The position numbers were made by a program, and so were the translations under genes. A DNA stretch of 40,463 bases from assembly GCA_947565425.1 (NCBI GenBank), contig CANOFW010000028.1, positions 1 through 40,463 of the forward strand. The letters run 5' to 3'. Positions 1 to 40,463 of this stretch are shown in pieces. Positions within the stretch are counted from its first letter, which is position 1; each line of letters begins with the position of its first letter. This DNA comes from an uncultured Lachnospiraceae bacterium (GTDB taxonomy: Bacteria > Bacillota > Clostridia > Lachnospirales > Lachnospiraceae). Below the pieces are notes generated by a model, which did no database searches, was not told where the DNA came from, and saw only the letters and a program-made list of their open reading frames with translations.

Positions 1-73
1 CTTTTGAATCTTTCAAGGTCATTCCACTGTTCAGTTGTCAAGGTTGAGTGCTGTTTTCCGTGACAGCTTATAT

Positions 74-102
74 ATATTACCATATCTTCCTGTGCATGTC
101 AA
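74..102 (-). promoter_or_regulatory. Strong sigma-70-type promoter facing off the left edge (distal)
   Basis: On the minus strand a perfect TTGACA (97-102) is followed after exactly 17 bases by TAATAT (74-79). Together with the similar promoter at 172-200 it forms a tandem pair pointing out of the window. Tandem consensus promoters next to tRNA genes are typical of rRNA operon leaders in Clostridia. The rRNA gene itself is not in the window, so that target is inferred. Confidence 0.6.
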
Positions 103-171
103 CAGCTTTTTTTATTTTTGTTGCTCTTAGTTTTCATTTACCAATCTTTGCTAATTGCAACCAGCTTGAAT

Positions 172-200
172 ATTTTAACACAAGATTTCCTATATGTCAA
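172..200 (-). promoter_or_regulatory. Strong sigma-70-type promoter facing off the left edge (proximal)
   Basis: Minus-strand TTGACA (195-200), a 17-base spacer and TAAAAT (172-177). It lies just downstream of the tRNA-Ser pair and points left. No open reading frame or RNA gene was recognised between it and the window edge, so the transcript must serve something outside the window, most likely an rRNA or tRNA operon. Confidence 0.6.
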
Positions 201-237
201 TACCTTTTTTCATTTGTGATAAAAATTATTCAAGGAA

Positions 238-327
238 CGGAGAAGGAGGGATTTGAACCCTCGCGCCGCTATTAACGACCTGCACCCTTTCCAGGGGTGT
301 CCCTTCGGCCAGCTTGGGTACTTCTCC
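238..327 (-). tRNA. tRNA-Ser(GGA)
   Basis: The minus strand folds as a class II tRNA of 90 nt. The acceptor stem starts GGAGAAG at 327-321 and closes with CTTCTCC before a G discriminator at 238. The anticodon loop CTGGAAAGG has anticodon GGA, which reads UCC/UCU serine codons. The long variable arm and the T-loop GGTTCAAATCC fit tRNA-Ser. No CCA is encoded. It is the second tRNA of a pair sharing the promoter at 532-560. Confidence 0.95.
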
Positions 328-386
328 ATGTGGCAGAATAGTAATTCACTATTAAGCTAATTGCAGTTGTTTGATTCAAGATAAAA

Positions 387-472
387 CGGAGAAGGTGGGA
401 TTCGAACCCACGGTCCCTTTCGGAATCACTGGTTTTCAAGACCAGCTCCTTAAACCACTCGGACACCTCTCC
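387..472 (-). tRNA. tRNA-Ser(TGA)
   Basis: Class II tRNA of 86 nt on the minus strand. The acceptor stem GGAGAGG (472-466) pairs with CTTCTCC, allowing one G-U pair. The anticodon loop CTTGAAAAC has anticodon TGA (UCA and wobble serine codons). The variable arm is long and the T-loop GGTTCGAATCC is canonical. It is the promoter-proximal member of the pair, about 60 bases before tRNA-Ser(GGA). Confidence 0.95.
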
Positions 473-531
473 TTAGCATTCAATTTCACTTGTCTGCGAC
501 AGATTATCCTGTCCTCAACAACGCGTGTATA

Positions 532-560
532 ATCTTACCAAATCATTTTTAATATGTCAA
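532..560 (-). promoter_or_regulatory. Promoter of the tRNA-Ser pair
   Basis: Minus-strand TTGACA (555-560), a 17-base spacer and TAAGAT (532-537), about 60 bases upstream of the first tRNA-Ser. It lies in the 162-base gap between the end of ispD and the tRNAs. No strong terminator for ispD was seen in that gap. Confidence 0.7.
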
Positions 561-634
561 TAGGTTTTTTACAATTTTTTTAATTTTTCAACATTCTGGA
601 TTACCGTTCGGGTAAATTTACAAAACGAGGAAAC

Positions 635-1345
635 TCAAATCAGGTAAAGTCTTGCAATTTCCAAATCTTCCGGCGTAGTAATTTTAATGTTTTTGTAGGA
701 GCCTTCGACCAAGCGAACTTGTCTTTTTCTAACGCTCTCAAGCACCATCGCATCATCCGTCACAGAGATTGCTTTTCCACTTGCTTCCATCTCTAACAGT
801 TCCCTGTATGCCTGATAAATCAATGAAAACGCAAACACCTGCGGCGTCTGTATCTGCCAGACAAACTTGCGTTCCGGTGTTTTTGCCGCAAAACCAGCGT
901 CATCTGCAATTTTTATCGTATCTTTTACCGGCATTCCCGCTACGCACGCTTGATACTGTTTTGCTGCCGTCGCACAACGCTCAATTATTGCTTGATCTAC
1001 AAATGGACGAGCACCATCATGTATCATTACATAATCCGGCAACTCCGACAGTTTCGCCAATTCCTCCAAACCGCAGAATACGGAATGATAGCGCTCCTTC
1101 CCCCCTGGCACAATCGCCCGAACCTTGGTATAACCGTATTTCTCCACTATTTCCTTCTGGCAATACTCCAAATCCTCGCTACCGCAGACGAGAACAATGT
1201 CTTCTATCATGCTCTGTTGAAAAGATTGCAGAGAATAACAAAGAACCGGCATACCCTCAAGCATCAGATACTGCTTGGGCACATCTGAATGCATACGCGT
1301 ACCCTTGCCCGCTGATAGTACAACTGCTGCATATTTTTCCACCAT
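635..1345 (-). CDS. ispD: 2-C-methyl-D-erythritol 4-phosphate cytidylyltransferase
   Basis: Third step of the MEP isoprenoid pathway: transfers CMP from CTP to 2-C-methyl-D-erythritol 4-phosphate in the cytoplasm. The 236-aa length fits the family. The N-terminal nucleotide-binding signature LSAGKGTRM followed by PKQY is near residues 10-25, the DGARPFV substrate motif is near residue 110, and the C-terminus is the usual TPEDLEIA. The start has an AGGAG site and begins just after the tsaD stop, so it is probably the last gene of the t6A/rnz run. Presence of the MEP rather than the mevalonate route is normal for Clostridia. Nothing unusual was seen. Confidence 0.95.
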   Translation of the reverse strand: MVEKYAAVVLSAGKGTRMHSDVPKQYLMLEGMPVLCYSLQSFQQSMIEDIVLVCGSEDLEYCQKEIVEKYGYTKVRAIVPGGKERYHSVFCGLEELAKLSELPDYVMIHDGARPFVDQAIIERCATAAKQYQACVAGMPVKDTIKIADDAGFAAKTPERKFVWQIQTPQVFAFSLIYQAYRELLEMEASGKAISVTDDAMVLESVRKRQVRLVEGSYKNIKITTPEDLEIARLYLI

Positions 1346-1346
1346 A

Positions 1347-2378
1347 TCAACGTTCTCCTAACTTTAGATTGGGCACTGCATTCAAGTCCCAGCCATCACG
1401 CCTGCCTGCAAGATATTCATAATACGCCGCCGTGCCAATCATCGCCGCATTATCCGTGCAATATATAGGCGAAGGATAATAAAATTTCACGTTTCTCTCC
1501 TCACATGCTTTACGCATTCCATTGCGCAAAGTGGCATTTGAGGCAACACCACCAGCAATTGCAAATTTCGATACCCGAAATTCCTCCACTGCCATCATTG
1601 CATGTTCCACCAAAACATCTGTCACTGCTTTTTGAAAAGATGCCGCGATATCTGCCTGCACAATCGGGATATTCTTCATATTGCAGCCATTTATGTAATT
1701 TAACACGGCTGACTTCACACCACTGAAGCTGAAATCATAAGGATTCTCTGCCACTTTTGCCCTGGGAAATGCGATAGCCTGCGCGTTGCCTTCTTTGGAG
1801 ACCTGTTCTATTTTGGGCCCACCTGGATATCCCAGACCAATTGCGCGTGCTACCTTATCAAAAGCCTCTCCCGCCGCGTCATCCCTGGTTCTTCCAAGAA
1901 TCTCATATTTCCCATAATCTGTAACCTTAACGAGATGCGTATGCCCGCCAGATACCACAAGGCAAAGAAACGGCGGCTCTAATTCCTTGTTTTCAATAAA
2001 GTTGGCATTAATATGTCCTTCTATATGATGCACGCCCAGCAATGGCTTGCCGGCAGCGTAGGCAATTGCTTTTGCCTCAGCCACGCCTACCAGAAGAGCC
2101 CCCACGAGCCCCGGCCCATACGTCACCGCTATGGCATCCATCTCCGACAAGGACATCTGCGCATTCGCCAAGGCCTCCTCAATTACCTGATTGATTTTTT
2201 CTATATGCTTCCTGGAGGCAATTTCCGGCACGACGCCCCCATAAAGTGTATGAAGCGCAATCTGAGAGAAAATCACATTAGAAAGCACTTCCCTTCCGTT
2301 ACGCACTACCGCTGCTGCCGTCTCATCACAGGAGCTTTCAATTGCCAAAATTGTCACATCCGTTTGGCTGCTATTCAT
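1347..2378 (-). CDS. tsaD: tRNA N6-adenosine threonylcarbamoyltransferase TsaD
   Basis: Kae1/Qri7/TsaD family catalytic subunit. It transfers the threonylcarbamoyl group from TC-AMP to A37 of ANN-decoding tRNAs. Full length at 343 aa. It shows the ASKHA-fold start [12 protein letters not shown], the metal-binding HHIEGH element near residue 115, the phosphate loop SGGHTHL and the C-terminal AGGVASN and CTDNAAMI motifs. The start follows AAAGGA. Its partners TsaB and TsaE are encoded a few genes upstream on the same strand, so three of the four bacterial t6A proteins lie in this run. The fourth, TsaC/Sua5, is not in the window. Confidence 0.96.
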
Positions 2379-2425
2379 ATATTTAATCCTTTCCGCCTAT
2401 CCATTTCCATCCTATCCCTGGAATA

Positions 2426-2974
2426 TTACTGATAAAATCCTAAAATACGCCATTTATTCTCCGCATCTCTGCGCAAAATAAATGTCTGGCTGGTTCGCTG
2501 ACTGCCCTTTTTGCTCTTGATATAGTAGTCTACATCCGCATAGGCGCACTCCCGGCCTTTAATCTCCTTAAACTCCATTTCATTTCTCGACTCCACACTG
2601 GTATTGTACATTTCCTTACCGTCTTTGGCAAAACTAGCAATGTCCTCTTTTACTGCCAGCAGATACGAGTCCAGCGGATTTTTTTCTCTCAACTCCTCAT
2701 CCATCAAAATCCTTGCCTGTTGCGCAATCTGTGCAAGCTGATCCTCTGTATACCCCTGGCTATAATAACATTTGAGAATCCTGTTATAAAACTTCACCAC
2801 TTCACGCGCCGTCTTAGGATAAGAATTCTCTAAATCCTTGGAAATTATCATCTCCGCTTCCTTCATAGAAGCTTCTTTACCACCGGTTTTCTGTGTAAGA
2901 TAATAAAAATATCCTACACACAGACAGGCACAAAAAACCACTATGATAATTGATTTTAAGCCATTTTTTTTCAT
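2426..2974 (-). CDS. Uncharacterised membrane-anchored protein
   Basis: Protein of 182 aa with a single N-terminal hydrophobic segment (about residues 8-27) after a Lys-rich start, then a soluble mostly helical region rich in Lys and Glu. The last 60 residues look like an NTF2-like or cystatin-like beta meander (alternating charged and hydrophobic residues ending WRILGFYQ). It is probably anchored in the membrane with the domain outside. No catalytic motif is visible. The ribosome binding site AAGGAGGG is strong, and the gene sits 14 bases after rnz and 47 before tsaD, so it is co-transcribed. Function unknown; the domain resemblance is impression only. Confidence 0.75.
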   Translation of the reverse strand: MKKNGLKSIIIVVFCACLCVGYFYYLTQKTGGKEASMKEAEMIISKDLENSYPKTAREVVKFYNRILKCYYSQGYTEDQLAQIAQQARILMDEELREKNPLDSYLLAVKEDIASFAKDGKEMYNTSVESRNEMEFKEIKGRECAYADVDYYIKSKKGSQRTSQTFILRRDAENKWRILGFYQ

Positions 2975-2988
2975 AAAGAAATCCCTCC

Positions 2989-3894
2989 TTACTCAAAGTC
3001 AAGCTCCGTCGTTTTGCCATCCTTTCCTAATTTCGCATGAGCATAGATCCTGCGCACTTCATCCATGTAATCCTCTGCGCGCACCAAAGATGGACTGAAA
3101 TGTGTCAGCCACATATCGGACACCTTTGCATCACTGGCAATCTTCGCTGCTTCATAAAACGTCATATGCTTATACTGTTTCGCTTTCACTGCCTTTTCCT
3201 TTTCCGCATACATTCCTTCTATAATCAGTAAATCGGCATTTTTCACATTTTCCGTAATAGCCGGCACCGGCCTTGTATCCGTACAATATGCAAGTTTTAT
3301 CCCTTTCCGCGGTGGTCCCAATACCATTTCCGGTGTATATACGTTCCCATCCATTTCAAGTATTTCACCCTTTTGCAGCCTGCTCCAACACTTCATAGGA
3401 ATCCCCAACGCTTGTGCCTGCTCCACCTGAAATTGTCCCATCCTGGGAATCTCAATGGTATAGCCGTAACAGGCAACATTATGATTGACTTTAAATGCCG
3501 TGATATGATAACCTTTCTCCACAAATTGTTCCGTAGGCTGCGTCAATTCCACAAAACGAATCTCAAATGGCAGCTCAGGAGCTATCATTCTAAGCGCATT
3601 CACTACGCGTTCCAAACCCTTGGGACCTATCATCGTCACAGGCTCGGTGCGTTCTGCATTCCCCATAGTAAGCAGCAGCCCCGGAAGGCCGCTGATATGA
3701 TCCGCATGGTAATGCGTAAAGCATATGATGTCAATTGGTTTCGTGCTCCAGCCCTTTTCCCTAATAGCAATTTGTGTTCCCTCTCCACAATCAATCAAAA
3801 GGCTGCTACCATTGTAGCGGGTCATCAGAGAAGTAAGCCAACGATAAGGAAGCGGCATCATGCCTGCCGTTCCTAATAAACATACATCTAACAT
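2989..3894 (-). CDS. rnz: Ribonuclease Z
   Basis: Metallo-beta-lactamase-fold endonuclease that trims tRNA 3' ends. The 301 aa from MLDVCLLGTAG carry the zinc motif HYHADH (about residue 63), the GEGTQ motif before it, CTDTRP and the late LTHFSP histidine motif. An upstream in-frame ATG at 3975 would add 27 residues absent from the family; the ATG at 3894 follows AAAGGA and matches normal family starts, so I chose it. It lies between a four-Cys protein and an anchored protein in the t6A gene run. A tRNA-processing enzyme next to tRNA-modification genes suggests grouping by translation function. Confidence 0.93.
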   Translation of the reverse strand: MLDVCLLGTAGMMPLPYRWLTSLMTRYNGSSLLIDCGEGTQIAIREKGWSTKPIDIICFTHYHADHISGLPGLLLTMGNAERTEPVTMIGPKGLERVVNALRMIAPELPFEIRFVELTQPTEQFVEKGYHITAFKVNHNVACYGYTIEIPRMGQFQVEQAQALGIPMKCWSRLQKGEILEMDGNVYTPEMVLGPPRKGIKLAYCTDTRPVPAITENVKNADLLIIEGMYAEKEKAVKAKQYKHMTFYEAAKIASDAKVSDMWLTHFSPSLVRAEDYMDEVRRIYAHAKLGKDGKTTELDFE

Positions 3895-3905
3895 AAACAA
3901 TCCTT

Positions 3906-4130
3906 TCAGACTAATTCTATGACCTCCTGTGTGGTCACTGGAACCTGCATAGTCTTCACCCACGCATCGTAGCATGGCTCACAGAGGTCAAATTCCTGTT
4001 TCTGTCCGTCTTTCCTGGAAAAGTAGCCCCATTCTTTTTCCACATGCAGATAATCCGCAGTTGGAATGACGCCTCTTTCTGATATTACTTTTCCACAGAC
4101 ATTGCATATAATTTTTTCTTCTGTTTTCAT
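3906..4130 (-). CDS. Small four-cysteine (zinc-ribbon-like) protein
   Basis: Protein of 74 aa starting MKTEEKIICN. Two CxxC pairs, CNVC near residue 9 and CEPC near residue 54, are spaced as in zinc-ribbon domains, which suggests one structural zinc. The start at 4130 has a GGGAGG site 9 bases upstream; a longer frame to 4265 has no such site and a basic low-complexity extension. It lies between rimI and rnz with 11 bases to the rnz start, so it is probably co-transcribed with rnz. Two TATAAT hexamers occur in the 135-base gap upstream (4174-4179, 4209-4214) but without good -35 partners. Function unknown. Confidence 0.75.
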   Translation of the reverse strand: MKTEEKIICNVCGKVISERGVIPTADYLHVEKEWGYFSRKDGQKQEFDLCEPCYDAWVKTMQVPVTTQEVIELV

Positions 4131-4265
4131 ACGGTTATCCTCCCTTGTGGCAATGGCCATTTCTCTTATGGATATTATACCTGTCAGGCCGCCTGATTTT
4201 AAGTGGGAATTATAACCATCCCTGCGGTTTTCAACTGCCAAATTGCAAGCCCGCAGCCGCCCCAA

Positions 4266-4715
4266 TCACGCGATAGCAAATGACATTACCATCCCGTCTT
4301 CCCTGGGCAATTCATAGAAATTCTTGCGTATTCCACAGTTGTGAAAGCCCAGGGTCTCATATAAGTGTATGGCATTATGATTGCTGATGCGTACCTCCAA
4401 AATTACTCGGTCAATGCCCCTGTTCTTTGCCTGCTTCAAAAAAAATTGCATCATCTCTTTCCCAATGCCTTGCCCTTGTTCTGCCGGCGCAACAGCAACA
4501 TTCGTTATCTCGCCCTCCTCAAAGGAACAATACATGCCGCAGTAGCCTACAATCGTATTCCCTTTTAGTACTACTATAAATAACGTATCCTGCTGCATCG
4601 CCTCGCAAAATGCCTGTTCTGTCCACGGACGTGAAAACACTGCCCGCTCTATGAATGCCACAGCAGGAATATCTGTCTTCTGCATTTGCCGCAAATACAA
4701 TTGATGTTCTGACAT
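4266..4715 (-). CDS. rimI: Ribosomal protein S18-alanine N-acetyltransferase
   Basis: GNAT-family acetyltransferase of 149 aa. The central NVAVAP strand and QGQGIG acetyl-CoA pyrophosphate loop (near residue 80), followed by EVRISNHNAIHLYETLGF, are the RimI signature. RimI acetylates the N-terminal alanine of S18. Its place between tsaB and rnz is the common Firmicutes arrangement tsaE-tsaB-rimI-tsaD, here interrupted by rnz and two small genes. An overlapping 84-aa frame to 4773 is a shadow. Confidence 0.9.
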   Translation of the reverse strand: MSEHQLYLRQMQKTDIPAVAFIERAVFSRPWTEQAFCEAMQQDTLFIVVLKGNTIVGYCGMYCSFEEGEITNVAVAPAEQGQGIGKEMMQFFLKQAKNRGIDRVILEVRISNHNAIHLYETLGFHNCGIRKNFYELPREDGMVMSFAIA

Positions 4716-4780
4716 GAAATATCTCCCTTGCTATCATGGAAATGCTTGACCCTTTGCGCCACGATACCACCATAATTTTA

Positions 4781-5482
4781 CTACTTCTGCTGCGCCAAAC
4801 GCTCGCGCTCTGCCTGGGAAAGACGTAGATAATCCGGTGTGTGCTCCGCCGCTGTCTCGTACTTTCCTTCCTGAAAATAAAGCAATCCCAGGGACGCCAC
4901 CGCTGATGCGCGCTGCTTATTCATATGTGCTGGTGCAAACTGAAACGGCACCTGACAATGCTCACTGATATACGCTTGAAAAACGGGCACACCATCTCCC
5001 AAAAAGACGGTTGGACGTTGTTCGCGATTGACATTATCAATAATTTCATCAATCGCAACCGCACATTGCTCCCTTTTAATGCGCATCTTCCCATCCACAA
5101 ATTCATAAAGCCCAGTATAAGTCTGATTCCGCCTAGCATCCATCAAGGGACACACCAAATCACGGCTGCCCCATAAATTATAGGCAAGCCCATCTACTGT
5201 GGGAATATGAATTAACGGCTTATCCAACGCAAATCCTAATCCTTTGGCAGTTGCAGAACCAATGCGCAGCCCGGTAAACGAGCCAGGCCCCGCGGCAACT
5301 GCAATAGCATCTATCTCATGTAAGTCTAATTCTGTCATTCTCACAATTTCATCCAGCATGGGAAGCAAGGTCTGTGAGTGCGTCTTCTTGTAATTTACTG
5401 TATATTCGGCAAGTAAATTTCCCTCTTGTACCACTGCCACACTCGCCACCAGACCTGAGCTGTCAAGCCCTAATATTTTCAT
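4781..5482 (-). CDS. tsaB: tRNA threonylcarbamoyladenosine biosynthesis protein TsaB
   Basis: ASKHA-fold partner of TsaD, 233 aa. It begins MKILGLDSSG and carries AVAAGPGSFTGLRIG near residues 65-80, the diagnostic TsaB segment. TsaB dimerises with TsaD and bridges it to TsaE. The start at 5482 follows an ideal AAGGAGGG site; the longer frame to 5545 adds 21 unrelated residues. Length is normal for Firmicutes TsaB. Confidence 0.94.
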   Translation of the reverse strand: MKILGLDSSGLVASVAVVQEGNLLAEYTVNYKKTHSQTLLPMLDEIVRMTELDLHEIDAIAVAAGPGSFTGLRIGSATAKGLGFALDKPLIHIPTVDGLAYNLWGSRDLVCPLMDARRNQTYTGLYEFVDGKMRIKREQCAVAIDEIIDNVNREQRPTVFLGDGVPVFQAYISEHCQVPFQFAPAHMNKQRASAVASLGLLYFQEGKYETAAEHTPDYLRLSQAERERLAQQK

Positions 5483-5569
5483 CTGCACCCTCCTTGTACC
5501 GCTGAACCTTGCACATCTATCGGAAAGCCGGCATAAAACAGCCACATACGCACCTCTATTGCCTAGCGC

Positions 5570-5998
5570 TCAGATTTCCTGCATTGTAATTCTGCGATAA
5601 TCAAAGCCTTTTTGTAAATCTTTCTCTATGCGTATTTCCAAATAGTGTTCCGGTAAAATTTCTTCTATCAAGTTCGCCCACTCAATCATCGTAAGCCCCT
5701 GGCCATAGAAATAATCCTCATAGCCAATCTCATCCATCTCCTCAATGTCGCCGATCCGATAAACGTCAAAATGGTAGAAGGGCATACGCCCCTCTTCATA
5801 TACCTGTACAATCGTAAACGTCGGACTACAAATTGGCTCTTCAATCAAAAGCCCTTTTGCGATTCCCTGAGTCAGCACGGTCTTACCCACACCTAAATCG
5901 CCGACTAATGTATATACCTCGCCCGGTTTTGCCTGCTCTCCCAGCCTCTGCCCAAGCTGAAAGGTCTCCTCCGGCGAGAATGTCTCTATCATCTGCAT
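5570..5998 (-). CDS. tsaE: tRNA threonylcarbamoyladenosine biosynthesis ATPase TsaE
   Basis: P-loop ATPase of 142 aa. Walker A GDLGVGKT is near residues 33-40, then SPTFTIV, the HFDVYR segment (about residue 76) and the late IEWANL. TsaE ATP hydrolysis drives turnover of the TsaBD complex. The site GGAGG lies 4 bases before the first ATG and 10 before a second at codon 3, so the start may be either. It follows the YcxB-like gene by 12 bases and precedes tsaB by 87. Confidence 0.94.
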   Translation of the reverse strand: MQMIETFSPEETFQLGQRLGEQAKPGEVYTLVGDLGVGKTVLTQGIAKGLLIEEPICSPTFTIVQVYEEGRMPFYHFDVYRIGDIEEMDEIGYEDYFYGQGLTMIEWANLIEEILPEHYLEIRIEKDLQKGFDYRRITMQEI

Positions 5999-6010
5999 AC
6001 TTCCTCCATA

Positions 6011-6523
6011 CTATTTCACATGAAACGGATTCATTTTAAGACGATAGCCTTCCAAATGACTGATCGCAAGCCCCAAAATCGCCTGATACTGCTCGCCGAT
6101 TGCCTCTTTGGGAATGATATAGGCATTGACCCGGCTGCTATAAATCAAAATCTGGCTCTTGGTGGAGACCATTTTATAAATTTGCTTCCATTCCAAATCT
6201 GCGGTCTGTTCACCCTGGGAGACATGTACGCCCGCCTCGTCTATCCGATAGCGCAGCGCATTTTTGAGAACGTCCGAAGAAGATATCTGCTTCTTGGAGC
6301 GCAGATAGAGATTTCCTGGCACATACACCAGGAAAAGAATTCCAAACACGATATACAAAATCGTATTCCAAACACTTACCTGTCTGAAAGTCAACCCTGC
6401 CATCACAAGTACCCAAAGCCCTACAAGAGTTGCGATAATTCCCTGAAATCCATGGTAAGCATGATAAATATTAAAACGGAACATATCTTTATCCGTAATT
6501 GTTACTTCAAATTCTGCTGACAT
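6011..6523 (-). CDS. YcxB-like membrane protein
   Basis: Protein of 170 aa with two transmembrane segments (about residues 27-45 and 52-70) followed by a soluble C-terminal domain. The pattern YRIDEAGVHV, then LEWKQIYKMVSTKSQILIY, then IPKEA is typical of the YcxB-like family, a small-domain family of unknown role in Firmicutes membranes. The start has an AAAGGAG site and a consensus promoter just upstream, making it the first gene of the tsaE-tsaB-rimI run. Family assignment is from pattern only. Confidence 0.8.
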   Translation of the reverse strand: MSAEFEVTITDKDMFRFNIYHAYHGFQGIIATLVGLWVLVMAGLTFRQVSVWNTILYIVFGILFLVYVPGNLYLRSKKQISSSDVLKNALRYRIDEAGVHVSQGEQTADLEWKQIYKMVSTKSQILIYSSRVNAYIIPKEAIGEQYQAILGLAISHLEGYRLKMNPFHVK

Positions 6524-6549
6524 TTTATGCGCTCCTTTCCTACGCGGAC

Positions 6550-6578
6550 ATTATACTCTTTTTGGGCGCATATCTCAA
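6550..6578 (-). promoter_or_regulatory. Promoter of the YcxB-like/tsaE/tsaB run
   Basis: Minus-strand TTGAGA (6573-6578), a 17-base spacer and a perfect TATAAT (6550-6555), about 27 bases upstream of the YcxB-like start codon. It also separates this operon from the LTA-synthase-like gene upstream. Confidence 0.8.
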
Positions 6579-6584
6579 GTTTTT

Positions 6585-8897
6585 TTATTTTTTTATCATG
6601 TAATATTGCACAATTTGATAATCATGAAGCTTTTCATAATTGGGACTGCTCTCGATATCTTCCCAAGACCAGAACGTTCCAGCGGCATCATAAACGCCTA
6701 GTACATTGATAACCGGATAGTACTGATACAAATCCAACAACTGTTTTTGGTAGGACGTCAATGGAAATCCTGCCTGCCAAAATACATAAGAAGACAGATA
6801 GTTGGCGCTCATTTTTTCAATGTTTTCTTCCGGCAATCCATAGTTATTCCAAATGAGAAACGGCGTCATGTACCGCTTTTGCTTTTCCTCATCTCCCACT
6901 TGATTTTCATCTTCACCGTATAAAATATCATATGTTCCATCCGTCAATGCCGGCTGATGATCTCCAAACATAACGACCATGGTTGGTTCTTCTACTTTTT
7001 CAAAATAGGAAATAAGCATCTCTAACGCCTCATCCGTATGTTTCATCAATGTGAGATAAATGGACGCCTGCGTTAATTCGGGATACTCCGTCAAGTAAAC
7101 ATCCTGCTCAAACCCTTCCCATTCTCCGTAACCGCCATGATTCTGCATTGTCAAATCCCATAAAAACAAGTTTTCACCCGGCTCTTTTGCCTCATACAAC
7201 TCAATCACTTTTTCAAACGTGGCCTTATCAGAATAATAGCCACGCATTTCCTCATATCCTTTAAATGCCTTTTGCGTTATAAACTTATCAAATCCAAACT
7301 TGTCATAAGCTTTATCCCTGTGATAAGAGCCCGCCCCAAACGGATGAAGCGCCATGCAGCCATAATCCTGCTGTTTCAAAATATCGCAGATACTTTCAGT
7401 ATCGTTTTTTACAAAAAATTCATACGCTGTAGCGCCGTTTGGAAGCCCGGAAACTGAATTCCCGGTAAAAAACTCGTATTCCGTCTGCGGCGTATTACCT
7501 CCACAAATGGAGACATAGAGGTTGCCTTTGATGGTATTTTTCGTAAGCCCTTGATAAAAACTGTCATAAGGAATATTGGTCTCGACTGGTTTCACATAAT
7601 CAAGCGCAGACCACGACTCATTCATAATTACAATCAGATTTACCGGGCGGTCACACGTTCCCTCAATCGTTGTATTTTCAAATGAAGCGAGAATGTTTTT
7701 TGCTTTTCTTGCAGAATAGCCTTTCGGCCTCTGTAATTTAGCATATTTGGCAAAAATCATGGTAGACATAAGGTAGCCGTCTTCCTGATAAGTCTCGATT
7801 GGACTCCAGGTAGAATAGCACAAATCCCAATACTGGTACAAAAAACCATAAAAGAAAGCTGACATGCCGATGAGTACTCCTGTACCGCCCGCCACAAAAC
7901 CTATTCTTAACGCTTTCTTTTCAATCTTAAACGGCATGATACAAGCAGTGCTAAAAATAGCCATAAATACAAAGACCGAAAAAATTAGCGCTTCGCTGAT
8001 TTCTATTTTATATTGCCCCACCACTTTCAGCGCGGTATTCACAGACAGCACATCAAACGGCAGCAACGGGGCATTGCGAAATAACAATACAAAATGATTT
8101 ACAACTGCTATGATAAATAACATACTATTGAGAAGAATCAAAGAAAGACGCAGCCTATTGGTTACAATAAACGCTGCCAAATACAGGCAGGTACAGATGA
8201 TAATATTGGCAATTAGCACATGACTTTTTAAATTGGCAATACTTCCTCCCAGATATTCCATAATCCAGGTCATTAAGAACGGCATCACAAGAACGCCAAA
8301 AATCCGATAGCCAGTTTTCAGGCGACAACACCAATTCACCTCCGTCTCAAGACGAATGCCAAGATTAAAAAACACCAGCAGGCAACTAATAAAAAGCAAA
8401 CTGAGCATCATAACATTAAATTTCTGATAGGCAAGACTCAGATATAAAATATCTGTCGCCACATCCGGCGAGCAGGAAATGGTCACACGGCATCTATTGC
8501 GCCGCCCGGCTTTCTCTGTCAGTCCCATACCAAAAACTTCTTCCTGGCTGTCACCGGCAATTACATGCTGGTATGTCTGTGAAAATCCCTTCCCATTGTC
8601 AAAATCAATGGTAACCGCTTCCCCTGCATGTTCTTTGGCATTGCTGATTCCGAACATTACACTTTGCATATATCGATATGTAGATACAACCTCCCAGGAA
8701 ACAATAGACACGCCATTTTCTTCAGTCAGAACGGCTCCCTCAATCGGAAAACCTTCCATGTGGCTGCTTTTGACGGCGCCTCTGTTCCCAAGAATATAAA
8801 ACATTAATCCTATGATAAGTGCAAATGACACAAACATTCCTATCACATTAATTTCTATTGTAACATCCTTCGTCTTAACACAAATGTGCCGCTTCAT
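6585..8897 (-). CDS. LTA synthase family phosphoglycerol transferase
   Basis: Membrane enzyme of 770 aa in the MdoB/LtaS alkaline-phosphatase superfamily, which transfers glycerol phosphate (or a similar group) onto surface polymers. After a first transmembrane helix near residue 20-38 there is an extracytoplasmic insert of about 110 residues, then about five more helices to residue 350, then the catalytic domain outside the membrane. Metal and nucleophile motifs are visible: IMNESW (about 423), GGNTPQTEYEFFTGN with the likely nucleophile Thr near 469, and FGDHQPAL. The ATG at 8957 lies inside the promoter -10 hexamer, so the start with the AGGAG site at 8897 is used. The polymer (type IV-like LTA or another) cannot be told from sequence. 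Confidence 0.88.
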   Translation of the reverse strand: MKRHICVKTKDVTIEINVIGMFVSFALIIGLMFYILGNRGAVKSSHMEGFPIEGAVLTEENGVSIVSWEVVSTYRYMQSVMFGISNAKEHAGEAVTIDFDNGKGFSQTYQHVIAGDSQEEVFGMGLTEKAGRRNRCRVTISCSPDVATDILYLSLAYQKFNVMMLSLLFISCLLVFFNLGIRLETEVNWCCRLKTGYRIFGVLVMPFLMTWIMEYLGGSIANLKSHVLIANIIICTCLYLAAFIVTNRLRLSLILLNSMLFIIAVVNHFVLLFRNAPLLPFDVLSVNTALKVVGQYKIEISEALIFSVFVFMAIFSTACIMPFKIEKKALRIGFVAGGTGVLIGMSAFFYGFLYQYWDLCYSTWSPIETYQEDGYLMSTMIFAKYAKLQRPKGYSARKAKNILASFENTTIEGTCDRPVNLIVIMNESWSALDYVKPVETNIPYDSFYQGLTKNTIKGNLYVSICGGNTPQTEYEFFTGNSVSGLPNGATAYEFFVKNDTESICDILKQQDYGCMALHPFGAGSYHRDKAYDKFGFDKFITQKAFKGYEEMRGYYSDKATFEKVIELYEAKEPGENLFLWDLTMQNHGGYGEWEGFEQDVYLTEYPELTQASIYLTLMKHTDEALEMLISYFEKVEEPTMVVMFGDHQPALTDGTYDILYGEDENQVGDEEKQKRYMTPFLIWNNYGLPEENIEKMSANYLSSYVFWQAGFPLTSYQKQLLDLYQYYPVINVLGVYDAAGTFWSWEDIESSPNYEKLHDYQIVQYYMIKK

Positions 8898-8955
8898 CTT
8901 CTGTATTCTCCTATTTTCTCTCCATGTATGCTTCGCTGTGTGCGCTTTCCTGGAC

Positions 8956-8983
8956 ATTATAACATGGAGACAAGAAAATGCAA
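8956..8983 (-). promoter_or_regulatory. Promoter of the LTA-synthase-like gene
   Basis: Minus-strand TTGCAT (8978-8983), a 16-base spacer and a perfect TATAAT (8956-8961). The -10 box overlaps an in-frame ATG at 8957, which rules that ATG out as the start. Confidence 0.7.
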
Positions 8984-9024
8984 TGATTTTATTAAGAGTT
9001 TATGAATATATGTTAAGAAAATGT

Positions 9025-9073
9025 AAAAAAAGGGCTGTCGCACTAATATCTTTACTCGTTAGTGCGACAGCCC
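9025..9073 (-). terminator. Terminator of the riboflavin operon
   Basis: A 15-bp perfect stem (9032-9046 with 9059-9073) with a 12-base loop. On the minus strand it is followed by seven Ts (9031-9025). It sits about 40 bases after the ribH stop and before the LTA-synthase promoter. Confidence 0.9.
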
Positions 9074-9111
9074 CTTTATTCTTAGATTACCAGCGTTGTT
9101 CAAAATTATAA

Positions 9112-9582
9112 TTAATTCTTTCCGATAGACTGAAAAAGATTAACCATTTCAATGGCTGTGCAAGCCGCATCGTAACCCTTATTACCCGCCTTAGTTCCTG
9201 CACGTTCGATTGCCTGTTCAATATTGTCTGTTGTTACCACACCAAAAATTACAGGAATTTCCGTTTTTAATCCTACAGCAGCCACACCCTTGCTGACCTC
9301 GGCGCACACATAATCGTAATGGCTGGTTGCTCCTTTAATCACGGTTCCCAGACAGATAACGGCGTCATACTGGCCGCTCTCAGCCATTTTCTGCGCTGTC
9401 AGGGGAATCTCAAACGCTCCCGGCACCCAGGCAAGGGTAATGTCATCATCTGAGACGCCATGACGCAGCAATGCATCCTGTGCGCCTCCTACCAGCTTCG
9501 ATACGATAAACTCATTAAACCTGGACGCTACAATTCCAACCTTTATATTGCTTGCTACTACGTTTCCTTCTAATACTCTCAT
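9112..9582 (-). CDS. ribH: 6,7-dimethyl-8-ribityllumazine synthase
   Basis: Condenses 5-amino-6-ribitylamino-uracil with 3,4-dihydroxy-2-butanone 4-phosphate, the penultimate step of riboflavin synthesis, usually in a 60-mer shell. 156 aa. Motifs: VASRFNEFI (about 16), WVPGAFEIP (about 53), [16 protein letters not shown] (about 80) with the catalytic His, and GVVTTDN. The site AAAGGAG is too close to the ATG at 9588 but 7 bases from the ATG at 9582, and MRVLEGN is the usual family start, so 9582 is preferred. Last gene of the rib operon. Confidence 0.95.
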
Positions 9583-9596
9583 TTTCATTCTCCTTT

Positions 9597-10799
9597 TTAA
9601 TAATTTGTCATGTGCTGCATTTTACTCTGTTTGGTCTTTAAATAAAAAACATCGGTCTTTTTGGCGGGCATTTGAATCGATACACGTTCCTCAATGGAAA
9701 TGCCGTAACCGGACAGGCCCGTAATTTTCTTGGGATTATTTGTGAGCAGGCGCAGTTTCTCCGCGCCCAAATCATGAAGAATCTGCGCGCCAATGCCGTA
9801 ATCCCGAAGATCCGGCGCAAATCCCAATTTGACGTTCGCCTCCACCGTGTCAAATCCCTGTTCCTGTAATTCATAGGCTTTGAGCTTGTTAATCAGGCCA
9901 ATGCCCCTTCCCTCCTGGCGCATATAGAGAAGAATACCTCTTCCCTCCTCGGCAATTGCTTTCATAGCCGCCTCGAGCTGTTCCCCGCAATCGCATCGCC
10001 CGGAACCAAACACATCCCCAGTTAAACATTCTGAATGGACTCTGCACAGAACTGGCTGTCCGTCCGAAACGTCTCCCATCGTCAGCGCGACATGGTGCTC
10101 GCCATTCAATTTATTGACATAGCCATAGATTTCAAATTCACCGTATTTCGTGGGCATCTTCGCGTGCGCTTCCTGGCGCACTAAGCTGTCCCTATCCATA
10201 CGGTAGCGTACCAGGTCTGCCACAGTGATTACCGTCATCTGAAACTTTTCTGCCAGCTCCAATAATTCGGTAGTGCGCATCATTGTACCGTCTTCCCGCA
10301 TGATTTCACAACAGAGACCACATGGTTTCAACCCTGCAAGCAGCGCAAGGTCTACCGTCGCCTCCGTATGCCCGGTACGTTTTAAGACACCGCCTTCTCT
10401 CGCCTCCAGCGGAAACATATGCCCCGGCCTGCGGAAATCTTCTGGCTTCGCACCGTCCTTGACCGCCAGCAATGCCGTTTCAGAACGTTCAAAAGCCGAA
10501 ATTCCAGTGTCCGTGTCAATGCCATCTATAGACACGGTAAACGCTGTCTGATGGTTATCTGTATTCTGCTCCACCATTTGCTTTAAACCAAGCTGCTGAC
10601 AAAGCTCCTTACTCATGGGCATGCAAATCAACCCCTTACCATGCGTTGCCATAAAATTTATGTTTTCCGGGGTGGCAAATTGCGCTGCGCAGATAAAATC
10701 GCCCTCATTTTCCCTGTCAGGGTCGTCAATCACCATCACAATCTTCCCCAGGCGGATATCTGCTAATGCCTGCTCCACCGTATCAATTTTTTTGCTCAT
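9597..10799 (-). CDS. ribBA: Bifunctional 3,4-DHBP synthase / GTP cyclohydrolase II
   Basis: Fusion of the two enzymes that open riboflavin synthesis, 400 aa. The N-terminal RibB half shows [10 protein letters not shown] (about 25-34) and [10 protein letters not shown] (about 145). The C-terminal RibA half shows [10 protein letters not shown], then a zinc-site CDCG preceded by a Cys about 10 residues earlier, and RQEGRGIGL. Both halves look intact. The start at 10799 is backed by AGGAG; an upstream ATG adds only seven residues. It follows ribE by 81 bases and precedes ribH by 14. Confidence 0.95.
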
Positions 10800-10880
10800 T
10801 TTCCCTCTCTCCTTTCCCAAAAACAGTCTTCACCCACAACATACGCCGGCAAAATGATAGCTATAAAGAAGCACACCCCA

Positions 10881-11531
10881 TCAGAGAAACCCATGCTCCA
10901 TCAGGAAATTCTCGTCAAGCCTGCTCTTTGGTTCCTGCACTTTTGCGGGGGCAAGCAGTTTCTCCACATATTTCCCTACAATATCACATTCAATATTGAC
11001 GATACTTCCTTTCTTCCTCTCAGTAAGCGCCGTCTCCTGCCGGGTATGCGGAATCACCGACACTTTAAAGTCCCGCTCTGTGACATTCGCTATGGTGAGG
11101 CTGATCCCATCTAAGGCCACAGACCCCTTCTCCACAAGGTAGCGAAGCAGGTTAGCTTCTGCTGCCACCGTATACCAGACTGCATTTTCCTCCTGTTTTA
11201 TATCCGTAACCCGCCCGCATCCGTCAATATGACCGGAAACGATATGCCCGCCAAATCTACCGTCCGCTCTCATCGCGCGTTCCAGGTTTACAACACCTGG
11301 CACCGTAAGTTCCGACAGACTGCTGCGACGCATCGTCTCCGCCATCACATCTGCCGTAAAGCCGTCTTTTGCCAGGGAAGTGACAGTCAGACAGATTCCG
11401 TTGACGGCAATACTATCTCCAACTTCCGTCCCCTCCAAAACTTTGCGGCAGCGAATTTTCACCTGCGCCGACACAGCCCCTTTTTTGATTTCACAGATCG
11501 TCCCTGTCTCTTCTATAATTCCGGTAAACAT
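10881..11531 (-). CDS. ribE: Riboflavin synthase, alpha chain
   Basis: Dismutates two lumazine molecules to riboflavin. 216 aa with the duplicated lumazine-binding barrel: the first half begins MFTGIIEETG and contains VNGICLTV, and the second contains GHIVSGHIDG (about 95) and LDGISLTI. A good AAGGAG site precedes the ATG. The first 19 bases overlap the end of ribD, consistent with coupled translation. Confidence 0.95.
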   Translation of the reverse strand: MFTGIIEETGTICEIKKGAVSAQVKIRCRKVLEGTEVGDSIAVNGICLTVTSLAKDGFTADVMAETMRRSSLSELTVPGVVNLERAMRADGRFGGHIVSGHIDGCGRVTDIKQEENAVWYTVAAEANLLRYLVEKGSVALDGISLTIANVTERDFKVSVIPHTRQETALTERKKGSIVNIECDIVGKYVEKLLAPAKVQEPKSRLDENFLMEHGFL

Positions 11532-12670
11532 GAAATCTCCTTTCCAATCCTCCCTGTAATGCAGATATCTTTGCCAAAAGAAGAAATCTCAACATCCTGC
11601 AATTCCAGCGCGTCCTTCATCCTGGAAATACCCGCGCCCTCCACCGGGGATTTGGCGTTTGCTCCGGCGACCAGTTTCGGAGCCACAAATGCGTAGACCC
11701 GCTGAACGAGATTTTCCCGCAGTGCAGAAGCATTGAGCGTGCCGCCGCCCTCCAGGAGAACGCTGTCAATCCCCCGCGCGCCAAGTTCCCGAAAAAGCTT
11801 TCGCAAATCCAGCTCAGGATTCACACCGCCTTTCTTGAGAGGGATTTGCAGAAGCGTTATGCCTTTTCCCTTTAGATAATCCACAGTTTCGTTCAGAGAC
11901 TTCGTTTCTGCCACCTGCGGATTCCAGGCAATCACCGTCTCAATCTCTCCCGCCGTCTCTACAATCTGGCTGTCCAAGGGAATTCTAAGCCGCGTATCAC
12001 AGAGGATGCGCAGCGGATTCCTGCCACCCTCCATTCTACAATTGAGCAGCGGATTATCAGCAAGTACCGTACCAATGCCCGCCAAAATGCCACGATAACG
12101 CTTGCGCAGACATTGGACATATGCTCTCGCCTCCTCACCGGTCACCCATCTGGAATCCCCTGTCTCGCAAGCGATTTTCCCATCCAGGGTCATGGCATAT
12201 TTCATTGCCACAAACGGCATTTTTTCCTCCATGTAATAGAAAAACACTTCATTTAATTTCCGGCATTCTTCTTCCAAAATTCCTGTCTCTACCTGAACGC
12301 CATGCTCCCGCAAAATCTGCACGCCTTTCCCCGCCACCTTGGGGTTGGAATCCAGACAGCCGACATAGACTTTTTGAATCTTTTTCTCTAAGATAATCTC
12401 CGTGCAGGGCGGCGTCTTCCCGTAATGACAGCACGGCTCCAAAGTAACATAAAGCTCAGCTCCCTGCACATCCTCCTGACAGTGCAACAACGCGTTGCGC
12501 TCGGCATGGAAGCCGCCGTACCTTTCATGATAGCCTTCGGCAACAACCCTGTTATCTTTCACTACCACACATCCTACCATGGGATTGGGCGACACGTTTC
12601 CCTCTCCCCGTTTCGCCAAGGCAAGCGCCATGCGCATATAATCCTCGTGCGTACTCAAAGATTCTCCCAT
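11513..12670 (-). CDS. ribD: Bifunctional diaminohydroxyphosphoribosylaminopyrimidine deaminase / 5-amino-6-(5-phosphoribosylamino)uracil reductase
   Basis: Second and third steps of riboflavin synthesis, 385 aa. The N-terminal CMP/dCMP-deaminase-type zinc site is complete: HAERNAL (about 55) and PCCHYGKTPPC (about 80). The C-terminal reductase domain has MKYAMTLDGKIA (about 155) and LLEGGGTLNASAL (about 300). The start follows AAGGA. It begins 5 bases after the ribU stop region and overlaps ribE. Confidence 0.95.
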   Translation of the reverse strand: MGESLSTHEDYMRMALALAKRGEGNVSPNPMVGCVVVKDNRVVAEGYHERYGGFHAERNALLHCQEDVQGAELYVTLEPCCHYGKTPPCTEIILEKKIQKVYVGCLDSNPKVAGKGVQILREHGVQVETGILEEECRKLNEVFFYYMEEKMPFVAMKYAMTLDGKIACETGDSRWVTGEEARAYVQCLRKRYRGILAGIGTVLADNPLLNCRMEGGRNPLRILCDTRLRIPLDSQIVETAGEIETVIAWNPQVAETKSLNETVDYLKGKGITLLQIPLKKGGVNPELDLRKLFRELGARGIDSVLLEGGGTLNASALRENLVQRVYAFVAPKLVAGANAKSPVEGAGISRMKDALELQDVEISSFGKDICITGRIGKEISCLPEL

Positions 12671-12674
12671 CTGC

Positions 12675-13298
12675 TTAATCCTTTCTTGCTCTATTTGTCC
12701 CTTTTAAAAACGGTGAAATATGTTTGTAAATCAGCACTGTAATCACGACACTGAATAAGCCTTTTACCAATGTAAACGGCGTGTTAAAAACAATCAGGCA
12801 TTGCAGGATATTTTCAACGCCCGGAAAAATTGCCTGATACGCCGTCAAAATAGCGTCCTTATCCATAAAATTATAATAAACCGGATAGACGATATAGTAG
12901 TTGGAAATCACGCTCACCGCCGCCATCAGAACCGACCCCAGCGACGCTCCAAGAATTGCACTCTTTTTTCCCTTCCATTTGCGATAAATCATCCCCGCCG
13001 GAAACACGAAACAAGCGCCCAAGATAAAGTTGGAGAGTTCGCCTACGCCCCCGGTCGTGGACATAAAAAGATGCAGAAGATTCTTAATCAGGCAGATTGC
13101 CACGCCGCTGACAGGCCCCATGGCAAACGCGCCAATCAGTTCCGGCAAATCAGACAAATCCATTTTAATAAAAGGCGGCATAATCGGCACGGAAAATTCC
13201 AGAAACATCAGCACGAAAGCAATTGCAGACAACATGGCTGTCATCGTCAGTTTCCAGACGTCTATTCGTTTTTCTGTCGTTCTCGTTGTGGAATTCAT
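12675..13298 (-). CDS. ribU: Riboflavin ECF transporter substrate-binding subunit RibU
   Basis: Integral membrane S-component that captures riboflavin and works with a shared EcfA/EcfA'/EcfT module, not encoded here. 207 aa with about six hydrophobic helices. The family signature FLEFSVPIMPPFIKMDLSD, then AFAMGPVSG and IKNLLHLF, covers residues 35-85. An AAAGGAG site serves ATGs at 13304 (too close) or 13298 (9 bases), so 13298 is preferred. The longer frame to 13391 would start inside the riboswitch terminator and is not real. First gene of the riboswitch-controlled operon, linking uptake with synthesis. Confidence 0.92.
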   Translation of the reverse strand: MNSTTRTTEKRIDVWKLTMTAMLSAIAFVLMFLEFSVPIMPPFIKMDLSDLPELIGAFAMGPVSGVAICLIKNLLHLFMSTTGGVGELSNFILGACFVFPAGMIYRKWKGKKSAILGASLGSVLMAAVSVISNYYIVYPVYYNFMDKDAILTAYQAIFPGVENILQCLIVFNTPFTLVKGLFSVVITVLIYKHISPFLKGTNRARKD

Positions 13299-13373
13299 CT
13301 TCATAAGCTCCTTTCCCACGAATGCGCATAATAATTTTTGTCTTATAGGAAGGACAATTTCACGCTTCAGCAT

Positions 13374-13404
13374 AAAAAGCCCTGAATCCAAATAGATTCA
13401 GGGC
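13374..13404 (-). terminator. Riboswitch expression-platform terminator
   Basis: A 10-bp stem (gccctgaatc 13379-13388 with its complement 13395-13404), 6-base loop, then five Ts on the minus strand (13378-13374). It lies between the FMN aptamer and the ribU ribosome binding site, so FMN binding is expected to favour premature termination. Confidence 0.9.
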
Positions 13405-13442
13405 GTTCATACTATTAATTGCACATACACAAAGATAGCTGA

Positions 13443-13616
13443 CTTCTTCTCTCATCCAGACTGTACTGTCGGTTTTGGATTCTCACCAAATCATGCCTAC
13501 GGCTCACGGACTTGCCCTCGTTGGGGTATCACCGTCGGTCGGGAATTCCACTTCATATCCAAACGCCTACCATTTGTGTAAAAACGCTGTATCTGAAATG
13601 GGCACCCTGCCCTGAA
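13443..13616 (-). promoter_or_regulatory. FMN riboswitch (RFN element)
   Basis: Read on the minus strand, conserved RFN blocks appear in order: CTTCAGGGCAGGGTG, TTCCCGACCGACGGTGAT, AGTCCGTGAGCC, TGGTGAGAATCC, ACCGACAGT and GTCTGGATGAGAGAAG. The ends pair (TTCTTC with GAAGAA) as helix P1. It precedes the rib operon and a terminator, so high FMN should shut off uptake and synthesis together. The P2 arm carries about 55 extra bases (13548-13602) compared with the minimal element, containing their own CCATTT/AAATGG pairing. Confidence 0.95.
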
Positions 13617-13629
13617 GAACTATAGTTTT

Positions 13630-13658
13630 ATTCTACTCCCCGCCATCATGTCTGTCAA
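13630..13658 (-). promoter_or_regulatory. Promoter of the riboflavin operon
   Basis: Minus-strand TTGACA (13653-13658), a 17-base spacer and TAGAAT (13630-13635). Transcription would start just before the FMN aptamer. Confidence 0.85.
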
Positions 13659-13712
13659 CTGAAAGTTTTTACCTAGGACGGCGGAGCGCAGAAGGTTTTC
13701 ACAATTTTTCAA

Positions 13713-16700
13713 TTATTTCTTAATGTTCATGGTCTTTTTATAACCGGTCGAAGGTTTAAAGAGCTTTTTATAGCTTGACACTTTCTTTTTCGGGCATTGG
13801 AGCGTTGCTTTTTTGTAAATTCCCTTGATCGCATTCTTGCCAACTCTCGTAAGTGATGTGCCGCTGATTTTTATTTTCTTCAGCTTGCCACATTTTTCAA
13901 ACGCACTTGGCTCTATCTTCGTCACGTTTTTACCGATGGTAACGGATGTCAGTTTCTTATAACCTTTAAACGCATTCTTGCCAACCGTCGTAATCTTGAA
14001 ATTCTTGCCGCCAATCTTGACCGTCGCACCAATTTTCACGCTCTTTAATGTTTTCTTGCCACCATATACCGTAACGGTTCCCGTTCCGTTGGTCTTGGCA
14101 TTGGCAATCTTATATTTGTAATTTCCGACGGTGTACGTTTTGTTCTTTACCACCGTAATAACAAAGTTCCTGCTCAGACTTCCCTCATAACTGCCTGTAC
14201 CGGTAATTGTCACCGTTGCCGTACCAATGTTCTTGTTGTTTTTATAAGTAACTATATAATCCGTATTCTTAACCAATGTCTTGCCGTTGTAAGTTACTTT
14301 TACCGCCGGAGAAATTAATTTACCAGTAAAGGTCTGCGCTTTGATGGCGGCAACACTGGCTTTTCTGATATCAACTTTATCCGCTGTTACCGGTGGTTTC
14401 GACAATTCCTGATATTTCGCTTCTGCCTCTGTCAGCACAGTCACATTTGTCACCAGGGCTTTCTGTTTGTCTGTCAGCTTATCATACGCTGTCCGCGCAG
14501 CTTCAATTTTTGCCTTACAATCTGTCGTTGCCGTCACAACTCCAATCTTATCAATCAATTCCGTGACTACGGCGGCGGCTTCTTTATCCGCTTTGTCCTT
14601 ATCCTCATCATCACCGCCACCTATAGTTTCCTCTTTCATCTTGCCAACACTGAAATCGTCTACATGAGACCATGCGCCGCCTGTCATATTACCGGAAATA
14701 CCAATGGTCAACGTACCGTCCTTGACTTCTGCCACCAAGCCGATAACCTCGCCTTTACTGTTTATGCTGATACTCGGGATATCCTCTTTGGCAAGCAGCT
14801 TTCCGGAGGCGTCTTTCGCATAGATATACAATTCATCCTCGGCGCTAAATTCAGAATCTGCTTTCACATTCACGGCATACGTTCCATTTGCAAGATTTCT
14901 CAAGGTCTGGTTCAATTCCACTGTAAAATTACTTGTAGACCAGATATTGTACCCGCCTTTGCCGGAAAGCACATCCTGCGTTCGATTCGTCTGCTTTCCT
15001 GCCGAGCCGGTATTCGTCCAGTCCGTACTTGCATTCAATGCCTGCTCAAAATCTCCGTTCGGCACTGCAACTGCTTGTGGGATTACCAAATCTGCCGTAT
15101 AAGCCTCATCTCTAACCACGGTAATTTTATCAGAAACACTCTGAACAGCAACGCCATCTTTTGCCGCCAGAACCTGATATGTGTCCTCAATTACCTGTAT
15201 ACTGTACGTTCCATCTGCGCCTGTTTTTACCGTATAACGCTTATCACTTGCCTTCGTCTTGCATCCGCGCAGTGTTACTGTTGCATTGGCAACCACTGAC
15301 CCGGACATATCCTTGACTGTTCCTGTAATCGTACCCATTGCGCTCTGCATCGTCTGTTGCGCTACCGTAGCAGTCTCACCAACGGCAACTGTTACCGACG
15401 CCTGCTTGGGAGAAACGTAGCCTTCCTTCTCTGCCTGAACCGTATAAGTCCCTGCCAAGATATCGGAAACTGTATAAATTCCATCCTTGTCGGTTTTAAC
15501 AACCGTCACATGTTCTCCCGTCGTCAAAGTAACCGTAACCCCGGCAATGCCATTGCCTTTTGCGTCAACAATTTTACCAGTGATATTTCCACCCTGGTTT
15601 GTAACCGTAACTGCTGGAACCTGTGCAGTCTGTCCTGCTGTTACCGTCACCTTCTGCGTGGCTCCCTCTATCACACAAGAATTTACAGCGACCGTCACCG
15701 TATAAGTCCCCGCCTTAACCGGAGATATGGTATACGTCTGCGTTCCGCTCTTTAACTTCTCTTCATAGACATAGGCAACTGTTCCGTCTTCTGCCGCCAC
15801 AGTGACCGTCACATCCTTTGTTACATCAGAAGTTACTGGCAATGCAATACTTTCTGTATCTGCGCTCTGTTCAGAGGAGCGCACAAATGTCACATCATCT
15901 ACAAGCGCAGAGGCGTTTTTCTGACCTTTGGCAATAAATCCAATTTCCGCCCTTCCGCCTGTGACAGTGACATCTTTCAATGTCACTTGCGTATAAGCGG
16001 AATGCGCCTTGGCAATCATGGCTTTTTTCGTCAAACTTCCTGATTTGGCATACATGCTTAACTCACTGAAAGTTCCGCTGTTCTTAATCTTTGCCGTCAA
16101 ATCGTAGGTTCCATCCGGCAATGCCACCGCATCGGCAGTTGCCGTATTCTGTGTAATAACCTGAGAAACTTTGCAATCAAAATCTACAGAATCGCCCAAT
16201 TTCAAAGCATATTTCCCGGTAACCTTATCTTTATTGTTGCTAACCGGGGCATTTCCAGACTGAATCGTATTACTCCAACCTGCCAACTCCTTCATATCTA
16301 CGCGGTCTGCATCGAAACTTCCATTTTTCACATAATTATTTGCCGCATGTACCGTCCAATTTCCAGTTGCAAGGTCTAAATCCCAAGCACTTAACGAATT
16401 GAAAAATGGTGTGCCGTCTGCTTTGAACGACAACGGGCACCATTGGTTATATCCCAGTCCATTCCCTGCAAAATCTGCCCAGCGATCACCACAGAAAAGC
16501 ACGGTTTCCTGCTCGCTTCCTTTGACCGTGTAGAAAAATCCAGTCTGTGTGACATGACAGAAATCTTCACTGCTGCCGTCCATCAACGCCATACTTCCTA
16601 CCGCCTGAAAGCTATCCAGATAAGCGTCCTCAAGGCTGTCTAATACCATATAGTAGGCGTGAGACGCATTCCATCCATACAGGTCGGAAGCGCACACATA

Positions 16701-17609
16701 ATACTTGTTGTTATACTTGAACATACAGTTGCCTTCGCGCCCTGCCCCCTGATAAATCTTGTGCGATTTTGCAAGACCGATCTTGCCATTTTCCTGCGCA
16801 ACAATCTTAGAAAGAAAAATCCTTCCTCTGCCAGAGCCATACGAATATACGAGATAGCTAGTTCCATCGTCATCCGTAAACACGGTCTGGTCGCCCGTGT
16901 TGGTTGTTCCTCCGGTATAACTGTGCATATTGATACGCTGATTCCATGTAAACTTACCAGTCGGAGTATCAGACGTCAGCACAAGCACCTGTTTGCTATA
17001 TTTATCGTTATCAACATTACCGTCCATAGAATTATCTGGATCTTCGCATTCATGCTGCACAAACAGCGCATACGTTCCGTCCACGCAGGCAACGCCAAGG
17101 CGCCCTACCCAGTCAACCGATTTATTGTTCATTTCTTCCCTGTCGCTGACTTCTTCCCTGTCTACGACAAGTCCTTCATAATTCCATGACACAAGGTCTT
17201 TGGACGAATAACAGGTAACGCCCACAAATTTGGGAGATGGGTCTGTGGAATATGGTCCTGCTGCTGGATTTGCCGCATATTTTTGCGCCTCTTCATATTT
17301 CACACCATACCAGTAATAAGTACCGTCAAATTCAAAAATGCCGCCACCCTGGGAATAAATAATATTTCCCTCTGTATCACGCCAAAAAATATCATTTTGA
17401 ATATCTGCATCTTGGGCGCTGCGCTCTCTGAGCGTAACCGTCTTATCTGCCAACGCCGTCCCATCCGCTGCAAGGAGCGTTCCGCTGATGGTCGCATTCT
17501 CCCCTCCTGTTTCTTTTGCTGCCTCTGCGAACACCGGCTGAGATACACCGGACAGCATGGAAACTGACATTGCCAGCACTAGTAACTTGCTGATAAATTT
17601 CTTTTTCAT
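13713..17609 (-). CDS. Secreted GH43-like multidomain glycosidase with BspA-type repeats
   Basis: 1298 aa with a signal peptide (1-28). Domains by eye: a short carboxypeptidase-regulatory-like strand pair (38-65); a GH43-like five-bladed propeller (about 72-415) with GGGIFEFDGTYYWYG, GDQTVFTDDDGT and a likely acid Glu at REGN (292); a CBM-like jelly roll starting NGSFD (428-577); an Ig-like stretch (590-670); two carboxypeptidase-regulatory-like domains (674-755, 758-845); a second CBM-like domain starting NGDFE (850-990); an acidic GGGDDED linker; a three-helix module (1005-1070); an Ig-like domain (1078-1155); and LRR_5/BspA-like repeats to the C-terminus (1160-1298). It probably acts on galactan- or arabinan-type glycans, but the GH43 subfamily cannot be fixed. 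No LPxTG or membrane anchor, so retention may rely on the repeats. Single-gene unit with a good AAGGAAGGGATG start context. Confidence 0.85.
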   Translation of the reverse strand: MKKKFISKLLVLAMSVSMLSGVSQPVFAEAAKETGGENATISGTLLAADGTALADKTVTLRERSAQDADIQNDIFWRDTEGNIIYSQGGGIFEFDGTYYWYGVKYEEAQKYAANPAAGPYSTDPSPKFVGVTCYSSKDLVSWNYEGLVVDREEVSDREEMNNKSVDWVGRLGVACVDGTYALFVQHECEDPDNSMDGNVDNDKYSKQVLVLTSDTPTGKFTWNQRINMHSYTGGTTNTGDQTVFTDDDGTSYLVYSYGSGRGRIFLSKIVAQENGKIGLAKSHKIYQGAGREGNCMFKYNNKYYVCASDLYGWNASHAYYMVLDSLEDAYLDSFQAVGSMALMDGSSEDFCHVTQTGFFYTVKGSEQETVLFCGDRWADFAGNGLGYNQWCPLSFKADGTPFFNSLSAWDLDLATGNWTVHAANNYVKNGSFDADRVDMKELAGWSNTIQSGNAPVSNNKDKVTGKYALKLGDSVDFDCKVSQVITQNTATADAVALPDGTYDLTAKIKNSGTFSELSMYAKSGSLTKKAMIAKAHSAYTQVTLKDVTVTGGRAEIGFIAKGQKNASALVDDVTFVRSSEQSADTESIALPVTSDVTKDVTVTVAAEDGTVAYVYEEKLKSGTQTYTISPVKAGTYTVTVAVNSCVIEGATQKVTVTAGQTAQVPAVTVTNQGGNITGKIVDAKGNGIAGVTVTLTTGEHVTVVKTDKDGIYTVSDILAGTYTVQAEKEGYVSPKQASVTVAVGETATVAQQTMQSAMGTITGTVKDMSGSVVANATVTLRGCKTKASDKRYTVKTGADGTYSIQVIEDTYQVLAAKDGVAVQSVSDKITVVRDEAYTADLVIPQAVAVPNGDFEQALNASTDWTNTGSAGKQTNRTQDVLSGKGGYNIWSTSNFTVELNQTLRNLANGTYAVNVKADSEFSAEDELYIYAKDASGKLLAKEDIPSISINSKGEVIGLVAEVKDGTLTIGISGNMTGGAWSHVDDFSVGKMKEETIGGGDDEDKDKADKEAAAVVTELIDKIGVVTATTDCKAKIEAARTAYDKLTDKQKALVTNVTVLTEAEAKYQELSKPPVTADKVDIRKASVAAIKAQTFTGKLISPAVKVTYNGKTLVKNTDYIVTYKNNKNIGTATVTITGTGSYEGSLSRNFVITVVKNKTYTVGNYKYKIANAKTNGTGTVTVYGGKKTLKSVKIGATVKIGGKNFKITTVGKNAFKGYKKLTSVTIGKNVTKIEPSAFEKCGKLKKIKISGTSLTRVGKNAIKGIYKKATLQCPKKKVSSYKKLFKPSTGYKKTMNIKK

Positions 17610-17640
17610 CTCATCCCTTCCTTTCCTGACCCATATACTT

Positions 17641-17686
17641 ATTGTATATCATTTGGTTTAAAGCATCCTTTGCGCACCGTTGCGCA
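17641..17686 (-). promoter_or_regulatory. Putative activator-dependent promoter of the GH43-like gene
   Basis: On the minus strand a TACAAT -10 (17641-17646) is preceded at 17 bases by a poor -35 (AGGATG). Directly upstream are two direct copies of TGCGCAA exactly 10 bp apart (TGCGCA cores on plus at 17671-17676 and 17681-17686). A degenerate second pair occurs on plus at 17799-17818. The arrangement suggests a transcription factor binding one helical turn apart next to a weak -35. The regulator is unknown. Confidence 0.45.
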
Positions 17687-17899
17687 TTATTGTTTCTAAT
17701 AATAATTATAAAGTGTTAAGATTTATATACAATATCAATATTCGCCAAAGATATTTCATCTTGTTTGGTGAAAATTCACAGTCGCTCTCTTGTCATTATG
17801 TGCAACTATTTGCGCAACCATTGAAAAACTTTGTGCTTTTATCATGATAAGAGGGATACTTTCACACATTAGTGTAGAAAAGTCTTTTCGGAAGATACG
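17687..17899. other. Intergenic region without a gene
   Basis: AT-rich stretch upstream of the GH43-like gene. It holds a second TATAAT hexamer (minus, near 17708-17713) and the degenerate TGTGCAAC/TGCGCAAC pair. A 78-codon minus frame (17756-17992) runs through the neighbouring terminator and has no homology I recognise. Confidence 0.5.
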
Positions 17900-17929
17900 A
17901 AAACCGCACCGAAGTTTCCCACGGTGCGG
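17900..17929 (-). terminator. Terminator after the DUF362 gene
   Basis: An 8-bp GC-rich stem (ccgcaccg 17904-17911 with cggtgcgg 17922-17929) with a 10-base loop, followed on the minus strand by TTTT. It lies about 60 bases after the stop of the DUF362 gene. Confidence 0.8.
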
Positions 17930-17991
17930 CAGTCCTAATGTTTCATTTTTACTTGCTGCTATTCTATGATCTGGCACAAATATAACCGGCA

Positions 17992-19110
17992 TTAAATCCG
18001 AATCAACTCATACTCTTTCAATCCCAATCCTATTTTCACTGCATGAGCAATGCAGCTCTTCCATTCCGTGTCGGGATGCGTCATGTGGAAATGATCGTGG
18101 TCTTCGTCCTCCTTACGCTCCTTAATATTCTCGTCCAATACACTGTTCTCAATCGGCGGCATTTGGTTGCATAAATCTGCACATGCCTGATCCAAAGCAA
18201 CCGGGTCAAAAGACGCCAACATGCCCACATCCGGGATAATCGGAATATCATTTTCTGCATGGCAGTCACAGTTCGGCGAAACGTCACAAATCAATGAAAT
18301 GTGGAAGCAGGGACGATCTTTGCAAACAGCTAAACTGTATTCTGCAATCTTACAATTTAAGACTGCAATAGAATCATGGAAATCTGCTGCAATCGCATCC
18401 TTAGGACAAACAGCAAGGCATCTTCCGCAGCCCACGCATTTGTCATGATTAATCACAGCCTTGCCATCGGTAATTTCCGGCGCGTCGTGCGCACAAATTT
18501 TTTGACATGCGCCGCAGCCCACACACGCCGCAGGGTTTACGCTGGGCTTTCCATCGCAATGCTGTTCCATTTTGCCTGCCCTGGAACCGCTACCCATACC
18601 AAGGTTCTTCAATGCGCCTCCAAATCCCGCCATCTCATGCCCCTTGAAATGCGTCAGCGAAATTAATATATCCGCGTCCATAATTGCCTGCCCGATTTTC
18701 GCCTCTTTTACATATTCCCCATCAATGGGCACAATTGCCTCGTCTGTACCTTTGAGCCCATCTCCAATAATGACATGGCATCCGGTCTGGTATGGTGAAA
18801 ACCCGTTGACATATGCGGTCTCCAAATGGTCGAGCGCATTCTTCCTGCTGCCAACATACAGCGTATTACAATCTGTCAGGAAAGGCTTTCCACCTAATTC
18901 TTTCACATAATCGGCAACCACCCGCGCATAATTAGGACGCAAAAAAGCCAAGTTGCCATACTCGCCAAAATGAATCTTGATGGCTGCATATTTCTCCTGA
19001 AAATCAATTGTTTCAAATCCTGCTGTCTTCATCAAGCGATGTAATTTCTGCAACAAATTCTCCTGTCCTGTCGCTTTAAACGATGTAAAATAAACGTTTG
19101 CTTTGTCCAT
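17992..19110 (-). CDS. DUF362 protein with two 4Fe-4S clusters
   Basis: 372 aa. The N-terminal two thirds match the DUF362 pattern (AAIKIHFGEYGN near 43, then FLTDCNTLYVGSR, SLTHFKGHEMAGFGGALKNLGMG about 165-185). It is followed by a bacterial ferredoxin domain with CVGCGACQKIC and CVGCGRCLAVCPKDA. The remainder includes a pair of His/Asp-rich segments. The family is redox-related but its substrate is unknown. The start at 19110 has GGAGG AGAAT directly before it; an ATG four codons upstream lacks a site. Third gene of the Dabb-YjbR-DUF362 unit, ended by the hairpin at 17900. Confidence 0.88.
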   Translation of the reverse strand: MDKANVYFTSFKATGQENLLQKLHRLMKTAGFETIDFQEKYAAIKIHFGEYGNLAFLRPNYARVVADYVKELGGKPFLTDCNTLYVGSRKNALDHLETAYVNGFSPYQTGCHVIIGDGLKGTDEAIVPIDGEYVKEAKIGQAIMDADILISLTHFKGHEMAGFGGALKNLGMGSGSRAGKMEQHCDGKPSVNPAACVGCGACQKICAHDAPEITDGKAVINHDKCVGCGRCLAVCPKDAIAADFHDSIAVLNCKIAEYSLAVCKDRPCFHISLICDVSPNCDCHAENDIPIIPDVGMLASFDPVALDQACADLCNQMPPIENSVLDENIKERKEDEDHDHFHMTHPDTEWKSCIAHAVKIGLGLKEYELIRI

Positions 19111-19143
19111 ATTCTCCTCCATACGATTAACTCTGCTGTTTCT

Positions 19144-19506
19144 TTAACCCTCAAGAATTTCCTGCTGCTTCTTCTTGCTGAAACCACCGAGCACCAATTG
19201 ATACGATTTGTCCAGCAAATCTTTCAACAAATCATCCGGCACTGCTCCATCCGGCTTGACTGAATTCCAGTGCACTTTATTCATATAATATCCGGGGATA
19301 ATGTCTTCATACTGCTGTCTCAGGAAATCTCCCTCGGACGGCTCAAGCTTCAATGTAATATAACAAGGTTCGTCATCCTCGCCCAAACAGAGCGCAGCGA
19401 ACATCTTACCGCCAATCTGGTAGCGAATCCAATTCCACTCCTCTTTCAAGTCCTTCGTGACCCCCGCCTTGCCCAGCAAGTACTCATCCATCCACACATA
19501 CCTCAT
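19144..19506 (-). CDS. MmcQ/YjbR family protein
   Basis: 120 aa. The family pattern is clear: WNWIRYQIGGKMFAAL, then CYITLKLEPSEGDFLRQQYEDIIPGYYMNKVHWNSV, then LLKDLLDKSYQLVLGG. YjbR-type proteins have a CyaY-like fold; a DNA-binding role has been suggested but the cellular function is unclear. It starts with GGGAGA upstream. It lies 13 bases after the Dabb gene and 33 before DUF362. Confidence 0.85.
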   Translation of the reverse strand: MRYVWMDEYLLGKAGVTKDLKEEWNWIRYQIGGKMFAALCLGEDDEPCYITLKLEPSEGDFLRQQYEDIIPGYYMNKVHWNSVKPDGAVPDDLLKDLLDKSYQLVLGGFSKKKQQEILEG

Positions 19507-19519
19507 GATTATCTCTCCC

Positions 19520-19822
19520 TTACACCTCGTAATCCATACAGCTACGCAAAGCTGTATGCGGCCTCACCTTTCCATCGGCAACGGCCACATGCGCCGGGTG
19601 CGTTGCATATGTTTTCAAGGCATCTTCATTTTCAAAAGATGACTCTAGCATAACATCCACATTTGAGCTTGCAAGCCCTTCTGTATAAACTTTAATGTCA
19701 ATCAGTCCCGGAATCTGACCTTTAAGACCTTCTAAACCTTCCTTTATGCCACGCTTGATTTCGCAAATCTCTTTCTTGGAATACCCTTCCTTTAATTTCC
19801 ATAAAATAACATGCTTTACCAT
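19520..19822 (-). CDS. Dabb (stress-responsive A/B barrel) domain protein
   Basis: 100 aa beginning MVKHVILWKLKEGY, with GLKGQIPGLIDIKVY and the late YATHPAHVAVADGKVRP, all typical of the dimeric ferredoxin-like Dabb fold. Its role is unknown; relatives include stress proteins and small-molecule-binding or cyclising proteins. The start at 19822 has GGAGGTG and lies just downstream of a perfect promoter. The longer frame to 19975 would include the promoter and is rejected. First gene of a three-gene unit. Confidence 0.85.
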   Translation of the reverse strand: MVKHVILWKLKEGYSKKEICEIKRGIKEGLEGLKGQIPGLIDIKVYTEGLASSNVDVMLESSFENEDALKTYATHPAHVAVADGKVRPHTALRSCMDYEV

Positions 19823-19855
19823 CCTGTCCACCTCCAAAAATTTGCTATTGCTACC

Positions 19856-19884
19856 ATTATGGGAGAAAGCTATCGTGCTGTCAA
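19856..19884 (-). promoter_or_regulatory. Promoter of the Dabb-YjbR-DUF362 unit
   Basis: Minus-strand perfect TTGACA (19879-19884), a 17-base spacer and CATAAT (19856-19861), with the Dabb start codon about 34 bases further on. Confidence 0.85.
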
Positions 19885-20232
19885 GTGGAATTACTTTTAA
19901 GTCTCTGTATACCAAAAAATCAGCGACTTTTTTGCCGCTTTTCGCTTTGGTATTCTTTCCGTATATCTCATCCATTGAATATCATCTTTCATTCTAAATT
20001 ATATAAATCCTGTATTTCACTGGCAGCAACTATATTTGCCGATGTCTTTTTAAAAATATCCAGTCGATGCATAAGTTGCTTCTTTTCATTCCTCTATAAC
20101 GCCGAATGTGCGATACACAGAATAAATAACAGGGTCAATATGGCGACATGATGTGATTCGTAACAACGTGACGCTCGATGAATCCGCAGAGACCTTATCC
20201 CCTGCCCATGCATTGTGGAATAAATAAGGAAT
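19885..20232. other. Intergenic region with no recognised gene
   Basis: About 350 bases without a convincing gene. On the minus strand a 34-codon stretch bounded by stops reads like protein (EKKQLMHRLDIFKK then NIVAASEIQDLYNLE near 19990-20095), and a 31-codon frame starting MKDDIQWM follows near 19991. Neither has a good ribosome binding site. They may be decayed gene pieces; I could not identify a parent. Confidence 0.4.
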
Positions 20233-20520
20233 TCAAAAACAAGAAATGGTACTGGGATAGTATACATGGAAAACCCTGTTTACTTGTGATGTAATTATGT
20301 CATCCCTTCGGTTGAAAAGGTCTTCGTCAAATACCGGGGAGGTCTTGACAAGCTCTTCCCTTAAAAGCTTCTGCTGCTCGTCACGCATAATAACATCATC
20401 TTCATCCCAGTATTTCTGCGGAACCGGATAAGCCGCTGCACCGCAGCAGTCACACTTCTTGCAGCTTTCATCACTTATGCAAATCCTCCCGCATCTTTTG
20501 CAATAGTAAAATGTTACCAT
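20233..20520 (-). CDS. Small zinc-ribbon protein, unknown function
   Basis: 95 aa. The first 27 residues contain CKRCGRIC, CKKC and CCG, enough for a zinc ribbon; the rest is a charged helix and a tail. A very good GGAGG site lies 8 bases before the ATG. It resembles short rubredoxin- or zinc-ribbon-like proteins of Clostridia but no family is recognised. Its stop lies about 350 bases upstream of the Dabb promoter. Confidence 0.65.
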   Translation of the reverse strand: MVTFYYCKRCGRICISDESCKKCDCCGAAAYPVPQKYWDEDDVIMRDEQQKLLREELVKTSPVFDEDLFNRRDDIITSQVNRVFHVYYPSTISCF

Positions 20521-20596
20521 TCTTTTATCCTCCTCATAAATTTACTGGCATCCATTCTACCATAAAACTGGAAAAGTATCCACAGCTTTGCCTAGA

Positions 20597-20712
20597 CTAC
20601 CGCAGCTTATACGCCACAGTACGATATTCCAAACATTCAGCAGCGACATTGATAAACTGAGCTCCAGGCGGGGATGTTCGGGCGTTCCTTCCATCAAGGC
20701 ACTTTTTCGATT
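20597..20712 (-). pseudogene. Possible C-terminal remnant of a LysR-type regulator
   Basis: Directly after the MATE stop, in another frame, the minus strand reads TSPPGAQFINVAAECLEY and ends YKLR. This resembles the last residues of LysR-family regulators (SPAAxxFIxF pattern), a class often found beside MATE genes. There is no start, the rest of the gene is missing, and the match is weak. Confidence 0.2.
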
Positions 20713-22053
20713 TCATCCATTCAATTTTATCATCGTATGTTTCCGATAAATCAAATACGATAACCCCGCAGCCACAAATTCTGTGAAACAAAAGGCATAC
20801 CACGTTCCTGTCGCTCCCAGCAATTTGCTGAACAAAAACGCTGCTGGAATGATGATAATGATATAACGGAACAACGAAATCATCAGCGACGGAATCCCTT
20901 TGCCAAGTCCCTCCAGAGCCCCGGAACATGTGACCGAAACAGCCGACACGATAAAGCCCAGGCTAATAATGTGCAATGCCGTCACCCCGCTTTGAATCGT
21001 CTGTGGATTCGACGTAAATAATCCTATCAAATTTTCTGGAATCAGCCATGACAGAACCGTGCCGACCGCCATCACTCCGGCCGTCAGCATAAGCGTTGTG
21101 TGAAATATTTCCCTGACACGCTCTTTCTCCCCGGCGCCATAATTATATCCCATCAACGGGCGGATTCCCTGGATAATGCCGTTTGCCGTCAGATAAATAA
21201 ACGTCTGTAATTTATAATAGACGCCCAGCACAAGCACATATTTTTCCGAAAACCCTGCAAGAATCCCATTCAATGCAGAAATTAACAGAGATGGCAGTGC
21301 AAGATTTAGCGTCGCCGAAATGCCTATGCCATACAGCTTTGCCGCCATATCTTTCTCTGGTTTTAAATACACGCGCTTGATTTTCACAGGAATCGGTTTT
21401 ACCATGTAAAATAACAAATATACCATCAGAGAAATCACCTGACCAATCCCCGTCGCATATGCCGCCCCCGCTATACCCATTTTCGGAAAAAAGCCAATGC
21501 CAAAAATCATCAGCGGGTCAAGAATGATATTCGTAACAAATCCGCATATCATACAAAACATCGACACTTTCATTTTGCCCACTGCCTGAAAAACCTTTTC
21601 AAACACCAACCCTGACGTAATCACCGCTGAAAATAAAAATACCCGGTTGGAATACGCCAGCGCCATGCCTACTACCGTTTCATCTTTAGAAAAAATCCCT
21701 AAAAATGACGGCATCACCGCAATACACACAATCGTTAGCAGCAAGCCGTGAACCAGGTTCCACAAAAACCCCTGCGTTGCCGCCCGGTCTGCGTTCTCTG
21801 GCTCCTCCGCGCCCAGATAAAAGGACACCACCGCATTGATGCCAATCGCAAAGCCAATCGCCACAGCATTAATCATATTCTGGACCGGATAGACCAAAGC
21901 CAGCGCAGTCATTGCCTCCTCACTCAACTGCGCCACGAAATAACTGTCCACAATATTATAAAGCGAATTGACCGCCATGGAAATTACCATCGGCATGGAC
22001 ATTGACAACACGAGGGGCAATATCTTTCTCTCTTTCATAAATTCTTGTTCCAT
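20713..22053 (-). CDS. MATE family multidrug exporter
   Basis: 446 aa with about 12 transmembrane helices. The NorM/DinF-type start is clear: LPLVLSMSMPMVISMAVNSLYNIVDSYFV, then LALVYPVQNM, and in the second half NGIIQGIRPLMGYNYGAG. MATE proteins export cationic drugs or metabolites using a sodium or proton gradient. The substrate cannot be told from sequence. A GGGAGG site precedes the ATG at 22053. A GTG-initiated frame 13 codons longer would start inside the leader hairpin and is rejected. It has its own promoter and a leader of about 110 bases. Confidence 0.92.
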   Translation of the reverse strand: MEQEFMKERKILPLVLSMSMPMVISMAVNSLYNIVDSYFVAQLSEEAMTALALVYPVQNMINAVAIGFAIGINAVVSFYLGAEEPENADRAATQGFLWNLVHGLLLTIVCIAVMPSFLGIFSKDETVVGMALAYSNRVFLFSAVITSGLVFEKVFQAVGKMKVSMFCMICGFVTNIILDPLMIFGIGFFPKMGIAGAAYATGIGQVISLMVYLLFYMVKPIPVKIKRVYLKPEKDMAAKLYGIGISATLNLALPSLLISALNGILAGFSEKYVLVLGVYYKLQTFIYLTANGIIQGIRPLMGYNYGAGEKERVREIFHTTLMLTAGVMAVGTVLSWLIPENLIGLFTSNPQTIQSGVTALHIISLGFIVSAVSVTCSGALEGLGKGIPSLMISLFRYIIIIIPAAFLFSKLLGATGTWYAFCFTEFVAAGLSYLIYRKHTMIKLNG

Positions 22054-22086
22054 GTTCTCATCCTCCCGTTTTCTTAAATTAAAGAA

Positions 22087-22120
22087 CGCCACACAAACGC
22101 GTCTTAGCGATTGTGTGGCG
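22087..22120 (-). promoter_or_regulatory. Leader hairpin of the MATE gene
   Basis: A 10-bp perfect stem (22087-22096 with 22111-22120) with a 14-base loop, inside the MATE 5' leader. On the minus strand it is preceded by six Ts and followed by TTCTTTAATTT, a weak terminator-like tract. A 24-codon upstream frame starting at a minus-strand ATG near 22155 runs through the hairpin and stops just after it, but it has no clear ribosome binding site. It could act as an attenuator. Confidence 0.5.
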
Positions 22121-22169
22121 AAAAAAGATTTCTCTTGAAAAATCCACTCCCATGATGGGTTTGGAAGTA

Positions 22170-22198
22170 AGTGTAGCAGAATGGGATAGAATTGTCAA
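22170..22198 (-). promoter_or_regulatory. Promoter of the MATE gene
   Basis: Minus-strand perfect TTGACA (22193-22198), a 17-base spacer and TACACT (22170-22175), downstream of the adaptor gene stop at 22238. Confidence 0.8.
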
Positions 22199-22237
22199 GT
22201 TAGTCCGCGCAATTCTCGCCGACAGACAGCAGGCTAC

Positions 22238-23566
22238 TCAGCTCCACTCCTCGACAATCCGCACTCTTTTCCCCTCCTTTATCTCCTTATTGGTATCAAC
22301 TATAATTTTATCATCCTCCGAGATATTGCCTTCCACTGCTGCATACTCGTCGTTATGTTCAATCAGCGTCACCGGCACATATTGGGCGACAGGCTTTATG
22401 CCGAGAACCGTCTTTTCCTCCTTCACTACCATCACATAATAGCCGGAACGCTCTTCGTGTACCGCAAATCGGGGAACACATTTGCGGTATCGTCTGCTCT
22501 CTTTTGTAAAACGCAAGACTGCATTTCCGGTCCGAGAAATAGAATCATCCGCAAGCTCTGCCGTTACCCGGTATGTTCCCTCTTCCCCCTCTGCAACCTT
22601 GCTGATTTTCACTCCCTCCACAACAACGTCGCCATCCCCCATCTCCAAAGTTCCCTCTAACCCCTCTTCCACTAGAAAGTCCTGATTGCCTCTCATGTTA
22701 AGATTAGGGCTCCCAGCCCCCGCCAGAGATAGACTTCCACCTGCCCCACTTTCATTCATAGCAAGACTATCCTCTTCTCCCGCGACGTCGGCCCCTGCAT
22801 AGGAATATCCATTTCCACCGACAATCCCTTCAAATTGGAACGGCTGTCTGAAATCTTCAACTATCAACACTGGCTCCGCTGATGTCAGACTGCCCGTGGA
22901 GATCGCGCATGTAAATATACCTCCGGCAAATTGCGCACAAACCTGCCCTTTTGCTTCACGCAGTAGATAAAGCTGCTGCAAAGATTCCTGCGCCTGCTTC
23001 TTCTCCAATCGCTGTATATCCGCCGCATTACTATTTTCTGCTCCCACACTGGAACTTATCATATCAAAATTCTCTTCCTTAGCCACATTCGCCTGGTCTG
23101 GCGTGACAATGGGGATATTACTATCGCCCTCCGCTGCCTGGTCCGCATGGAAACTTTGCGGATCCGCCTGCATTTGGGAAGCATGTTCCATGTCTGCAAT
23201 CTGCAAATCATATTTATGAATTTCCTCCTCCATCCGGGCAATCTTTGTCTGTAAATCTTTCCTGTCAAGCGTAAACAATAAATCTCCTTTTTGCACAATA
23301 TCATTTTCCTGTACCCAGACATTTTCTATGCGCAAATTCTCCTGACAATACAGGGCGCGTCTGCCCTTTGTCCTCACGCGCCCTTCCACTTTCCACTCAT
23401 AGGATAATCGCATTTCCTCCAAGGTACAGACCGTCGCCTGCGGAATTACATAAGAATCCACAACCCTTGACAACAATGTCAGAACCGCCATCACAGACAG
23501 AAATATCACAACGGCATGGCTTCCCCATTTGCAGGCAATTCGCCTGATTTCCTCTTTCCTTCGCAT
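22238..23566 (-). CDS. HlyD-like membrane fusion (efflux adaptor) protein
   Basis: 442 aa with one N-terminal membrane helix (about 18-38) and an extracytoplasmic remainder. A biotinyl-lipoyl-like half motif ENVWVQENDIVQKGDLLFTLD (about 80-100) leads to a coiled coil (about 103-205) interrupted by a Ser/Asp/Asn-rich insert, then the second half motif, an Ala/Gly-rich linker, and a beta-barrel and C-terminal domain ending KEGKRVRIVEE. Such adaptors normally join a pump or MacB-type ABC exporter; here the neighbours are importer permeases. The ATG at 23566 has GAGGTG upstream; a GTG at 23575 is less likely. Last gene of the transporter unit. Confidence 0.82.
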   Translation of the reverse strand: MRRKEEIRRIACKWGSHAVVIFLSVMAVLTLLSRVVDSYVIPQATVCTLEEMRLSYEWKVEGRVRTKGRRALYCQENLRIENVWVQENDIVQKGDLLFTLDRKDLQTKIARMEEEIHKYDLQIADMEHASQMQADPQSFHADQAAEGDSNIPIVTPDQANVAKEENFDMISSSVGAENSNAADIQRLEKKQAQESLQQLYLLREAKGQVCAQFAGGIFTCAISTGSLTSAEPVLIVEDFRQPFQFEGIVGGNGYSYAGADVAGEEDSLAMNESGAGGSLSLAGAGSPNLNMRGNQDFLVEEGLEGTLEMGDGDVVVEGVKISKVAEGEEGTYRVTAELADDSISRTGNAVLRFTKESRRYRKCVPRFAVHEERSGYYVMVVKEEKTVLGIKPVAQYVPVTLIEHNDEYAAVEGNISEDDKIIVDTNKEIKEGKRVRIVEEWS

Positions 23567-23579
23567 CTTTGACACCTCG

Positions 23580-24464
23580 CTATTTTTTCACCGCCATTGC
23601 GCCTATGCCTTCACTGACCGCCTCTTTTCCGCCAAAAATAAGCAAGACCATGGGAAGCATAACAATCAGTGAGCAGACAAATATGTATGAAATATTGTCA
23701 TAACTGATTCCGGGTATATAAAGAGAAAACGGCCAGAGAGCCAGAGTTTTCAAAAAAAGCAGCGGCTGTTCCACCATATTCCAGTACTCGATTACCCCCA
23801 GCAGCGCAGCCGCCTTAATCCCCGGCATAGCAAGAGGGACGCCCACATGATAAAACATACGCAGCCGGCTGCTGCTCTCGAGAGAAAACGCCTCATAAAC
23901 TTCCTCCGGCACGCCCAGGAAGCTGCGGTAAATAAGAAATACCGGAAATGTAGAAAATACTGCTGGCAATATAACCGCCGCATGTGTATCTTTGATTCCT
24001 ATAGCATCAATGACAAGATAATTTGACAACATTGTCACCTGAAATGGCAACAGCATCAATATTGTATAGACATAAAAGAGCAGGCTTGCAAGCCTGCCAT
24101 GGCATCTGGAAAACCCCCATGCCGCCGGCACAGCGACAAACATCTGCCCGGCGACAATAAAAGCCGTCAGTTTTACAGAATTCCAAAACACCACGTAAAA
24201 CTCCGGCTCATAAAACAACGTCTCGATAAATCCCTGAAAAGTTGGAAACGCCGGTAACAACAGCAAATACGTCTTCCCCTGCCCGCGCAGCACGCCTTCC
24301 AAATAAACGGATAATTCATAATTGCCGGTAACAGAACCTACCGCCAAAATTAAAACCGGAATGCATGAAAAAACACAAACTAAACTGATGAAAAGAATCG
24401 CTGCTTTTTTGGCAATAAAACGGCTAAAAATTGCCGCTTTTCGCTTGATAATAAAATCGTTCAA
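23580..24464 (-). CDS. Carbohydrate ABC transporter permease (MalG-like)
   Basis: About 294 aa, six transmembrane helices. The EAA-type cytoplasmic loop is visible as VYEAFSLESSSRLRMFYHVGVPLAMPGIKAA, with the conserved GxxxxxxxP spacing only partly kept. MalG-type family members pass sugars or oligosaccharides. A TTG at 24464 has an ideal GGGAGG 8 bases before it, while the ATG at 24491 lacks one, so TTG is preferred; the ATG start adds nine residues. It sits between the other permease and the adaptor. Confidence 0.82.
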   Translation of the reverse strand: MNDFIIKRKAAIFSRFIAKKAAILFISLVCVFSCIPVLILAVGSVTGNYELSVYLEGVLRGQGKTYLLLLPAFPTFQGFIETLFYEPEFYVVFWNSVKLTAFIVAGQMFVAVPAAWGFSRCHGRLASLLFYVYTILMLLPFQVTMLSNYLVIDAIGIKDTHAAVILPAVFSTFPVFLIYRSFLGVPEEVYEAFSLESSSRLRMFYHVGVPLAMPGIKAAALLGVIEYWNMVEQPLLFLKTLALWPFSLYIPGISYDNISYIFVCSLIVMLPMVLLIFGGKEAVSEGIGAMAVKK

Positions 24465-24500
24465 GATTCCTTCCTCCCTTTTTTTATTCATGATTCAATG

Positions 24501-25331
24501 TCACTTTTTCCGAAATGGCCAAACCATCACCGCAAAGATACAGACCACAATTACCGCGCCCGCCGACATCTTTTCTACCGACATATCCCGGAACCAATTG
24601 TGGAATAAGTGCTGAATCATATAGATACTCCTATCCGGGTACTCGCCCGCTAACAAGTAACTCTCCCGGTACGATTTCAGCGTTGCTGTCACCGCCAATA
24701 CAAACGCCGCTGAAGTCATCTGCCGCAGCCCTGGAAGCGTAACATAACGAAACCTTGCAAAAACTCCCGCCCCATCAACCACGGCAGCCTCATAGAGTTC
24801 CCCCGGTATCGCCTCCAGTCCGGCCAGCCACAGGACAACGTAATATCCCATATTCTTCCACAGGAATGTGGCGACAAAGACCCAAAATGTATAGGACGAA
24901 TTCAACCAATCCTGCGAAAGATTCAGATAGGTATTGATGAGGCCATTCTTATGAAAGACCATTTGCCAGACAAACATCAGGGAGACGACCGGCAGCGCCA
25001 GCGGCAACAGGCAACTGTTACGAAGAAATTTCCACTGGCGTTTTGCGCCGCTGCTGCAAAAATGAATGATGTTTGCCAATAACAAAGACATAACAAGCAG
25101 CAACGGCACGCACACCAGAAGAAAACGCCCCGTATTTCCCAGCGCCAGGCGAAAGGCAGGATTTCGCACTACCGCCTGATAATTCGCGGACCATGTAAAT
25201 TTTCTGCCGGCGGCATTCATAAAAGACCGCCTCACTACATCTGCAAACGGCAGAAACACAAGGACAGACACCCCAGCCAGACTTGGCGTCAGAAACACAA
25301 ACTCCCGCCAATTACGAATACCTTTTTTCAT
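24501..25331 (-). CDS. Carbohydrate ABC transporter permease (MalF-like)
   Basis: 276 aa, six helices. It begins with the family opening FVFLTPSLAGVSVLVFLPFADVVRRSF and contains an EAA loop (GELYEAAVVDGAGVFARFRYVTLPGLRQM, about 177-205) for docking an ATPase. Its start overlaps the last 20 bases of the solute-binding-protein gene, implying coupled translation. The partner ATPase is not encoded; a shared MsmX-type ATPase elsewhere is the usual solution in Firmicutes. Confidence 0.88.
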   Translation of the reverse strand: MKKGIRNWREFVFLTPSLAGVSVLVFLPFADVVRRSFMNAAGRKFTWSANYQAVVRNPAFRLALGNTGRFLLVCVPLLLVMSLLLANIIHFCSSGAKRQWKFLRNSCLLPLALPVVSLMFVWQMVFHKNGLINTYLNLSQDWLNSSYTFWVFVATFLWKNMGYYVVLWLAGLEAIPGELYEAAVVDGAGVFARFRYVTLPGLRQMTSAAFVLAVTATLKSYRESYLLAGEYPDRSIYMIQHLFHNWFRDMSVEKMSAGAVIVVCIFAVMVWPFRKK

Positions 25332-27615
25332 ACATATACAACTCCAAAGCTTTATAGATTTCCTCTACTGCCGCTTCAAGACTTTCTTCACCCATCAAAT
25401 ATCCTTCCGCCCCTTTTTGTATGGCATCCATGACAATCGTATTTTCCATGGCAGGTATTGTCAGATTCCCTGCATCGTCCAAAAGCTGCGTGAACCTTTG
25501 CGGTTCCATCCACTGATCATTTTCCTCTGAATTCTCAGAACCATTTTCGTCCTCTTGCGGTATTCCCTTTGCCAGCACGGACGGCGTTTGGGCAAAAGCG
25601 TCTTTATTGACCGGAAGTCCCATAATCACGGCATACATGCCGTCGATAAATATTTTCTGCTCTTCCTCGCCGAGCATAAAAGAAAGAAATTCCCTGGCAA
25701 GCTCTTCTTGCTGCGATTCACAGTTGATTCCGGCAATGAGCGCGCTGAACACTCCCTTCGCCGTCGCCTGATACGAAAACCCCCGATGAACAATATCCCA
25801 AAAATCATGAATGGAACTCAGATACCCTAAATCCATCGCCACATTTCCATACGTTATATTTGACGCGTCCAAAAAAGTATCATTGGCAAAAACGTCGTCG
25901 CTTTTCTTTGGCTCATCCTCCTGAAAAAACAAAGATATCTCGTTTTCCGTTTCTTTCAATCTGTTATTAATCTTGCCCACAGTTTCTAAAAGTTCTCTCA
26001 AGCCCTCCTTGGAAACTGTCTCGTCCTCCTTTTGGATGTCCCGCCAATAAATGCTGAACATATAGCGCAGTAATCCTTTGTCCTGCCGGAAAAATGCCGG
26101 CATATCTTCCGTCTTCTCGGCCGCCGATAACAAATCCGCCGGCGACTGGATCTGCGATACCTTTTCTTTCGCTCCAACCACTACCGGAATCTTAAAGGAG
26201 ACGGGCGCTGCATACTGCGCGCCGTCCGTCTGATACGCCTGAAAAAGATTGGCAAACCCTTCTTCTCCACTGACATAAGAAGCTAAATCACTGTGTAAAT
26301 CCTTGAGCATTCCCTTTTGCGCATAAGACTCCCAGGGCAGCCCGTTCAATAGAAGGACATCCGGGCCTGTTCCCGCCATCATCTCTGTATTGAGAATGCC
26401 GATAGCGTCCGCCTCTTCTTTGACCGCTGCCTCCTCCATGCCCACTTCATGTATCATCTGTACCTCAGGATGGCTCGACTGAAAATCAGAAATCATCTTC
26501 TCTAAAACGTAATTATTCTTTAGAGAATAGACGACTAATTCATGCTCTGGTCGTGCCGGCATTTCTGCGTCAAATTCATACCGCAATAACTCCATGCCAG
26601 CGCCAGCTACACTTTGTACAAACAAAAGGAACACATCTCCCTCTACACTGCAAAGACGCTTTATATCATAACTTATATCTGAAAAGCGGCTCCGTTTCCC
26701 GTCCACCAAAAGCTCCGTCAACGTATTATGATCATCCGTGCCATAAATGCCAGTTTTGTTACTATAAAAAATTTTCTCCTCCCGGGTATTGACGTCCATA
26801 CTATTTAGAAAATTTGCTTCTAAAGGAATCGCTAATTCCTCCAGCTTGTCCCCGCTTCCTGCATCTAACACCTGAATTACCCCGTCATACTCGCTCAGAT
26901 AAATTTTATCCCCATATAAAGCAATCTTCGCTGTATTTGTCTTCTGCTGCCACAATACCTCGCGCTCACCGGGCGCGAAGCAAATAACTTCATATCTGCT
27001 ATTTTCCTCCTCTCCTGATATAAACATGCCATAAATTTTGCCCTCAGCAGAAAGCAAAATCTGTTCCAGTCCATAGCCAGACTGTAAATTTTCTTCCTGC
27101 GGCTCAGGCAGCGGCAACTGCAACGCGTGCACCTTGGCGTCGCCTTGTATATGTTCCATCAGAAAATATGCATACTCCCCGACGGCATGTTTTTCGTCCA
27201 AAGGATCCTCAGACATTTTCCCGGCGGATAAGACAATATCCTCTTCACCAAAACTTGCGCTCACCACCCGGTAACCTTGCGGAAGCCATTCTGTCGCCAG
27301 TTCCTTTTGTTCCCAGGAACTACCGCCGTCCCCGCTCTGCCAATAGTAGAAACTGCCTGGCTCATTTTCAAATAGTATGCGTACATTGCCATCCTCTTTG
27401 CATTGCACATCAAAAATATGCTGTACAGAAAACGGCAAGTCTACTTTTTCTTCCCGGTATCTGCCCTTAGCAACCTTGCGCTCTGTCTCACTGGCTAACT
27501 CCTGCCCCTTCAAATCTTTTTCCTGGCCGCTGCCACCCGCAGAGGAACAGGCTGTGGTAAAAACAACTATAACACTCAGCAGCAACAACAGCGCAGATGA
27601 ACACCTCTTTTTCAT
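25312..27615 (-). CDS. Solute-binding lipoprotein with an N-terminal Asp-box/propeller-like domain
   Basis: 767 aa. A lipoprotein signal with Cys23 in FTTACSS is followed by a charged linker. Residues about 45-355 form repeated beta strands with a perfect Asp-box (SGDGGSSW, 94-101; pattern SxDxGxxW) and propeller-like blades such as YGDKIYLSEYDGVIQVLDAGSGDKL. From about 358 a typical sugar-type extracellular solute-binding domain begins (VVYSLKNNYVLEKMISDFQSSHPEV) and contains GPDVLLLNGLPW. Ordinary family members are about 430 aa; here the front half is extra. A strong AAGGAGG site precedes the ATG. First gene of the unit, under the repeat-containing promoter. Confidence 0.87.
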   Translation of the reverse strand: MKKRCSSALLLLLSVIVVFTTACSSAGGSGQEKDLKGQELASETERKVAKGRYREEKVDLPFSVQHIFDVQCKEDGNVRILFENEPGSFYYWQSGDGGSSWEQKELATEWLPQGYRVVSASFGEEDIVLSAGKMSEDPLDEKHAVGEYAYFLMEHIQGDAKVHALQLPLPEPQEENLQSGYGLEQILLSAEGKIYGMFISGEEENSRYEVICFAPGEREVLWQQKTNTAKIALYGDKIYLSEYDGVIQVLDAGSGDKLEELAIPLEANFLNSMDVNTREEKIFYSNKTGIYGTDDHNTLTELLVDGKRSRFSDISYDIKRLCSVEGDVFLLFVQSVAGAGMELLRYEFDAEMPARPEHELVVYSLKNNYVLEKMISDFQSSHPEVQMIHEVGMEEAAVKEEADAIGILNTEMMAGTGPDVLLLNGLPWESYAQKGMLKDLHSDLASYVSGEEGFANLFQAYQTDGAQYAAPVSFKIPVVVGAKEKVSQIQSPADLLSAAEKTEDMPAFFRQDKGLLRYMFSIYWRDIQKEDETVSKEGLRELLETVGKINNRLKETENEISLFFQEDEPKKSDDVFANDTFLDASNITYGNVAMDLGYLSSIHDFWDIVHRGFSYQATAKGVFSALIAGINCESQQEELAREFLSFMLGEEEQKIFIDGMYAVIMGLPVNKDAFAQTPSVLAKGIPQEDENGSENSEENDQWMEPQRFTQLLDDAGNLTIPAMENTIVMDAIQKGAEGYLMGEESLEAAVEEIYKALELYMYEKRYS

Positions 27616-27647
27616 AATGCTCTTCCTCCTTCTTATGTATGTTTCCC

Positions 27648-27676
27648 ATCATATCACAGGATAAATTGTAAAGTCC
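27648..27676 (-). promoter_or_regulatory. Promoter of the transporter unit
   Basis: Minus-strand GGACTT (27671-27676) in the -35 position, a 17-base spacer and TATGAT (27648-27653). The -35 is part of an 11-bp direct repeat, so transcription probably depends on or is blocked by a regulator. Confidence 0.6.
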
Positions 27677-27692
27677 TCTAAAAGTTCTCTAA
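27671..27692 (-). repeat. Two 11-bp direct repeats, probable response-regulator box (transporter side)
   Basis: On the minus strand TTAGAGAACTT (27692-27682) is directly followed by TTAGAGGACTT (27681-27671). They differ at one base and abut exactly, giving an 11-bp period. OmpR/PhoB-family regulators bind such head-to-tail repeats. A mirror-image pair stands at 27764-27785. Confidence 0.75.
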
Positions 27693-27763
27693 GATGTTAG
27701 GATTGTCTGAGTGTAATTCATCCAGAAACATGATACAAGGGAAAAACAAAATTACAATTGAAA

Positions 27764-27785
27764 ATAGAGGACTTTTAGAGAACTT
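27764..27785 (+). repeat. Two 11-bp direct repeats, probable response-regulator box (regulator side)
   Basis: ATAGAGGACTT (27764-27774) is directly followed by TTAGAGAACTT (27775-27785). The same two half-sites as at 27671-27692 are present, in the order GGACTT then GAACTT. The second half lies within the spacer of the regulator-gene promoter. Confidence 0.75.
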
Positions 27786-27797
27786 TTTTGTTATACT
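27769..27797 (+). promoter_or_regulatory. Promoter of the response regulator and kinase genes
   Basis: GGACTT (27769-27774) is 17 bases upstream of TATACT (27792-27797), about 29 bases before the regulator start codon. As on the transporter side, the -35 hexamer is a repeat half-site. Confidence 0.65.
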
Positions 27798-27825
27798 AAA
27801 AAGAAGAAAACCTGGGAGGCTGATT

Positions 27826-28500
27826 ATGAGAATTTTGCTTATCGAAGACGACTCCAGCCTGGCGGAACTCCTCGTCTACGGATTGGAGGAAGAGGGCTTT
27901 GCCGTCGACCTCTGCCCCGATGGTGTGGAAGGGCTGACCTTGGCGCTGCAAAACCTACATGATCTTATCTTGTTAGACCGTATGCTGCCCGGATTGCCGG
28001 GAGAAAAACTATTAAAGCGTATACGCCGCAGTAAGGTAGACACACCTGTGATATTCATCACCGCCATCGGCGACGCAGCAGAAAAAATCAACGGCTTAGA
28101 CCTGGGCGCTGATGATTACCTGGTAAAGCCTTTTGAAATTGGCGAACTTCTGGCGCGCATCCGCAGTGTTATGCGCAGGACGCTAAATCGTCCCGCCCCC
28201 TTTTCCCTTGCCTTCGGCGACATTCGTTTTGCAGAAAATGAATCTAAAATAATCCATAAGGACAACACGGTTCTGCTGCCCAAAAAAGAAGCCGAACTTC
28301 TCTCTTATTTGCTGCGCAATCCGAACCAGGTCCTCTCACGCCGGCAAATTATTGGCAATGTCTGGGGGCCGCATACGGAAATAGAAGACGGAAACCTGGA
28401 CAACTACATTTACTTAATCCGCAAGAAATTAAACGGCTTAGATACAAACGTACACATTGTAACGGTACACCGCCAGGGCTATTGCTTGACGCTGAAATAA
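27826..28500 (+). CDS. OmpR-family response regulator
   Basis: 224 aa. The receiver domain (1-115) has the acidic EDD pocket (7-9), phosphoacceptor Asp51 in LILLDRMLPG, and VKPF with the conserved Lys (about 101). The C-terminal winged helix (about 125-222) ends with the usual TVHRQGYCLTL. The ATG at 27826 has GGGAGG directly upstream; the frame open to 27694 would run through the promoter. It is followed after about 50 bases by its kinase. Its probable binding sites are the 11-bp repeat pairs upstream, through which it would control itself and the transporter unit. Confidence 0.93.
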   Translation: MRILLIEDDSSLAELLVYGLEEEGFAVDLCPDGVEGLTLALQNLHDLILLDRMLPGLPGEKLLKRIRRSKVDTPVIFITAIGDAAEKINGLDLGADDYLVKPFEIGELLARIRSVMRRTLNRPAPFSLAFGDIRFAENESKIIHKDNTVLLPKKEAELLSYLLRNPNQVLSRRQIIGNVWGPHTEIEDGNLDNYIYLIRKKLNGLDTNVHIVTVHRQGYCLTLK

Positions 28501-28553
28501 GGCTAGCAGGGAGATTATAAATACTTACTGCCGCCTGATGAATGGAGAACCTT

Positions 28554-29861
28554 ATGTTTCAGAAAGTGCAAAACAAACTTTCTTTCATTTGCTGTCTGAC
28601 GACAACTCTGATTGTACTCGTCATTATCTTATGCTGCCTGCATGTTTCCGAGCGAAATATGTATGGACAGGAACAGGCATTATTTTTCCTCAAGACAACT
28701 ACGATCTCCTCCGACTTATATTTATCCGGAAACATAGATATGAACTGGTATCGCCAACAAATGGAGGACGGCAAACATCTCCTCTACATTGAAGTAAACG
28801 ACGCGCCCGCCACCCTCTCCGACTTAATCCTTTCCAAAAAAGACCGCGCTTTTATCCGCATGATACAAGACTATTTGAATCAACAAATAACCCGCGGAAA
28901 TAAACATTTTGCTCAGACTGCACAGGCGAACACACCGGACACAGTACAGCAGTATTTTGCATACGCCAGTGAAGGACAAAAATTCCTTGTCATGCAGGCA
29001 GACTTACAAAAAGATGAGCAACAGATTCGTTATCTATTTTGTTACAATCTGCAAAACTTTTACTATAACGTTAAGAGGCAACGCCTCTTGTTTGCTGCTA
29101 TCTGGCTGTTTTCTATCGTGCTTTTATTCTTGTTCGCGCGCATTTTTACGTCCCATGCGCTAAAACCTGTCGTCCAAAACGATGAAAAGCAAAGGCGTTT
29201 CATAGCCTTTGCCTCACATGAGCTGCGCTCTCCCTTAGCCACTGTAAAAACCGGTCTCTCTATGCTGAAAACGAGATGCGGCACAGAAAAAAACGCGCGC
29301 ATTTTTGTACTGATAGAACGTGAAATATCAGGAATGGAACGGCTGATCCAGGACCTTCTCTATCTCGCCAAAGCAGAAAACGCCGCGTTCCGTTTTCATT
29401 TCGTGCCTGTCAATCTTGCCAGTTTGCTTACATTCGTCTATGAGAAATACATCGACGAAGCGCAAAATAAAAATGTGTCTCTTTCTTTGTCGATAGCCGA
29501 AAATGGCAGCTACGACTGCCTCTGCGACGAGCAGCGGATTGCGCAGGCGATAACGATCCTTGTGGATAATGCCCTGACTTACACTCCGCCTGGGCATACG
29601 ATCACCTTACACATTTACAGCTCGCACCGGAAATGTTATATGCAAGTCATTGATACTGGAATCGGCATTTCTGACGCCGATAAGGAAAAAATATTTGACC
29701 GCTTCTATCAGGCGGATTCCTCCCGCAGCCAAAAGAATCATTTCGGCCTCGGCCTCTCCATCGCCAGGGAAATCTGCCATACGCATGGCGGCAGCATTTC
29801 CGTCAGCGACACAACGGGCGGAGGCAGTACTTTCACCATCCGCCTGCCGCAGCGACCATGA
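28554..29861 (+). CDS. Membrane sensor histidine kinase
   Basis: 435 aa. Two membrane helices (about 10-29 and 177-196) flank an extracytoplasmic domain of about 145 residues without a recognised fold. No HAMP domain is obvious. The phosphoacceptor His is in FASHELRSPLATVKTG (about 222); the ATPase shows DNALTYTP, DTGIGIS, FDRFYQAD and GLGLSIA. The ATG at 28554 has GGAG 6 bases upstream; an ATG four codons earlier has none. The partner is the regulator directly upstream. The sensed signal is unknown but is probably tied to the neighbouring lipoprotein or adaptor. Confidence 0.92.
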   Translation: MFQKVQNKLSFICCLTTTLIVLVIILCCLHVSERNMYGQEQALFFLKTTTISSDLYLSGNIDMNWYRQQMEDGKHLLYIEVNDAPATLSDLILSKKDRAFIRMIQDYLNQQITRGNKHFAQTAQANTPDTVQQYFAYASEGQKFLVMQADLQKDEQQIRYLFCYNLQNFYYNVKRQRLLFAAIWLFSIVLLFLFARIFTSHALKPVVQNDEKQRRFIAFASHELRSPLATVKTGLSMLKTRCGTEKNARIFVLIEREISGMERLIQDLLYLAKAENAAFRFHFVPVNLASLLTFVYEKYIDEAQNKNVSLSLSIAENGSYDCLCDEQRIAQAITILVDNALTYTPPGHTITLHIYSSHRKCYMQVIDTGIGISDADKEKIFDRFYQADSSRSQKNHFGLGLSIAREICHTHGGSISVSDTTGGGSTFTIRLPQRP

Positions 29862-29900
29862 TGCAACGCTTTCACCATCCGCCTGCCACAGCGACTATGA
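29830..29900 (+). repeat. 39-bp-period duplication of the kinase 3' end
   Basis: The 32 bases 29830-29861, coding the last residues TIRLPQRP and the stop, recur at 29869-29900 with two differences. The second copy is outside the gene and carries no product. It looks like a small tandem duplication at the convergent gene end. Confidence 0.8.
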
Positions 29901-29911
29901 ATTCGTACCCA

Positions 29912-30562
29912 TCACAATTTTATATCCACCCTCCTCGTCCCCGTTCTCTTGAGCGCTGATTTCTTCTGTAATTCTTTTCTCTTTTTCTGCGCATTTTGCC
30001 GGGACTTGTCAATCAGTTTCTTTGCATTTTTCTTGCGCGCCTGCCGAAGTTTGCTGCTCATGGTAAGGCTTCTTTTATCTACCACACGGGAACAACAACG
30101 ATACTTGCCATCCCGGTCGATAAAACTGTTCTGGTACACAAGCGTCTTGCCGCTGGCTTTGTAAATTCCGTCCATAAATTTGGTGATAAATTCCACGCCC
30201 TTTATCATATCCTTCATGTCTTTTTCCGTCTGCGGATCGTTGCGCATTTTATTCAAAATGCTGTAACTAAGCGTCAGCGTTTTACCGCTTCTGGCGGAAG
30301 AAAACGTAGAACCGGCCTTCACATCCACGCTCGGGGCAAGCTTTGCCAATTCGCGTACGTAATCTGCAAGGTCTTGTTTTCTATTCTGTAAGCTATTGGT
30401 GTAAATGACGGCCACATCTGATTTATGCGCTTTATTTGCCCCGCTGTTTGCAGGTTCCTGCGCTGCCTGTTCTGCTTCTTTCTGTGCGCTTTCTGCCGCA
30501 TGGCTTTTCTTCAAATCCTGTATGGTATTGTGAATATAATTGTTTGTAATCTCCATGCCCAT
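29912..30562 (-). CDS. Uncharacterised basic protein (possibly DUF6033-like)
   Basis: 216 aa starting MGMEITNNYIHN. After an Ala/Glu-rich segment there is a middle domain (about 50-150: DVAVIYTNSL, SYSILNKMRNDPQTEKDM, ITKFMDGIYKASG) and a strongly basic C-terminal tail with many Lys and Arg (KKNAKKLIDKSR and following). No signal peptide. It resembles proteins of Lachnospiraceae that I associate with DUF6033, an assignment I cannot verify. A good GGAGG site is 8 bases before the ATG; an ATG 22 codons upstream has none. It lies 88 bases downstream of the M56 gene and faces the kinase gene tail. Confidence 0.7.
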   Translation of the reverse strand: MGMEITNNYIHNTIQDLKKSHAAESAQKEAEQAAQEPANSGANKAHKSDVAVIYTNSLQNRKQDLADYVRELAKLAPSVDVKAGSTFSSARSGKTLTLSYSILNKMRNDPQTEKDMKDMIKGVEFITKFMDGIYKASGKTLVYQNSFIDRDGKYRCCSRVVDKRSLTMSSKLRQARKKNAKKLIDKSRQNAQKKRKELQKKSALKRTGTRRVDIKL

Positions 30563-30650
30563 ACTCTTATCCTCCTTGATATTATTTATGATTGAAATCC
30601 ATTTCTGATTGGTAATCTGTTGAGCCAAATAATCGTCCTGTAATTGCTCT

Positions 30651-32012
30651 TTACATCATCTTTATCAAAGTCAGCATCCAGTTATCATCCGCCTGTCTGT
30701 CATAAGAAATCCTGACTACCTCTTCCTCTGAACCTGCTTCATAACAACAGGAATATCCACGTCCCACAAAACCGGGCAGTTTATAAAACCCGCCAAAGAC
30801 AATAAAAATCTCTCCAAAAGCATTCTTCTTATGCAAGAAATCTTCAAAAGCCTCCCGCTTCACATAAACGTAGCTGTCATCGTAGGAAATCATCTTATGC
30901 AGGCTCTTATCGTAAGAAGTCATCTTATGCAGGCCATTAGTACGAAACGCCTCTTTGTCTACGTTATCATCCTGCGCAAGCAGCCGCGATTGATTGCTCT
31001 CTACATCAAACGCATATACTAACATGCTGTCATTCTCATTACATCTGTCAAAGGAAACATTTTCTATACCCAGGACCATACCTGCAACGCCTAAAAAAAC
31101 GGCAAACAGCATACCCATCAAAGCTATACGCTTATAAGGTTTGTACCTGGCAATTTGCGTCATTCTCCGGCGGATATCCTGATATTCCTCGTTGCCCATA
31201 AAAGCAGCATACATATTGAACGCTTCCTTCTCTGCCTGCAAAAACCTCATACTCTTTATCAACAATCGCCCATATGCGTATGACGTCCGCCCGCTTCTTT
31301 GAATCGTCACCCGGTCGCAAACTTCTTCCATATCCTCGCGCAAAAATTTCGTGCCAAGATGAAGCAATGGATTCACCCACAAAAATGCACGCAATAGATC
31401 CCACAAAAAATGAATCCATAAATGTCCCCGCCAGATATGCACCTGTTCATGGAGAAGTATTATTTGTATTTCTTCCTCGTCATATTCCTCCAAAATAACC
31501 TGTGGCACGACAATTTTAGGTCTGAACAATCCTATGGAAAATGGTGTGACAGGAGTCTTTGTAACGTACACAGCCGCGCATCCTTGAAATAGCTTGGGGC
31601 TGCCGGGATGCAGGGAAGAGCGCACGGTTCTTTTTTCCATGTTGGCAACCATTTTTTGAAGTTTTCTTCTTCTTGTAAATAACAGCGCCATAGATACAAA
31701 CACACCGAGAAAATACAGTCCGTATATCCATATATGATTTAGAAAAGTTTGCGGCAGCCAGGTAAACAGCATGACGCCAACCATATGCTCATAAAAGAAT
31801 TTCATCTTGCCCACAAACAGGACGGGAAGAAACAAGCTCCACAACGCGCCTTTGAGGAACACATGATTCTTGCAAAAAGTCTTGCGCAAAGACCAGACAA
31901 GCACGAATACTCCCAGAGAAACGAGGGCGCACCGCATGATCTGCATTCCATAATAGCCTGCGCCAATTTGTAAAAGCTGCATACCCTTACTGATAAACTC
32001 CTGTGCCATCAT
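30651..32012 (-). CDS. M56-family (BlaR1/MecR1-like) membrane metallopeptidase
   Basis: 453 aa. About four transmembrane helices with a zinc-peptidase domain: HEQVH (188-192) and the distal Glu in REDMEEVCDR (about 229). BlaR1-type proteins cleave a BlaI repressor when the outer domain senses a signal. A last helix near 303-322 is followed by an outer part of only about 128 residues that lacks the SxxK and KTG motifs of penicillin-binding sensors, so the ligand is probably not a beta-lactam. A nine-residue near repeat (HKMTSYDKS, HKMISYDDS) occurs in it. It overlaps the repressor gene by 4 bases. Confidence 0.88.
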   Translation of the reverse strand: MMAQEFISKGMQLLQIGAGYYGMQIMRCALVSLGVFVLVWSLRKTFCKNHVFLKGALWSLFLPVLFVGKMKFFYEHMVGVMLFTWLPQTFLNHIWIYGLYFLGVFVSMALLFTRRRKLQKMVANMEKRTVRSSLHPGSPKLFQGCAAVYVTKTPVTPFSIGLFRPKIVVPQVILEEYDEEEIQIILLHEQVHIWRGHLWIHFLWDLLRAFLWVNPLLHLGTKFLREDMEEVCDRVTIQRSGRTSYAYGRLLIKSMRFLQAEKEAFNMYAAFMGNEEYQDIRRRMTQIARYKPYKRIALMGMLFAVFLGVAGMVLGIENVSFDRCNENDSMLVYAFDVESNQSRLLAQDDNVDKEAFRTNGLHKMTSYDKSLHKMISYDDSYVYVKREAFEDFLHKKNAFGEIFIVFGGFYKLPGFVGRGYSCCYEAGSEEEVVRISYDRQADDNWMLTLIKMM

Positions 32013-32407
32013 GCCTTGCCCTTATCCTTACACTGCTCTAACATATCCTCAAGCTCCCGGAACTGCTCTTCGGTCAGTTTTGCACTCTGTAATAAAGCAG
32101 CCATGGCATTTTTGCGGCTGCCTGCAAAATAGCTGTCCACAAACTTCTGGCTCTTCTCCCGCTGGCATTCCTCTTTTGATTTGACAACGGAATAATGATA
32201 TACCCGGGAATCATGCGCATCTACGGTGTAGCTCAAGACGCCCTTCTGCCATAAACGATTTAACAGGACACGCACCATGCGCGGCGACATGTCGGCATTA
32301 TCTTTCATTTTTGCAATCACCTCTCTGGCCGTCAGTGAGGTGTCGCTTGCCCACAACACTTCCATTACCAGCCATTCGCTTTGGCTTGGTGAAGTCTCCT
32401 TATCCAT
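32009..32407 (-). CDS. BlaI/MecI/CopY-family repressor
   Basis: 132 aa. The winged-helix start SQSEWLVMEVLWASDTSLTAREV, then MSPRMVRVLLNRLWQKGVL and HDSRVYHYSV, is the BlaI pattern. The rest is a dimerisation helix region ending in FRELEDML. BlaI-type repressors bind as dimers and are released by M56 proteolysis. The ATG at 32407 has AAGGAG 8 bases upstream; a frame ten codons longer has none. It is translationally coupled (4-base overlap) to the M56 gene. No clear TACA-n-TGTA operator was seen upstream. Confidence 0.92.
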   Translation of the reverse strand: MDKETSPSQSEWLVMEVLWASDTSLTAREVIAKMKDNADMSPRMVRVLLNRLWQKGVLSYTVDAHDSRVYHYSVVKSKEECQREKSQKFVDSYFAGSRKNAMAALLQSAKLTEEQFRELEDMLEQCKDKGKA

Positions 32408-32503
32408 TTTGCATTCTCCTTCTGCTGCTCTTTCCATGTATATCGGATAGAAAGAGAATTTTATTAATGTTTGTTCCTATTTAAATCTTATAAAAAAGAA
32501 ATA

Positions 32504-32547
32504 AAAAAGCGTTAAGCCGTTGATTATTCCTTAGACTTAACACTTTT
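32504..32547 (-). terminator. Terminator after the 54-aa gene
   Basis: A 13-base arm at 32504-32516 pairs with 32535-32547 with one mismatch. The minus strand then reads TTTTTTA. The flanking A and T runs make it potentially bidirectional. It lies between the 54-aa gene and the BlaI gene. Confidence 0.75.
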
Positions 32548-32570
32548 TGTTGTAAGTTGTTCCGCGGTTA

Positions 32571-32735
32571 TTACAAATCTAAATCTGTTGTTACAATACC
32601 GAACGATTCAAGCTTTGCTTTCAATACTTTTATTTGATAATCAATTTCTTTTTCAATATCATCTGATTTCTTGATACGCTGTAGGCTGGTATAATTATCA
32701 ATTAAGTTATTAATCATTTCTTTATCACTTGGCAT
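32571..32735 (-). CDS. Small protein of unknown function, 54 aa
   Basis: Starts MPSDKEMINNLID and ends TTDLDL; charged, mainly helical, no Cys, no membrane segment. The start at 32735 has AGGTG six bases upstream. A longer frame to 32756 begins with two Met codons lacking a site. A consensus promoter (32784-32812) and a terminator (32504-32547) bracket it, which is good evidence of an expressed single-gene unit. It might be a small regulatory or adaptor protein; I recognise no family. Confidence 0.7.
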   Translation of the reverse strand: MPSDKEMINNLIDNYTSLQRIKKSDDIEKEIDYQIKVLKAKLESFGIVTTDLDL

Positions 32736-32783
32736 AGTTTCACCTACTTTCATCATATAGCTTGAATTAATTTTGGCAATATC

Positions 32784-32812
32784 ATTATAACGAATTTATT
32801 AAAAAGTGTAAA
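32784..32812 (-). promoter_or_regulatory. Promoter of the 54-aa gene
   Basis: Minus-strand TTTACA (32807-32812), a 17-base spacer and perfect TATAAT (32784-32789). Confidence 0.85.
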
Positions 32813-32859
32813 GCTCCTGCGAATGTTTATCCCAGCTTATTTTTCTCTGCCGCAGCCGC

Positions 32860-32985
32860 CTATCCCATCATCAACATCACACAGAGCCGGAACTCTCCCT
32901 CTTTTCGCTCAACCTCTATGTCTCCCGCATATTTCCTTGCCACCCTGCGGATATTAGACAAGCCATATCCATGACCGTGATAATC
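32860..32985 (-). pseudogene. C-terminal remnant of a GHKL (AgrC-type) histidine kinase
   Basis: The minus strand reads DYHGHGYGLSNIRRVARKYAG and onward, ending in a stop at 32862-32860. HGxGLxNIRRxxxKYxG is the G2-region signature of AgrC/ComD-like kinases, followed by the usual final strands. Only about 41 codons survive; homology ends abruptly just before the Asp and an in-frame stop lies a dozen codons further up. The upstream part, including any His box, is missing. Confidence 0.75.
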
Positions 32986-33067
32986 GCTACGGCATAAAAC
33001 AGCAAAGCAAGAGCATCATAATCATTCTTAATTTTCTTTTTGCTGTAGAATCATTTATACACAAACA

Positions 33068-33096
33068 GGCAGCGGCATATCATTCATGCCGCTGCC
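33068..33096 (-). terminator. Terminator after the lipoprotein gene
   Basis: An 11-bp perfect GC-rich stem (33068-33078 with 33086-33096) with a 7-base loop, followed on the minus strand by TGTTTGTG. The T tract is weak but the position, about 60 bases after the lipoprotein stop, fits the end of the giant-gene operon. Confidence 0.6.
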
Positions 33097-33157
33097 CGCT
33101 TTTACGATTCAAGTGGATCCAACTTTCTATCGTACTTTATTTCTTTGTCTTACTCTG

Positions 33158-33667
33158 TCAGTCCAGAGGTTCTACTACTACTGCTTGAAGAACAGCCGCT
33201 TGGCTTCCTGCGAAATCATCCACGTTCACCACTCCGGTTACCCGGACGTGGGCGCCTGATTCCGGCTTCTGAGCCACATACACAAGGGGCAGGCTGCTCT
33301 CCATTTTTTTATCTTCTGTAAGAGTGTTGGTGAGATACGAGTTCCCATCCTCCTCGATATAGTAGCCTTCCATTTGGAAGAGCTGCCCGGAGTAGTCGCC
33401 CGTATTTTCTTTTATTTCTGCGACAGTCTTGCTGAAATTTTCCTCTGTCACCACATTGATGTCATCATCTATTGCTTCCAGTAAGTCCTCATCGGTAGCA
33501 TCCGGCCCGAGTAGCGGTTCCTTGCTGCTATCTTCCTTCCCACCGTCTCCGGCTGTGCCTTGCTGCACATTTTCATCCGCCGTGTCCTGCTTTTTAACGC
33601 TATTGCAAGAAACAAGCGAAACTCCAAGAATTACACATAGGAAAAAAGTCAGAAATTTTTTACTCAT
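33158..33667 (-). CDS. Small lipoprotein of unknown function
   Basis: 169 aa. A lipoprotein signal (LGVSLVSCNS, Cys21) is followed by an acidic Gln/Gly/Ser linker and a domain from about residue 70. The second half (GDYSGQLFQMEGYYI, LVYVAQKP, HVRVTGVVNVDDF) looks like an OB-fold beta barrel. No catalytic motif. It starts 30 bases after the stop of the 2198-aa gene on the same strand, so both are probably co-transcribed, with this protein tethered to the membrane near the secreted giant. AAAGGTG is 11 bases upstream of the ATG. Confidence 0.8.
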   Translation of the reverse strand: MSKKFLTFFLCVILGVSLVSCNSVKKQDTADENVQQGTAGDGGKEDSSKEPLLGPDATDEDLLEAIDDDINVVTEENFSKTVAEIKENTGDYSGQLFQMEGYYIEEDGNSYLTNTLTEDKKMESSLPLVYVAQKPESGAHVRVTGVVNVDDFAGSQAAVLQAVVVEPLD

Positions 33668-33697
33668 AATTATACATTCACCTTTCCGTTGAACCTC

Positions 33698-36600
33698 TTA
33701 GTTGAAACCATTTGCATAATTTCCACTGATAATGTTGCTTGAATATGTGATAGTGTATACACCATCTTTCAACGTGATAACGTATCCTCTTGCATAAACC
33801 ATTCTCTCATCATTTACAGTTGATTCTGCGCTTCCAAGATTCAACGTCATGGTCATTCCTAAATAATCACGCATGGTCTTGCCTTCTGCCTCAGCCATTT
33901 CCTTGGTAAACTTACGGTTACGAAGGTTTCCGCTGGCAGTAAAGCTGCCCTCTTCATTCAGCTCTACGGACAAGTCTGCCTCTACATTTGCCGGGTCATA
34001 ACCTGCTGCATTGATGTAAAGCATACCAGTCTCAATAATCTCTGCGTCTTTATCTTCCACATCTACATAGGTAGAAAGCGTGATCTTCTTATTTCCGTCT
34101 ATTATGCTTCCGCTTCCTACAGTACTTGCAGATGCAGTCTTCTTACCACACTCAGTACATACGCCGTTCTCGTCGAACTTATGGCCAAGCGCTTCAATCT
34201 CCGTCTGCTCTGTGACAACAACGCCGCAAGCCTCGCACTTCTCACCGTCTGACAAACCGGTTTCCGTACAAGTTGCCGGCTTTCCAGGAACGGTAACAAG
34301 GTCTTCATGATTATCTGCGTCAAGCTCAAGCGCTCTGTCCGTACCTTCAATATCCTTTTCACATACGGAACATGTCTGGATTTCGCTTCCCTCTGTCATA
34401 CAGGTGGAAGCTTTCACGGTGCGGTACGCGCCCGGTGTGTGCGCAGCTAATTCAAGCTCTCTGTCTGTGCCTTCGATATCCTCACCACATACGGCACATG
34501 TCTGGATCTCGCTTCCTGCCGTTTCACAAGTTGACTCTGTTACAGTGCGGTACTCGCCAGGCGTATGGCCAGTTGCAGGAATTACTTCCTGTTCCGTAAG
34601 AATTGTCTCACAAACAGAACATTTCACACCAGCCGTCAAGCCGTCCTCCGTACAGGTTGCTTCTTTTCCTTCTAACGTTACTTCTGTATGACCTTTGGCT
34701 TCAATTACCTCACATCCCCGCAAGACTTCTGTACATCCTTCTTCCGGACATACTTTTCCAGCTTCATGACCGGCTTCCGTACAAGTTGCATCTACTTTCT
34801 CTACAGATTTTCCAATAACTTCACCATGTACCGGGCAAGTGAACAGTCCAATCTCCTCTAATGTCTTGTGGCAGTACTCACATGCTCCATCTACAATACT
34901 ATGAGCATCCGGGTTAATGGCAATTTCTTCCATTCCATCGAATACGGTGTCGCATCCTTCCGTCGGACATACTAATCCTGCCTCACGGCCTGCTGTTGTA
35001 CAGGTTGCTTCTACTTTTGCTACAGATTCTGCTTTTACCCAGCCATGTGTCGTACATTCTTTGAAGCCAAGTTCTTCGGCTGTCTTATTACAGTACTCAC
35101 AGGTGCCTTCTACAAGGTTATGTGCATCCGGATCAATGGCAATTTCTTCCATTCCACCTAATACATTGTCGCATCCCTCTTCAGGACATACAAGTCCTGC
35201 CTGATGACCTGGTGTTGTACACGTTGCTTCTACTTTCTCTACAGATTTCGCTTTTACCCAGCCATGTGTTGCACACTCTTTGAAGCCAAGTTCTTCGGCT
35301 GTCTTGTTACAGTACTCGCAGGTACCTTCTACAAAATGATGTGCATCCGCGTTGATAGCAATTTCTTGCATTCCATCGAATACGGTGTTGCATCCTTCCG
35401 TCGGACATACAAGTCCTGCCTCGTGGCCTGCTGTTGTACAAGTTGCTTCTACTTTTGCTACTTGTTTTCCTGCTGCCCAGCCATGTGTCTCGCACTTATG
35501 CCAGCCAAGTTCTTCCACTGTCTTGTGGCAGAACTTACATGCATTGTCCTCAATTACATGAGCGTCCGGTTTTGCATCTTCTCCGATAACAGGAGTTTGA
35601 TCTGGATCTGCTCCGCCGCAGCCTTCACAGATGAACTCAAGAATTTCCGGATTGGTACAGTTTGCCGGAGTATACTTCGGCTGATAATTATGCTCTCCGG
35701 TTGATGGGATAGTTTCTATCTCGCCATACCTATTGCTACATACTGCACATACTGCCTGCTTCTGTCCGTCTGTTGCGCATGTTTCTGCCTTTAATACTTC
35801 ATACGTTCCAAACTTATGAGGCAGCATCTCGATATCTTCTTTCTCGCGAACTACCTTAGGACCTGTTGATCCGTCTGCAAGCGTATGGTCTTTCAAACAA
35901 GTAATTTTTTCGGTATAACCTTTTTCGGTACAACTTGCTTCCTTACCTTCTTCGATTAATGCATCGGCTTCTGCGGATTCGTTGGAGATTAATCCGTGTT
36001 CCGGACAATATCCATAATGCGGAGCAACATAGATCAATTCCGTATTACCGCAGCGAGTACATTCGTTAAAGGATACTTTCAATTTGCCTGCTTCATCTCT
36101 GATTAACTTTGTTTTATAATCATGGCCTGCTGCAATCGCAGTTCTCTTTACACGCTGTGTATCTCCGGCTGCCGCTGCTTCTTCCTCTGTACAACGCGTA
36201 CAGGTTTCTACCAGAGTTCCGCCGTTCTCACAGATATCTTTTAAGAGTTCCGGTGTGGTTGCTTCCACGCCTGTTACCGTAAGTTTGACGCCTTCGCCGT
36301 ATACATGGTGTGCCGGATCTTGCGCCTCTTCCGGTAAAGCTGTTTCTTCATCATAGTCACAGTTTGCACACTCTTCATGGATATAACCATCTTTAAAGCA
36401 GGTGGACGCTACCTGTGTAACTGTAAGATTATGTCCTGTAGCTTCAATAGTTTCTTCTTTCGTGCCATCGCATCCGGTTCTAAGACAATGCCATGTCTTG
36501 GTACCATTTTCTGTACAAGTTGCAGCTTTAACTTCTACATTGCCGTCTGCATGCTCTGCATTTGTCCACTCATGGCCTTTTGCCTGCGGATTTTCGAGTT

Positions 36601-39600
36601 TTGCTGCCAACGCAGCGATTTCCGTATCATGGCTGCCGTCGCCCCATCCGTTCGCTTCGATCATCTCGTTGAGAATCTCAGCGCTGTTTAAGGTGGTAAC
36701 TTCCTGGTAACCTTCGTCAAATTCTTTACATACGGAACACTGTTTTCCTACTGTTGTATTATGTGTACAATCGGCAGGAACAATATCTAACTCGCCAAAC
36801 TTATGGCCTTGATGTTCTATAATCTCTGTCTTAGTATGACCTGCTACAGTCTCTTCACATACGGAACATGTGTAAGTCTTTACGCCGTCTGTCGTACAGG
36901 TTACTTCCGTTGTGATAACGCCTGCGTCATATTTATGTCCGAGTTCTGTCGGGATTGCCTCGTATTTTTTCTTGTCACATCTACTACAAGTAAATGTTCC
37001 AAGACCTGTCTCCGTACAAGTTGCCGGACGGAAACTTTCTGTCAGTTGCCAATCATGATCAAGCGCTGGATAATCATCTGCAAGCTCGATTACTTCTCCC
37101 GCATAATCACAGCCCTTTACCGTACATACTTCCTGTACTGTTGCTGGATTCTCGCAGTCTGCCTCTGTGAATTTGTCTTCCAGTTCATGACCTTTCGGTA
37201 TTATTACCGTTTTAACGTCTCCGCAAGTAGAACATACGGAAACTTCTGCTCCATCCTCAGTACATGTCTTAGCCGTAGACTGTTCAGCGTCAACTTCATA
37301 GGTATGCTCTCCGCTTGCCTCTGTATTCGTGAGCGCCATAATTTCTGCCATTATCTCACCAAATGCAGTCTCTTGATCTTCAGAAAGTTCTCCATCCTCA
37401 GCAATGTTAAGAAACGCTTTGTATGCGTTTGTCAACGTTTCTGTATCGGCATCGCTCATTGCACCTTCAGTAAGTACAATCGTCAGCAAGCTGTCTTTGC
37501 CGTCTCCGCAGACACTACAGTATTTTCCTACTTTTGCCGGATTGCCGCAATCTGCCTCTTTGATGTCAAATACATACGTATGATCTGGCCTCTCTGTAAT
37601 CGGCTCGCTCTCCGTATAATCACAGCGGCTACATTTCTTAGCGTCTACGCCGTCTGCGCCGCAGGTAGCCGGCTTGCTGTTTTCGGTATCTTCTACTATG
37701 TCATGTCCCAGCGCTTCAATCTCTGCGTCAGCCTCAACGGTATGGCAGTCCTGGCATTCGCGCTTGCCTGTGCCCTTTTCCGTACAAGTTGGAGCTTTTG
37801 TTTGTTCCATCTCGCCCCAGTTATGTTTTACTGGTACCGGCACATATTTTGATTTCTTACAAATGCTGCATACCTGTTTCTCCAGGCCTCCCTGATTACA
37901 GTTCGCCTCTGTCAATACGCTTGACGTCTCCCACTTATGGCCGTTTGTCGTATCAATCGGGTAAATCTCCGGCTGAGTCTCCCAAGTCTCACACTTCGCA
38001 CAGTAATTTCCTTCTCCGTGTCCTTCCGCGATACAGGTTGCCTCTACCGCCTCCTGCGGCTGGAACTCATGTCCGCTTGCCGTATCCTTCGTGATACTAT
38101 TTTCTGCGAGTTCTTCGTCGCTCAATGTCACTTCCTGCTTGCAGTTCTTACAATAAGCTTTGTAAGATGCGTCTTCCGTACAGGTTGCGTCTATCTTCTC
38201 ATAGATGAGAGCGCTGTCACTGTTTTTACTGTAATCATGCCCTGTCGCTGCTACTTTCTCAGAGTAAACCTCTCCGCATGCCTGGCACTTCTTATAAGTT
38301 ACACCCTCTGTGGTACAGGTTGCAGCCACATTCTGATGTGTCTCATCCTCAAATGCCACGCCGTTATGAGCGGTTGCCTCTGCTGCTGTAAGCGCCTGCT
38401 CAAACTCATTAATTTCTGATTCATTATCTGTCTCATTATAACCGTTGTTTGCAATAAACGCTGCTACCTGTGCTGTTACAAAATCTGCATATCCATCATC
38501 ATTTGTATCGGGAATCACTACTGCCGGGTCTTTTCCTTCGCCGGTAACTTCTGCGCCGCAGCCTGCTGTACCGCAAATCCAGCCTACCCTTGCAGCTCCC
38601 GTACAGCTCGCTTCAATGACGCCATAAGTTGCATTTGCCAGGTCGTGGTCTGTCATGTCAAGAATTTCTTCCTTGGTTCCACTACAGCCATCTACTGTAC
38701 ATTTATAAACATTCTTGCCCAGTGTATGACAGTTCGGTGTTATGCTGCTATCCGGATCAGGAGTATCGCTCCACGTATGGCCCTTTGCCGGTACGGTGGT
38801 AGTTCTCTCCGCCGGGCTTCCGTCTTCCTTCGGATCAGTACATGCCGGATTTCCCTCTTTATCTGTTCTTGTACAGCTCTCTGTCTTCACGCCGTCCTCT
38901 GTACAGCTTACTTCTGGATTCCATGTTGCATTTCCCCATTTATGGCCTGACAAAATTGCTTTGTAACCTGTTTTGCCGCAATTTACACACTTGTATTTGC
39001 CTAAGCCGTTCGTGGAAGAACAATCCGGCTCTCTTACGATGCTGACAAGGTACTGTGCATCATACGGATCTTCTGGATATACATGAGAGGTAGATGTTCC
39101 TGAAACCTCCTGCGGCTCAAGGGTAACCGTATTACAGTCCGCACATTTTTCGCCTTCGCTTTTGCCCGGGCCTGCGCAGGTTGCCGGAACTGCCGGAATT
39201 TTTACCAGATTCGTATGGTTCTCCGGATTTTTGTTCTCGTCATACACTACTGTATCATGTACGGTACTGTGCGCTGGGTTCTTACAGAAATGCGCGGTTC
39301 CTTTACCCTTTTGACAGGTTGCTTCTTCTCCCGGTACGTCGGTTGCTTCCTCTGCCCACTCATGATTCTCAGGATCTAACTCCGTACCGTCGCTGCCTGT
39401 CTTTTTCACAGGCGTTCCACAATTCTTACATTCCTGATATTTGTAACTTGGCGTCAAGCAGGTTGCAGCCATTGTCTTCTCCGGCTGGTCCGTTACTACG
39501 TGCGCGTCGCTGTTCGGCTCGCCGCGGGTTTCTTCTGTGTCAGGATCAAACTCACCGCAGTCCTTACACTTAATAGCCCATACGGCAGCAGCTCCACAAG

Positions 39601-40294
39601 TGGCAGGACTTTTCTCTTCCAATTCCTGGCCTTCATAATTATGCTTTGTCGAGTCCACTGAACCCACTGTTGCCTCCGGATTTGGCTGCTCACATCCGTT
39701 GACACATTTCTGTGCTGTCTTCTCTGGCAGTATGCAAGTAGCCGCCTGAACCACAACGGTATCTCCGCTGTAATCATGATCAAGCTGTGTATCAGGCGTC
39801 TCCTCTTCACTGCCTTCTTGGAATGCCGTACACTTTGTACACTTGAACGCCATAATCTGGTCGCTCTCGCAGGTTGCTGCTGATTTCTCTGTCTTCTCAG
39901 TCGCCCATACATGCTCTGAGAGTTCGCCAAACTCTACGGTATTTGTATAGTCGCATTTCTTACAGGTAGAGATAATCTGCCCCTTCGATGTACAGGTTGG
40001 TTCAATCGTTTCCTGTTCCAGATCATGTCCTGTTGCCGGGATCGTCACCCAGAACTCTTTGTCCGCGATATTGGACTGTCCACATACATCACACTCAAAT
40101 AACCCCACACCCTCATCTGTACAAGTCGGCTCGTTGATTGTTTCCACCAACTTGTCAGTAAAAACATGCTCTCCTGGCGCACATGAGTCAACATGCGCAT
40201 CAGTACCTCCTTCCGCAGCATATGCCGGCACATTCCATGATAACATCATGGACAGAGTCAGCACTACGCTCAGAAGACGTTTCCATTTGTTCAT
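33698..40294 (-). CDS. Giant secreted Cys-rich repeat protein (about 39 C-C-x-x-C-H modules)
   Basis: 2198 aa with a signal peptide (1-27, cleavage near AYAAEG). From residue about 38 to 2050 it consists of roughly 39 modules of 35-75 residues: a TC with Gly soon after (ATCTExG), 6-10 residues, then CxxC (sometimes CxxxC), then a loop of 10-60 residues ending GH. I count about 130 Cys. The ligand-like Cys3His set suggests one metal ion, or disulfides, per module; neither is proven. Four modules near the C-terminal third form a 73-aa higher-order tandem array with an extra CEYC-x11-CxxH unit. Three modules carry acidic helical inserts. A Cys-free C-terminal domain of about 145 residues ends RGYVITL, TYSSNIISGNY. 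No LPxTG or membrane anchor. AAAGGAG lies 9 bases before the ATG. Confidence 0.88.
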   Translation of the reverse strand: MNKWKRLLSVVLTLSMMLSWNVPAYAAEGGTDAHVDSCAPGEHVFTDKLVETINEPTCTDEGVGLFECDVCGQSNIADKEFWVTIPATGHDLEQETIEPTCTSKGQIISTCKKCDYTNTVEFGELSEHVWATEKTEKSAATCESDQIMAFKCTKCTAFQEGSEEETPDTQLDHDYSGDTVVVQAATCILPEKTAQKCVNGCEQPNPEATVGSVDSTKHNYEGQELEEKSPATCGAAAVWAIKCKDCGEFDPDTEETRGEPNSDAHVVTDQPEKTMAATCLTPSYKYQECKNCGTPVKKTGSDGTELDPENHEWAEEATDVPGEEATCQKGKGTAHFCKNPAHSTVHDTVVYDENKNPENHTNLVKIPAVPATCAGPGKSEGEKCADCNTVTLEPQEVSGTSTSHVYPEDPYDAQYLVSIVREPDCSSTNGLGKYKCVNCGKTGYKAILSGHKWGNATWNPEVSCTEDGVKTESCTRTDKEGNPACTDPKEDGSPAERTTTVPAKGHTWSDTPDPDSSITPNCHTLGKNVYKCTVDGCSGTKEEILDMTDHDLANATYGVIEASCTGAARVGWICGTAGCGAEVTGEGKDPAVVIPDTNDDGYADFVTAQVAAFIANNGYNETDNESEINEFEQALTAAEATAHNGVAFEDETHQNVAATCTTEGVTYKKCQACGEVYSEKVAATGHDYSKNSDSALIYEKIDATCTEDASYKAYCKNCKQEVTLSDEELAENSITKDTASGHEFQPQEAVEATCIAEGHGEGNYCAKCETWETQPEIYPIDTTNGHKWETSSVLTEANCNQGGLEKQVCSICKKSKYVPVPVKHNWGEMEQTKAPTCTEKGTGKRECQDCHTVEADAEIEALGHDIVEDTENSKPATCGADGVDAKKCSRCDYTESEPITERPDHTYVFDIKEADCGNPAKVGKYCSVCGDGKDSLLTIVLTEGAMSDADTETLTNAYKAFLNIAEDGELSEDQETAFGEIMAEIMALTNTEASGEHTYEVDAEQSTAKTCTEDGAEVSVCSTCGDVKTVIIPKGHELEDKFTEADCENPATVQEVCTVKGCDYAGEVIELADDYPALDHDWQLTESFRPATCTETGLGTFTCSRCDKKKYEAIPTELGHKYDAGVITTEVTCTTDGVKTYTCSVCEETVAGHTKTEIIEHQGHKFGELDIVPADCTHNTTVGKQCSVCKEFDEGYQEVTTLNSAEILNEMIEANGWGDGSHDTEIAALAAKLENPQAKGHEWTNAEHADGNVEVKAATCTENGTKTWHCLRTGCDGTKEETIEATGHNLTVTQVASTCFKDGYIHEECANCDYDEETALPEEAQDPAHHVYGEGVKLTVTGVEATTPELLKDICENGGTLVETCTRCTEEEAAAAGDTQRVKRTAIAAGHDYKTKLIRDEAGKLKVSFNECTRCGNTELIYVAPHYGYCPEHGLISNESAEADALIEEGKEASCTEKGYTEKITCLKDHTLADGSTGPKVVREKEDIEMLPHKFGTYEVLKAETCATDGQKQAVCAVCSNRYGEIETIPSTGEHNYQPKYTPANCTNPEILEFICEGCGGADPDQTPVIGEDAKPDAHVIEDNACKFCHKTVEELGWHKCETHGWAAGKQVAKVEATCTTAGHEAGLVCPTEGCNTVFDGMQEIAINADAHHFVEGTCEYCNKTAEELGFKECATHGWVKAKSVEKVEATCTTPGHQAGLVCPEEGCDNVLGGMEEIAIDPDAHNLVEGTCEYCNKTAEELGFKECTTHGWVKAESVAKVEATCTTAGREAGLVCPTEGCDTVFDGMEEIAINPDAHSIVDGACEYCHKTLEEIGLFTCPVHGEVIGKSVEKVDATCTEAGHEAGKVCPEEGCTEVLRGCEVIEAKGHTEVTLEGKEATCTEDGLTAGVKCSVCETILTEQEVIPATGHTPGEYRTVTESTCETAGSEIQTCAVCGEDIEGTDRELELAAHTPGAYRTVKASTCMTEGSEIQTCSVCEKDIEGTDRALELDADNHEDLVTVPGKPATCTETGLSDGEKCEACGVVVTEQTEIEALGHKFDENGVCTECGKKTASASTVGSGSIIDGNKKITLSTYVDVEDKDAEIIETGMLYINAAGYDPANVEADLSVELNEEGSFTASGNLRNRKFTKEMAEAEGKTMRDYLGMTMTLNLGSAESTVNDERMVYARGYVITLKDGVYTITYSSNIISGNYANGFN
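34732..35570 (-). repeat. 219-bp tandem repeat array inside the giant gene
   Basis: The same landmark (around tacatcc/cgcatcc) recurs at 34732, 34951, 35170 and 35389, exactly 219 bases apart. Each unit encodes 73 aa (KVEATCTTAG, GLVCPTEGC, CEYCNKTAEELGF, THGWVK). The inner units are nearly identical at DNA level, so the array expanded recently, whereas other modules in the protein are diverged. Confidence 0.85.
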
Positions 40295-40299
40295 GCTCT

Positions 40300-40463
40300 T
40301 TAGCTCCTTTCATATAAAATCACTCTTTCGGTATCAACAAGATTTGGGATTCTTTGATATGTATTTACTTCTTCATATGATCCCTTTGCCTCCTTCCATT
40401 TACTTTGAAACATATATTTCCCCACAAATTTGATGTGTTTTAAATGCCCCCAAAGCCCGGAAA
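40300..40463 (-). CDS. C-terminal part of an upstream gene, or a 37-aa small ORF (cut by the window edge)
   Basis: On the minus strand a frame is open from the right edge to a TAA at 40302-40300, at least 53 codons, ending NLVDTERVILYERS. An internal ATG at 40413 (MFQSKWKEAKG) could start a 37-aa peptide, but only a weak GGGG lies upstream. The ribosome binding site of the giant gene lies inside its last codons and its stop is 5 bases before the giant's ATG, which suggests coupled translation within one operon. No clear separate promoter for the giant gene was found in these 170 bases. I do not recognise the protein. Confidence 0.5.
   Translation of the reverse strand, partial: SGLWGHLKHIKFVGKYMFQSKWKEAKGSYEEVNTYQRIPNLVDTERVILYERS

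Follow-up and report, generated by a model that had tools for sequence, protein, structure and literature searches.

The closest known thing to the modules described here is the pair of domains ZBD1 and ZBD2 of the Thomasclavelia ramosa IgA protease (IgAse/ThomasA, Q9AES2; PDB 9QA6), from PMC12237041. In that paper, AF3 models place zinc at the interfaces of three-stranded up-and-down subdomains, which the authors term a possible novel, unvalidated metal-binding fold. Zinc binding is likewise predicted only, and the published cryo-EM map has no density for the ZBD modules. The same paper gives a length of ~110 Å per three subdomains in the model and describes a protein with 24 cysteines yet no disulfides seen in structures or models, for which reducing agent was required for monodispersity. 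In the open-access literature this short unvalidated passage was the only description of the module that we found. Rubredoxins and zinc ribbons carry two CxxC knuckles per small domain, and in the staphylococcal G5-E surface rods SasG and Aap zinc links separate chains.

We have analyzed a giant array protein, P0001, encoded in a 40,463-nt stretch of DNA from an uncultured Lachnospiraceae bacterium of gut-dwelling type (the window). A profile of its modules (alignment A1, from which 3 of the 35 pattern modules, those without a near His, were omitted) was compared with PDB sequences and matched 9qa6_A with an E value of 2.3e-12, the best stretch being 858-907. The ZBD-type motif TC-x9-CxxC-...-GH is recognisable by profile in the P0001 modules, which are also predicted to have three strands each, as in the up-and-down subdomains of IgAse. 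The two proteins differ in that IgAse has 2-3 subdomains behind a protease, whereas P0001 has 38 modules and no enzyme, and in that four of the five sites predicted in IgAse are His2Cys2, while those of P0001 are mostly Cys3His. The likeness to rubredoxin and zinc ribbons is confined to the CxxCG knuckle (rubredoxin 1rb9, E 2.5e-4 over ~20 residues); each of the 32 aligned P0001 modules has one knuckle with a lone Cys (C1) and a lone His. No G5 match was found by Pfam in P0001 at E up to 10, the structural score against the G5-E rods is too low to suggest kinship, and zinc would here link modules inside one chain rather than separate chains.

The giant array gene and its six strings

The features of the locus are as follows; strings 1 to 6 come from a hand parse of the protein, done with the model developed below already in mind.

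40214..40294, minus strand: leader-like peptide MNKWKRLLSVVLTLSMMLSWNVPAYAA of P0001, aa 1-27, read by eye
33698..40294, minus strand: P0001 ORF, 2198 aa, without internal stop
36050..40183, minus strand: string 1, aa 38-1415; opening half-site C38/H43, 27 full modules, lone CxxC C1412/C1415
35528..36007, minus strand: string 2, aa 1430-1589; C1430/H1433, 3 modules, C1586/C1589
35309..35494, minus strand: string 3, aa 1601-1662; C1601/H1604, 1 module, C1659/C1662
35090..35275, minus strand: string 4, aa 1674-1735; C1674/H1677, 1 module, C1732/C1735
34871..35056, minus strand: string 5, aa 1747-1808; C1747/H1750, 1 module, C1805/C1808
34148..34837, minus strand: string 6, aa 1820-2049; C1820/H1823, 5 modules, lone CxxC C2046/C2049
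34848..35569, minus strand: 284-nt repeat, three copies at 219-bp (73-aa) spacing, by DNA comparison
33701..34138, minus strand: C-terminal domain, aa 2053-2198
33158..33667, minus strand: lipoprotein gene, 169 aa, 30 nt past the array stop

The coordinates given for P0001 in the original prediction are exact, with the gene on the minus strand, and its estimate of about 39 modules and about 130 cysteines agrees within counting error with the 38 full modules and 131 cysteines (besides 69 His) counted here. An AAGGAG ribosome binding site lies at 40304-40309, 9 nt 5' of the ATG. The gene begins 169 bases from the contig end, where the upstream DNA is lost. P0001 is 5.96% cysteine; four further ORFs of the window that code for exported or membrane proteins have 0.8-1.8%. 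P0001 contains 35 matches to the strict pattern C-x9/10-C-x2-4-C, compared with a mean of 2.5 and a maximum of 8 when its sequence was shuffled 500 times. Thus 35 of the 38 modules of the hand parse are found by pattern; in two of the others CxxxxH or CxxxH replaces CxxC, and the third has a 10-residue gap between the second and third Cys. A His follows 12-25 residues past the third ligand in 35 of the 38 modules. The 284-nt repeat copies share 83% and 77% DNA identity with the reference copy.

Scans of Pfam, NCBIfam and PHROGs identified no family for the module or for P0001. The claim that no Pfam family covers it is upheld for P0001, for which DUF2483 alone appeared at E up to 10, below its cut-off, and for 32 single modules, which gave sub-threshold matches only.

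Predicted module structure and the ends of arrays

An AF2 model of aa 1913-2052, built from a 77-row alignment, has a pLDDT of 92.3 and a pTM of 0.53, and DSSP assigns three strands to each module. In the middle module the order is strand 42-49, C53, strand 57-63, CxxC 63/66, strand 75-77, His84. With one strand between C1 and CxxC and one between CxxC and His, C1 and His would lie at the same end of the module and CxxC at the opposite end. AF2 itself places no metal. The surroundings of string 3 (aa 1583-1690) were also folded. Alignment A2 retained 76 of 97 listed rows, omitting those from unfetched loci and a few irregular ones; 4 of 22 rows were left unaligned in the second fold, and A4 is A3 (21 rows) minus two misaligned rows and one with an insert.

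The ends of other arrays were surveyed in 143 proteins; loci L001-L005, L010 and L011 were excluded, as was P0001, which was a duplicate. This census comprises 159 Cys clusters with at least 2 knuckles (11 of 170 had fewer), and clusters cut by a locus end were not counted at the cut end. C1 is present at 113 of 140 first knuckles, 723 of 965 interior ones and 15 of 140 last ones; a His lies behind 125/140, 881/965 and 28/140, respectively. The last knuckle is preceded by a His in 116 of 140 cases, and 108 of the 140 have neither C1 nor a trailing His. With a single cluster per locus, C1 occurs at the last knuckle in 10 of 106, and where both ends are whole in 9 of 94, compared with 73 of 94 at the first. 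Among the 113 arrays with C1 at the first knuckle, 59 have CxH or HxH ahead of that knuckle.

Arrays thus mostly close in a lone CxxC and often open with a lone [C/H]xH, suggesting that site k consists of C1 and His of module k and the CxxC of module k+1. In the model that we propose, the outgoing end of each three-stranded beta module would bear C1 and His and the incoming end the knuckle; the outgoing pair of one module and the knuckle of the next would together hold one metal ion, most likely zinc, as an end-to-end staple. A lone C..H (or HxH) pair would open a string and a lone CxxC would close it, so that a string of n modules, opened and closed once each, would bind n+1 metals. Parsed in this way, P0001 resolves into six closed strings with 44 predicted four-ligand sites (42 Cys3His and 2 Cys2His2), none unpaired, which use 130 of its 131 cysteines. 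The ~38 modules are probably joined by ~44 zinc ions, each common to two neighbours. The lack of map density at the IgAse modules means that this staple model is without experimental structural support.

Several counts go against it. Only one His is found at 16 of the 113 array starts. Among the 109 interior knuckles that lack C1 and are followed by a full module, just 55 show at least 2 free ligands ahead of the next C1, and 43 show one His; C1 was counted at 9-12 residues, so that shorter variants fall among these C1-less knuckles. By simple count, free Cys and lone knuckles are also unbalanced in other giants, as in L158, with 11 lone knuckles and 4 C..H pairs.

The main alternative, which we regard as unlikely, is that each module holds a metal of its own with its C1, CxxC and His, the lone pieces being remnants or pairing separately as CxxC-x11/14-CxxH. 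Each module does contain a Cys3His set, and at all five internal places in P0001 the distance from the lone CxxC to the next C..H is 12-15 residues, a small-ribbon spacing. However, the predicted strand order separates C1 and His from CxxC, and most arrays in other proteins close in a lone CxxC. Site-sharing between neighbours is favoured by strand order and boundary grammar. The string of small metal sites originally predicted is supported in kind, by the three Cys and one His and by the published zinc models, but not as one Cys3His site per module: the ligands would lie at opposite ends, and the half-sites at array ends fit shared sites only.

Possible role, distribution and the neighbouring lipoprotein

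Our preferred reading, which we consider fairly probable, is that P0001 is a secreted rod of metal-stapled beta modules that probably acts as a long scaffold or spacer outside the cell; we infer the zinc, the rod shape, the anchoring and the role. At the cell surface such a rod would measure tens of nm, and up to ~140 nm if straight, as derived from the ~110 Å per three subdomains of the IgA-protease model. The architecture of P0001 agrees best with a structural rod or scaffold, when this is set against a metal store, a redox fibre or an adhesin.

It is improbable, and somewhat more so than a separate metal in every module, that P0001 serves mainly to capture or store zinc outside the cell, with 44 ions per chain and the lipoprotein passing metal on. 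The high number of predicted sites and the conserved lipoprotein partner are consistent with such a store. Many arrays are short, however: 116 of 274 have one full module (crude cut), and short arrays were seen by eye on enzyme-like secreted proteins of the host genome, which suits a structural role more than a storage one. Slow release of zinc from buried Cys3His sites also counts against a store. One Zur-type DNA pattern had 0 matches in the window against 1.67 expected by chance, which is weak evidence. Very improbable are disulfides in an oxidised extracellular state, as locked beads or a redox-sensitive fibre: P0001 is exported and Cys-rich, the cysteines inside a CxxC could pair and IgAse needs reducing agent to be monodisperse, but an odd Cys number per module is unsuited to intramodule disulfides, a His stands beside the Cys in 35 of the 38 modules, none is reported in structures or models of IgAse (PMC12237041), and the habitat, judged from named relatives, is anaerobic.

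Module matches were found in 94 of 200 genomes drawn from the family of the host, host included, and further proteins of the host genome also carry modules. New here are the chain grammar, the pairing of array and lipoprotein genes and, in related species, giant arrays made of modules only. The array gene forms a conserved pair with the gene of a small membrane-anchored lipoprotein: for 13 of the 14 close homologues of this lipoprotein, the gene immediately upstream is a same-strand array gene, at a distance of -17 to 142 nt. Of 7 homologues, 5 match DUF1980_C at E up to 0.1 (the best at 3.3e-8), and the window copy scores 16.1 bits against the Pfam cut-off of 25.9. TIGR03943 is matched by all three copies tested (E 8e-10 to 5e-5) with 26.8, 38.4 and 22.8 bits, far below its cut-off of 88.8. 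These matches suggest a weak similarity to DUF1980_C/TIGR03943; the TIGR03943 family includes YcgQ and ScfB.

The zinc-staple model points to a lipoprotein partner, and the DUF1980_C-like protein may be the membrane-side partner of the rod. The model would also explain how anaerobes can make long exported proteins stiff in the absence of disulfides. More speculatively, and we hold this to be doubtful, such proteins might constitute a widespread class of bacterial extracellular rods, with zinc-staple joints, opening and closing half-sites, zinc-dependent length or stiffness and a lipoprotein for tethering or assembly; if so, the rods could, for example, disassemble under host zinc withholding. 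In the C-terminal domain of P0001 there were no Pfam or PHROGs matches and no sortase motif was seen by eye. A tail resembling this domain was found by search in two related genomes, G018 and G007, there too on array proteins.

Architecture of P0001

The coordinates in the original prediction correspond exactly to one ORF, P0001, which encodes a giant secreted repeat protein of 2198 aa (window 33698..40294, minus strand). It starts with an ATG, has AAGGAG nine bases 5' of this codon, and begins with a leader-like N-terminus. P0001 contains 131 Cys (5.96%) and 69 His; in four further ORFs of the window that encode exported or membrane proteins, Cys makes up 0.8-1.8%. A typical module has a first Cys (C1), a CxxC knuckle and a His, in the pattern C-x9/10-C-x2-4-C...H. 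The Cys part of this pattern, taken as a strict motif, occurs 35 times; in 500 shuffles the mean was 2.5 and the maximum 8. Alignment of 32 excised modules, with a mean column identity of 30%, showed no invariant positions other than the three Cys and the His, although this is not independent evidence, since the rows were picked by their Cys/His pattern. A DNA repeat with 219-bp spacing is present in three copies with 83% and 77% identity to the reference copy, and thus part of the array is recent; outside this repeat the array is more diverged.

Relatives and distribution of the module

Pfam and NCBIfam scans identified no family for the module. A module profile gave one clear match in the PDB, 9qa6_A, the Thomasclavelia ramosa IgA protease (E 2.3e-12), followed by rubredoxins (E 2.5e-4) over ~20 residues around the CxxC. 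With a tandem-module profile, 9qa6_A scored only 1.3e-4 and ranked below a zinc-finger protein (2.3e-6). The protease is the subject of two 2025 papers, PMC12237041, which names 9QA6, and PMC12402451. According to the available text of the former, density in the cryo-EM map is absent beyond the O-beta domain, so that the protease modules are structurally unsolved; in that of the latter, the crystal construct ends at residue 878, before the module domains. The metal in these modules was modelled as zinc in the published work, and the P0001 module is a profile relative of them.

Counting the host, the module profile matched 22 of 41 relatives, 94 of 200 genomes sampled from its family and 20 of 398 sampled from the phylum. 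A pattern scan of named genomes, in which 80 of 201 confirmed loci were kept, found mostly metagenome assemblies labelled Clostridia, Lachnospiraceae, Oscillospiraceae or Ruminococcus, together with four strain-named records (Blautia schinkii, Gemmiger formicilis, Pseudoflavonifractor phocaeensis and Parablautia sp.) and one assembly each labelled Alistipes and Spirochaetales. The module model also matches BFVD entries A0A8S5QLF9 and A0A8S5SUG5 (E 3.1e-7 and 1.0e-4), deposited as phage under the names 'S-layer homology domain' and 'Leucine rich repeat'.

Short arrays in the host genome lie on what appear by eye to be two large glycosidase-like proteins and one amidase-like protein. Related species encode further giants consisting of little but modules; the five that were scanned (1450-1868 aa) matched nothing in Pfam at E up to 0.001. 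The C-terminal domain of P0001 was found by tblastn in two loci from other genomes, L155 and L166. Judged by eye, the tails of certain other array proteins resemble it, and others differ, with a membrane tail in L158 and sortase-like tails in L160 and L162.

Probable metal sites between neighbouring modules

The original prediction can be read as one metal site per Cys3His module. Alternatively, sites could act as staples, site k being formed by C1 and His of module k and the CxxC of module k+1, with the metal common to neighbours. Array ends bear on this choice. They were surveyed in module-containing ORFs of 130 sequences totalling 1.24 Mb, the window among them. With duplicates removed and P0001 excluded, this gave 143 proteins at 120 loci with 170 Cys clusters, 159 of which comprise two or more knuckles. 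C1 occurs at 113/140 first, 723/965 interior and 15/140 last knuckles, and a His follows 125/140, 881/965 and 28/140, respectively. Counting a single cluster per locus, C1 is found at the last knuckle in 10 of 106; where both ends were required to be whole, the values are 9/94 at the last knuckle and 73/94 at the first. The closing CxxC most often lies 23 residues after the last His, with a second group at 7-9. Among 113 untruncated arrays with C1 at the first knuckle, the preceding ligands are CxH in 37, HxH in 22 and a single His in 16; the rest have other mixes or nothing before that knuckle. Arrays thus tend, at the level of sequence pattern, to have a C..H or HxH pair at the start and a lone CxxC at the end. 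Such ends fit staples between neighbours and are not needed by sites within modules, which disfavours one site per module. Interior knuckles without C1 support this less cleanly: of 109 that precede a full module, 55 have at least two free ligands ahead of the next C1, and 43 have one His only. CxxHxxC knuckles occur in loci L073, L055, L078 and L035, often after a module without C1; compensation across modules is possible, but the cases are too few.

Under the staple grammar, P0001 was parsed by hand into openers (S), modules (M) and closers (T), in the order S M27 T, S M3 T, S M T, S M T, S M T, S M5 T. This parse has 38 modules and 44 predicted sites (42 Cys3His and 2 Cys2His2) with none unpaired, and uses 130 of 131 Cys (C1861 is left over) and 46 of 69 His. 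In three modules an insert of 58-73 aa separates the knuckle from the His:

36554-36727 (-), insert
37307-37507 (-), insert
38339-38557 (-), insert

By eye the inserts are acidic and perhaps partly helical, and one contains DTNDDGYADF, which looks calcium loop-like.

For aa 1913-2052 of P0001, aligned with 76 further sequences from related loci, AlphaFold2 returned a model with mean pLDDT 92.3 and pTM 0.53. The middle module runs strand 42-49, C53, strand 57-63, CxxC 63/66, strand 75-77, His84. As one strand lies between C1 and knuckle and one between knuckle and His, the model places C1 and His at one end of the module and the knuckle at the opposite end, as read from strand order and not from distances. 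A closer-opener-module-closer-opener segment (aa 1583-1690) was modelled with pLDDT 89.1.

The beta modules probably form a rod in which a metal ion locks each joint. Zinc is the likeliest metal, given the structural-zinc character of the ligands and its use in the published model of the relative. Such a rod would provide a stiff extracellular spacer without disulfides, which would suit an anaerobe; short arrays in other proteins would serve to space domains, while for P0001 and proteins like it the product would be the rod itself.

A lipoprotein gene beside the arrays, and other genes of the window

A gene for a 169-aa lipoprotein starts thirty bases past the P0001 stop, and tblastn of the window genes against related loci located it beside array genes in relatives. 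A profile built from seven copies, all found beside arrays, gave 12 strong matches (E < 1e-50) in the 41 relatives and, among the matches listed, two further strong ones (6.6e-39 and 2.7e-33) in the 200 family genomes. Weaker matches (E > 1e-8), among those listed, cover mostly the first 60-120 positions, the lipobox region; two span the lipoprotein domain itself (G026:C81, positions 80-182, and G025:C24, 85-176). An array ORF lies upstream on the same strand for 13 of the 14 strong genes, window included, at a distance of -17 to 142 nt. The sole exception, in L206 (3738-4376), is a lone copy with no array within the 9 kb examined. Since the profile-building copies had been found beside arrays, the seven genes found by profile alone are the fair test, and six of these adjoin an array. 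The lipoprotein domain is distantly related to DUF1980_C/TIGR03943, the family to which YcgQ presumably belongs. PMC5584981 describes ycgR and ycgQ of B. subtilis as uncharacterised and as controlled by envelope-stress ECF sigma factors. We infer that P0001 functions as a rod and is anchored, the lipoprotein probably helping to keep it at the surface.

A BlaI-type repressor adjoins a BlaR1/MecR1-type M56 peptidase (30651-32437, minus strand), some 0.7 kb downstream of the lipoprotein gene; tblastn at E 1e-3 found no copy of these genes in the related loci compared. Elsewhere on the minus strand, 13713-17609 encodes a 1298-aa secreted protein with GH43, carboxypeptidase-regulatory and BspA-type leucine-rich domains and without Cys modules, and 9112-13391 holds, judging by eye from the translations, a row of riboflavin synthesis genes with a RibU-like transporter.
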